Part shown: positions 1 through 64,000 of the stretch, one piece after another
Layout of the letters: the number at the start of each line of letters is the position of its first letter
Position numbering within the stretch: position 1 is the first letter of the stretch
Origin: Arbacia lixula
Taxonomy: Eukaryota; Echinodermata; Echinoidea; Arbacioida; Arbaciidae
Reading direction: 5' to 3'
Assembly: GCA_963669155.1 (NCBI GenBank)
Contig: OZ022589.1
Span: 7,175,337 to 7,239,336 of the forward strand
DNA: 64,000 nucleotides
Notes under the pieces: generated by a model
What the model saw: the letters and a program-made list of their open reading frames with translations, nothing else
Told to the model about the DNA's origin: nothing
Database searches by the model: none
Translations under genes and position numbers: made by a program

Positions 1-3000
1 ATCAACCATGGCAGGGCCATCGCCTTCTCGAACAGCTTCTCTTCGGATGAGGTTACAGAGTCCATCGAACATGAGAGCCTTGGTGTGATTGAGAACTTCG
101 TCATCATTTTCAGCACCCAGTTCACAGGCTTCAGTGCAGAACCATTCATCTGGCAATGTGAAACATTCAAGTAAAGTTGTTGCAAAATAAGAATGATGTT
201 TGTAGGGATCTATAATGCCCTACTCTGACAGAAGGAAGCAAGTGACTCACTCAAATCTGGGTTATTGGTATTCTTAGCTTGTACCCAGTGTTTCCTACAT
301 ACAGGCAACATCTGGACAAGAAATATTCATCTTGCTGCAAGATATTCAATATAATATGATGTGATGTTGCACTGATGCCAATGCAAGTGACAGACACATT
401 TTGCTCATTTACAAGAAAGTCTCTTTTGTTAGTTGCTTCCTTTTGTCAGATTAGGGGAGTATAGTCTTGACAATATTTCAAGTGTCTTCTATTCTCATTA
501 ATCTATTGTTAACTTTACAATACTGTAATTTATTTTGATTCTAAATTTGCATCTTGTGTTCATGACAGGGTTCTAACCAGGGCTCCATATATACAGAAGA
601 CCAATTGAAGGCCAATGTGCATTTTGTAGCTGTTATCATGAACTGGCATTTGTACCTAAATTCCAGTTTGTGGTGACAGGGACGATTTGTATGGCCCTAC
701 TTAAATATATTTTTTGGGATAAATGAGTGAATGATGTATAATTGAAAGTGACAATTTAATTTTTATCACATATTACTGAAATCTAGCTCTAACAGTACCT
801 ATATTGTCCAGGGAATTATATTAATGTTACCTTTTTCCATCTGTGAAATTTACATTTCATGAAAAAAGATTTGTTAAGTTAGGCTCTCTTCTCATGTGCA
901 TGGAAACTCTTATGCACTGGAATGTATCCAGTAAAGTAAGCTGGGGGTGCTTCACCAAGCCGCTCTTATGCTAAGAACGTCTTTGCGCACGATTGGTTAA
1001 CCTTTCTTGTGCTAAATCAGATATCCAAACTTGTTCCTGTTTTAATATAGTGGGAATTAATTCCCAACAAGCTTAATCAAATTAGACAAATCATAAACTT
1101 TGTATTCAGATACTTGTTAACAACAATAATTTGAATTGAGATCAGATTTTATCTTAAACTGATAGGAATGAAAATCATTGAGAATCTGATTTAGCACAAG
1201 AAGGGGGTCACCAGTTGTGCGTAAAGTTGTTTGTAGCTTAAGAACAGCTTGGTGAAACCACCCCCAGGCCAACTAGGTCTCAAACGGATGGTATTACCTG
1301 GTACGGGGTCATCCTCGCTGAGGTTGACACAGGTCTTGTGGTACCACTCGTACTTCTTGCAATCCTCCTGGAGATGGCACTGGATCATGTGACTCTCACC
1401 TTCCACACTCCTCTGATGGCAGAAGCAGTAGATGTACGAGTCATCCTGTTCACAATCTGCGCTGCAGTACCAATCAGTCTGAAAGTCGGGTGCTTCCTCC
1501 AGGCCAGCACAGCTAAGGTGGAACCAGGCATACTTGCAAGACTTGGCGCAGCACCTCACCATTCCATCGGGCTTTTCTGTAGAGAGCAATGCATCCATGG
1601 GCATAAATATGCAAGGAGTAATTTTCAGCTGCTGTTGAGGAATTGCCATTCTTTCAGAACAAAGCCATCATTCCCATTGAAATGAAGCATTGTGTAGATC
1701 AATATCAACAGATTTTCATCAAGCCCCCACTAATATGTTTCTTTCATGTGTCTCCTTTTATTGAAACCAACTTAATTTCTGGGTAAACTATCCCTTTAAT
1801 TTGGATTTGATGTCTGCACCAAATGATTAAGGAGGGTGTTCATCAAAACATATCACATGCAGGCTTATCCCACTGAGTTATCCTATTAACTTGCTTTCCA
1901 TTGTAAATATTGTTTGTCCTTGTAATAATAAAAAAAACAGAAGCTTATATCCACACTCGTTTTAGTAAAAACTATGCAACTTTGTCTTGATCTTCAGTTA
2001 GTGAAGCACTCCATCAGAAAACAGAAATAAACCTATCTGCAATTGTTTTGAAAGACATGTTTTTGTGTAATACTTTGAAAGGGTTCAAATGTGTAGACTG
2101 ATTTTACCACTTGTCCCGCAATAACAGTATCGAAGATCTTCATCCGATACGTCTCCCGCTCTGTCATCGTATGCGGCTGCTGCTATCTGCACATCTCCTC
2201 TGTCTGGAGGGGCCCAGCAGAAGTCCACCACCCTCTGAGCCAGATTGGTCAGCCACTTGACCTGTGCCTTGACCTTCTGCTTAGCTGGTAATCCATCTAG
2301 CTCATCAAACCATGAGGTCACTCCACACAGTTTCATTGCACAAAGAATGATGTGGGCTTCTGTAGCAAACTACATGAAAGATGAAAATAAATGAAATAAA
2401 TGAAATAAATGAAATACGAAATACAAGGTGCTTAAAAAACTTTTGTCACTTGAAAAGTAATGCCTCCGCCTCTTTGCTAGCTCTACCGTATCGACCGGCA
2501 GATAAGACGCCCTCGCACATAAGACGCACCTCGACTTTGAGCACGCAATTTGAAAAAAAAAAAAAAAATCGGGTCTCACGTACATGTATACACATGTATG
2601 GGACTATGCATTGTGTGACAACAATCAACATCCAACAACAAAATAGATGGCTTTGATAGCCTGACACAATAACGGTAATACGATCTCAATCACATCATCA
2701 GCTTAATTACCAGTTCAAAGAAAGCACCAGAACTAGTATTTGTCAGAGATACCACAAAGAAACCGCTAGCTAGAAAGCTAAGCCCTAAGGATAACCTCCG
2801 TTAGATCAGAGCAGCTATTGTTGCTTTGATCCGACCTCCAGGTGGCGCTGTACACCTTTTGGCCTCGGAGATAAAAAAAAAAAAATCTCCGCTGACGATA
2901 ATGTGTACAGCGCCACCTCGAGGCCGGATCAAAGCAACAATAGCGGCTCTGATCTAACGGAGGTTATCCTTCGGGCTTAGCTTTCTAGCTAGCGGTTTCT

Positions 3001-6000
3001 TTGAGGTGTCTCAGACAAATACTAGTCCTGGTGCTTTCTTCGTACCTGTAATTATGCTGATGATGTGATTGAGATCGTATTACCGGTATTATGTCGGGCT
3101 ATCAAAGCCATTTATTTTGTTGTTAAATGTTGATTGTTGTCACACAATGCATAGTCCCATACATGTGTATACGTGTAAGTTTGAAAGACCCAACTTTTTC
3201 TAACGCCATGTATAAGACGCACCCGGACTTTGGCGTGATTTTCAAGGGGAAAAACATGCGTCTTATACACCGAAAAATACGGTATTTAGATTTATCCTCA
3301 AACTAGAGCAATTCGACTGCCACGCAGTCGATAAATATGCCTCCGCCTCTTTGCTACCTCTATTTAGATTCATTCTCAGAAAATGTTTGTTTGGTGGACA
3401 ATGTACCATTGAAATCCTAGGTGTAATTAAAATATCATACTCTGTTTTTCCATGTTTAGCAAAGTTTGGCAATGTTCAGTGACCTTTGACCTCTTACTTC
3501 TTTGACTTCCAATCTAACCAGTCTGTCTAAATCCATCCTTGTATCAAGTTTGTTTCAAATTAGCCAATTTGGATTGAAGTTCATTGACCTTTGACCTTTC
3601 AGGAATTTTCCCCAAACTTCACCAGTCTACCTCCATGAAGTGATACATCTCTGTACTATGTTTGGTTTGAATTGAATCATTAGATTTGGATTCAATGTGA
3701 AAAAAAAATTATTTGGGGGGAATTTTAAGCCAAATTTTGGCAAAGTTCAGTGACTTTTGACCTCTGAGAAATTTTACCCAAACTGTCATCAGTCTACCTC
3801 AAGTAGTGATCCACCTTTGCGCCATGTTTGGTTAGTATTGCACTATTGGATTTGGATTTGTTTTGAAAAATATCACTTTAGGGGCATTTTTTAGCTCTAT
3901 TTTTGCAACGTTCATTGATCTTTGACCTTTGAACTCTCAGGAGTCTTACCCAAACTTTCACCAGTCTACCTCCATGGAGTGATACATCTCTGTACCATGT
4001 TTCATTAAAATTCAACCATTGGATTTGGATTTGGGTTTTTTGTGAAAAACATAAAATTTTGCAAAGTTCATTGACCTTTGACCTTTGACCTCTGATCTTT
4101 CAGAAATTTTACCAAAATGTCACCAGTGATCCATCTTTGCATCATGTTTAATGAGAATTGCATCCTTGGATTTTTATAAATTGTGACAAAGGTCAATTTT
4201 GGGCAATTTTTACAAAGTTCATTGACCTGTGACTTTTGACCTCAATCAGATTTGACTCCTATTCTACACACTTCATTGGTTTCATGCAATACACACCAAG
4301 TGTGAAGCAAATCTGGTTAATGGTTCTCAAGATATTGCCTAAACGGATTCAGGATGGACGGACAGAATTACTGATGGACAACCCGAAAACATCATGCCTC
4401 TGGCCACTTCGTGGAGGAGGCATAAAAATATGCACATTTGTCTTTATGCATAAGACAAACCAATTAGAATACCTGCTATGATAGGTTGAATGTACAAGGT
4501 TGACAGTATTTTTTACTGTTCATATGTGAATTCAAATTAGGTTAATATTCACTTTGGAGATGAATTATTCTCAAAACTGCAAATAAAACTTCATATTTCG
4601 TACTGTACCTTGTACAAATCCCACACATGCTGGAAGCCTTCGATGGCATCTTTCTTGAAGGACCTGTGATTGAAGTCGTGCTTCATTTGGGCGATTGTGC
4701 CTCTCTCAGCTAGAGTAGAGGCACGGAAGAACTTGTTGTTGGCATCCTGCATGATGAAATGAGACAAAACATCATAACAACATTGCAATCAAATGTGGCA
4801 TCATACATGTACACAACAGCTCAAAAGAATTGGCATAGGGAAAGGGAAAGGGAAGAAAGGGAAGGAACCGCAGTGTTGAACCACGGTATATTTTGTCAAG
4901 TTCAGCATGAAACATGATGCTTTAGCCTAAAAACCCTGCTATCTCATTCAGGACGCAGGCTTTTTAAGAGCAAAACTGATCACTAATTGGCTTTGAAATT
5001 GGCAACACTATTTTTTTTTTCAATTTAAATTTGATGAAGAAACATAATGTAAATTCCATTTTCAGTGAGTTGCCTATTTGAAGATTTAGTGCCCATTTGC
5101 CCCTTATGTTATTTTGAAATGTCATTATGATGGTAATTTATATCACTAAATGCCTAAATGGATTCATCTTGTGCAGAAATGTATGCTCTTTTGCATCATG
5201 CATCTTTTATTATTTTTATAAGTTGAAAAAGTTATAGCTAGAAACCACATTTGTAGTACTTGGTCCCGAGTGAATTAAGCTTATAACAAAGAGCAAACAA
5301 ACTATATCATGAGTCAAGCATGAACTAGCACTTCCCCAATTCAAACTACACTGTACTTCCTTTCAACTTTATTTTGGGGTTTTGTAATAACTTCAAACAT
5401 AAAAAGTAACCTGACTAATTTTGCTATCCCAGTTGATATGCAAACTTTTGCAATGCAAGCAACTACAGGTATCATGCAGTAAAGTAAAGTAAGTATGTAT
5501 AGTATCTGATCAACAAGTAATTCATGTAATATTGTAATAATTTTGGTAACATCATGGAAGAACATGTGAGAACCACAGGTCTTGTTTTCTACTCCATTCA
5601 TTCATAGCCTAACCATCACAGTCATCAGAGTTAGCATGTTCTTTGAATGGCACCAATTACCTGCATGTGCAGTAGTTCCTTGTGGTATTCTTGCGGACAA
5701 GCTCGCACACCTTCAAGACGGTCTTCCCATTTCTCTCCATTGCTCCGTGCCCTCTGTGCATGGACGATTCGCTCGGCGGAAAGCCCAGCTCCATGAAGCA
5801 GGCATTCCGTTGGTGCATCCTCGACCACGGGAACATATTTCTGTAGATGTTCCATGACAGTCATCATCCCTTGAGTGGAGCCGGGGTCTGCATCAACAAC
5901 ACCAAGAGTCACCTGTAAAAGGCAGACACAGATACAAGAGGGGTGATTCCATGGGGTGGAGGCAATTTTTGTGATGTGCCACAACTCCAAATCCATATCT

Positions 6001-9000
6001 TTATCAAACCAGGCAAATACAGTGTGTCCCAGAAAAAAGGAAACCCGTTTTTGGAGGTCGATAACGTAATCATAAAATATCATATCATTATGAAAATGGC
6101 AACAATATTGAGAGTTAAGTATCTTCTTTTATTTGGTACCAAATTCACAATGAATTGTCCACGCATGACTGATTTCAAGCAATTACAAGTGCTCAATGTC
6201 AGAAACGATTTGCGCAGAATAATGAATGTTGTTTGCACTACCTTGATGCTTCTTTACAAATCTTGACCATTTGTCCTGCGCAACTTGATTTTGACAATAA
6301 TTTTTTAAACACCTGTTGCTCCTCATCGCATGACTCTTATCTATCATGTGAGGTGTCAAATGAAAGAAGAAACACCATGCTTTTTAATGATGTGTATGAT
6401 ATTCAATTATTTTCTTCAGTTAACTAGAGAAATAACACAGAATCTCGGTTTCCTTTTTTCTGGGACACACTGTATAGTCCAATAATCATGGCATGAGCAA
6501 AAAACATGGGGTCCCATCCAGTATTACTCAAAACTCAAACTCAAATAAGCTCAAAACTTAAAGTTGAATTAAGAAGACGATCCCAAATAATGAGATATTT
6601 GCATTAATATCATCCTTATGACACTAGCTTACCTATGAGAGACCTTTTAACCCCCTAAAATAAGCTTAGAATATTAAATTTAGACGATTTATCCCTCACC
6701 ATATTTTCTCTGATCGCTCCGGCGATGAGTACTCGAGACTATTGTTCGAGCACTGTGACGTCACGGACGGGATTTGGGTCACAGTGAGAAAGTAAACAAA
6801 GCGAGCAGTGCAGTATATTGTGTGCATAGACATACACGCTAGTACAATTATGAATGAATTTACTTTCACGTCAGAACTTTTCTTCTATTGTTATGGTTTT
6901 ATGTGAATGATTTTTGAAAATAAATGAGAATTAAGCAATGTCATATAGTCAATGATGTGTCTCTAGTGTTCCAATATTTCTCATTTGAAGCGATTTTACT
7001 GCCTTGTCTTTCGACTTCAACACCGCGGATGAGAGACAAAATTGTAAATTCAATGTAATAATCAGTGCATCTGGCAATCAGTTGGTGATTATATGTGTGC
7101 GAGAACTTGTGAAATAGAAAATGCTCTACGCAGATATGTGGTCGTATTTATTCTCCAACGTATGTAAACACCCTCAAAATGATGCAATATACCTAAAGAT
7201 TAATTTCAAGATAAATAATATAAAATTTGAGCGAGATATTCTCACCGGTCGATCACGTTAGCGGACGCTATTGTACACGTGCGCTGGCTGCAAGCATGCA
7301 CACACACACACACACGAGCGCCCATACGCATAGCATGCAGTATACTGGACAAGTTCAAGCAAGCAGCGCGCTCGAGTGTGTATGAGCTGGGTGGCGATGG
7401 CCGGATCTACTTTACGCTAGTATTCTCAAGTTGTAGAAAATAAGAAAATCAAGTGAAAATATTGACTAATAACTCATCGTTTGCAATCTTACTTCACAAT
7501 TTAAGACTTGAAAACCGTTATTTATACTTTTTTCTACATAGGGAGAGTAAAGATTTGTATATATGATTTGTAATTGTTTGATATGGCTTCCTTTGAAAAA
7601 CATTGGTAAAATCTTCTCTCTCTTTCTGCACTGATTTTTGTATTGATACCAGACACTGGATATTACCCAAATCCCGTCCGTGACGTCACGCTCAGCGTGT
7701 ACCTATGCGTCCAAGGCTTATCGGGGACTCTAAACAGGCTAATTTATATCGACTTTCAAACCAGAATATTGAGCGTTCAAATGAGTTTTCTGATATGCTC
7801 TCTGTTTGAACAGCCTATATGAACTATATAAAGTGTGTATAACCAAAATTTACGGGAATTCGCGCCCTTCTTAATTCAACTTTAACCACAGCTGAATTGT
7901 TCTTCATGGTGAACTGCAAAGGTTGATACCTCTGTTACGTGGACATTGCTTGAAAACTTGCCCTAACCCCATGTAGTGACCCAGAGGCCATATTTATGTC
8001 ACGCTCAATGCCTTTTTATAAGCATTTACTCTGTACTCAAAATGGAAAAAAATGAGGAGGCCTTCCTTCAGGAAAGGAGAGAAATAGGCTTGATAGATAG
8101 ATAGACTCTGTACTTGGCATACTTAATATACAAATTCATCAGTTATTTTGAATATTCAAATAATGCTTACTCAACAAAGATGAAGTAAATTTGAACAGGT
8201 GAAATGAATATCAATATGTGAGACAAGCAAATTGGAAAATTTGGATAATTTCATAATCAGTAAAATCAGTAAAAACTGTGTCCAATGTCAGGACTAAGAA
8301 CTAATAATTTAGAAGGGAGGTCCAATAACCTAAAAAAACGTTTTGTGGTATAGGCAGTTATATGAACTCACACACTCAGACTTCATATCCATTTCTTTGG
8401 TGTATGCATGGACAATTCTTGAGGGGATCTTCTTCCCAAGATGCCGCAGATTTGCCAGATGTTTCGTGAGGAGGCGTGTGACCAAGAAGACGGCCCTTGC
8501 TCTTTGTCGCTCAAACACATCCGGCGATGGGAGAAAGGCATAAGGGTCCAGTTCTACGGCCGAAACTTGTCTTTGTGACGGCTGTTGTGGGACTCGGTCT
8601 TTGACAGCAAAACACATCGTTTGTGACATAAATGTGTTGGATTGCACTGCACTCTGGGGCTTTGCTTGCGAGGCGACCTGGATGTGTTCAATGCATAGTC
8701 CGTAGCCTGGTGGCCTTTCATTCTCGTTCCCTTCTTGTGGAACCCTGATCTCTTCCTGGTGGGGGTGGGGAATTAAAGAAAAGACAATGTTGTCATAATG
8801 AAAATGATTTTAAATCAGAATATCATGTAAATTCACATAGCACCGATAAATTATTGAGTATTCCAAAATATACATCACAAATCAAATTCTCTTGAAATGT
8901 ATAAATGCATACAAACATTTATATTTATAAGCTACAAGTGACTAAGAATAGTATGCATTAACATGAACTTTTGAATTAAAGCCTATAATTTTTCTCTTTT

Positions 9001-11668
9001 TCAATATATCTGCTAATGACTAAGCTTCCCTATTCCTTGAACATAATATTGAAGCTGATCTCATAACATTGAATCAATGTAAGCTTCTAAACATCATATC
9101 ACAGAAAAACATCACAGTTGATTCTTACTATTTCTATTTAGTTCACTGATTTGCATATTAAGCGCACACAAATCAGATAAAAAAATAATGCATGTGATAA
9201 AGTAAACTGTGTACCTTATCATCTTTTTAGAATTTATGAGGACTGCTTTTCTTCCATCGCACAATTCTTACTTAATTATCATCAATACAAATCAAACATT
9301 TAATTATTTCATATTAAAACAGGGCCAAATTCAGGGGGTACGTGATTTACGTTTGCAAATTTGGCAGGTGTGTTGAGTAGCCAATAGAAAAGGAGCAACA
9401 TAAAGGGGGAAGGGGAAGATATTGGTGCTAGGGTGGAAAGCCCCCCCTTTCCAATCTGGCCCTGATGATTGTTGTATATGGATCAAACCTGAGATTCTTT
9501 CCATTTCAGGAATTCTTGGTCATGCTGTATTCCAATCTTGTCCACATTGTACTTGGCTGCATAGACACCTTGTGACACCCCCATGTAGTTCAATGTCTGG
9601 AACACTTTGTCGTTTACTCGTTGTTTCCAAAGCTCTATCCCAAGGGAGGTCCATACAAACTTGTACTTCCCACAATTGGCGTGCAGGGCAGTGGACAGCA
9701 TTTGTCCAGCTTTTCGAGCAAGGTCACTGAAAACACACACATAAAAAACAGTGACATCTTATATCTTGTAAATTTATTTGAAAATGATCTGAATATATTC
9801 TGATTTGTAATGCATTTGGCTTCAGATAACAAAATAGAGATTACATTGATAAGCCATAATGTTTGTATTGCATCTGTGACTAATATGCATGAAGTTTTGA
9901 TAGAAAAAATGTATTTGAGTAATTCAAAAACAAATAATAGATTAAAATATTAGCTCTTTTCTGCAATAATGAAGCACAAATGTATTAGAGGGACATGAAA
10001 GCACTTAATATACACAACAGCTCAAAGGAATTGGCAAAGGGAAAGGGAAAGGGAAGGAGCCGCTGTTTTAAACCACGGTATATGTCGTCCAGTTCAGCAT
10101 GAAACATGATGCTTTAGCCCAACAAGCATTATGTTTCATGCTGAACTGGACAAAATATACAGCAGTTTAAAACTGCAGGTCATTCCCTTTATTCCCTTTC
10201 CCTATGCAAATTCATTTGAAATTTAGTGTACCTTTTGTTTTCTCCATTTTTTTTGAGTGGCATCATTGCCCAGATACAGTTGACTGTGGCTGGCATACTT
10301 TGGCTTGCCTCGTCCATGGCTTCCTCCCAGGAAAATGAAGCAATTGTAGACACGTTGACTTCTTGCTCAAAAGCTTTGAGCTGTGGTTTTGCTTTTATCT
10401 GAGAAAACACACAAAAGTGATAAACTGTAATGTCTATACCCTCCTTGTTAAAAATGACCCATAATGGAGGATGTAAAATGCTGAAAGAATTTAATGCTGA
10501 AAATAAGTATGATGATAATGATAAGTATTGTCGGAGTGATACATAATAATATTACACAAAAAAGGGAGGCTTGTAGACTTAATTACATGTATTCATATTA
10601 GTGATACAGGTATTAAGAAGATTTACGAGAATTTTACAAATGATGATAGTATGAATGAGAATGAAATCATAAGCCTATGATTTATAATATTAATATGACA
10701 TTTTTAAATTTCCAGCTTGATCTCTGTAGAGTCTACATTACTACAGACAGTACTTTTAAGTTTTAAATCAATTGGTCATGTTACTTTCACATACGAGATC
10801 GATAAAGAAGTGCCAATCATGAGGACCTGGCTATTCATTCATCAGGGGAAAAAAATTAATCCAAAATTTTGGGGGCTTCTTTTTGAGCACGTTGGCCAAT
10901 TTGTCTACAATTTTACATTGTGTCTCTATCGGAATTTTTTTAGCTTTTTTAATATTTTCCAGGGCTCTTTTAAGCATTCCGGGGGCAAAATCGCCCCAAG
11001 CTCCTGTGTATTTTTCCCCGGGGCTGCTATTCATTCAGAGTTTTTTTTTTCCTTACCTCAGTTTTGATAATGTCGGTTGCCGCCCTGATAATCGCCTGCC
11101 TTGCCTTCAGTGATCCTTTGCTAAGTGCCCGGCAAGCAGCATAGTACTTGTACGCTTCAAGGTATTCAATAGCTCTGTCTATGTGATTTCGTGGTTGATC
11201 ACTTTCCACCTCCTGCTCTTTGCGGACTTCATCTTCTTTCTCTCCTTCTCTACACTCCACATCTGGTAACTGGCATTCTGATCCTAGCTGTGTCTCTCCC
11301 GAGGCTGGGCCCGACTCTGAGGTGCCCCCTTCTTTATTTAAAATTGCCTCCTTTTGAGGAGGTGGAGGTGGAGGTGATGAGGACGTCGGGCATGGCACTT
11401 TAGGTCCCTCATCTTTTCCTTTACTGACTGGAGCCTTTTTCGTAGGTCGGAAAACCCTTTTATTGCCCTTTTTTATTGTGTTCTTTCTAAAAAACGATGC
11501 ACACTTGTTGCACACATAATTGTCAAGATAGACTGTCCTTTGACAGAATTTGAACGCTGTTCCAGGTGATGACGTCAGTGTTTTCAGCCTCCTCCTATCA
11601 TACCCTCTTCGTCCTTTGACGAACACAGTGAAGCACATAACACATTTGGTAGGATCATAGGTGGCCAT
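1..11668 (-). CDS. DUF6589-domain protein with two PHD fingers (3' partial)
   Basis: Nine exons on the minus strand join in frame: 11668-11057, 10398-10232, 9726-9489, 8755-8372, 5912-5661, 4746-4609, 2369-2108, 1576-1298 and 149-1 (running off the window). Every junction has GT-AG ends and matching phase, giving 827 residues without a stop. Residues 1-204 hold a possible zinc-binding pair (KCVMC, later VCNKC) and a basic/proline-rich linker. From about residue 440 to the end the sequence resembles DUF6589 (QTMCFAVKDRVP, LLHGAGLSAERIVHAQRARS, HDFNHRS, AHIILCAMKL, ending RREAVREGDGPAMVD). Inserted at about 678-722 and 730-784 are two PHD fingers with the Cys4-His-Cys3 pattern (YCYC..., FHLSC, WYCSADC; then YCFC..., YHKTC, WFCTEAC). 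PHD fingers usually read histone H3 tails, so a chromatin role is an inference. DUF6589 has no known activity to my knowledge and is often found in mobile-element-like multicopy proteins. Confidence 0.88.
1711..1800. mobile_element. Half copy of a TTAAAGGG-ended inverted-repeat element
   Basis: This stretch in an intron of the DUF6589 gene matches the right arm of the element at 28767-29258, including the TTATTGAAACCAACTTAAT part and the ending TATCCCTTTAA. No left arm is visible, so it is a truncated relic. Confidence 0.6.
2486..3282. mobile_element. Foldback DNA transposon with TA target duplication
   Basis: The ends are inverted repeats (left CCGTAT...CGG..ATAAGACGC, right GCGTCTTATACACCG...ATACGG), each bordered by TA at 2484-2485 and 3283-3284. 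Inside, about 300 bases per side are mirror images around an A-rich centre near 2870-2885, so the whole element can fold into one long hairpin. There is no coding capacity. TA duplication points to the Tc1/mariner/pogo type, inferred. It lies in a DUF6589-gene intron and has inserted into an older Helitron-like repeat. Confidence 0.8.
3303..4435 (-). mobile_element. Non-autonomous Helitron-like element
   Basis: Read on the minus strand it ends with a hairpin (CGACTG/CAGTCG at 3314-3330) followed by a short spacer and CTAG at 3303-3306, which fits the Helitron 3' end rule (hairpin plus CTRR). The interior is made of degenerate repeats containing TTGACCTTTGACC. The other end carries a GGACGGACAG-like motif. 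Related copies end at 28502 and 37312. No Rep/helicase gene is present. Confidence 0.6.
4812..4930. mobile_element. Half copy of the foldback element seen at 10017-10215
   Basis: It matches the left arm of the 10.0-10.2 kb palindrome (GGGAAAGGGAAAGGGAAG, ACCACGGTATAT, TTCAGCATGAAACATGATGC). The mirrored right arm is missing. Confidence 0.6.
4931..5660. other. Intron sequence without recognised content
   Basis: AT-rich intron between two DUF6589-gene exons. No conserved open frame, RNA gene or repeat family was recognised. Confidence 0.5.
6020..6472. mobile_element. MITE with CAGTGTGTCCCAGAAAA ends
   Basis: A 453-base element begins CAGTGTGTCCCAGAAAA and ends with its reverse complement, and both sides carry TA (6018-6019 and 6473-6474). 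The inside has no intact gene. Ends and TA duplication are typical of Tc1/mariner-derived MITEs. Confidence 0.8.
6558..7885. mobile_element. Long inverted-repeat element carrying TGACGTCA in both arms
   Basis: Terminal repeats of 19 bases (TTAAAGTTGAATTAAGAAG at 6558-6576 and its complement at 7867-7885) bound a 1.3-kb segment. A second inverted pair around TGACGTCACGGACGGGATTT lies inside (6756 onward and up to 7688). There is no open frame of note. It sits in the largest mapped intron of the DUF6589 gene. Confidence 0.65.
8760..9480. other. Intron sequence without recognised content
   Basis: AT-rich DUF6589-gene intron between exons 8755-8372 and 9726-9489. Much of it is mirrored at 44.9-45.65 kb as part of the inverted duplication. 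No other feature was recognised. Confidence 0.5.
10017..10215. mobile_element. Short foldback element
   Basis: The two halves are mirror images around about 10118: GGGAAAGGGAAAGGGAAGG...TTCAGCATGAAACATGATGC against GCATTATGTTTCATGCTGAA...TTCCCTTTCCC. The right end is 17 bases from the DUF6589 exon ending at 10232. The inverted duplicate at 44.36 kb lacks it at this place, which suggests insertion after the duplication. Confidence 0.7.
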
Positions 11669-12634
11669 TTTCCTCTATGTGTCGTAATCAAAATCAAAAA
11701 GGTCCTATTTCGGGTCGGCCCAGGCAATGCAATGCGCTATGTGCACACATTCAAAATCATGCAGCCCGGTAATTTCGCTCCTTGAAACCACAGTGCTGCT
11801 GAAACTGGCGAAAGGAGGGATTATGGTGTCCGAAGGGTCAAACAAAAAAGAAAAAACGATCTCTGTTGGATACAACAAGATTCCTCGCAATGATGACGTA
11901 GAAATAAATGCAGGATAATGGTGGTATATAGGCCCCTACCCTTTAAACTAACTAATGACTTATATGAAAAGAACGCTCATCTAGTTGTCTTTACTCTCAA
12001 GTCTCATGTTGGAACTTTTGGGCCTAACAGTTTCAATATGATGGGCTCGATCAAACAGGCATTTCGGCCAAATTACTGATATACGCACGGCATAAAGCAT
12101 ACAGGATACCAAAAATTACCTTTTGGCGGGCTTTTGAAACTATATTGTTTATGACATGAGGTGAAAGTTAAATAGTTGCTGTTTACTCTATATTGTTAGC
12201 ATGTGGGAACTTTTTGAGTGTGTCTTACTGTTTTAGTTTAAAATCAGGGCATTAATTTACCTCCATGTTATACGCACAGCATTCACATGATATCGAAAAT
12301 GTCCCGTTTTTCCAAAAAAAAAAAAAAAAGTTCGGGCTTTTATCAAAACTGTCTCATGACACTTAAACTATCTATACGAGGTGAAAGCTGAATAGTTACT
12401 CTTAACTATCATACGGTTGGCATGTGGGAACTTTTTGAGTGTGTCTTAGGCCTATACTGTTTCAGTTTGAAATCAGGGCTCTTACCGCCATATTGCATGC
12501 GCACGGCATTCACAGGAAATACCGAAGATGGCCTTTTCCCCAAAAAAGGTGGGGCTTTTATAAAACTATTGTGCACTCAAACTATCTATACAAGGTAAAA
12601 GCTGAACAGTTGCTCTTAACTGTCATACCGTGTG
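11669..12634. repeat. Upstream region of the DUF6589 gene with about 190-base repeats
   Basis: From about 12150, three degenerate units repeat the order ACTTTTTGAGTGTGTCTTA, an A/T-rich middle, CATTCACA and CGGGCTTTTAT..AAACT. The same repeats occur in inverted orientation at 41.88-42.5 kb. No core promoter could be called. Confidence 0.6.
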
Positions 12635-12869
12635 TTTCAAAAAACAAATTACACCTGAAATGGCGGCCAAATAAAATAAATAAAAACTAAACGATTCTGG
12701 GGGGGGGGGGGGGAGAGATTATATGTACATGTATGGATAGCTATTATGGGCTCAACTTTCATATATGACACGAAAACTCAAAATTATTTATGCTCGGATG
12801 AGCACTACTCACTTTTGTAAATGGTATGAGAATTACGCTGCGCAGGAATTAACCTTCCAATTTTTCGAG

Positions 12870-15800
12870 AGTATGGGTTGTCGGAAAAAAAAATGTCAAA
12901 GTTGCAGGTAATTTATTTATCCCAAGGTTCGTTATAACCCGAAAACGAAATAAGGTTTGTTAGTCCGAAAATGAAATAATCTATGACGAAGCCGAGAAGG
13001 GGGAGGGGGGGGGGGGTGGGAGGGGATAGAATCACCGTTGCTGTTTAATTGTTTATGGGGGTGCATGGGAAGGGGCTGATCTATCATTACCAGAAGCGAT
13101 TAAATGCGCATACTCTTTCAAAGGGGTGATCATTTAGCTTATGGGGCTAGTTCATTATCATGCAATAATCGATATCATAAACTTATCTCTCATTGCCAGA
13201 CCTGTAAATTTCGCTTGGGGGGGGGGGGGGTGTATAAGTGCATTTTGAAATTGTTCTGTATAATGTTACAATCAATTCACGACAGAAAGGATCGCACAAA
13301 ATGATACCAATATTTAATTTATGTGTTTTTTATTATATGGGCTATTTCCCTTTTAAAATCAAGACAAACTTTCACAAATTCTACATATCAATACATATCA
13401 GAACTGTATATCAATTATTCTACAGTGTACGTGTACAGGTTAGCTAACAATGCTGGAGGGCACTGAAGTCAAGTGAATCCACGGCTCCCACTGATGGTCC
13501 AGTTGATAATCCGATCCAGTATTCCCAAATTATGATCGCAATGTTGATCCCAATGCTGTACGCTGAAGAGCAGCATGCAGATAGTCAAGTCCAAATAGAT
13601 GATCCAAGATGGTCAAATGTCAATCCACAGAGTGTAAGGCTTTCACAGGCAGGATCTCATAAGCACTATTAAATAGGCAGGTAATAATTATCCGCGTAGA
13701 GAAAAATCCTCGTATAAATCCACAGGTGTGTATTGAGCCAAGGTCACAACAAACTCTTAACGGCAGGTTACTATTACCACAGGTGACTGGATCAAGATGA
13801 CAAAACTCTCAACTCATGTCCAAAACAACTCATATATACACTGCAATCTGTACATTCAGGGATGTGTTAGGAAGGAGGGACAACTCAACCATAATATATT
13901 CAAACATCTGTATGGATACTAAAGCGTGCTAATGAATGTCAAAAGCATTCCACAATCACTGCAATGCTTTGAAGTCCCATGCGCGGCACCGTCATTTTGC
14001 TATCGTCAACTTGGAAAGCAGTATCTTTAATTGCCTGTTTTGTTTCTCAAAGCTGTGTTTCTTATCACATTTTTTTGTAATTTTCAAGAAAGTTAAGGGG
14101 CAACACCTCTAAAGATCCTGTATTCGTTTTTCTTCTAAATAATTGTTGAATGATGCACAAACGGAGATATAAGATAATATTCTTACTTGCATAATTAACA
14201 AATTTCTTCACTTTCCGGAGATTTCCGGAAATGTCGGATTCAATCATTATCAAAATCATATATTAAGCTGCTTATTTTCATTAACAGAGTTTGCGTGAAT
14301 TTGCGTGCAAATGAGATATTTTACTTTAAAAAACTGTTTATTTTTGTTCGCTGATATCGCTTTTCCTCACAAAAGTATTGATGCAATCCAACAGAAGTGG
14401 ACAAGCGAAATAAGACTCTACATTTCTTTTGTTCTCTCTGAGAAACCGTTGCTAGGCAATCGTGTTCGTTATTGTTAAAACAAGTGAAAAGCACATGCTG
14501 GGACCACGCAATTTTTCGGCGGTGCCACGCATGGGCTCAAAGAAAGAATGTTGTTTCATATCCTTCCATAACATATCCCTGGTACATTCTAGAAGGATCT
14601 ATCATCTGTGCATCCTGAATCTATTACTGTCTGGAATGTTCCAGATTCTACTGTTCTGGGATGTTCATTCATAAGTCGATCATCACTGGCCCAAAAGGTC
14701 ACTGAACTCCACAGGCACACTCCAGCCAGTGCCTCCTTTAATATGCTTATTAGCTTCGGCTAGGTGCAACATTCTTTTATGTAAATAACACCTGGCCCGG
14801 ATAGCCCTCCAAAATTCCAGAATCTTCCAGGCAGTACACGCGCAATGTTGATTTCACTAATGCGGAATTTCACAACCACACAGACTGCATCTCAGCTAAT
14901 GGCTACATGTAACAACTTACACACATTTATAACAATAATTAAAATATCCATTCTTGATTGAATTACCATTTACAAACCTAATAAAAATGTCGTTCTGCGC
15001 GGGGTGTGTGTTGGGGGCCGGGGGGGGGGGGGGGGGTATAATTGTTTGGACCAGAATAGGTGTGATTAAGACTTCAAACAGGGGCGTCGACTCCTCCCCC
15101 CCCCCCTTTTTTTTGGGGGGGAGGGGGGGCGGGGCAGCTAGCTCGCCATCCGCAGCCATCGTAGCCAGCTTTTTGGAATTGGGGGCCGGGGGCAGGGTAG
15201 GCAGGTAGGCCGACCTGCTTAACTTTAGTACTGATGATGATGATGATGATGATGACGATGATGACAGCAGTTAAATTACAGAGGCATTAATCGCATTATC
15301 ATCTAGTTTTAGTGATAACAATATTGATATAATCAGGGATAGTAGCATTATATCCTATTGCAACTATTTTTTTTTTCATCTATTAGTAATTAGGACATGG
15401 AAAGGATCATTATGCAACGTAGTTTTTACTTTTATGAATGTATACTTTTCGCATGAGAGCTTCTTCGTATATTTGGGGGCATAGTAGGCTACGCCTAGCT
15501 ATGTGAGAATTAAAAGGTGTTTTTTGTGTACCGTGAATTCTTCCACATGTACCCATGATCAGTTTTTTGTCAGAAATGCCTCTTTTCGCCGAAGGAATGC
15601 GATCAACATCGAGTTCCCCTCTCCTTATCCCCCTTCCTCCTCTGCTAAGCGAGATTTGAGGGCTGGTGGTCTGTACGAATTTGCCGAATTGCCCCCCCCC
15701 CCCCCCCTTAAAATGCATCTGTGATCAGTGCTCAGGGGGCCAGGCACCTCAGGTAAAACTTCCCAGTAGCCTCCAAGTGCACTCAATTAAAAAAAAAAAA

Positions 15801-16370
15801 AAAAAAAAAAAACACGCGTCCTTCTTGGCAGACACCCCCCCCCCACACACACACACACACACACACTCAAACACACATCTTCCCTAATCTATGCATATTG
15901 ATAATCCATAATATACTCAGTGTTGTTATTATTAAGACAAACTTTTTTCATTCAGGGGATACTAAATCAAGAGTTGAATTACTAAAGTGAGTGATGTGTG
16001 AAACATCAAAGGTATAATGTTGGCTACATGTTCTGTAGAAAACCTAGGGAAAAGTGCCGTTTCTGGGACAAATCCCTAAACATGTATCAATCTTCGCTGA
16101 GAGTATTATTGCATAATATCCTATGATTTTTATTATTATTACAGCACCGTTTTTGTTACTAAAATAGGTGTAATTTCATTTTCGGAAAAGAGAACCTTAT
16201 TTTCATTTTCGGACTAACGAACCTTTTTACAATTTTGGACAAACGAACCTTTTTATGTTTTCGGACTTAGGAACTGTCGGAATTACGAACCTTTTTTCTT
16301 TTTCGGACTAACGAACCTTGGGATACACGAACCTTATTTCGTTTTCGGATAAAGCAATAGTCTAATTGAT
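12870..16370. repeat. Inverted clusters of a TTCGGACTAACGAACC-type motif
   Basis: At 12900-12985 the motif appears in minus orientation (AAGGTTCGT..., TTAGTCCGAAAATGAAAT). At 16170-16350 several copies appear in plus orientation (TTTTCGGACTAACGAACCTT). The clusters face each other over 3.2 kb and could be the subterminal repeats of one element, though clean ends and a target duplication were not found. Confidence 0.5.
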
Positions 16371-16526
16371 ATGACTATATGCCTATATACCTTTTTAATT
16401 CGTCATGTAGCTATTAAAAACACTCGAAAAATTAGTAAGGAAATTGTTGGTCTTTAAAAAGTAAACATAAACCAATTGTCCAACTTTACAAACGAATACA
16501 TTTCTGCGAAAGTGTTACAAAACGCT

Positions 16527-17180
16527 TTAAAGGGCCCCTGTCATCAAAATATATGTTGACTTCTGTTGATGCAACATGATATGTACATAAGAAAATCACT
16601 AACTGTTCAATGGAAATATGAGTCCTATATCTTAAAATAATTTTTCTATATTTTTTTTCTCAGCACTGATAAGCCCCGCCTCCACTTTATTCATATCCTC
16701 CAACTCAAGATTCCCCCTGTGACATCATCAAAGGTAGAAATTAGCAGGATAATAAGCAGAGTTTATGCACAAACTAAACATTGCAATGATTACCTCCACG
16801 GCTGCCCACAAGATCATCACACGTCTTCACACAATACCATGCAACAACATTTCATGTGGGAATAATCGTTTCCTTACGTCAGAAATGTGCCAGCTATGTG
16901 ATGCTATTAAGCACTTGCAGGTAGTCATTGCAATGTTTAGTTTGTGCACAAATTATGTCTATTATCCTGCTAATTTCTACCTTTGATGATGTCACAGGGG
17001 GAATCTTGAGTTGGAGGATATTTTGGAGGCGGGGCTTATCAGTGCTGAGAAAAAATATAGAAAAATTATTTTAAAAATATAGGACACATATTTCCATTGA
17101 ACAGTAAGTGATTTTGTTATATGCATATTAAGTTGCATCAACAGAGGTCAACATATATTTTGATGACAGGGGCCCTTTAA
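16527..17180. mobile_element. Foldback MITE with TTAAAGGGCCCCTGTCATC ends
   Basis: Two arms of about 265 bases mirror each other (TTAAAGGGCCCCTGTCATC ... and ... GATGACAGGGGCCCTTTAA), including shared inner blocks such as AAGCCCCGCCTCC and TGTGACATCATCAAAGGTAG. The spacer of about 110 bases has no gene. Confidence 0.8.
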
Positions 17181-17925
17181 TAGGCAGTAATTTAAATTGC
17201 TTTGAAATTATTATTCTAACACATTTTAAAACATAATGAGCGATGAACCAATGCATATCCTTGGATGAACAAACAAGATGTGTTTCTAATTACAAATTTG
17301 TTACGATAGACAACCTTAATGGTCAATCATTTTGTTTTACGTTATTTTTTTAACGTACGTTAATTTATATATTTCTTGTCCAACGCGTCTACATGCAAGC
17401 TTTTTATTGTTTTGATTGTGCAAATAATCGACATGATTTGCATAAGTAGTGTCATGTAAAGTGATCTTTTACTTCTATGTCATAAATTTTGTGGCGGCCG
17501 GATCAAGGATTTTGCAAAAGAAAGGGCCTAATCAGTAATCTTCCAACTTTCCGAATACCGTACATAATCGGGAGGGACTGAACACGCGCCTGAAATAAAT
17601 CAGCAACAACAACAACAACCCTGCATGTACCATCCAAATGCACCATCCCTGAAAATCGAACCCTACGCATACGCAACGCAATGCGCTATGCGCTATGCAT
17701 GGCTTCACTTGTCATCATCGCAGCTGCCGTCGCGTCGAGCAAGTCTCTGAGCACCCTATTCGTTTACAATAACAAAAAAAAAACATGGATTAGAATGTTC
17801 TTCAAATGAACCACGGTTGAATTCAGGTATGTATCCTCCCTAAACATGTGTAATACTAGTTTGAGCCGAGGTAAAGTTTGTTGAAAACAACAAATATAAT
17901 CTCGACTCCGTTGCGACAAAGCTCT
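17181..17925. other. Intergenic DNA; edge of the inverted duplication
   Basis: AT-rich, with no gene recognised. The part 17759-17862 (ACCACGGTTGAATTC, GGTATGTATCCTC, TACTAGT) matches 41805-41885 in inverted orientation and marks the outer edge of the duplicated segment. Confidence 0.55.
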
Positions 17926-18135
17926 GCGTTACACAGGCCGCTCACTTCACGGGACGTTCGCCCTCCCGGGCTGGCCGGGAGGCGTGCGCGGGCTGGTCGC
18001 ATGCAGCTACAAGCGCTGACCCCTATATTTACGAGGAACCCCACGCCAAAGCCAAGGCGTGGGGCACGGTTCCTCAATCTCGTAGTCGTACTGTGGCCTA
18101 GGACGATGCACTGCACTGGGGCTGAGCTGGGCATT
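17926..18135. promoter_or_regulatory. GC-rich, CpG-rich patch with hairpins; possible promoter
   Basis: About 200 bases stand out as GC- and CpG-rich in AT-rich surroundings. It contains the hairpin CCTCCCGG/CCGGGAGG (about 17961-17982) and a longer one at 18034-18077 (GAGGAACC, CCACGCC / GGCGTGG, GGTTCCTC). It lies between the divergent DUF6589 and ferroportin genes. A promoter role is only inferred from composition and position. Confidence 0.3.
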
Positions 18136-18139
18136 CAAT

Positions 18140-19110
18140 ACTAACTGAATTTGAGGTCTAATTCTTGGCAACCTCCGTCCTCATCAAATCACTTGATGTG
18201 CTTAGCCCTCAGTTTTATAACTCTAGAGTCGAATGTCATGCGCAGGATGTCAATTTTTTCAGGTTTCATATTATTATTAATATAATACAATCTCTACAAA
18301 TAACATCGACATAAATATAATGAAGCCTCAAACTTACTGCGATCAGCCCGCTCACGCAGCTGCGCGGGAGCAGTCCCGGGGCTAGACAGAAAAATCAGTC
18401 TCTGTAGGACGTTGGATCCGCTGAGATTGCATCTGGCTCCTCTGAACGCCTATGTCATTTCGATTAAAGAATGCCCCGAATGAGACGGTTATTCCTGTCT
18501 ATCCTGGGGGTAGCCTCAAACATGCCATTTTTGCAAATGTACGTACAAGATATTATTCTGTACTTATGACATGAGATAATATTCAGAAATTCACTCCCAA
18601 TAATACAAATAGAAACTGATTAAGCAGAATTATAGCGATCGCTAAAGTTTGAGGAGGTTTTGGACAAGTCATCAAAAACCTTGCGGTTCCTGTAGCTTAG
18701 AGCCCAGAGACAGTATAAAAAGCAGATATCATATTTTCTTGAACTGCAGTGATACATTGAGGAAAGCTAAGTGGCGCATCTCCCCGAAAGATGCACTGAG
18801 CAGTACAATACAGTTTATGAATTTAGGCAATGGTCACTACAAATTTATGTGTGTCAAGTGTAACAAGGATAGTTTTTCACTTTTCCAGAAAAGGTTCATC
18901 AAGCTATGAGTGATAGTTGACACACAATGTTGTTCTAAAAGATGCACTGCTGGTTTCTTTTGAGTTTCATGACTTTCTCAAATGAGCTACCATAAAAGTA
19001 TGGTACCTTTAATAGTTGTGTGTAAAGATATACTATTAAAATCACGTAGCGATAAACATTCAAATTCATAGTGAGTGGTAGAGTCTATAGACTAGTGACG
19101 GTGTGCATCC
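18140..19110. other. Intergenic stretch upstream of the ferroportin gene
   Basis: No gene was recognised. At 18339-18390 there is a short GC-rich sequence that recurs as an insertion at 43079-43122. At 18640-18910 a stretch (GAGGAGGTTTTGG ... TAGTTTTTCACTTTTCC) weakly resembles 39425-39620, so both may be relics of one unknown repeat. Confidence 0.4.
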
Positions 19111-19111
19111 C

Positions 19112-19721
19112 AATACGTACCTTTACGGTTCTTGTATCGCAAGGCATTATGGGATGGAATTCTAGTACGCAAGCGTTCAGTGATCGCTGCGGTGATTGAT
19201 TACAATGTCATTTTTATGTTACAGATTTTGTTACTTTGATCGGTTCCGACGTGATTATTTTCAGTAAATCTGAATTGTATTTTTTCGATGAGAACTTTTG
19301 ATTCGTATTATTGTATCTGAATAATGATTTATAAAGAGTTTGTCGAGAAAATAATGAGCAAAGAGAAAGACATTCGAGACGTCGTCGAGACTCAGGTGGT
19401 AGTCCCATATGTGCAAAGATGTGTGTGTTGTGATGTGATGTGTGAAATGAAATAAAATTAAATTAAATAAATAAAAAGTACAATAATACAAATGAAAATT
19501 CTTATTGTTAAAATATGATTCAGATTTACTGAAAGTTTTCACGTCGGAACCGATCCACATAACAAATCTGTAACATGAAAATAATAATATTGAACTTCGC
19601 GCTCGCCGCGGCTAGCGTCATGAGCGTGTAAACAATATGACCGCAGCGATCGCTGAACGCTTGCGTACTAGAATTCCGTCCCGCCATGCATTGCGATGCA
19701 AGAACCGTAAAGGCACGTATT
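19112..19721. mobile_element. Foldback element just upstream of the ferroportin start
   Basis: AATACGTACCTTTACGGTTC opens the left arm and its near complement closes the right arm. Inner matching blocks include GCGATCACTGAACGC-type sequence, GATCGGTTCCGACGTG and TTCAGTAAATCTGAAT. The arms are about 220-240 bases. The right end lies 168 bases before the ferroportin ATG. Confidence 0.75.
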
Positions 19722-19889
19722 CTACAATTAGCTATTTTATGTTGTGATGACATTGTATTTGATATTTTCTTTCTTCCACGACTCGGTTGTGAGATCAGTG
19801 CCATACCAGTGAGTTTCCTGGGCGGACAGAAGCTTGATCAGTTAAACTTAGTCTGGCCAAGGCCAGGGCTAGCTAGCCCTCCTCACACC

Positions 19890-22800
19890 ATGTCTAGCAA
19901 GGGCTATGCCAGATTCACGGACAGTGAGAGTGACGAAGATGACGCCGACATTGGGGTTCGTACCAATGAGAGCTCCATTCCTCCATCTGGAGAGGTCCCA
20001 GTTAACTACGATACACCACCAGCAGAACAGAAGGACATTCAGCTGGAATCTGGAGCGGGAGAGGAGCTTGATCTTGATCTTGCCGTCAGATCTGGAGAAC
20101 AGATAGACGAAGGGGCAGATGGTGGTGGTGGGGAGCAGAGGTCGCGAGATGGAGATGAAGGGAACATAGATAATGAAGGAATAACAGAAGACACTCAGAT
20201 TGTAGGTCAGTTTCATGTTTAAAAAAAATCTTATCATTTTGCAGTTGCATTATAACAAGTTGAGCCACTGAGGCAAATTTCAAAAGATAATATTCATTAT
20301 GCATGCAAATTTTATTCACGTCATTCAAACAATATGTTACTAACGGTAATCCCAACCCTTGTCCGAGGTTTGTCCCAGGAACAACAATTAATGGATTCAG
20401 AATGTATTCTAGCCAATGGAAACAACATCACTAGATGAATGTTATAATGCGTTTGCTGTAAAGCAGTTAGGGAGGAGGTTGTGAATACATTATGAAAACG
20501 GCTTGTTATAGTATGGTTTTCATTATTAATAATTTGTGTCATGCATTACTGTTCAGTTTTATATTGCACAAATGTGCTTTTCTTGTAGTTCATACAATGT
20601 CTTCAAAAATATATAGTTGTCTTCAAAAGGGATACACTACCAGGAATATGCCAATTCATGCCAATTATCATGCAAAAATCCTGAAACTTGGTGTTACATG
20701 TAGTTCTGTAGGTAATTTTTTCAAGAATTTGTTTGTCTTCAAAAGGGAAGCACTGCATTAAATGCAATGTTCAGTACTTACGGGCCATGGTGCCCGTTTT
20801 CAAGCAAGAGTCAGAACAATTTAGTTTCTGTGGTTCTTCCAATGTTTTAAAAGTTACTAGGGATTAACCTTAAAATTAACTGAATTTCTTTTGTTTTAAC
20901 TGGCAAATCAGATACTATAGATTAGTGTAAAGAAGGTGGCTTGATAGTGATTTTATTTTATCTAGGCAAATGATCTTGTTACTGATGGTTAGATTTTCAG
21001 GCGTTTTGCCATATATCACACACATGGCCTATGGGTAGCTGGGGCCATATTCATGAAAGCTTACAAGCTTAATTGGTTACTACAATGCATGCATTTTGAT
21101 GCATTTTAGTAACTAACTATATGTAGGCTTAGTAAGGATTCATGAAGATGGCCCCTGGCAGGGTGGTCACCAGAAAATCTTTTACGCATGGCTCAAAAAA
21201 GCAGAATGTCACTTTTTGTCAGATATCTGTGCTGGACGCGTGGTACACAACTATGGAACGCGTGGCTCAAAGAAAACAAAAACAATAAGAATAATAAGAC
21301 TGATACTGATTTTACGCATGGTGCAGTAAATTTACGCGTGGCTCACAATCACTTTCTGGACCCGACGCGTGGTGTTTGCACCGCATGTTTTCTACACTGG
21401 GGACCACCCTGGCCCCTGGTGTTTAAAACTGAAAAATTCCTCTGTCATAATTCTGTGTGCAGACTGACTGTAAATGACATGTTTGGGCTTGTTTGTTCCA
21501 CTCTGTCTACATAATTATAGGCTCTTCTCAAGGGTGCTGGGCTTCTTTTAATGATCTCATTCGGAGTAACGCTGTTCTGCTGTACATAAGCCAGGCTCTT
21601 TCTGCGTGGGTAAGTAAAACTACTAGGGTTAAATGGCTTTCACAGCAGAGAAAAAAAATTACATGTGGGCTTAGGCGATTTCGTCCCTAAAATGCTTAGA
21701 AGAGCCCTGGAAAATGTCAAAAGAGCCCCCAAAATTCCCATAGACACAATTTAAAATTGTAGACAAATGGGCAATGTGGTCAAAAAGTAGCCCCCCAAAA
21801 TGTTGAACTAAGTTTTCCCTGCTTCACAGCATTGGTTGGTTTCTTGCATGGTAAAAAACTTCCTGGCACAGCCATACAGGAAAGTCTATGCTATTTTATA
21901 CATAGATGTCCATCATGTTGATCAAAAAAATTTGCTCATGATGGTCATGACACATGAAATCAACACTGTCCAACCAACTCATTGATATCTGTTTTATTCA
22001 AAACAAACTACATATTTGGTTATAAAGCACAATACTTCATGAAGTGAAAAAAGGGGGAAAGCATCATCCATTACTATCAATGACACTGTGATGGCAGTTG
22101 CTAGAGGATTGACAGGTGTCATTGTTGTGTTCTGACTTAATTATCTGATACACACAAATGTTTAGGTCCAAATTTGTCCAAATATGAAAATCTCATTAAA
22201 TATTCCATGAATTATTACATGAATGATAATTGATGAAATATAATTAAACCTATTTCAAAATAAAAAAATTGACATCCTTTGACTCGATGATGTGTCAATT
22301 TGAGCTTAATACAAGTTCTAACTTATGTGTTATTTTTTATTCAAAGTTTTTTTAAAACATAAAGTACAATCATATAGCTTCCCATAATGATCCCATGGAC
22401 AAGCCACACATCAAACACAGCCGTTTTAGAGAGGGCAGGCAGACAATGTATTTTACTAAAAACAATTAGGAAACAGCAGCTGGACTTTTTAGGCCACTGT
22501 GTGAGAAAGGGAAGTTTGGAGTGTTTGTTTCTAACTGGAAAGATAGCAGGAAAGAGAGATCGAGGGCGCCAAAGAGTAACGTTCCCCGCAGAGCATTGCA
22601 ACATGGACTAGGTTGAAGAAGATTGAGCTTCTTAGACTGCCAATGTAAAGGAAAGCCTGGCATTTCATGGTGGCCAACGTCACAAGATATGGCACTTGAG
22701 AGAGAGAGAGAGAGGGACATATAGCTTTCTAGAAAATCACATGGCAGCTATCTCGTTTGCCACTGAATATGAATGTTAAGTTTCTGCTCATATGCCAGGG

Positions 22801-23333
22801 TGATCGCATGTGGAGTTTTGCCGTGTCTCTGTACCTGGTGGAGATCGAGGACCAGTCCCTGCGGCTCACAGCAGTGTATGGACTCTGTATCTCTGCTTCC
22901 TCCCTCGTCTTCGGTGCTGCAATCGGCAGATGGGTGGATAAGACACCCAGACTCAGAGGTACCAATCCAAGCTTTATTTTGTCAAGGTATCATGCCCCAT
23001 ATGCAAAAGTCAGGAAGTTACCCCCTTCCCCCCCCCCCCCCGATTCCGAGCATAACATGATAATCACCCGTGCAGAATTGGCCCAAGAGGCCCCCCCCCC
23101 TCCCCTATTTTTTGGGGGGAATGCATAATGTTCTTGATATTGATTATTGTGCTTATCATTGTCCTTTTGATATTGTCCTTACCCCCCCCCCCCCCCCCCC
23201 CCCCACACACACACACATCCCCAAATCCTGGACACATCACTTTATTGTCAATAAGATGTTACAAACAGTAGACCTCACACTTTGCGTTGACCCCACCCCA
23301 AATACGAGATGATTATCATTATGACTGTAATGT

Positions 23334-23394
<61 letters not shown>

Positions 23395-24512
23395 GGAAAA
23401 AAAATGAGATCAATATCATTTTCACTTGTTTTTTCATTTATGAGATGGTTATCATTACCAGTATGACTGCAATGTACTCCCCAACGGAAATATGAGATGA
23501 TTACCATTATGACGGTAATGTGCCGTCCTCCCCTTCCCAGATATGGGATGATTATCATAATGACTATAATGTCACCTCCCCCGTACAGCTGCTCGCCTGT
23601 CGCTGGTCATCCAGAACAGCTGTGTGCTGGTCAACGCTGGCCTGTTGGTCACCGTGTTGCTGCTGAAAGACACCATCCTGGCCTACTGGGGCGGGGCGCT
23701 GTACCTCATCTGTCAGCTGAGCGTCATCCTCCTAGGAACCCTTGCTTCCCTCGCCAGCCTGGCAGAGCAGATCTGCATCCAGAAGGACTGGGTCGTCGTG
23801 GTAGCCGGCAACGACAAGGAGGTGCTTGCAAGTGGGTTTCCTTTTTCAATAAAAATATCCTACCATACAAACAAAATAGGAGCATTAGGGTATATTGTGC
23901 ATCTTCTAAATAGGGTCACATGCCAAGGCCATATTTTGAAATTTCACTTCTTACATGAACTCTAGAAATATTTTTACCAAACTTCACCATTCAGTGATTA
24001 GATTTTCGGTAAGGTAGGGAAAAGGTTAAAGGTCATAAGTCAAGATGAAATCCTAAAAGTTCACTCTTTGTCTCGCCTGAATGAAGTTTGCCCGAGACCT
24101 AGTAATTACTCTTCCTGTTAGTCTGTTACAAAAATGTTAATGTTTTGGTTGAAGTTGCTCTCATTTCTTCATTTCTGCATCATTTGTTATCATACTTGGC
24201 ATAAATGAGCCGTGGGTAATGAGGATGATGAGGTCAAAGCTCATCTAGGGGTCAAATGATATGAGGCCACATGTGTCATGTTTCTTAAAGTTTTGGTTGA
24301 ACTTCTCTCATTTCTTTATCCCATTCATGCATAGCATTTATTTCCATAATCAATTTTAGTGAAAGAGCCAGCAATGACCCCTGGCTTACCTGGCATAGTT
24401 TATGCCTTATGCACAGCACAGAGCTACAGCTAGCCATATACAAAACACATGCCTAGCTCGTGGTCACACATGCCTACACACAGAATGGGTCTAGGGATTG
24501 GCTGAGAACACA

Positions 24513-24562
<50 letters not shown>

Positions 24563-25730
24563 TATGCAGAGAGCTTCTGCATAAATTGTGTTCATACTTG
24601 GGACAAATGAGCCTTGGGTAATACCACCTGTGTGGTGATGAGGATGATGAGGTCAAAGGTCATCTAGGGGTCAAAAGATTAAATGATATGAGGCCATTTT
24701 GAAATCAGGTGTGACTCGTGCGCTAACCACCTTGTTACATGATAAAACCTGGTATGACATCCTTGTTTTGCTGTAATTTGCTCAATCAAATAATGGGTGT
24801 TTTGCCCATCTGTAGATCTAAATGCTATGATGCGCTGCATTGACATGGTAAGCAGCTTAGTGGTCTAGTTCTCATTGGTGGTATCATCATATGCTTTATC
24901 TAGTATTCCATCCTTCTCCTTGCTAATCTGCAGGTCTAAACGCTACCATGCGCCGCATTGACATGGTAAGCAGCTTAGTGGTCTAGTTCTCATTGGTGGT
25001 ATCATCATATGCTTTATCTAGTATTCCATCCTTCTCCTTGCTAATCTGCAGGTCTAAACGCTACCATGCGCCGCATTGACCTGGTCAGCAACATCCTGGC
25101 ACCGATTGTTGTCGGTGCCATCATGACGGCGTCCATGCTGATTGGTGGGATCTTCATCGCGGCCTGGAATGCTGGGTCCATGGTGATCGAGTACTGGAAT
25201 CTGTGGAGAGTGTATAAAAATGTGCCTGCCTTGGCTCGTAAGGGAGGCGTAGAGTTCCCAGGTGAGAAGGTAGTCTGCTTTCAAACTCATGCACATTTTG
25301 TCTCCATATCTTACAGAGTTCTGAAGGTGTGTCATCATAAAATCAGCTTACCGGTCCGATATTGTCCAGCGGGCCAGTGGCGGGCACTCCCAATTAGAGT
25401 CCCTTCTGTGATCACCGCTCCTTGCTCTACCCGCATAGTTTAGAATCAGTTGTCTTGACAATTGCGCTCAAATGACATCGTCACACTTTGGTACTCTCTA
25501 CAAGGACAATCTAGGAGCAATTCAACCACGGTTGGAGAAAATTACACCTTCATTGAGTAAAAAACACAGAGGAACACAATTTTGAATAGACAGACACACA
25601 CAAATGCACACACACACACACACATAATACAAACACACACATACATACACACACACACACACACACATACACACACACACACACACACATACACACACAC
25701 ACACACACACACAAACATACACACAGAATA

Positions 25731-25769
<39 letters not shown>

Positions 25770-28700
25770 ATTTAGCCAAAATAGGAAGGATGAAGGCTAC
25801 TGCAGATGACACAATTTTTCCATGATTCTGCAGTGGTTAGGGCCTACGAGTGGAAATGTGGCTTCACTTTCTTGCACAAATCCAATGACCGGGCCCTGCT
25901 CTTCAGCCAGTCACAGAGTCATACAGCTGATCAGATTGTGTTGTCTGCATATAGTCTCAAAAGACAGGAATCTCCCATTTGATGGCTATTTGTCTCGCCT
26001 GAAGTGATCACTTTTCCTGTTTGTCTGTTGGTCTGTTACAAAAATGTAACATGATGATGCCATGTGCATCATTTTTCTCAAAGTTTTTGCTCTCATTTCT
26101 TTATTTTATGCATCAATTGTGATCAAACTTGGTACAAATGATCCTTGGGTAATACCACATGTGTCCTTTTGAGGATGGTGGGGTCAAAGGTCATCTAGGG
26201 GTCAAAATGTTTGAAAAATATTTGAAAATCCAAACTTAGCACTGTTTATCGATTGCAAAATCACACGAGACTCGTGGTTCATGAACCACCTTGTTTAGTT
26301 TCATATGAGGATCATAGCAGAATATCCATATCTGAATACTCACAGAGTTATGAATTAAAATGACTGCAAAAGCTAAACATTGTTGATGAACATGAAGAGA
26401 GGATTCAAAGAAATAAAAGTCGTATAGGCATATGCTAAGTGGTTATGGGACACATGGGCTTGATGATTTCACTGTCGTATTGATCATTTTCCTTTGCAAC
26501 TGTATTTTGAAGAAGAGCAATCCGTGCAGGCTGCAGATGGGGAGGTAGCCACGTATGCAGAGATGGCGGAACCTTCACCACCGGAGTTGCGCGATCCGCA
26601 GACAAATGACCTCTCTCAACGGTCGAGTGGAGACGGAATCACTGAGGAGGATGGAGAATTCACCGAGATTCCTGTCACACCAAAGCCTGTCATTGCTTCT
26701 TCCTCAGCCCCCGCCGATGCTGACACGCAGACTGCCCGTAGCTGCAGCAACTGCTGCCAGAGGGTCGTGACAAAATTCAAGGTAAATGCTCTAGGGTCAC
26801 ACACCATGATGCAGCAAACACAAATCAAAATATATTTGCGGGGGATACTGGTACTTGTCTTTTTCTTTCTGTCTCTCCCTACATTTTGTCTCGCCTGAAC
26901 GAAGTTCGGTAGAGACCTAGTAATCACTTTCATGTTGGTCTCCGTCAGTCTGTTGGTCTGTTACAAAAAAGTTTTTCTTTAACTTGCTCTCATTTCTTTA
27001 TTTCTATATCAGTTGTGATCAAACTTGGTACAAACGATCCTTGGGTAATACTACATGCGTCGTTATGAGGATGATGGGGTCAAAGGTCATCTAGGGATGA
27101 AAAGTTCAAATGATATGAGGCCATGTGCATCATTTTTCTTTAAGTTTTTGTTTGGCTTGCTCTCATTTCTTTATTTCTTCATGAATTGTGATCACACCTA
27201 GCACAAATGATCTTTAAGTAATACCACATGTGTCTTTGTGAAGATGATGGGTCAAAGGTCATCTAGGGGTCAAAAGGTCAAATGCATAATTTTTCTCAAA
27301 GTTTTTGTTTGACTTGCTCTCATTTCTTTATTTCTGCATCAATTGTGATCACACTTGGCACAAATGACCCTTGGGTAATACCACATGTGTCTCTTCATGA
27401 GGCTGATGGGGTCAAAGGTCATCTAGGGGTCAAAAGGTTTGAAAAAAATATTTGAAAAAAAAAAATTAGCACTGTTTATTGATTGCGAAATCAGGCGAGA
27501 CTCGTTGTTCGCGAACCACCTTGTTCTTTCTCTCCTCTCTCCTTCCAGCCATCTCCCTTTAATCCCACATTCCCTCCCATGTTTCCGTCTCTCTCCTTTC
27601 CTCTCCCCATTGTTCTTCTGACGGCAGTAGAATTACCATTCTCATCCTACCTACCATCTTTGAAGGAATCTATTATCATTCTTGGAAAATAATAGTTTGA
27701 TGGGTAGATAAATATATATACACTCATCAAAATAAATTAGTAAAAATGAATACCATCTAGTTAAGCCTAGACATGATGCCGTAATTTTATTTTATTTGCA
27801 CTGCTTGATATAATATAAGAAATATGTAATTTTGCTATTATATGTTTTTATTTTGCCTGTTCTATTTTATTATGCCGCCGCCACAAAATGGCCAGAGGCA
27901 TTGTGTTTTCGGGTTGACCGTCCGTCCGTCCGTCCGTCCTGAATCTGTTAGGCAATATACTGAGAACCCTTAACCAAATTTGCTTCAAACTTAGTACATG
28001 TGTGTATTGCATGAAACTAATCAAGTGTGTAAAATTGGGGTCAAATCTGATTGAGGTCACAGGACAAAGGTCAATGAACTTTATGAAAAATTGCCCAAAA
28101 TGTTTTTTTTTCACATTAAATCCAACTCCAAGGATGCTTTTTATTCAATATAGTTCAAAGATAGATTACTACTTAGGGTTAGACTGGTGACTTTTTTGGT
28201 AAAATTCCTGAAAGTTCAAAGGTTAAAGATCAATGAACTTTGCTTAAAAATTTGCTAAATTTTGCCCCTAAAGTGATATTTTTCAAAATAAATCCAAATC
28301 CAAATCTTGCAATACCAATCAAACATGGTGCAAAGATGGATCACTAGTTGGGGGTAGACTGATGACATTTTTGGTGAAATTTTTTAAAGGTCAATGGTAC
28401 ATTGCTCACCAAACATACACATTTTCTGAGAATATATCTTAATAGATCTAGCAAAGAAGCGGAGGCATATTTATCGACTGTGTGGCAGTCGAATTGCTCT
28501 AGTTTATTATAAAACTATGTTTGCTGCGACTTGATTTTATTTTTTATGAATGAATATACCTTTGAATCAATCAATTAGCACATGTTCGAAGGCTGGCTGG
28601 TGTACAAATCGTATGAAGAGTTCTGGGCAGGGCTGGGCCTGGCATTCCTGTACATGACTGTGCTGGGGTTTGACTCTATCACCATCGGGTTTGGCTACTC

Positions 28701-31700
28701 CCAGGGAGTACCTGAGTTTGCCATCGGTATGCTCCAAGCGCTGGGCTCAATCACAGGTTGGTATACTTAAAGGGATCAGTCCACCCTGAAATTAAGTTGG
28801 TTTCAATGAAAGCAGAGAGATGAAAAAACAAGTGAAGGTTTGATGAAAATCCGTCAAAGGATGAAAAAGTTACGATTGTGTGAAGTTTTGATTTTGTGAC
28901 GTCACCTGCGAGGTGCCCTCCAATATTGTGCACAATATGTTTTGAAAGTATCTGAAAAGAATATGCATCATCTTACATGTGCAATTTTTACATCATTAGA
29001 GATTCGTTGTTACCTACATACCTCTTTGAAACAAACAAAAATCCTTCATCAAAAACAGAAAAAGAGTAATTTATGTAATCATACAGCACACAACATATGG
29101 GAGAACACCTCGCCTGCAACGTCACAAAATTGAAATTTCAAAAGATCATAATTTTCATATCCTTTGACGGATTTTCGTCAGACCGTCACTAATATATTTA
29201 TTTCATGTTTCTCCTTTTATTGAAACCAACTGAATTTAAGGTTGGACTATCCCTTTAACTCACAAACACAACTGCTCTCATCTCTCCCCCCCCTCCCCCC
29301 CCCCCCCCCCTTATTAAGTGTCCTTTTTGGCTTTCCCCATGCTCTTTTCTCTTGCATATCCCCATCTTTTCCATTGTCTCCTCAATTTTCCCTTTTTACC
29401 ATTCGCATTCCCTCCCTCTTTTATGCCCCAGCCTCACTCCTCAGATCTCGGCAATGTTCATCCATTTGTTTTTCCACCCATTCATTCATCAGTTCATTCA
29501 TTCACTTTATTGAATCACGTAAATGACCAGTTCAAAGTTACACCAAGGTCAAGATATCCACTGAATTAAATAGCAGAATGCGGACCCATCCTTGTTCCTA
29601 AGCTGTGTTGGATGATGGATGAACCAGCATTTTACATCAAGTCCAAAACAATAATAGAAGCAGGTGCATGCAGTGGAATGTTCTCTCATTACCTGCTTAG
29701 ACCTGAATAGCTGTTGTTGTATCTGCTTTACTGTGTGAGTGGTAGAATTGCCCTGGCCCCCTGTTGAATAAAAGTTACGATTGACAGTTGCTTTGCTACG
29801 AATGGCAACTGTTATGGAAACCTTGAATTTGATTGGCTGTTGAGCCATTGTACCATGGTAGTTACCATTACCTGGTAATGTTAAGTTTTATGCAGTGAGG
29901 CCCTGAGGTCATTACCCGTTACGAATGGCAACTGTTATGGAAACCTTGAATTTGATTGGCTGTTGAGCCATTGTACCATAGTAGTTACCATTACCCGGTA
30001 ATGTTAAGTTTTATGCAGTGAGGCCCTGAGGTCATTACCCGCTACAAATGGCAACTGTTATGGAAATCTTGAATTTGATTGGCTGTTGAGCCATTGTACC
30101 ATAGTAGTTATTATATCCCTCATTAATATATTCCAGTTCGTTGACTGGTTGAAAAGGTGTCACATGACCACAAATAGATTAACTATTTGAAGGAAGAGAG
30201 CTCAGAGGGAAGAAAAGTACTATTTCATGACGTCAGAGGGAAAAAAAGTACTATTTCGTGACGTCATGTCAAAAATAGTCTTTTTTTTCCCTCTGGACTA
30301 TCGATATCCGGGCTATCGGTGATCGATACAATTTTCATAATTCATCGCAAAATCAACGCGATAAGTTTCTTTCCAGCTGGTTTTTGGCGTTTTAGCGGAA
30401 AATCATTAGGCGCGCTGCCTGAACTCCCGCGGTGTTGCGGTCGAGGTGCAACTTGAATTTCTGTTGGTTTGCCCAAGCCGCAGGAAATAACAAAACATCT
30501 GAATCGGATTCCTGCGTTCCGAGCTTAGAGCATGGCCACTGTATTACAAGGTCCATCGTAAGGATTTAATTAATGGACAAGGAATATATTAATAAAGGAT
30601 ATAAAACAAATATTTCATGATCTTTATTTGGGAACTTTGTGGAATCTATTGGTCCCCTCGGTGAAGTGGAGGGCGTGCAATACCACTTTAGTAGTATCGC
30701 ACGCCCTCCACTTAACCTCGGTGCAAATAGATTCCACAAGATCCCTCATGGTCATGAAATATTTGTATACCATTACCCGGTAATGTTAAGTTTTATGCAG
30801 TGAGGCCCTGAAGTCATTTGTCGTCTCCCATTTCCTTCCTTCGTCCTTGCAAGGCATCCTGGGTACCGTGCTCTATCCCTTCATGCGGAGGAGAATCGGG
30901 CTGGAGAGAGCTGGCCTGTATTCTCTGGGCATCCAGTTCACGTTCCTATTACTGTGTCTGGCCTCGGTCTGGGCGCCCGGTAGCCCCTTCATCTATGACT
31001 ACTCCGCCAACTCAACAGCAACCATGATGACCACAGCTCCACCTTTAACCTCAATAGGTGAGCAAGCCTTCAGTGAAAAATTAGCACATGAGATTCCAGA
31101 AGGTTTAAGTCTCCAAAAAAAATCCAAAAATATTAGACCAAACTTAAATGAGAAGTTCACCCTCAAGTTAGTTTGTTTTGATAAAAGCAGAAACATGAAA
31201 AAAAAAAGTATTAGCGAATGTTTCATGAAAATCTGTCAAGGATAAGAAAGTTTGGATTGTTAAAATTTAAATTTTGTGAAGTCACGTGCGAGTTGCTTTC
31301 CCACAAGTTGTGTACTACCGGTAAATTTTTTTAAAATGTCTACTTTCCCAATAGGATGTATACCATTTGACCTGTTTATTTGATCATCACAGTGGACTTT
31401 CCATTTAATCAAACTTGTTACAATGATAATATATGACAGGACAGTTTTTGGTCAAGGCCAAATTGTGACATCTTACGTTTACGTATTATCTTGTGAAATA
31501 TTTGACCAAACGCCTTCAAACTTGGCACAATGATGAAATATGGCAGGTCTTGGTCAATGAAGTTGTATCACTTTGTCTCTTGGGGTTGGTATTCATGTAG
31601 GGACGCGGCCTAGTGTCTACCCCACTTCACCCGGTGTTCCCCCGGTGAATACAACGGATGCTCCCAATGACGCTGCGGCTCAGTGTCTGTATACAGGGAC

Positions 31701-32960
31701 GGAGGAGCAGCAAACGTCTTACTGGTCTGTCGGTCTGCTCTATGCCGGCATCGTCCTCTCAAGAATAGGCGAGTACTACTAGGTGTTCAAAATACCTTTT
31801 GATACTTTTGAAAAATGATTGCAAATGAGTTACGACTTAAATGAAGCTCAAATGTACATTGTGCATCACACCTTTCAAGAATAGGCGAGTACTACTAGGC
31901 GTTCAAAATACCTTTTGATACTTTTGAAAAATGATTGCAAATGAGTTACGACTTAAATGAAGCTGAAATGTACATTGTGCATCACACCTTTGAAGAATAG
32001 GCGAGTACTACTAGGTGTTCAAAATACCTTTTGGTACTTTTGAAAAATGATTGCAAATGAGTTACAACTTAAATGAAGCTGAAATGTACATTGTGCATCA
32101 CACCTTTCAAGAATAGGCAAGTACTAGGTGTTCAAAGAAAGTGTTGACACTTTTGAGAAATGATTGAAAATAAGCTACAGCTCGATTGAAGCTGAAATGT
32201 ACATTGTGCATCACATCTGTGAATCCACTAGGAACTGCCACCACAGAGTGTCATTAATAATGCATTATGTTTCTGGCAGAAAATATGGTGTGGGCTGACA
32301 TGTGTGATGCCCGATGGTCATTGTTGTGTTTTGAATTGAGTTTCTGATACATACACATTTGAATTGATTTGTTGAATTAATTGTCTGATACACACGCATT
32401 TTTAAAATCCAAATATGTCCGAAAGTGAAAATATTAACAGGATTAGGACATGAAGAGTAAACAATGAAATGTTGTGAAACATTCTTTGAAAATTGCACCC
32501 GCACTATTATGTTTTTAAGCCAAGTCCTACATAATGATGTTCACCTTTGTGTTTCTCTCTCTCTTTAATTTGCTCTGAGGCGCCTTGAGAATCTAGTTAA
32601 GATAGAAAGTGCGCTATATAAATTTTATGTATTATTATTATTATTATTATTATTTCCATGTACGCAGGGCTGTGGTCTTACGACCTGGTCACCACACAGC
32701 TGATTCAGGAGCACGTTCGGGAGACGGAGCGTGGCGCGTTCAACGGTGTTCAGCGAGCGCTGGAGTGCTCCTTTGACATGCTTCACTTCATCCTGGTGAT
32801 CGCCCTGCCCTGCCCGGAGACCATGGGCTACCTCATCATCCTCTCCAACATTTTCATCGGCATTGGCGCAGCCAGCTATGCCATCTACTCCTACAAGAGG
32901 CGGGGCCATCTCATTCACATGGAGAAGATGGCGCCCTGTTTGAAGAATGGGAGTGTGTGA
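19890..32960 (+). CDS. SLC40A1: Ferroportin, iron exporter (SLC40 family)
   Basis: Ten exons join in phase to 709 residues: 19890-20205, 21521-21609, 22799-22958, 23589-23831, 25052-25261, 26513-26781, 28579-28756, 30854-31057, 31601-31768 and 32668-32960 (TGA). Ferroportin exports Fe2+ across the plasma membrane and has an MFS fold. Family signatures are LYISQALSAWGDRMW (TM1), GRWVDKTPRLR, IQKDWVVVVAGND, LNATMRRIDLVSNILAP, LAFLYMTVLGFD, YSQGVPEF, SRIGLWSYDLV and TERGAFNGVQ. Human ferroportin is 571 residues; the excess is an acidic N-terminal tail (about 1-110) and a longer central loop (340-429). Asp137 and His652 match metal-site Asp39 and His507, but Ser141 replaces His43 and Ser462 replaces the hepcidin/metal residue Cys326. 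I start at 19890 (CACACCATG); an in-frame ATG at 19686 lies in a foldback element. Exon 9 uses a GC donor. Confidence 0.93.
22387..22611 (+). mobile_element. LINE 3' coding fragment in ferroportin intron 2
   Basis: Translation gives IPWTSHTSNTAVL..., TIRKQQLDFLGHCVRKGSLE and LTGKIAGKRDRGRQRVTF. This is the characteristic C-terminal tail of non-LTR retrotransposon reverse transcriptases. It is a 5'-truncated fragment in sense with ferroportin and differs from the LINE lineage at 46-63 kb. Confidence 0.75.
22990..23580. repeat. Poly-C/poly-A tracts with a short minisatellite
   Basis: Several copies of a roughly 30-60-base unit containing GAGATGATTATCATTATGAC are separated by C-runs (about 23027-23041, 23182-23202, 23335-23354) and one A-run of about 36 (23355-23391). 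The block ends directly at ferroportin exon 4 (23589). Confidence 0.8.
24068..24737 (+). repeat. Dispersed TGTCTCGCCTGAA repeat, copy 1
   Basis: It starts TGTCTCGCCTGAATGAAG and ends with AACCACCTTGTT. The interior repeats blocks such as CTTGGCATAAATGAGCC, GGGTAATACCACCTGTGT and GGTCAAAGGTCATCTAGGGG. It holds a CA microsatellite at 24507-24558. No coding capacity; ferroportin intron 4. Confidence 0.65.
24812..25079 (+). repeat. Three 118-base tandem copies of the exon 5 splice acceptor
   Basis: The acceptor and first codons of ferroportin exon 5 (CTAAACGCTACCATGCGCCG) occur three times, their ATGs at 24830, 24948 and 25066, exactly 118 bases apart. Only the third continues into the exon. In the first two, GACCTGGTCAGC reads GACATGGTAAGC and creates a GT donor. 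Confidence 0.85.
25605..25768 (+). repeat. (CA)n microsatellite
   Basis: About 160 bases of nearly pure CA dinucleotides with a few interruptions, in ferroportin intron 5. Long open frames here are artefacts of the dinucleotide repeat. Confidence 0.95.
25992..26296 (+). repeat. Dispersed TGTCTCGCCTGAA repeat, copy 2
   Basis: A shorter member of the family at 24068: begins TGTCTCGCCTGAAGTG and ends ACGAGACTCGTGGTTCATGAACCACCTTGTT-like, with the palindrome GTGGTTCATGAACCAC near the end. Confidence 0.65.
26886..27525 (+). repeat. Dispersed TGTCTCGCCTGAA repeat, copy 3
   Basis: Starts TTTGTCTCGCCTGAACGAAG, contains three internal units of about 150 bases (GATCACACTTGGCACAAATGA, GGTCATCTAGGGGTCAAAAG), and ends with the hairpin GGTTCGCGAACC followed by ACCTTGTT. 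It lies about 105 bases after ferroportin exon 6. Confidence 0.7.
27866..28502 (+). mobile_element. Helitron-like element before ferroportin exon 7
   Basis: Same family as 3303-4435 in the opposite orientation. Its 3' end shows a hairpin (CGACTG at 28475-28480, CAGTCG at 28486-28491), a short spacer and CTAG at 28499-28502. A (GTCC)n tract lies near the 5' end. It stops 76 bases before exon 7 begins. Confidence 0.65.
28767..29258. mobile_element. TTAAAGGG-ended MITE immediately after ferroportin exon 7
   Basis: Inverted arms run from TTAAAGGGATCAGTCCACC to GGTTGGACTATCCCTTTAA, with shared inner blocks (GTTTCAATGAAAGCAGAGAG, GAAAATCCGTCAAAGGAT, TGTGACGTCAC). It begins ten bases after the exon 7 donor GT at 28757. 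Relatives lie at 1711-1800, 31151-31310 and 38826-39255. Confidence 0.75.
29797..30110. repeat. 127-base tandem repeat in ferroportin intron 7
   Basis: About two and a half copies of a unit containing GAATGGCAACTGTTATGGAA, TTGATTGGCTGTTGAGCC and CCATTACCCGGTAATGTTAAG. The array is broken at 30110 and its missing remainder reappears at 30769-30813. Confidence 0.8.
30111..30768. mobile_element. Insertion splitting the 127-base tandem repeat
   Basis: The tandem unit is interrupted after TAGTTA and continues with CCATTACCCGG at 30769, so the 658 bases between are an insertion. Inside are an inverted pair (ATTAATATATTCC near 30127, GGAATATATTAAT near 30580), two TGACGTCA sites, and a strong hairpin at 30650-30735 (GGAGGGCGTGC / GCACGCCCTCC). 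Confidence 0.7.
31151..31310. mobile_element. Half copy of the TTAAAGGG-ended MITE
   Basis: Matches the left arm of 28767-29258 (TTCACCCTCAAGTTAGTTTG, GAAAATCTGTCAAGGAT, TTTTGTGAAGTCACGTGCGA). The right arm is missing. Ferroportin intron 8. Confidence 0.6.
31755..32220 (+). repeat. Four 116-base tandem copies beginning at the exon 9 donor
   Basis: AAGAATAGGC(G/A)AGTACT occurs at 31761, 31877, 31993 and 32109, a constant period of 116 bases. The first copy contains the last codons of ferroportin exon 9 and its GC donor; the other three are intronic. Confidence 0.9.
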
Positions 32961-34760
32961 GGAGTTCCGCTCAACATGCTGCTGCGTAGGATTTTTGTGG
33001 ATTTCTCATGCAAAAACAGAGATTTTAAAGATCAACACAGACGACATGATGCGATCAGTTATGACACTCTGCAACTGGCAGAAGTCCATGGCCCCGTTGC
33101 TTAAAACTTACCATTAATAGTAACTCTGTCATCGATTGTAACTACCATGGGAACACTGCTTGACAGCCGATCAAATTCAAGGTCATTTTTACCTCACCCC
33201 CTTAACCAAATCCATGACCAATGTGCAATTGCTGCAAATCGTGTCATGCCTTTTCTTAAATTATTTCTCTTGAAGATGTCTGGCAAGTTTTGAGACATAG
33301 TATGCAAAAAAAATTCTTCCATGGCCAGTCAAAACTTGCTCTCAAATAGCCCAGTCAAAATAAGGTTAAAGGGGACGCAACGAATATTGCAAATATGCAC
33401 CTTAATCTACGCAAAGATCCAAACTTTGTTTTCTTGTAGAGCAACCAGTCTTTCATTCACTCTCTGCTTCAAGCGCAGGTTGTTTAATGTTGATTTTGCA
33501 TATGGCACGTTTGTTCCACTAATGTATCGATGTTCACAAAATTTCTATGAAATTTGTATTCAACACGAAATAATACTGTAATTTCTTTGTGCAATTAGAG
33601 GTTATTTCTTGTGAGATGACTTTATCTCTACACGTGTGTGAGGTTTATTAATGGTATGCTATAGTTCAAAAATTGAAGACGTAAAAATACATTTGGTGCA
33701 AAACATATATTTTGTTGGATATTAATTGGTAAAAAAAGGGACAAACTGACTGTTCATTTTCAATCTGTGTATTGGTATTCAATGATATCTGTTATCTATT
33801 TTGTATACCTGTATATAAAACTAGTAATGCAAGTTAGCATTAAGTTCATGCTACCATTAGCAGTCGTTTTAAAATATTATGTTTTCAACTATTCTACTAG
33901 TACATTTAAAATGCACGGTATGAGGTCAGAGGATAGTTGAGAAAATGGAAAACATTTTTCATAGTACTCTACGTTCTCCACTGAACCTTGGAAGCTAATA
34001 GATCCCACAAGGTTCCTCATAATTGTGAAATATTTGTATAATATCTATATTTATACAATATATATTTGCACACAGACAAATGCACTTGATCGTGTTACAC
34101 TGTATTGCATAATTTGACCCAAAAGTGGCAGGCCTGCTATATGGTAACAGAAACCTAAATTTTGTTTAACTCTTAGCCCGCTTCGTTCGACTCGCGGCAC
34201 ATACAGCGGGCTGCCAAGTTCGACTCAAGTCACATTTGGCGCACAATGCATACGGAACGCATTTAATTGTATTGTGCGCACACACATACAATAGCGACAA
34301 ACTGCTACCTCCCTTTATAACAATAAGAGGATCAAAGTATCAATAGGCAGGAAGTCTCCCAGGACAGGAAGTCTATTGAGAAGTACCCAGGGTCAATTTC
34401 AATACAGGAGTTTAGTTCATTGTTAGCTTATTTTTTTTTGAATGCCCCATTTAAATCTAAATTGCTTGGCTCATTATTCCCATAAAGACATGGGTTTGGT
34501 ATGTAATGAAAGCTAAAGAACACATCTTTTCTATGAACTAACTTAAGAGAATAACCTTCATTAGGAAATATTGAATATAAGAGGTATAAGTTGGCTTCCA
34601 AAACGATAATTTGGAGACAGAATGTAAAGTTATAATTCTCAGAATCTATGATATTATACATGAAAAAAAAATGATACCATTGGCAAGAGTATTAATTTCT
34701 CTTAGACTTTGCTACACATTTTTTTTCATCACGACAAACCAATAAAAGGTTATTGCAAGT
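32961..34760 (+). other. Probable ferroportin 3' untranslated region and flank
   Basis: AT-rich DNA without coding signs follows the stop codon. A possible polyadenylation signal AATAAA is at 34741-34746, but no transcript evidence is available. A fragment at 33960-34040 resembles the insertion at 30.65-30.77 kb. Confidence 0.35.
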
Positions 34761-37090
34761 TGAGTAAGACAGTGCATGCAAAGCCCCTCTGAATGTGGCA
34801 CCCTGAAATTAATGTGGCACAGGGGAGATAGTGTGTGTGGCGGGCAAAGAGTTAAAAAAAAGAATTTGAACGTTGCGTTTGCATTTTGCACTTAAAAATG
34901 TGTGAACTGGTGTGCAAAGACATTTTTGAAAGACTAAAAATGACCTGAATATGCAAAAAGAATTGTATTCAATTTGGAGTATTTTTTAATTTGCGTGCAT
35001 GTTTTATACGCACTAATGTACACATACGCACTCAATTTGTTTAATGATCTTTATTGCAATCCTTTTGATTTTATTCATTTCAAATTTCATGAACTGTAAA
35101 TGATCCATTCTAAGAGATATTAAGCTACCTCATTTTCAGTAAATTGCTCGTTGATAATGTCACGACCATGAATGAAAATTTGTTCACATGTGCAATGATG
35201 AGATTAAAAAATGACATAAATCATACATGCATACAAATATTAATGAAATAGTATTTTTTTGTGTGGTTTTTGAGATACATGATTTGCATTTTGATTTTAT
35301 GCTGTGAAGGTGATGATTTAATGCCATCAGAATTGTTATGTCTGCAAAGAACAACTCTTAGACTCCAGACTGGGATTAATCAGAAGTTGGTAGCTGTTAT
35401 AGTATGTGACGGACTGAAATCACATCTTTTTTTTCTACATCGTTACAAGGTCTGTACCTGCATATCAACCACCACATCGTGTCTTCAATCCGTCTGAATC
35501 ATACTTCGGTCTGTATTTCCATCACCTTATATCCGCCATTCAATAAGCCGTTTGCTAACTATGTAGTAACACGTAAATATATTCACTCTACTTCGTGATT
35601 CAGTTTCAATGGGTAGAACGCATTCCGAATCTATTAGTTCTTGCTACTGGGTCAAACCTCGGGCAAGCATTGGATTACCATTGATAATGTATTGTTTGAA
35701 CAGCGTGAATAAAATATGCATACATATCAGACATGGTGTACGCCCTGCAACTTTCAAAATAGTATGATCATTGAGAGAGATGAAGATATGAGTAAAGCTT
35801 GGCCAACTCGATTTTAATAGATCACAACATGGCAACAATAGGTAACAACATGGTGCATCTTATGTTGTTATCCGCTGCTTGCCCAACAATGTAACATGCG
35901 CCATGTTGTTACTTCCCAGATAGCAAAATATCTGGGGCCCATATGCTCTAGATATGGGTTGATCTGGGCCTGGATATGGGCCCCATATGGGCTGCCCATA
36001 TGGGGAGCATCCGGGCCCACATGGGCCCCATTTGGCCCATCTATATTTTGCACCGTACACCCCATCTGGGGCTCATATGGGCCAAATAGGCCAAAAAAAG
36101 GGATGATTGGATAGGCAACATACGAACACATAATCCTTATCCTAATCTCATCCTATCTTATCTTATTCTATCCTATCCTACTCGATCCTATCGTATTCCT
36201 CAGTACACTCACTTTCATATAAACACAACAAAAGAAAGTAAGTTCCCCTCCCCAAAAATAATTTGGCAGGACTGTTTCTTAACCTATTGAATAACTTCTG
36301 TGCGAAAATCACATTTATCCAATGAGTCATGTATGAATGAGCACATTTTAAAGGCAGAAATGTCATTTTTCAAAAGTCACAAGGGTAACTGTTAATGCCG
36401 TTTTAACAGTACATTTTGGCTTTTTTTGTGCGATTTTTAAAGTGTATTCACTGAAACATGACACAAAAATAACTTCTTATGTTTACATAAGAGGTCACGC
36501 TACATCTTTGTCAAAATATCCAGAATTTTATTTTTTTCACAAAAATAAAGGGTTTTTAAGTTTCAAACTCAAGAGGGATGTGTATTTGTTGAATTAATTA
36601 TTTCTGCAAGGCACAACATTACAAAGTGAAGATATAATTGTGGAAACAATTGTTTTAAAATTGCAACATGCTTTATTTTGAAGATTTTGAATAAAAAAAT
36701 ATGATCTCAACCACATCTTACAAAGGTCACATCTAAAACATTTAATTTCATACATTGACCTAAGAGGTACACATAGTGGTTTTGATTATTCTTCAAGATT
36801 ACTTTCCATAATTGGTCCTTTTTTTAGTATCTTTTGTACCATACATACTAACAATAACCTTACATAATTGTATAATATACTTATAATATATATACTTGTA
36901 TAATATACTTATGATATACTTATATAATTGTATCATAATATAAACAAATTGGAAGTAATGAAAGAAGTAGTAATAGTAGTACATGTACACTTAGTATTTT
37001 GTAGTGCCACTGGAAGACAATACTTGGTATGATCATAATATAACATTCATTAAGACTTGAAAAAAAATATCATTTTTGTGTATATTTTGG
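34761..37090. other. Intergenic DNA between ferroportin and DCAKD
   Basis: No gene recognised. It holds a GGGCCCATATGGG-rich minisatellite (35930-36090), a CCTATCCTATCT run (36130-36195) and an AT-rich repeat of TATAATATACTTA type (36860-36930). Confidence 0.5.
35930..36090. repeat. GGCCCATATGGG palindromic minisatellite
   Basis: About 160 bases are built from overlapping variants of GGGCCCATATGG and CCCATATGGGC, each itself palindromic (CATATG core). Both strands stay open, which is a by-product of the repeat. Confidence 0.75.
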
Positions 37091-37312
37091 AGCATGTTTT
37101 GGGGTTATCCATACGTCTATCCTGAATCTGTTTTTAAGGATTTTCTTTAAACTTGATACCTGTATTTATTTTATGAAACCAACAAACTCTGCAAAATTGG
37201 GGTCAAATCCGACTAAGGTCAAAGGTCAAAATTGCCAAAAGTGTCTGTCCCGAAACCTTTTATGCAAGGCGGAGGCATATTCATCGACTGCGTGGCAGTC
37301 AAATTGCTCTGG
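37091..37312 (+). mobile_element. Relic of the Helitron-like family
   Basis: Its 3' end matches the other copies: GGCGGAGGCATATTCATCG, hairpin CGACTG/CAGTC at 37285-37300, spacer, then CTGG at 37309-37312. The interior is strongly shortened. Confidence 0.55.
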
Positions 37313-37656
37313 CTTTTCTAACAAATAAAATACATGTACACGAAATTGGTGGCATCCTTATACTGAAACCGCATGCCGCATAATCAGAGAGTCCGAAAGA
37401 CTGAGGGCAGATAATGTATCTACATGATCCTTCGAAATGTGACAATGACACGCTCACACACTGATGACTTCTAAACTAGGATGTGTGTGATGGTATACTC
37501 CGTCTCTTAGGCCCTCGGTCTATGGGACCGTTTTAGTCTATCAGACCGTTACCAGGAATTCAATAAAATGCACTGTGAGGCATGCATTGAAAACTACCCT
37601 AAACGATGTAATGTAAACTTTGTGGTGTATCTCCCTGAAGAACATGTCTGTGTATG

Positions 37657-40600
37657 TCATAAGCGACTGTAAAGCATGTACACTGCACTCCCCAGGACTA
37701 CTCCACCTGCTATAAGCAGTAACCTTGGCAACCAATGAGCATACGAATTGCAAAGTTGCTTATGTAGAGCCAACACGGCATGCCTCGTCTCCTCTAGACT
37801 GCCATTGTTATCGATGACGAAATCCGCCTGCTTCTTCTTGGTCTCGAGAGGCACTTGGGCATTTATTCGTTGGAGGGCGCCCTCATTTGTCAGCTGATTG
37901 CGCAGCATCAGCCTCTCCAGCTGGGTAGACTCCTCACTGCAAGAGATAGGAATAACTTAGCATGTGTTTAACCCTTCATGTGTCAGATAAACTGCTGTCC
38001 TATGTGAATTGTGTGTATTACCTGTGACTAATGTCACATGTGCCACACAAAGGGTTAAAGCGAGGTCTTTACTCTTTGTCCTTAAAATCAAGGGAGCAAA
38101 AACATCTCTGAAACTTCTGCGTGAAAATACACCCAGCAAAGCATAAAAATTAGAGTGAAATGTGACTTTTTTATTGGTAAGGCAGAAGCTGCTGTATCAT
38201 TTTGAGTTATGATAGTAATGCTAGTTTGCTGACAACTTGTACAAAGATTGGTTGAACAATGTAACACAAATCACTGAGTCTCCTTCAAAGACAGGGTAGC
38301 CCACTGGTAAAAAATCATGAAACTCAGCAGGATCGTCAGCTCTTTATCCTAATGATAACATGTATGAAATATAACAGCCACAGGTGCACCAACCTGTTCA
38401 AGAAAAGTGAAATACTATCCTTCTTTAATCATATTGCTCTGGTCAGTGTGAGATGCGTTCAGCACCAGGCATTGCTTGCATGGAATGCATGCACTATTCA
38501 ATGATACCCAAGTCAAAAATCAATCAACGTCTACTTTAAGAAGCTCTAGCACTGGTCAAGAATGAGGTAAAAATGTATAACACTCACAAGTAAAACATGA
38601 CTGCATATTTAGGTTAGCCTGCAGTTGGAAATGAATCAATTCAAACTGCTCAATAAAATTTACTCACCAGTACACCACAACCACATATTTGATGAATTTT
38701 TTTAGAGCACTGCCTTCCAAGAGAAGTGGGATGTCTAAGATGACAAACGGATGCCCTGGAGGAAAGAGAGTGGATGAACAGAAAGCCAAACATTAAATGC
38801 TGCCTTTTCTCTTTCTTCTCACAGAGAAAGTCCACCTGAGGTCAAGTTGATTTTAATGAAAGCAAAAACATCAGAGAAAGATAGGCGTGAAAGTTTGACG
38901 AAAATCCGTCAAAGGATAGGAAAGTTATGATTTGTTTACATTTTGATTTTGTGACGTTACATGCAAGATGCTCTCCCATATTTTTTCTAAAATATGTTGA
39001 TCTTCTCAAAAGGATATGTACCTTGTTACCTGTGCATTTGGTACATGATTCAACACATATTTTTACACCTCCATTGAAAAGATTTATTCCTTCATCAAAC
39101 ACCCCCAAAAAGGGGAATCAATGGGAAAAATAGTACACAATATATGGGAGAGCATCTTGCATATGACATCACAAAATTAAAACTTGACAAAATCATATCT
39201 TTCTTTGCCTTTGACAGATTTTTATTAACCTTCACTAATAATATATTTTAGTTTATTTCAAGTTTTTGTTTTTATTAATTTTATTATTATTAATTTCCCA
39301 TTATAAGACAGGATGTCCCTTTTGAAGGTCAAAGATAAAATTTTGTAAAAACCATGGAAATAGAAGAATATGTATTAGAACTTCCCTCCCAATAATAAAG
39401 CTGGAAAATGATCTGTGGGTTTCGAGGAGGGTTTTGGCTGTTTTATCCAAAACCTATAGCCTGGGGACTGGAGACCACTCCATGATGATCCACTCCAAGG
39501 TGCATACCATGAGAGCAATCGTGCGCTGAATGGGACAATACAACAATGAATGTAGACTGTGCTTGCTGCGGTTCAAATGAAATAGTTTTTCACTTTTCCT
39601 CAAAATGTTTGTAAAGCAATGACTGTGAAATTTTATACAAGATGAACAAGATGTAATATTTTTTATTAGAAAATTCCCACAGCCTGGAAGCCAAGTTAGA
39701 GTGTGAGTTGAATTGCCCAGTTACATACCTGACAGGAAACTCTTGAAAACCTGCCAAAGCATTGTGCGTTGTATGTAGGGATGTGTGCAGCGGTTCAGAA
39801 CTCTGCGCTTGTCGGTATCACCAAAGATGATCGCGCCAAGCTTGGCTCGGTCCAGAGTCCCATCCTCGAGAAGAACAGACTGGCCAAAATGGCGGACGAT
39901 CTGTTTCCATGCCGGCTTCCCAGGCTCAACAACTGACCGGTGACCGAGAGAGAAGTGTTCAAATCAATTCATGGTGACTGATGATTGAGCTCAACACAAC
40001 AGAAGAGAAATAAATTTAATCTAGCTTTGGCCCTTCTGGGTGGTATATGTCATAAAGAAATGGTTTGCAATAATTGGAAATCTCACTTTGCCACATGTAG
40101 AACTTGCCATAATTGGCCAAATCAATTTCATAACTCCAATGACAACTTGCCATAATTCAATTACAAGTTGCGATAAATGATAATCACTTAAATGTACTTG
40201 GGCTAGGATACACATGCTCACAGCCCTTATTTTGGGCAGTCTGCTAGCCGAAATCACAGAAATAAACAACATCTGACTGAAACATTGGGAGAAAGCTAGG
40301 AGAGATGAGATAGGGGAATATGATGAGGGAAGATCCAGCCTTTGAAACGAGAATGCGAGGGGACTGACAAAAGAAATAAAGATGGGGAGTGTTAGGGAAA
40401 AAAAGACAGAAGGTGCAAGTCAAAAAAAAAGAAAAAAAAGAAGTGAAAGGTATCAATGGAAGAGGGGGCAGCAATTTAACATCAAAAGCATGAGGGAATT
40501 AAATGCAGAGTAAGAAGAAAAAGGGAGAGAAGGGAAAACAATTCTGATGGGGCTCCATCTATCATCACATCTAATAACTTAGTGAACGCTTTAAAACTTC

Positions 40601-40761
40601 AGAGCAGTTACTAATTGCATATGTTATTCATATTACTAACTTAAAATACCTTCTCTTGCGATCTTATCAGCATCGATAATGACACAGCCTAATTCTTGGA
40701 GGATGTCGGAGACTGTGCTTTTCCCAGAAGCAATACCACCTGTAAGTCCGACAAGAAACAT
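37657..40761 (-). CDS. DCAKD: Dephospho-CoA kinase domain-containing protein
   Basis: Four exons on the minus strand join in phase: 40761-40650, 39932-39729, 38755-38668 and 37936-37657 (stop included), giving 227 residues against 231 in human DCAKD. Dephospho-CoA kinase phosphorylates the ribose 3'-OH of dephospho-CoA, the last step of CoA synthesis; whether DCAKD itself does this in animals is not firmly established. Visible motifs are the P-loop GGIASGKST (8-16), [11 protein letters not shown] (27-37), THPYIQRTM, the conserved [38 protein letters not shown] and NNGS. The C-terminus ends in a likely membrane segment ([20 protein letters not shown]), as in the animal family, where it suggests anchoring to an organelle membrane. 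All introns are GT-AG. Confidence 0.93.
38826..39255. mobile_element. Member of the TTAAAGGG MITE family in DCAKD intron 2
   Basis: Inverted arms (AAAGTCCACCTGAGGTCAAG..., GAAAATCCGTCAAAGGATAG... and GAGAGCATCTTGCATATGAC...CCTTTGACAGATTTTTATTA) match 28767-29258. The right terminus is degraded. Confidence 0.65.
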
Positions 40762-41800
40762 GATGGATCGTCAGTCTGGCCGGGGTAGCAATATATCTAG
40801 GTGAAGTCAAAAGGAAAGGAGTGCACTGGTAAAAAATAAAATAAGGTAGATTGGTCTATATTTGTTAGTATTCAAGTGTTGTGACTGTGTATAAAGTAAA
40901 CAACAGTATGCCAACAGTATGCCATTAATTAATACGACTCTTAACTTTCAAAATTTTACAGGACATCAGCCTCGTAAAATTGAGGCATAATGTATGTTAT
41001 TAAAACAATTAAATGTGAAAAGTTAATATACCTACGAGATAGGTACGCGTATGAGGTTGAGTCCTTGTCCGATATGCATATATATGAGCATGATAGGCGC
41101 GTGTTCAATCACACCCGATTATGTACACGCATGACGGTTGCGGAGTACTGCCTATAAAGCGGTACAGTCCACTCGGCGCGCGCGCGCGCGCGCGCGCCGC
41201 TCGTTGAAAAGGGGGATCCCCGCTTGAACGTTGTAAACATTGACATGTGCAGGATCGAATAAGCCATTTTCGTAATGTATTCTCAACTTTCCCCAATGGG
41301 TGGAACGCACTCTGAATCTATTGGTTATTGAGACAAACCCCCGACGTACACGCTTACGGGGTTACCATTAGAAACGTATTGTTTGAGCGACATGAATACA
41401 ATTGCATACATAAAATGATATATTGCCTCATTGCATGGGCTCAAAATGAAAAGATGAACTTACCGGGTGCTGTGATTTGCATGCCCCAGTCAATTAAATA
41501 AGTTAGATAGGTGTAATATGTGCTTTATACTATCACCTCCGATCAATCAATCAACTTGGAACTTAGTGGCTGAAATACAAATTGCAGACGAGGTCCTGTT
41601 TTTGTATCAGGAGGTGATTGGTAGTGTCCTCTTGACACTCGATCCAAAGGTTGCATACTAGAACCGCATATGCTATAATACAGCGATCAGAAGAACATAT
41701 GCCAACATACATTGTTTTGCCATATGAAGGCACTCTCCGGAGGAGCGGTTCTAATTAGGCTAACACTAGAACCAAAGGCTGACTAGTACTTCACATGTTT
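40762..41800. other. Region upstream of DCAKD
   Basis: No gene recognised. A (CG)n tract of about 22 bases at 41176-41198 lies about 415 bases before the DCAKD start and could be part of a promoter, which is inference. No clear TATA box was chosen. Confidence 0.35.
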
Positions 41801-41804
41801 ACAG

Positions 41805-44800
41805 AGGATACATACCAGAATTCAACCGTGGTTCGTTGGAAGATGATTTTAATCCAGGTTGTATATTTTTATTGTAAACGAACTCATGTCATGGTTTCAA
41901 ACTGAAACAGTGAGACACACTCAAAAATTTCCCACATGCCACTTTATGAACGTATTGAGCAACTATTCAACTTTAACCTCAGTTATTAGTTAGTTAGTTA
42001 AAGTGTCAAACGATAGTTTTAAGAGCCCCGACAGTTTTTGAATATGGCGCCATCGTGTAAATACCGTGCGTAATATGCCGGTATGATCCCTGATTTCAAA
42101 TTGAAACTGAAACCCACTCAAAAAGTCATATCTTCCGACTAGCCAACTGTATGACAGCAAAGAGCAACTATTCAGATTTTATACCTCGTATAGATAGTTT
42201 GAGTGTCATACGATAGTTTTATAAAAGCCCGAACTTTTTTGGAAAAAGGTCGCGCGGTAAATCCTGTGAATGCCGTGCGTAACATGGCGGTAAGAGCCCT
42301 GATTTCAAACTGAAACAGTAAGACACACTCAAAAAGTTCCCACATATGCCACCAATATAGAGTAATAAACGGCAACTATTCAACTTTTTGCTTCATGTCA
42401 TAAATAGTCTTAAAAGCCCCGCCAATATAAAGGATTGTGGTAATTTTCGGTACATCCTGCATGTTTATGCCATGCGTATCGACTGAAATGCCTGTTTGAG
42501 CCCATCAAATTGAAACATTAAATACGGGCCCATTCAAAAGTCCCAACATGTGACCTACTGAGAGTAAAAAGCAACTAAATAAGCTTTCTTCTAATAAAAG
42601 TCATTAGTTGCTTTAAAGGGTACAACCGGGCAGAAATTCAACACTTTTATATCTCAAATGAATATAAATAACAAGTTTGATATCCTGAATTTATTTCGAC
42701 ATCGTTGCGAGGAATCACATGTTGCATCCCATATAATAATGTTGAGATCGTTTCTTCTTTTTTGTTTGACCCTTCGGACACCATAATCCCTCTTTTCGCC
42801 AATTTCAGCAGCAGCAAGGACTGTGGTTTCAAGGAGCGGAGCGAAATTTCCGGGAGGAGGAGGCTGAAAACACTGACGCCATCACCTGGAACAGCGTTCA
42901 AATTCTGTAAAAGGACAGTCTATCTTGACAATTTTGTGTGAAGCAAGTGTGAATCGATAATTAGAAAGAACACAATCAAAAAGGGCAAGAAAAGGGTTCT
43001 TAGACATACAAAAATGGCTCCAGTCAATAAAGGAAAAGATGAGGGACCTAAAAGGCCATGCCCGATCATGCAGATGACTTACTGCGAACCGCTCACGCGG
43101 GAGCAGTCGATCCCGGGGCTAGCAGATGACCTCCTTAACTCCACGGAAAAGGATAGCACTTCTTGCAACTCTTAAGGAGGCAATTTTAAATAAAGAAGGG
43201 GGACCTCAGAGTTGGGCCCAGACTCGGAAGAGACGCAGCTAGGATCAGGATGCCAGTTGCCAGATATGGAGTGTGGAGAAGGAGAGAAAGAAGATGAAGT
43301 CCGCAAAGATCGAGCAGGAGCAGGAGCAGGAGGTGGAAAGTGATCGACCACCAAATCCTATAGATAAGGCTATTGAGTACCTCCAAGAGTATCTATGCTG
43401 CTTGCTGGGCACTTTCCAGAGTATCACAGAAGGCAAGGAAAGCGGTTATCAGACAGTGCGGCAAGTGAAATGATCAAAACTGCATGAGCCTGAGGTCCGG
43501 GCCTGAGGTAAGGAAAAACAAAACCTGAATGAAAAGCCCTGGGGGAAAAATACACAGGGGCTTGGGGCGATTTTGCCCCCGGAATGCTTAAAAGAGCCCT
43601 GGAAAATATTAAAAAGAGCCCAAAAAGTTCCCATCGACACAATGTAAAATTGTAGAAAAATTGGCCAATGTGCTCAAAAAGTAGCTCCGCCCCCCCCCCC
43701 CCCCAATTTTTGATTAATTCTTTCCCTGATGAATATAGCCAGGTTCTCATGATTGATTGACACTTCTTTATCGATCTCATGTGAAATTAACTTAAACAAT
43801 TGATATAAAACTCAAAAGTACTGTAGGAATGTAGAGACTAGAGATCAAGCTGGATATTTTGAAATGTCATATCAATACAAGAAATCTTTTATAGGCTTAG
43901 ATCTATAATTTCATTATTCTAATTTATCATTTGTATATGATCTACATCTAGTACTATCATTTGTATAATTTTCGTAAAATCATATTGATATCACCAATAT
44001 GAATAACAAGTCTACAAGCCTCCCTTTTTTGTGTAATATTCTGTATCACTCCTACAATACTTATCATTATCATCATCATCATACTTATTTTCATAATTCA
44101 ATTCTTTCAGCATTTTAAATCCTCCATTATGGGTCATTTTTAACAAGGAGTGTGTAGACATTTATTACAGTTTATCACTTTTGTGTTTTCTCAGATAACA
44201 GTAAAACCACAGCTCAAAGCTTTTTAGCAAGAAGTCAACGTGTCTACAATTGCTTAATTTTCCTGGGAGGAAGCCATGGACGAGGCCAACCAAAGTATGC
44301 CAGCCACGGTCAACTGTATCTGGGCAATGATGCTACTAAAAAAAAAATGGAGAAAACAAAAGGTACATAAAGTGCTTTCATGTCTCTTTAATCTGTTTAC
44401 GCCTCATTATTGCAGAAAAGAGCCAATATTTTAAGCCATTAATTGTTTCTGAATTAATCAAATACATTTTTTTCTATCAAAATTTCATGCATATTTATAG
44501 TCATCTATAGATGCAAATAAAGAAATACAAAAATTATGGCTTATCAATGTAATCTCTATTTTGTTATCTGAAGCCAAATGCATTACAAATCAGAATATAT
44601 TCAGATCATTTTCAAGTAAATTTAGAAGATATAAGATGTCATTTTTTTGTGTGTGTATCTTCAGTGACCCTTGCTCGAAAGGCTGGACAAATGCTGTCCA
44701 CTTCCCTGCATGCCAATTGGGGGAAGTACAAGTTTGTATGGACCTCCCTTGGGATAGAGCTTTGGAAACAATGAGTAAGCAACAAAGTGTTCCAGACATT

Positions 44801-45942
44801 GAACTACATGGGGGTGTCCCAAGGTGTCTATGCAGCCAAGTACAATGTGGACAAGATTGGAATACAGCATGACCAAGAATTCCTCAAATGGAAAGAATCT
44901 CAGGTTTGATCCATATACAACAAACATCAGGGCCAGATTGGAAAGGGGGGGGGGGGGGGGGGGGGGGGCTTTCCACGTACCGTAACAGTAACACCAATAT
45001 CTTCCCCTTCCCCCTTTTTGTTGCTCCTTTTCTATTGGCTACTCAGCACACCTGCCAAATTTGCCCCTGAATCTGGCCCTGTTTTAATACAAAATAATGA
45101 AATATTTAATTTGTATTGATAATTAAGTAAGAATTGTGCCATCAAAGAAAATTAATTCTCATAAAATCTAAAAGATAATAAGTACACGGCTTAGTGCGGC
45201 TTACTATATATCACGTGCATTATTTTTTATCTGAATTGTGTGCGATAAACATGCAAATGAGTGGACTAAATATGAATAGTAAAAATCAACTGTGATGTTA
45301 TTCTGTGATATGATGTTTAGAAGCTTATATTGATTCAATGTTATGAAGATCAGCTTCGATATTATGTTCAAGGAATAGGGAAGCTTAGTCATCAGCAGAT
45401 ATATTAAAAAAATAAAATAATTATAGGCTCTAATTCAAAGTTCATGTTAATGAATACTATTCTTAGTCACTTGTAGCTTATACATTTAAATGTTTGTATG
45501 CATTTGTAAATCTCAAGGGAATTTAATTTGTGATGTATATCTTGGAATCCTCAATATTTTATCAGTGCACCATGAAATTACAAGTTATGCTGATTTAAAA
45601 TCATTTTGATTATGACAACATTGTCTTTTCTTTAATTACCCACCCCCACCAGGAAGAGATCAGGGTTCCGCAAGAAGGGAACAGGAATGAAAGGCCACCA
45701 GGCTACGGACTATGCATTGAACACATCCAGGTCGCCTCGCAAGCAAAGCCCCAGAGTGCAGTGCAATCCAACACATTTATGTCACAAACAATGTGTTTTG
45801 CTGTCAAAGACCGAGTCCCACAACAGCCATCACAAAGACAAGTTTCAGCCGTAGAACTGGACCCTTATGCCTTTCTCCCATCGCCAGATGTGTTTGAGCG
45901 ACAAAGAGCAAGGGCCGTCTTCTTGGTCACACGCTTCCTCAC
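41805..45942 (+). repeat. Inverted segmental duplicate of 8.47-17.86 kb
   Basis: Read on the plus strand this segment repeats, in order, the outer edge (about 17.86-17.76 kb), the 190-base repeats, the leader and the first four exons and introns of the minus-strand DUF6589 gene. It stops inside exon 4 (near 45942, matching about 8467). It lacks the 5.1-kb block and the 10.0-10.2 kb foldback element of the original. Confidence 0.8.
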
Positions 45943-45966
45943 AAATGTGACGAAGAAATTGAGCTA
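42770..45966 (+). pseudogene. Decayed copy of the DUF6589/PHD gene 5' half
   Basis: Four exon relics are recognisable: about 42858-43505, 44197-44362, 44664-44905 and 45653-45942. The first lost the start codon and the first Cys pair through a deletion of about 180 bases, and carries a 44-base insertion. The second has an in-frame TAG where the original has GAG. The third has an extra C early on, shifting the frame. The fourth still reads as in the original (EEIRVPQEGN..., QTMCFAVKDRVP) until the duplication ends. No DUF6589 core or PHD finger is present, so this is a dead partial copy. Confidence 0.85.
43079..43122. mobile_element. 44-base insertion with 8-base target duplication
   Basis: CAGATGAC stands on both sides (43071-43078 and 43123-43130) of TTACTGCGA...CCGCTCACGCGGGAGCAGTC...CCCGGGGCTAG. 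Nearly the same sequence occurs at 18339-18390. Eight-base duplications are typical of hAT-type insertion, but the unit is too small to classify. Confidence 0.6.
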
Positions 45967-45969
45967 AGT

Positions 45970-46690
45970 AACCATCAAAAAATAACTAGCATAATAAAGA
46001 AATGGAAAATGGTGCATCCATAAAAGCAGGTAAGGCTTGACAGTTGAATCCACCAGGTGCACATAAATGATTGCATATACTGTTTGGTACTATAATTGAA
46101 ACACTGGATCCAACACTGGAGCCAAATACTGAAAAAGGGAGATTGTTGAATCAATTGTCATAAAATGAGAGCAAATGTTTTTTAACTATATTGAATGAAG
46201 GAACTTCTTCTGTCCTCGTCAAGTGAAGCAGGATATATGTAGTGATAGGCTTTGCTTCTCCGTCCATCTCTGCCCGCTCCCCCCACCTCTTGCCAAGACG
46301 ACATGACATCTGAAGGAACTCCCCTCTCTCTCTCTCTCTCTCTATCTTGGTATGGTTCTGTCATGGCTGATGGATCGTGACTTTTGTGGTGGTGCGCCTC
46401 CTATGTCGATCTTCTGCGGCTCTGTAGAGGGATGCGATCGGCTGTCCAACCAGGGTATTAATGCAGTCGATCCATCGTGTTTTCATTTTGAAAGAAAAAG
46501 AAAATTTGATATTCCTGCTGGATGTAATACATATTCTAATTTTTTTTTGAGGGGTGGGGGTGGGGGGAAATTGCGTTGTCTTTTCTTTTGCTTATCGTGC
46601 ATATATGATAGCCATAGGTGCCATTTCAAGTGGTCTAAGTACCACCTGAGTGATTCTTGAAACTCTCTGCTCTCAGTCTTTGACAAAATG
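45970..46690 (-). pseudogene. RecQ-like motif VI half exon and flank
   Basis: On the minus strand 46364-46182 reads GVPSDVMSSWQEVGGAGRDG and RRSKAYHYIYPASLDEDRRS, an isolated piece of the RecQ helicase motif VI region. A (CT)n tract at 46323-46343 lies in it. No upstream helicase motifs are attached. Confidence 0.55.
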
Positions 46691-47390
46691 AAATGGCGTG
46701 TATGATATTGTTATGTATGATTTAAATCCATTGGGTTTTCAGCCTCCCAGGTCTTTCCCTTGAAGCACTACCTTCTCCAAATAATCTCCTTGTCGCCTTG
46801 CAATGTGACCGAAGTATCTGAGGGCCAGTTAGTTGATTTTATCCAGGAGTAGTTAAGGGCCATCCCCAATGTCCTGTAGGACACTCTCATTAGTCCTTCT
46901 TACAGCCCAAGGAATCCTAAGCATCCTTCGCCAACACCACAGTTCAAAAGGTGTTGATCCTGCTGCAGTCATCCTTGGTCAGTAACAATGTTTAAACACC
47001 CATATGTCACAAATGGGGAAGACGAGTGCTGCAACAATGCCACAGAGCACACTCCTAGGTCTCTCCATTTGGTCACCTTGGTGATCATCAGGCTCTTCAG
47101 GGGAGTGATTGCCAAGTCATTTGCTTCCCTGCCCATCAGGTTAGCTTCAACATTGTTGTTCTTGCCATGGCTAGTTGCCTTCTGACCTCTTCCTTACATC
47201 CACCCTCCTGTGTAATCATTGCTCCTAAGAATTTAAACTGACCTTTTCAACTTCCTGTCCATCTTTACTTAAGGGCTTTGTTGACTCCTCTTCTCCAATA
47301 ACCATCAACTTGGTCTTGGCAACATTTAGGACTAAACCCAGAGCTTTACTCTCATTCTTAACTGTTTTGAAACATTACTGTCAGCTCATC
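46690..47390 (-). mobile_element. LINE reverse transcriptase fragment, copy 1
   Basis: Minus-strand translation, with frame breaks, shows LGLVLNVAKTKLMVIGEEES, then ITKVTKWRDLGV..., LTKDDCSRINTF, RRTNESVLQDIG and a C-terminal tail ending DLNHT. These are the palm/thumb and C-terminal regions of a non-LTR reverse transcriptase. Stops and shifts make it defunct. Confidence 0.7.
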
Positions 47391-47525
47391 CAATGCATGA
47401 CAAAATCAAAATCAATGATGTTGACACCCAGACCAAAGGCCACTGTCAGTGTAATGCGCAGTATCCTACTTTTGCTGTCTGCAAACTCTTCAGTATGGTG
47501 ATGTCCTCGGGGGGAGTCACAAGGT
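47391..47525 (-). pseudogene. Diverged RecQ-like helicase fragment
   Basis: The minus strand reads RILRITLTVAFGLGVNIIDF and DFVMHW, the helicase motif V region, clearly related to but more diverged than the ten array copies. It joins the LINE fragment directly at its downstream side. Confidence 0.6.
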
Positions 47526-48300
47526 ATGCCCAAATGAGTGGGCCATTTGGAAGGGAACTTGATGCGCTATTTACTGGAGCAGGCATTGTCGACATGGGTG
47601 AGACTAATTGAAGTAAAAAAGCAGATTTTTATGACAAAGACTTTCAACACTTCACTAAAGAATATCAACATCATGCCCTCTTTGGCTGTATTCCTGGTAG
47701 ACAGAGCTCCCTTAAAATTAATGGAAGTTGGGATATTCAAAATCATTAGAAATTGGGCCAGGAATGAAAAAAAGTCTCTAAAAAAAAATGAACATGTGGC
47801 AAAAAAATATCTGACTTTATCATGTCTAAAGAATCGTGAGCAAAGAGTCACTTGTGATCACAAACTGAGCAACATAAGCTGTCACCAGCACACTGGATGC
47901 TTCCATGCATTTCCTTGATGGTGAGATACTGAAGGATGGATAGCCTGAAGCACTTCCTCTTCTCCAGTGCTGCGTGGATGACGTCAATGAAGTGCTGGTC
48001 TGTCCTCCTGGAGTTCAGCGAAGCGGGATAGATGTACAGATTGGCCTTGCTTCTCCTTCCATCTGCGCGCCCGCTCTCCCCACCTCTTGCTAAGATGACA
48101 TCACATCTGAAGGAACTCCCTCTCTCCCTTGGTACGGTTCCATCATGGCTGACAGGTCGTAACTTTTGTGATGATGTGTCATCTACGTCGATCTTCTTTG
48201 ATTCTTTGATAGAATGTATATCTCTTGCTAGTTCTCACAAACTATGTAATGTAGCCTACATGAGCTGTCACCAGCACACTGGATGTTCCAACACATTTCC
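47526..48300 (-). pseudogene. AT-rich spacer and RecQ-like half exon
   Basis: The part 47560-47850 shows nothing recognisable. At 47890-48180 the minus strand carries the VPSDVMSS.QEVGRAG-type half exon and a PLRW-type continuation, repeated at 52000-52200, 55690-55880 and 57110-57320. Confidence 0.5.
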
Positions 48301-48735
48301 TTGACTGTCAGACATTCAAGGATTGATTGCCTGGAGTATTTCCTCTTTTCCAATGCCGCATGGATCACATTGATGAAATCTTGATCCGTCCTCCTGGGGT
48401 CAAGTGAAGCAGGATATATGTACAGATAGGCCTTGCTTCTCCTTCCATCTCTGCCCACTTTCCCCACCTCTTGTCAATATGACATGATGTCTAGAGGAGC
48501 TTCCCAATGCAAGACAAACTGAACATCGTGGATGTTCACCCCCAGACCAAAGGCCACTGTCGCCACGACGCACCGTATCATACTGTTGCTCTCCGCAAAC
48601 TCCTCAGTGATGTTGCACTGGCTTGAGGTGGCTGAGCTGCCGTGGAACATCTCGCAGAGTGTGCTCCCTGAAGGCTTGCATCCCAGTTCCATCGTGATCC
48701 AGGCCCATATTTCAGCTACATGGTTGATGTTGCTA
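48300..48735 (-). pseudogene. RecQ-like exon, array copy 1
   Basis: Reads NINHVAEIWAWITMELG through VVATVAFGLGVNIHDVQFVL to IMSY, then TGA where others have TGG, then QEVGKVGRDGRRSKAYLYIY and the native SILECLTVKEMCWN tail. Confidence 0.75.
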
Positions 48736-49136
48736 TAAGAAGAGAAATTAATGATAAGAGCTAGTATATTTCTAGGATCAGAATTATGGATATTAATCTT
48801 GGATGACACTTCTGAAATCTAATTGGTTATAGTAGTTATTATATAGCTTGAATCACATTTTATTTTCTGCAATTTGTAAGTATACATGTTGAAAAAAAAT
48901 AGAAAAATTGACATTATTCCTCCTGGATGCCATACATAATCTGAAAAAAAAGCAGTTTGCAAATTGCATTCTCTTTTGCTTGCCGTGGTGGCCATAGTTG
49001 TCAGTTCTTGGTGGCATTTCAAGTGGTCTAAGTACCAGCTGAGTGATTCTTGAAACTCTCAGTCTTTGACACATTCAGATGAATGATAGCCCTGATGACG
49101 GAATGAAATTACGTGTATGATATTGTTATGTGTGAT

Positions 49137-49758
49137 TTAAATCCACTGGGTTTTCAGTCTCCCAGGTCGGCACATTCCTTCAATTTTTCCTTGAAGCACT
49201 TGCTCCAAAGATTCTTCTCGTTGCCTTGCAATGTGACCGAAGTATCTAAGGGCCCATTGATTGATTTTATCCAAGAGGAGTCTTGGGTCTGTTTCAATGT
49301 CCTGTACGACACTCTCTTTAGTCCTTCTTACAGCCCAAGGAATCCTGCTGGATTGCCTGTACCATTTTCTCTTTTCCAATGCTGTATGGATCACATTGAA
49401 GAAATCTTGATCTGTCCTCCTGGAGTCAAGTGAAGCGGGATATATGTACAGATAGGCCTTGCTTCTCCTTCCATATCTGCCCACTTTCCCCACCTCTTGT
49501 CAATATGACATGATGTCTGGAGGAGCTCCCCAGTGCAAGACAAACTGAACATCGTGGATGTTCACCCCCAGACCAAAGGCCACTGTCGCCACGACGCACC
49601 GTATCATACTGTTGCTCTCCGCAAACTCCTCAGTGATGTTGCACTGGCTTGAGGTGGCTGAGCTGCCATGGAACATCTCGCAGAGTGTGCTCCCTGAAGG
49701 CTTGCATCCCAGTTCCATCGTGATCCAGGCCCATATTTCAGCTACATGGTTGATGTTG
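49137..49758 (-). pseudogene. RecQ-like exon fused to LINE tail, array copy 2
   Basis: Same lobe as copy 1 with the same TGA in place of Trp before QEVGKVGRYG. After ALEKRKWYRQS it continues into the LINE C-terminal tail SRIPWAVRRTKESVVQDIE, QWALRYFGHIARQ and RPGRLKTQW. Confidence 0.75.
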
Positions 49759-50157
49759 CTATAAGAAAAGAAATTAATGATTAGAGCTAGTATATTTCTA
49801 GGATCAGAATTGTGGATATTAATCTTGGATGACACTTCTGAAATCTAATTGGTTATAGTAGTTATTATCTAGCTGGAATCACATTTTGATTTCTGCAAAT
49901 TTTATATATACATGTTGAAAGAAATAGAAAAATTGACATTATTCCTGCTGGATGTCATATATAATCTGAAAAAAAAATAGTTTGCAAATTGCATTTTCTT
50001 TTGCTTGCTGTGATGGCCATAGTTGTCAGTTCTTGGTGGCAATTCAACTCTTCTAAGTACCAGCTGAGTGATTCTTGAAACTCTCTGCTCTCAGTTTTTG
50101 ACACATTCAGATGAATGATAGGCCTGATGACAAAATGAAATTACGTGTATGATATTG

Positions 50158-50790
50158 TTATGTGTGATTTAAATCCATTGGCATTTTTAGTCTCCCAGGT
50201 CTGCGTATTCCTTCAATTTTCCCTTGAAGCACTTTCTCCGAATAATCTTGTTGCCTTGCAATGTGACCGAAGTATCTAAGGGCCCATTGATTGATTTTAT
50301 CCAAGAGGAGTCTTGGGTCTGTTCCAATGTCCTGTAGGACACTCTCTTTAGTCCTTCTTACAGCCCAAGGAATCCTGCTGGATTGCCTGTACCATTTTCT
50401 CTTTTCCAATGCTGCATGGATCACATTGAAGAAATCTTGATCTGTCCTCCTGGAGTCAAGTGAAGCGGGATATATGTACAGATAGGCCTTGCTTCTCCTT
50501 CCATATCTGCTGGCGTTTCCCACCTCTTGCCAATATTACATGATGTCTGGAGGAGCTCCCCAATGCAAGACAAACTGAACATCGTGGATGTTCACCCCCA
50601 GACCAAAGGCCACTGTCGCCACGACGCATCGTATCATACTGTTGCGCTCCGCAAACTCCTCAGTGATGTTGCACTGGCTTGAGGTGGCTGAGCTGCCATG
50701 GAACATCTCGCAGAGTGTGCTCCCTGAAGGCTTGCATCCCAGTTCCATCGTGATCCTGGCCCATATTTGAGCTACATGGTGGATGTTGCT
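50158..50790 (-). pseudogene. RecQ-like exon fused to LINE tail, array copy 3
   Basis: Motif V is intact. A TAA replaces the Ser codon in DIMSYW, and the Trp is kept. The tail is the LINE type, ending MDLNHT. Confidence 0.75.
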
Positions 50791-51279
50791 ATAAGAAAAG
50801 AAATTAATGATTAGAGCTAGTATATTTCTAGGATCAGAATTGTGGATATTAATCTTGAATGACACTTCTGAAATCTAATTGGTTATAGTAGTTATTATCT
50901 AGCTTGAATCACATTTTAATTTCTGCAATTTGTATGTGTACATGTTGAAAGAAATAGAAAAAATTGACATTATTCCTGCTGGATGTCATACATAATCTGA
51001 AAAAAAAATAGTTTGCAAATTGCATTTTCTTTTGCTTGCCGTAATGGCCATAGTTGTCAGTTCTTGGTGGCATTTCAACTGGTGTAAGTACCAGCTGAGT
51101 GATTCTTGAAACTCTCTGTCTTTGACACATTCAGATGAATGGGTTTTCGGTCTCCCAGGTCTGCGCATTCCTTCCTTCAAGTACCAGCTGAGTGGTTCTT
51201 GAAACTCTCAGTCTTTGACACATTCAGATGAATGTTGTGCCTGATGACAAAATGAAATGGCGCTTATGATATTGTTATG

Positions 51280-51903
51280 TGTGATTTAAATCCACTGGGT
51301 TTTCAGTCTCCCAGGTCTGCACATTCCTTCAATTTTCCCTTGAAGCACTTTCTCCAAATAATCTCCTTGTTGCCTTGCAATGTGACTGAAGTATCTGAGG
51401 GCCAGTTAGTTGATTTTATCCAGGAGTCTAGGGCCTGTTCCAATGTCCTGTAGGACACTCTCATTAGTCCTTCTTACAGCCCATGGAATCCTGGATTTCC
51501 TGGAGCATTGTCTCTTTTTCAATGCCGCATGGATCACATTGATGACATCTTGATCCGTCCTCCTGGAGTCAAGTGAAGCGGGATATATGTACAGATAGGC
51601 CTTGCTTCTCCTTCCATCTCTGCCCGCGTTCCCCACCTCTTGCCAATATGACATGATGTCTGGATGAGCTCCCCAATGCAAGACAAACTGAACATCGTGG
51701 ATGTTCACCCCCAGACCAAAGGCCATTGTTGCCACGACGCATCGTATCATACTGTTGCTCTCCGCAAACTCCTCAGTGATATTGCACTGGCTTGAGGTGG
51801 CTGAGCTGCCGTGGAACATCTCGCAGAGTGTGCTCCCTGAAGGCTTGCATCCCAGTTCCATCATGATCCAGGCCCATATTTCAGCTACATGGTTGATGTT
51901 GCT
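51280..51903 (-). pseudogene. RecQ-like exon fused to LINE tail, array copy 4 (open)
   Basis: The frame is open from upstream of NINHVAEIW through motif V (VVATMAFGLGVNIHDVQFVL) and motif VI (SYWQEVGNAGRDG) into the LINE tail SRIPWAVRRTNESVLQDIG up to LLDKIN and a stop. It is one of four copies open through motif VI, but still lacks the first helicase lobe. Confidence 0.7.
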
Positions 51904-52362
51904 ATAAGAAAAGAAATTAGTGATAAGAGCCAGTATATTATTAGGGCAGGAATTGTGGATGTCAATCTTCGATGACACTTCTTAAAGGATGGATAGCCTG
52001 AAGCACTTCCTCTTCTCCAATGCTGCGTAGATGACATCGATGAAGTGTTGGTCTGTCCTCCTGGAGTCCAGCGAAGTGGGATGGATGCACAGATTGGCCT
52101 TGCTTCTCCTTCCATCTGCGCGCCCGCTCTCCCCACCTCTTGCCAAGATGACATCACATTGGAAGGAACTCCCTCTCTCCCTTGGTACGGTTCCATCTGG
52201 CTGACAGCTCGTGACTTTTGTGATGATGCGTCATCTACGTAAATCTTCTTTGATTCTTTGATAGAAAGTATATTTCTTGCTAGTTCTCACAAACTATGCG
52301 ACGTACATGAGCTGTCTCCAGCACACTGGATGTTCCAACACATTTCCTTGACTGTCAGACAT

Positions 52363-52784
52363 TCAAGGATTGATTGCCTGTAGCATTTTTCTCTTTTCCA
52401 ATGCTGCATGGATCACATTGAAGAAATCTTGATCTGTCCTCCTGGAGTCAAGTGAAGCGGGATATATGTACAGATAGGCCTTGCTTCTCCTTCCATCTCT
52501 GCCCACTTTCCCCACCTCTTGCCAATATGACATGATGTCTGGAGGAGCTCCCCAATGCAAGACAAACTGAACATCGTGGATGTTCACCCCCAGACCAAAG
52601 GCCACTGTCGCCATGACGCACCATATCATACTGTTGCTCTCTGCAAACTCCTCAGTGATGTTGCACTGGCTTGAGGTGGCTGAGCTGCCATGGAACATCT
52701 CGCAGAGTGTGCTCCCTGAAGGCTTGCATCCCAATTCCATCGTGATCCTGGCCCATATGTCAGCTACATGGTTGATGTTGCTAT
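52363..52784 (-). pseudogene. RecQ-like exon, array copy 5 (open)
   Basis: Open through motif V and motif VI (SYWQEVGKVGRDG), ending ALEKRKMLQAINP where a small frame change removes the native tail. A half exon lies just upstream at 52000-52200. Confidence 0.7.
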
Positions 52785-53199
52785 CAGAAAAGAAATTAAT
52801 GATTAGAGCTAGTATATTTCTAGGATCAGAATTGTGGATATTAATCTTGGATGACAATTCTGAAATCTAATTGGTTATAGTAGTTATTATCTAGCTTGAA
52901 TCACATTTTAATTTCTGCAATCTTTATATATACATGTTGAAAGAAATAGAAAAATCATTATTCCTGCTCGATGTCATACATAATCTGAAAAAAAAAATAG
53001 TTTGCAAATTGCATTTTCTTTTGCTTGCTGTGATGGCCATAGTTGTCAGTTCTTGGTGGCAATTCAACTCTTCTAAGTACCAGCTGAGTGATTCTTGAAA
53101 CTCTCTGCTCTCAGTTTTTGACACATTCAGATGAATGATAGGCCTGATGACAAAATGAAATTACGTGTATGATATTGTTATGTGTGATTTAAATCCATT

Positions 53200-53812
53200 A
53201 GGTTTTTCGGTCTCCCAGGTCTGCACATTCCTTCAATTTTCCCTTGAAGCACTACCTTCTCCAAATAATCTCCTTGTTGCCTTGCAATGTAACCGAAATA
53301 TCTGAGGGCCAGTTAGTTGATTTTATCCAGGAGTCTAGGGCCTGTTCCAATGTCCTGTAGGACACTCTCATTAGTCCTTCTTACAGCCCAAGGAATCCTG
53401 GATTGCCTGGAGCATTGTCTCTTTTCCAATGCCGCATGGATCACATTGATGAAATCTTGATCCGTCCTCCTGGAGTCAAGTGAAGCGGGATATATGTACA
53501 GATAGGCCTTGCTTCTCCTTCCATCTCTGCAAGCTTTCCCCACCTCTTGCCAATATTACATGATGTCTGGAGGAGCTCCCCAATGCAAGACAAACTGAAC
53601 ATCGTGGATGTTCACCCCCAGACCAAAGGCCACTGTCGCCACGACGCACCGTATCATACTGTTGCTCTCCGCAAACTCCTCAGTGATGTTGCACTGGCTT
53701 GAGGTGGCTGAGCTGCCGTGGAACATCTCGCAGAGTGTGCTCCTTGAAGGCTTGCATCCCAGTTCCATCGTGATCCAGGCTCATATGTCAGCTACATGGT
53801 TGATGTTGCTAT
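53200..53812 (-). pseudogene. RecQ-like exon fused to LINE tail, array copy 6
   Basis: Carries the same TAA for Ser as copy 3 (after PPDIM). Motif VI reads QEVGKACRDG. The tail is of LINE type. Confidence 0.75.
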
Positions 53813-54179
53813 AAGAAAAGAAATTAATGATTAGAGCTAGTATATTTCTAGGATCAGAATTGTGGATATTAATCTTGGATGACACTTCTGAAATCTAATT
53901 GGTTATAGAAGTTATTATCTAGCTGGAATCACATTTTAATTTCTGCAATTTTTATATATACATGTTGAAAGAAATAGAAAAATTAACATTATTCCTGCTC
54001 GATGTCATACATAATCTGAAAAAAAAAATAGTTTGCAAATTGCATTTTCTTTTGCTTGCCGTGATGGCCATAGGTGTCAGTTCTCGGTGGCATTTCAACT
54101 CTTCTAAGTACCAGCTGAGTGATTCTTGAAACTCTCTGCTCTCAGTTTTTGACACATTCAGATGAATGATAAGCCTGAT

Positions 54180-55085
54180 GACAAAATGAAATTACGTGTA
54201 TGATATTGTTATGTGTGATTTAAATCCATTAGGTTTTTCGGTCTCCCAGGTCTGCACATTCCTTCAATTTTCCCTTGAAGCACTTTCTCCAAATAATCTC
54301 CTTGTCACCTTGCAATGTGACCGAAGTATCTGAGGGCCAGTTGGTTGATTTTATCCAGGAGTCTAGGGCCTGCTCCAATGTCCTGTAGGACACTCTCACT
54401 AGTCCTTCAGGCAGTCCAAGGAATCCTCATCATCCTCTGCCAACACCACAGTTCAAAAGTGTTGATCCTGCTGCAGTCATCCTTGGTCAACAACAACGTT
54501 TAACACCCACATGTCGCAATAGGGAAGACGAGTGCTTGCACCAAGCACGTTTTAGTATACGTTATTATAACAACCCCTGTCTCTTCAAATCTTGGTTAGC
54601 TTCAACATTGTTGTCTACAACTTGTTATATATACGACAAAGTTTTATGCAGGAAAAAGAGGCAAATACCTTCTGCTTTATTACAATGTCTTACAAATGAA
54701 AGTAACTTAAAGATCTGATGAGAGTTCAGATCTAATTATCCATTGGGTCCTTCAATATCACTTCGACTTCTGTCTTTCTTCGGCAACAATGCCACAGAGC
54801 ACACTCCTAGGTCTCTCCATTTGGTCACCTTGGTGATCATTAGGCTCTTCAGGGGAGTGATTGCCAAAGTCATTTGGTTCCCAGCCCATCAGGTTAGCTT
54901 CAACATTGTTGTTCTTGCCATGGCTAGTTGCCTTCTCACCCCTTCCTTACATCCACCCTCCTGTGTAATCACTGCTCCTAAGAATTTAAACTGACTGACC
55001 TTTTCAACTTGCTATCCGTCTTTACTCAAGGGCTCTGTTGACTCCTCTTCTCCAATTACCATCAACTTGGTCTATGCTCTAACAT
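54180..55085 (-). mobile_element. LINE reverse transcriptase fragment, copy 2
   Basis: The minus strand shows TKLMVIGEEESTEPLSKDG, VEKVSQFKFLGAVIT, VTKWRDLGVCSVALL and, lower down, TKDDCSRINTF and a C-terminal tail near 54400. It interrupts the RecQ array between copies 6 and 7, lengthening that spacing to 1796 bases. A block at 54600-54860 recurs at 63600-63880. Confidence 0.75.
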
Positions 55086-55139
55086 TTCTAAAGAATCATG
55101 AAGAGTTGCTAGTGCTCACAAACTGTGCAACATGAGCTG

Positions 55140-55607
55140 TCACCAGCACACTGGATGTTCCCACGCATTTCCTGGACCGTCAGACATTCAAGGATTGATA
55201 GCCTGAAGCACTTCCTCTTTTCCAATGCTGCATGGATTACATTGATGAAGTGTTGGTCCATCCTCCTCGAGTCAAGTGAAGCAGGATATATGTACAGTTA
55301 GGCCTTGCTTCTCCTTCCATCTCTGCCCACTTTTCTCACCTCTTGTCAATATGACATGATGTCTGGAGGAGCTCCCCAATGTAAGACAAACTGAACATCA
55401 TGGATGTTCACCCCCAGACCAAAGGCCACTGTCGCCACGAAGCACCGTATCATACTGTTGCTCTCCGCAAACTCCTCAGTGATGTTGCACTGGCTTGAGG
55501 CGGCTGAGCTGCCTTGGAACATCTCACCGAGTGTGCTCCCTGAAGGCTTGCGTCCTAGTTCCATCGTGATCCTGGCCCATATTTCAGCTACATGGTTGAT
55601 GTTGCCA
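55140..55607 (-). pseudogene. RecQ-like exon, array copy 7
   Basis: Motif V is intact (FVATVAFGLGVNIHDVQFVL). TGA replaces the Trp of motif VI as in copies 1 and 2. Upstream, 55690-55880 carries a half exon. Confidence 0.7.
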
Positions 55608-55987
55608 TAAGAAAAGAAATTAATGATAAGAGCTAGTATATTATTAGGGCAGGAATTATGGATATTAATCTTGGATGACACTTCTGAAAGGATGGATAGC
55701 ATGAAGCACTTCCTCTTCTCCAATACTGCGTGGATGACATCAATGAAGTGTTGGTCTGTCCTCCTGGAGTCCAGCGAAGTGGGATGGATGTACAGATTGG
55801 CCTTGCTTCTCCTTCCATCTCTGCCTGCTCTCCCCACCTCTTGCCAAGATCACATCACATCTGAAGGAACTCTCTCTCTCTCTTGGTAAGGTTCCATCTG
55901 GCTGACAGTTCGTGACTTTTGTGATGATGTGTCATCTACGTCGATCTTCTTTGATTCTTTTATAGAAGGTATATCTCTTGTTAGTCC

Positions 55988-56483
55988 TCACAAACTATGC
56001 AACATACATGAGCTGTCACCACCACTGTGGATGTTCCCACACATTTCCTTGACTGTCAGACATTCAATGATTGATAGCCTGAAGCACTTCCTCTTTTCCA
56101 ATGCCGCATGGATTACATTGATGATGTGTTGGTCCGTCCTCCTTGAGTCAAATGAAGTGGAGTAGATGTACAGATAGGGCTTGCTTCTCCTTCCTTCTCT
56201 GCCCGCTTTTCCCACCTCTTGCCAATATGACATGATGTCTGGACGAGCTCCCCAATGCAAGACAAACTGAACATCGTGGATGTTCACCCCCAGACCAAAG
56301 GCCACTGTCGCCACGACGCTCCATATCATACTGTTGCTCTCTGCAAACTCCTCAGTGATGTTGCACTGGCTTGAGGTGGCTGAGCTGCCGTGGAACATCT
56401 CGCAGAGTGTGCTCCCTGGAGGCTTGCATCCCAGTTCCATCGTGATCCAGGCCCATATTTGAGCTACATGGTTGATGTTGCTA
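55988..56483 (-). pseudogene. RecQ-like exon with native tail, array copy 8 (open)
   Basis: Open through motif V, motif VI (SYWQEVGKAGREG) and the native tail SIIECLTVKEMCGNIHSGGD. With copy 9 this is the best-preserved form of the exon. Confidence 0.7.
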
Positions 56484-56881
56484 TAAGAAAAGAAATTAAT
56501 GATTAGAGCTAGTATATTTCTAGGATCAGAATTGTGGATATTAATCTTGGATGACACTTTTGAAATCTAATTGGTAATAGTAGTTATTATCTAGCTTGAA
56601 TCACATTTTAATTTCTGCAATTTGTATGTATACATGTTGAAAGAAATAGAAAAATTGACATTATTCCTGCTGGATGTCATAAATAATCTGAAAAAAAAAT
56701 AGTTTGCAAATTGCATTTTCTTGTGCTTGCCATGATGGCCATAAGTGTGTCAGTTCTTAGTGGTATTTCAACTGGTATAAGTACCAGCTGAGTGATTCTT
56801 GAAACTCTCTGCTCTCAGTCTTTGACACATTCAGATGAATGATAGGCCTGATAACAAAATGAAATGGCGCGTACGATATTA

Positions 56882-57346
56882 TTATGTGTGATTTAAATCC
56901 ATTGGGTGTTCAGTCTGCAAGGTCATGCGCATTCCTTCAATTTTTCCTTGAAGCACTTTCTCCAAATAATCTCCTTGATGCCTTGCAATGTGATCCAAGT
57001 ATCTAAGGGCCCATTGATTGATTTTACCCAAGAGGAGTCTTGGGTCAGTTCCAATGTCCTGTAGGACACTCTCATTAGTCCTTCTTACAGCCCAAGGAAT
57101 CCTGGATTGCCTGGACCATTTTCTCTTTTCCAATGCTGCATGGATTACATTGATGAAATCTTGATCCGTCCTCTTGGATTCAAGTGAAGCGGGATATATG
57201 TACAGATAAGCCTTGCTTCTCCTTCCATCTCTGCCCACTTTCCCCACCTCTTGCGAAGATGACATCACATCTGAAGGAACTCCCTCTCTCCCTTGGTACG
57301 GTTCCATCATGGCTGACAGGTCGTAACTTTTGTGATGATGCGTCAT
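56882..57346 (-). pseudogene. Half exon fused to LINE tail
   Basis: The minus strand is open from SYDLSAMMEPYQGREGVPSD through SSSQEVGKVGRDGRRSKAYL into the LINE tail RIPWAVRRTNESVLQDIG and MDLNHT. It lacks the motif V half, being the second unit type in the array. Confidence 0.65.
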
Positions 57347-57390
57347 CTATGCGATCTTCTTTGATTCTTTGATAGAATGTATATCTCTTG

Positions 57391-57898
57391 CTAGTTCTCA
57401 CAAAGTATGTAATGTAGCCTACATGAGCTGTCACCAGCACACTGGATGTTCCAACACATTTCCTTGACTGTCAGACATTCAAGGATTGATTGCCTGTAGT
57501 ATTTCCTCTTTTCCAATGCTGCATGGATCACATTGATGAAATCTTGATCTGTCCTCCTGGAGTCAAGTGAAGCGGGATATATGTACAGATAAGCCTTGCT
57601 TCTCCTTCCATCTCTGCCCACTTTCCCCACCTCTTGCCAATATGACATGATGTCTGGAGGAGCTCCCCAATGCAAGACAAACTGAACATCGTGGATGTTC
57701 ACCCCCAGACCAAAGGCCACTGTCGCCACGACGCACCATATCATACTGTTGCTCTCTGCAAACTCCTCAGTGATGTTGCACTGGCTTGAGGTGGCTGAGC
57801 TGCCGTGGAACATCTCGCAGAGTGTGCTCCCTGAAGGCTTGCATCCCAGTTCCATCGTGATCCAGGCCCATATTTCAGCTACATGGTTGATGTTGCTA
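57391..57898 (-). pseudogene. RecQ-like exon with native tail, array copy 9 (open)
   Basis: Open through motif V, SYWQEVGKVGRDG and the tail SILECLTVKEMCWNIQCAGD, ending shortly after SSCRLHYILCEN. The frame also stays open upstream across the acceptor-like site. Confidence 0.7.
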
Positions 57899-58299
57899 TA
57901 AGAAAAGAAATTAATGATAAGAGCTAGTATATTTCTAGGATCAGAATTGTGGATATTAATCTTGGATGACACTTCTGAAATCTAATTGGTTATAGTAGTT
58001 ATTATATAGCTTGAATCACATTTTATTTTCTGCAATTTGTATGTATACATGTTGAAAAAAAATAGAAAAATTGACATTATTCCTGCTGGATGTCACACAT
58101 AATCTGAAAAAAAAGCAGTTTGCAAATTGCATTTTCTTTTGCTTGCCGTAATGGCCATAGGTGTCAGTTCTTGGTGGCATTTCAAGTGGTCTAAGTACCA
58201 GCTGAGTGATTCTTGAAACTCTCAGTCTTTGACACATTCAGATGAATGATTGGCCTGATGACGTAATGAAATTACGTGTGTGATATTGTTATGTGTGAT

Positions 58300-58922
58300 T
58301 TAAATCCATTGGGTTTTCAGTCTCCCAGGTCTGCACATTCCTTCAATTTTTCCTTGAAGCACTTGCTCCAAACATTCTCCTCGTTGCCTTACAATGTGAC
58401 CAAAGTATCTAAGGGCCCATTGATTGATTTTATCCAAGAGGAGTCTTGGGTCTGTTTCAATGTCCTGTAGGACACTCTCTTTAGTCCTTCTTACAGCCCA
58501 AGGAATCCTGCTGGATTGCCTGTACCATTTCCTCTTTTCCAATGCTGCATGGATCACATTGAAGAAATCTTGATCTGTCCTCCTTGAGTCAAGTGATGCG
58601 GGATATATGTACAGATAAGCCTTGCTTCTCCTTCCATCTCTGCCCACTTTCCCCACCTGTTGTCAATATTACATGATGTCTGGAGGAGCTCCCCAGTGCA
58701 AGACAAACTGAACATCGTGGATGTTCACCCCCAGACCAAAGGCCACTGTCGCCATGACGCACCGTATCATACTGTTGCTCTACGCAAACTCCTCAGTGAT
58801 GTTGCACTGGCTTGAGGTGGCTGAGCTGCCGTGGAACATCTCGCAGAGTGTGCTCCCTGAAGGCTTGCATCCCAGTTCCATCATGATCCAGGCCCATATT
58901 TCAGCTACATGGTTGATGTTGC
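58300..58922 (-). pseudogene. RecQ-like exon fused to LINE tail, array copy 10
   Basis: Carries both the TAA-for-Ser and the TGA-for-Trp changes seen singly in other copies, plus a further stop near the FAESN position. The LINE tail reads QWALRYFGHIVRQ and ends RPGRLKTQW. Confidence 0.75.
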
Positions 58923-59100
58923 TATAAGAAAAGATATTAATGATAAGACTAGTATATTACTAGCCCAGGAATTGTGGATATCAATCTTGGATGACACTTC
59001 TGAAATCAAGGATTCATTTCTTTCTCAGGAGAGATGTCATTTTTTCCTTGACCCTAAAAAGACTGGGAGGATCTAAATATGATTTCTTGTACTAGAATGT

Positions 59101-60223
59101 CTAATTGTAATCACTTGTTTTGATTGCTTTTATCATCAGTGTCGTGTTATGTTTGTGGTACATAGCCTCATTCAGTATAGAGACTCTTGCCCCTACGTCC
59201 ACAAGGAGATCAACCGGCATCGCGTTGAGCTTCACTGTGCATTCCTTGAACCGTCCGCTTGTTGGACCATTCACCGCGTAGACAGTTTGTGAAGATGCAT
59301 AGCTCGTTTGCTCATGCTCGCCGATATCGTCGGTTGTGTCCTTAATGTGTCGTACCGCATTCTGTGTCTTACGGGTGGCACGGCATACTGGTGAAAAATG
59401 GTTTGGCTTCCCACACGAATGACAGGTTTTCCCGTAAGCGGGGCATGCTGTCCTTTTTTTGAGTGGGTGTGTACCCCCACAGTTCCCACATGCTTTGTTG
59501 TGGGGGAAGGCACGGGAATGTTGCGGCTTGCGACCTTGTGGTGGGCCCTGCAGGCGCTGGGTGTGCTTGCCCTGAGTGGAGCGATTGATGGCTTGAACTC
59601 GGTCTGCTGACTGTACACCAGTATTAGAGTGACTGTTTGAATTTGACAGAGTTTTTGAGTCGATCATAGCTGATTCTAAGTTCACTGCAAGTATGGTTGC
59701 TTTTTCTAGGGTTAGAGTCCGGGGTTAGAGTATCATCCTCCATTAACAAACGCTCACGTAAGCGAGGGATGCTTGTTTTCTCGATGAGCTGATCTCGTAT
59801 CATCTCTTCTTTAAGTGTACCGAACTTGCAAGAAGAAGCTTACTCACCCAAGGCGGCAATATAGTGCTCGACTGGCTCCCCGTGTCCTTGATGGGCACAC
59901 TGGCGAAATCGGTAACGCTCGATCATCATGCTCTTCTTTGGTCCGAAGTACCCCTCCAGGCCTTTCACCGCTTCGTCAAACTTTGTGTGCGGGTGGCCCC
60001 CGGCGTCCGTGAGCTGCTCAAGCACTCGCTGTCCCTCAGTACCCAGACAATGGGCGAGGATTGCCTGTTTACGTTCGGGGCTTTCGGAGTTCATGGCCGT
60101 GGCGAGAAGATAGGTTTTGATACTCGAAATCCATCGATCCCACGGCACTTGAGGCTCCCCAGGAGTGTTGAGGAAAGGCGTTGGGGCCGGTAGGTTCAAA
60201 CTAGTGGCCGTCCTCGTCTCCAA
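59101..60223 (-). mobile_element. Broken gag-protease of a Ty3/Gypsy-type retrotransposon
   Basis: From 60223 the minus strand reads a gag-like start (PWDRWISSIKTYL, FGPKKSMMIERYRF) with a stop near 59840 and frame damage near 59715. From 59685 it continues into a zinc-knuckle region (C-x2-C...CPAYGKTC, then CHSCGKPNHFSPVC with C-x2-C-x4-H-x4-C) and the start of an aspartic protease (LLVDVGARVSIL, where DTGA or DSGA is usual). It ends at 59101 before any reverse transcriptase. The layout resembles K02A2.6-like Gypsy elements. The copy is inactive. Confidence 0.8.
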
Positions 60224-60420
60224 ATGTTATGTTTGATAATGAAATAAACTAGTCATTTCAGATGATCGTTGAAGGTTGAGTGTGTGTGTTTATTTCACGT
60301 GGAGTACTGACGTTGAGTCAACGTTGTGCATGCATGGCACATTACATAAAGGGGTTGACGCCCTCATTGTTTGCTAACAGTTTAATCAGATACAACTTGT
60401 CGAACTTGTTTCTTTTTCAT
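60224..60420 (-). mobile_element. Possible 5' LTR/leader of the Gypsy-type element
   Basis: Directly upstream of the gag start the minus strand reads ...CATAACATTTGGAGACGAGG, which fits an LTR ending in CA followed by a primer-binding-like TGGAGACGAGG stretch. No second LTR is in the window, so the limits are uncertain. Confidence 0.35.
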
Positions 60421-60439
60421 TAGGAGGTATATTGTAGCG

Positions 60440-60905
60440 TTATCTGGCTCTTTAGCTATGTTGTCTCTATTCTTTCCATAGGCTATACGTCAAAGAGTGA
60501 AAAGGTATAATTATTCTTATGATTTTCTTAACTTAATGTACCTAACCACCTTATAATATCTATTCTTTGGCTATGTTGTCTCTGTTCTTTCCGTAGGCTA
60601 TATATCAAAGAGTGGAGTGGGATAATTATTCTTATGATTTTCTTAACTGAATGTACTGAATCTTATGATATCTATTATTTGGCTATGTTGTCTCTGTTCT
60701 TTCCATAGGCTATACATCAAAGAGTGGAGTGGGATAATTATTCTTATGATTTTCTTAACTTAATGTACCAAATCTTATGATACATGTATCTATTATTTGG
60801 CTATGTTGTCAGTGTTCTTTCCATAGGCTTTACTTCAAATAGTTGAGTACATGTAGCATGATTATTCTTATGATTTCCTTAACTGAATGTACCTAACCTT
60901 ATATC
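60440..60905. repeat. Minisatellite of about 120 bases, four copies
   Basis: Repeats of GGCTATGTTGTCTCT, TTCTTTCCATAGGCTATAC, TCAAAGAGTGGAGTGG and ATTATTCTTATGATTTTCTT run head to tail with small changes. Confidence 0.85.
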
Positions 60906-61059
60906 TACTCTTTTACTCTTCTATGTAAATTTTTTGGTAAAAAGAGAAAATCTCACAAAATGACCAAATTGTGCGGCTATTTTTTTTTTTGGAACCTGTG
61001 TGGAATTTTGGCTGTTTTTTTATGCTGGCACGTTTCAGGTGAAGCATGGCATCAGTTGC

Positions 61060-61825
61060 CGTGGCTGTCAGAAGCATGATGGGGCAACTGAGAACACTTC
61101 TGTGCCGCTCTACTCTCACGTAGTCTGGCCTGAATGTCTTGTCCCAAAGATGGAGGAATTGAGTATCATCAATGAATATAAGTCATATCAAATGCATGTT
61201 AGCATTTTATTCTAATAGCTTGAATGAGGCAATTAAGAATGCTTCTTCGCCATTCCACTCTGAGGTAATCTGGTCTGAATGTCTTGTCCCAAAGATGGCG
61301 GAATTGAAATGATAGAGTATCATCAATGAATATAAGTTATATCAAATACATGTTAGGATCTTATTCTATTAGTTCTTGAATGGGCAACTAATGATTCTTA
61401 GCCTTTCCACTCTGAGGTAATCTAGTCTGAATGTCTTGTCCTAAAAGTGGAGGAATTGAAATGATTGAGTATCATCAATGAATATTATGTCAAATCAAAT
61501 GCATGTTAGCATCTTAAGTTCTTGTATGGGGCAACTAAGAATGCTTCTTAGCCATTCCACTCTCACATAGTCCGGCCTGAATGTCTTGTCTCAAAGATGG
61601 AGAAATTGAAATGATTGAGTATCATCAATGAATATTATGTCAAATCAAATGCATGTTAGCATCTTAATCTAAAAGTTCTTGTATGGGGCAACTTAGAATG
61701 CTTCTTAGCCATTCACTCCGAGGTAATCTGGTCTGAATGTCTTGTCCCAAAAAATAAAGGAATTGAAGAGGATCATCAATAAATATACATACTGGTAAGT
61801 CATATGAAATGCATGTAAGCATCTC
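61060..61825. repeat. Minisatellite of about 160 bases, five copies
   Basis: Units contain TAAGAATGCTTCTT, CCATTCCACTCT, TGAATGTCTTGTCCCAAAGA, GTATCATCAATGAATAT and CAAATGCATGTTAGCAT. The last copy runs into a short start of the TGTCTCGCCTGAA family at 61829. Confidence 0.85.
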
Positions 61826-61849
61826 AGTTTTGTCTCTCCTGAACGAAGT

Positions 61850-62550
61850 TGAGAGTTCAAATCCAATTGTCCATTGACACCTTCAATATCTCTTCGACTC
61901 ATTTCTTTCTTCAGCAACAATGCCACAGAGCACACTCCTAGGTCTCTCCATTTGGTCACCTGGGTGATCCTCAGGCTCTTGAGGGGAGTTTGGTCTGTGC
62001 TGTGAGTGTGGTATCGGCTCTAGGACGTGCTCTTTGCATTGATACGTTACTCTGGCACTTGAAAAAGCCAGGTCTGGATTATGACTTCTCCTCCATCAAC
62101 AGCTGTGGAAGGAGGAAGGGAGCTTGGCATCATGGATTAGCTTGGTCTACCTCTGCCCATTCCTCTAGGAGATCGCCATCTCCATTACTTGCTTGGATGG
62201 TAGCCCCATGAGGTGCTGTGGCTGTCGAAGTTCCCAAAGATATCATTCACCCCGCTTGTAACTGAGTGCTTTTGGTTCTTTAAAGGCAAACAGAGACCCT
62301 GGTGGTTTGTATACCGGGGTCACTGCTTGTCTCCCAAGGTTCATGGTGAGGATTTCTACGTTTTCCCTTTCAGACATCGAGGTCTTGCCAATGATATCAT
62401 GATTTTTAAGAAAGAGAGCACTGCCATATTTATCATGTGGCCTTTCAGTTCCTAACATCATTCCAGGGATCTTAGGCCGGTTCTGTTGTTGACCTCTGTG
62501 AGTTTCTTGTAGGCATAATATTAGGCAGTCATCATCCGAGCAGAGCTTCC
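61850..62550 (-). mobile_element. LINE fragment with endonuclease joined to late RT
   Basis: The minus strand begins near 62540 with SDDDCLILCLQETHRGQQQN, then PHDKYGSALFLKN, VEILTMNLGRQAVTPVYKPP and FDSHSTSWGY, all typical of the AP-endonuclease domain of a LINE. Near 61985 it switches to VTKWRDLGVCSVALL, which lies late in the reverse transcriptase of copies 1 and 2. Most of the RT is deleted. Stops and shifts are present. Confidence 0.75.
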
Positions 62551-63600
62551 CAATAAAAGAAAGAGTTCAAGTTTATTCAAACCAATCAATCAAGAAAACA
62601 ACATTTTAACAATTAATTGACAAAGAAAGAACATGATGGGTTTGGGACCCCGGAGAAAGCAGAGCTTGTGATAGGGGCCCCTTACAAGGTACAGTATAAA
62701 CACAAAATATAAAACGAATGGCATATTTACAATGATAAAGAAGGAGTAAAAATTGGAATACAAGAAAATTTAAGATCATGCACACACACGCACACGCCGC
62801 AAACACATAGACATACATGGCTTTCCATTATTTACTTTAACTTGTTTTGTAAATTCTCAAAAAGATATTTTTTCACATGAAAGTTTAAATTTAGACAGTG
62901 TTGGACTGGACCTGATGTTTTGTGGAATTGTTCCATTCTTTTATGCAGACAACTACAAAAGAGTTTTAAGCAGTTTGAGTCCTTGCTATAGAGGTTGATG
63001 GATTTTGATTTCTTTGACGTGTGTTGTACTGATGAACAATAGAATTTATGATAAACACATTTTTTAAAAATGATGAGAGCCCCTCAGTGATGGACATCCC
63101 TGTCATCGTCCGTCCTGAAAAGGACGTAAGCTTCCGGATAGACATTTAGTGAAAACTATCTTTACTTTGGTAGGTAGATGTAGAACACATGTACTCAGTA
63201 GGTATTCAGTAGATGATGGTGATGGTGGAATAAGCTCAGAACGCAGTCTAGGACGTTGTCCAGTTTTCAACCCCGTGACGTGGACACTTCTACACTGGGG
63301 CCAACAAAGAGATTAATGTGACTAACATTGTTCATCAGAAAATCTCACACTTTAAAATGATATTGCAATTCTATGTTTAATCATCACAGACATATGTTGT
63401 ATTAAGGCTAGGAATGTTGTGCTTGAACATGACATGTAAGCAGAGTTTTAATACGGTATGGGTTTGAATATCTTTGCTTTGTGAATAGTATGAAACCACA
63501 TGTACAAGAAGAAATAATAGGCACAAACATTGAACTTCATTGAGCTTTTGAATGTTCTTCAACCGCATTTTCATTATTATATGTATTATATAGCTTGACT
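62551..63600. other. Intergenic DNA without recognised gene
   Basis: AT-rich. It contains a short CA-rich stretch near 62779-62800 and a piece (AGTTTATTCAAACCAATCAA, GGGACCCCGGAGAAAGCAGA) that looks like a retroelement tail but could not be placed. Confidence 0.4.
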
Positions 63601-63885
63601 TTGATTGTGTTGTCTACAACTTGTTTCATATACTACAAAGGTTTGTGCATGGAAAAGAGGCAAATACAGTACCTTCTACTTACATTAACATTAAAATGTC
63701 TTGCAAATGGAAGTAAGTTAAAGATCTGTTGAGAGTCCAATTATCCATTGATACCTTCAATATCACTTGGACTCCTTTTTTTTCTTCAGTAACAATGCCA
63801 CAGAACCACACTCCTTTGTCTTTCCATCAGGCTCTTGATGGGAGTGATTGCTAAAGTCATATGGCAGGGTTCCCAGCCCATCAGG
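63600..63885 (-). mobile_element. LINE fragment, copy 3
   Basis: The block matches 54600-54860 (GTTGTCTACAACTTGTT, AAAAGAGGCAAATAC, CAACAATGCCACAGA, GGGAGTGATTGC). On the minus strand it is a short piece of the same LINE lineage's RT region, more diverged. Confidence 0.55.
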
Positions 63886-64000
63886 GAAATTATTTTACTT
63901 TTTCCCAGTCAGGGAAGTTGATAACAAATTCCTCAAATCAGGGAAAAGTCAGAGAATTTTGTGGCCCCAAAATCGAAATTACATGTAGTAGTGTAATTAT

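What the first reader, a model, noticed from the sequence alone, without database searches (positions are those of the whole stretch)
47890..58965. Tandem amplification of a RecQ lobe fused to a LINE tail
Seen: ten or more units each hold helicase motif V/VI of a RecQ-like protein; many continue without a break into a LINE C-terminal tail (RIPWAVRRTNESVL). No first helicase lobe is present. Inference: a 5'-truncated LINE landed in the helicase exon and the chimera was amplified. Such an array could be a dead satellite, a source of small RNAs, or alternative last exons for a helicase gene lying upstream (beyond 60 kb on the minus strand).
Basis: partly seen in the sequence, partly recalled or inferred. 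Interest (0 to 1): 0.7.

Follow-up and report, generated by a model that had tools for sequence, protein, structure and literature searches.

The report
Decayed tandem array of transposon helicase
An 11-kb stretch of an animal chromosome holds ten decaying copies of half a DNA-unwinding enzyme, half of them fused to the tail of a jumping gene; it is most likely the amplified wreck of a transposon's own helicase gene, not a working host gene.

Summary
The array is real. On the minus strand, 59007 to about 46190 holds ten copies of a RecQ second lobe (90-98% identical) plus partial copies. Five lobes and one partial lobe run in frame into a LINE tail. No first lobe was found in 134 kb (5 kb unreadable). 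Genome searches find this lobe's DNA only at this locus.

The locus carries a DUF6589-like gene convergent with the RecQ remnant. Four near-identical 15-17 kb elements on four other contigs show the same gene pair in the same order, with inverted-repeat ends and 8-9 bp target duplications, close to the 9-10 bp reported for AcademH transposons. The lobe is probably an old transposon helicase.

A LINE fragment did land in a lobe exon (47494-46190). The amplified helicase-LINE fusion is a second event: one breakpoint inside the LINE, shared by six units.

Changes private to one unit look neutral, stops are not depleted, and two stops are shared between units, so the array looks dead. Against this, 387 lobe columns have no indels in ten copies. 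The locus is one arm of an inverted duplication around a ferroportin gene.

The parts
46190..59007 (-). whole array with its LINE-interrupted end copy
58514..59007 (-). lobe copy H1, 3 stops; followed by LINE tail
57488..57982 (-). lobe copy H2, no stop; followed by own zinc-binding region
56073..56567 (-). lobe copy H3, no stop; followed by own zinc-binding region
55197..55689 (-). lobe copy H4, 2 stops; followed by part of own zinc-binding region
53401..53895 (-). lobe copy H5, 2 stops; followed by LINE tail
52372..52867 (-). lobe copy H6, no stop in 129 codons, one extra base just after them; followed by own zinc-binding region
51494..51986 (-). lobe copy H7, no stop; followed by LINE tail; lobe plus tail open over 191 codons
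50381..50875 (-). lobe copy H8, 1 stop; followed by LINE tail
49351..49845 (-). lobe copy H9, 1 stop; followed by LINE tail
48325..48819 (-). lobe copy H10, 1 stop; followed by own zinc-binding region
57105..57284 (-). partial lobe (3' part only) fused to LINE tail; other partial copies at 55695-55872, 51992-52173, 47939-48120
58300..58509 (-). LINE-derived tail, one of seven in the array plus one in the interrupted copy; dispersed relatives elsewhere in the genome
47390..47494 (-). 5' part of a lobe exon, before the LINE insertion
46325..47389 (-). LINE fragment inserted in the lobe exon, with a nested insert and a (GA)n tail; ends approximate
46190..46324 (-). 3' part of the same interrupted lobe exon
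45599..45964 (+). right-arm exon remnant of the convergent DUF6589-like gene (partner of the left-arm exon 8333-8809)
47336..47611 (+). open frame overlapping another right-arm stretch that matches the left arm
5634..6128 (-). left-arm exon of the convergent gene, weak DUF6589 match (PF20231, 5.1e-5, 22.6 bits, cut-off 27)
8333..8809 (-). left-arm exon of the same gene (no Pfam match; matches an element frame at 8.9e-5)
11030..11674 (-). left-arm frame with Cys pairs, like the outermost minus-strand frame of the dispersed element (likeness read by eye; no Pfam match)
42053..64000 (.). right arm of the inverted duplication (continues to about 66264 outside the window)
1..12517 (.). left arm of the inverted duplication (starts about -6531, outside the window)

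Best explanation
The array is the decayed, tandemly amplified second lobe of a RecQ-type helicase that belonged to an old AcademH-like DNA transposon (helicase gene convergent with a DUF6589 gene). Proposed events: (1) an AcademH-like gene pair sat on this chromosome and the locus came to lie in two inverted arms around a ferroportin gene; (2) a 5'-truncated LINE with a (GA)n tail inserted in the lobe exon of one helicase copy; (3) an illegitimate recombination joined the end of an uninterrupted lobe to a point inside the LINE, making a roughly 1,026-bp unit (lobe, LINE tail, spacer); (4) unequal crossing-over multiplied and shuffled the units in the right arm only; (5) the units now decay close to neutrally. 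Shown by calls: inverted arms, gene order, LINE insertion, one shared fusion breakpoint, neutral private changes. Inferred: transposon ancestry of this locus, the order of events, unequal crossing-over, absence of function.
For: Four dispersed elements pair RecQ and DUF6589 convergently, with the same 30-base end at 0 mismatches on both sides of all four. Target duplications: 9 bp in three of the four and 8 bp in one; of four short copies that I picked, three have 9 bp and one none. AcademH is stated to make 9 or 10 bp duplications and to encode helicase (passage of PMC10045372). Three element frames match the left arm on the same strand and in the same order (E 3e-8, 8.5e-5, 8.9e-5) beside the RecQ relic. 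Tree of 12 rows: array and eight other rows, including the element, against two RecQ genes of this genome taken as host genes and human WRN, 96/98. The left arm has a 1.1-kb relic where the right arm has the array. LINE inside the exon. One fusion breakpoint in six units. Private changes: 30 nonsynonymous, 13 synonymous, 3 stop; expected synonymous share 0.274, p=0.73. Stops shared by 3 and by 4 units.
Against: The gene pair at this locus is not dispersed: the lobe DNA is found only at this locus and the DUF6589-side DNA only in the two arms (2 matches). No terminal inverted repeats were recognised. The DUF6589 match here is below Pfam's cut-off, and the eight other frames scanned with it gave no match to it. 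Array and element lobes are only about 31% identical. The tree rests on one short domain, and no published AcademH sequence was available. The fifth top-scoring RecQ locus (C2) has no DUF6589 among the listed matches. Signs of constraint remain: no gap in 387 lobe columns of 10 copies, against 15 gap events in the other parts; changes shared by several units have omega 0.32, p=0.0055.
Confidence: 0.72

Rival explanations
1. The lobes come from a host RecQ gene (for example WRN-like) that was partly duplicated; the DUF6589 neighbour is coincidental.
For: Best solved-structure match is WRN; the locus is not dispersed.
Against: Convergent DUF6589-like gene in the same layout as four transposons; array separates from three RecQs taken as host at 96/98; the best-scoring lobe elsewhere in the genome is 32% identical, and no listed match outside this locus exceeds 46%, over a short stretch.
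Confidence: 0.15
2. The lobes are still used, as alternative last exons or as short stand-alone helicase-lobe peptides.
For: No indels in 387 lobe columns of ten copies; 4 of 10 lobes stop-free; a pyrimidine-rich stretch ending in AG stands before the lobe in 9 of 10 copies (read by eye); changes shared by several units look constrained.
Against: 6 of 10 lobes carry stops and two stop mutations are shared between units; private changes neutral; no first lobe within reach.
Confidence: 0.07
3. The array is a small-RNA source that silences transposons.
For: Inverted arms and LINE fragments could give double-stranded or clustered transcripts; inference only.
Against: A lobe used as DNA query has no match to the four dispersed RecQ elements, so it could hardly guide silencing of them by sequence; the LINE tail is only about 81% like its closest dispersed relatives.
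Confidence: 0.05
4. Assembly artefact.
For: Tandem repeats invite misassembly; inference only, no call.
Against: Lobe copies differ by 2.4-9.5%, six carry stops, the module order varies, and the window has no N.
Confidence: 0.03

Closest known systems
AcademH DNA transposons (Kojima 2020: not held; known here from its title in reference lists and from passages of PMC10045372 and PMC10799480)
   Same: Helicase-bearing DNA transposon with 9-10 bp target duplications; the four dispersed elements here carry a RecQ-type helicase and 8-9 bp duplications.
   Different: The array locus itself is single, without recognised ends, lacks the first lobe, and has its second lobe amplified. Whether DUF6589 is the Academ transposase was not tested.
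KolobokH DNA transposons
   Same: Transposon with a RecQ helicase (passage of PMC9587614).
   Different: Stated there to be found only in fungi, with RecQ downstream of the transposase domain. Kolobok's TTAA target (recalled) does not fit 9-bp duplications.
Fungal telomere-linked RecQ helicase genes
   Same: Repeated RecQ-like genes (search listing only).
   Different: Recalled: those are helicase genes near chromosome ends; this is an internal array of half-helicases in an animal.
Tandem repeats made from transposon fragments (general kind, recalled)
   Same: Unit multiplied in tandem, private changes neutral.
   Different: Single locus, about ten units, two unrelated element types fused.

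Membership tests
AcademH (the four dispersed elements) | SF2/RecQ-type helicase gene | tested here: met
   In the C7 copy: DEAD 7.9e-15, Helicase_C 2e-19, RecQ_Zn_bind 0.0035 (below its cut-off)
AcademH (the four dispersed elements) | 9 or 10 bp target-site duplication | tested here: met
   9 bp in three of four, 8 bp in one; of four short copies three 9 bp, one none
AcademH (the four dispersed elements) | Academ DDE transposase | not testable with these tools
   No Academ reference sequence was available; the partner gene of the C7 copy matches DUF6589 (2e-23)
AcademH (the array locus) | helicase gene beside the same partner gene | tested here: met
   Convergent DUF6589-like exons; weak but ordered matches
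AcademH (the array locus) | terminal inverted repeats and target duplication | tested here: inconclusive
   blastn at E 1e-4 found no inverted pair between outer and inner ends of the left arm; the pairs at the right arm belong to repeats with further copies nearby; short or decayed ends could be missed
RecQ helicase gene (functional) | first lobe (motifs I-III) | tested here: not met
RecQ helicase gene (functional) | open second lobe (motifs IV-VI) | tested here: inconclusive
   4 of 10 lobes open over 129 codons, 6 with stops
LINE fragment | homology to the C-terminus of a reverse-transcriptase frame, dispersed copies, repeat tail | tested here: met
   150 scored matches, some in 1,104-codon frames; RVT_1 and endonuclease in one; match to 54556-54278; (GA)n tail. 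LINE family not determined

The most novel reading that the evidence does not exclude
DUF6589, a family of unknown function, is the transposase of helicase-bearing AcademH-type DNA transposons, and this locus is a long-kept copy of that gene pair whose left-arm gene still codes while the right-arm helicase lobe was multiplied into a bank of half-helicase exons kept free of indels by selection until recently.
Probability: 0.12. Interest if true: 0.7.

Novelty: new member of a known kind. Interest (0 to 1): 0.4.

Why it matters
The array shows in one place how a coding half-domain becomes a tandem repeat: transposon gene, LINE hit, one illegitimate junction, amplification, decay, with the unamplified arm kept nearby as a reference. 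It also warns that annotation may call such arrays RecQ genes. The side result may matter more: four elements with both genes, matching ends and target duplications tie the unnamed family DUF6589 to a helicase-bearing DNA transposon, which makes a transposase role testable. No paper in the library searched holds the word DUF6589; the library lacks most subscription papers and the AcademH paper itself.

Tried and rejected
First lobe upstream: tblastn and a profile over 134 kb gave none; two weak profile hits lie in the stretch read as LINE.

L3 as part of the LINE: rejected; it is a nested insert flanked by a short repeated LINE stretch, read by eye, and its listed matches are all on this chromosome.

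Host WRN duplicate: weakened by the neighbour gene and the tree.

Small RNA against the dispersed RecQ elements: no DNA similarity.

Papers: the AcademH paper is not held under DOI or PMC id. Searches for RecQ with superfamily II helicase and transposase and for DUF6589 found nothing; a search for a chimeric RecQ-LINE tandem array listed two papers whose titles and abstract starts are on other subjects.

The dropped end holds one extra base in H6.

Full report
What is there. The minus strand from 59007 down to about 46190 is built from four modules: a 495-bp lobe (H), its own zinc-binding continuation (Z), a LINE-derived tail (L5) and a spacer (L3), plus partial lobes (B) that hold only the 3' part. 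There are ten H copies. Reading down the minus strand, five H copies run into L5 and five into Z, one of these cut short. The commonest unit, H plus L5 plus L3, is about 1,026 bp, and blocks of 1.6 to 2.5 kb repeat at 90-95% identity, as unequal exchange between units would leave them (inference).

What the lobe is. Translated H copies match Helicase_C and, among solved structures, WRN best (6.3e-18), then RECQ4, bacterial RecQ, RECQ5 and BLM. One copy that keeps Z ends in SCCTVC, like the SCCDVC of the dispersed elements. A protein search of the 607-Mb genome finds the array and then, by score, nothing better than 32% identity (44 matches, 62 candidates scored). A DNA search finds the lobe only at this locus: the array and a relic 3.3 kb left of the window; the hits on C17 and C18 cover only the LINE tail. 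The tool scores only its best candidates.

The neighbour gene. The window's left part carries minus-strand frames, one of which has a weak DUF6589 match (PF20231, 5.1e-5, 22.6 bits against a cut-off of 27); the other eight frames scanned in that call did not match it. The segment from -6531 to 12517 is repeated inverted at 66264 to 42053, with pieces at about 71-93% identity. Between the arms lie plus-strand ferroportin frames (PF06963, three frames, 1.5e-13 to 5.7e-20). Where the right arm has the array, the left arm has about 1.1 kb: spacer, LINE 3' end, 3' part of the lobe, part of Z. The left arm is thus an unamplified, though partly deleted, reference. A 1,551-bp probe from the DUF6589 side matches only the two arms in the whole genome (2 matches).

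The dispersed relatives. A search with the RecQ family model scored 40 of 222 candidates, so its counts are lower bounds. Its five top places were RecQ genes on C7, C3, C13, C18 and C2. A DUF6589 search gave 36 matches. At C3, C7, C13 and C18 a DUF6589 gene lies about 4.8 to 6.4 kb from the RecQ gene on the opposite strand, convergent; none is listed near C2. C7 and C3 are 97-98% identical over most of the compared length, and the RecQ sides of C18 and C13 are about 98% identical to C7; the C2 piece has no such match. Their common left edge gave a 30-base pattern. With up to 3 mismatches it occurs 201 times forward and 217 times reverse in the genome, against 0 and 0 for the reversed control; without mismatch it brackets all four loci, giving elements of about 15.2 (C3), 15.9 (C7), 16.8 (C13) and 16.1 kb (C18). 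The two ends of the C7 element are identical over the 400 bp tested. Target duplications are 9 bp at C7, C3 and C18 and 8 bp at C13; of four short copies that I picked from the list, three have 9 bp and one none. A passage in the discussion of a later paper says that AcademH makes 9 or 10 bp duplications and links this to its helicase (PMC10045372). The four elements are thus very likely AcademH-type; the Academ transposase itself could not be compared. The array locus has the same order and strands: RecQ relic, convergent DUF6589-like exons (matches at 5996-5655, 8737-8393 and -1300 to -1467), and, by eye, a frame with Cys pairs farthest out.

Tree. Of 18 lobe rows six were left out: three near-identical element copies (L010, L011, L012), two short host-type fragments (L019, L020) and L065, which resembles a kept C17 row. 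The remaining twelve put human WRN and the C6 and C3 RecQ genes, which I take as host genes because they are spread over several exons, on one side, and the array with eight other rows on the other, 96/98. Not all of those eight are shown to be transposons. The tree is unrooted, short, and one host row has a long branch.

The LINE. By protein the tail matches 150 scored places of 661 candidates in this genome, including the C-terminus of near-identical frames of about 1,104 codons on several contigs. One of these, fetched without its last residues, carries an endonuclease (1.2e-10) and a reverse transcriptase (1.4e-34), and its residues 901-992 match 54556-54278 in the array (30% identity, E 1e-4). 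The short pieces alone give no Pfam match. The interrupted copy reads: lobe 5' part (47494-47390), LINE sequence, a nested insert, the LINE 3' end with a run of GA, then the lobe 3' part (46324-46190). So a 5'-truncated LINE did insert into a lobe exon, between motifs V and VI (motif names recalled). The left arm keeps the same GA tail beside the same lobe 3' part. In the amplified units the LINE begins abruptly at one internal point directly after the lobe's end; six junctions (H1, H5, H7, H8, H9 and the partial lobe at 57284) share it, three of them (H1, H8, H9) with three extra bases. At 54427 and 46918 the same LINE continues further upstream. The fusion is therefore best read as one recombination breakpoint, amplified afterwards.

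Is it alive? Over 129 codons in ten copies, changes private to one unit are 30 nonsynonymous, 13 synonymous and 3 stop, as expected without selection (p=0.73); changes shared by several units are 11, 13 and 2, with a synonymous excess (p=0.0055, omega 0.32). The two classes differ only weakly (Fisher p=0.07); shared changes are not independent and may come from gene conversion. Two stops are shared, by three and by four units, so units with stops were multiplied or converted. Against a simple dead array: no gap in the 387 lobe columns with 72 substitutions (10 of 10 copies), but 15 gap events with 156 substitutions in LINE tail, spacer, Z and intron parts (7 tails, 7 spacers, 4 Z and 10 intron pieces; the shorter or more decayed pieces were not given to the call). 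By my own arithmetic from these counts this has a chance of about 0.005; counting the extra base in H6 just past column 387 raises it to about 0.04. The most economical reading is an array that inherited constraint from a functional past and now drifts.

Between the arms, the exon 8333-8809 and its right-arm partner give omega 0.44 over 121 codons (8.5 synonymous, 13.5 nonsynonymous changes), and the first frame 0.63 over 176 codons with a stop; both alignments include poorly matched ends. This hints that the left-arm gene may have stayed coding for some time, no more.

Verdict. As a feature it is a fossil array, a new member of a known kind. The more useful outcome is the set of four helicase plus DUF6589 transposons that explain it.

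Noticed in passing
G000 C3:28666789-28681945, C7:14846378-14862235, C13:6772928-6789716, C18:5741711-5757793: Four near-identical 15-17 kb DNA transposons with RecQ and DUF6589 genes convergent, inverted-repeat ends and 8-9 bp target duplications; short copies with the same ends also occur.
   Followed up: partly
G000, for example C14:5065574-5066617 and C7:10558732-10559775: A second DUF6589 group: many copies in open frames of about 1,590-1,890 codons on many contigs; no RecQ match is listed near these two examples.
   Followed up: no
G000 C19:1049222-1075143, C17:4404502-4421079, C7:3597777-3602655: Clusters of RecQ-like second lobes on one strand, about 32-38% like the array; a DUF6589 frame lies near the C7 cluster.
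   Followed up: no
window -6531..12517 and 42053..66264: Inverted duplication with arms of about 19 and 24 kb around a ferroportin gene.
   Followed up: partly
window 59101-60226, minus strand: Gag-like frames of a retroelement (weak PNMA and aspartyl-protease matches) just upstream of the first lobe.
   Followed up: no
window 60451-60898 and 61158-61767: Two short tandem arrays, periods 112 and 150 bp; the left arm has matches to the first.
   Followed up: no
G000 C20:12682750-12696730 and C53:6623-17467: LINE-tail-like frames of 187 codons repeated at even steps of about 3.4-3.5 kb, five and four times: tandem arrays of another LINE-related unit.
   Followed up: no
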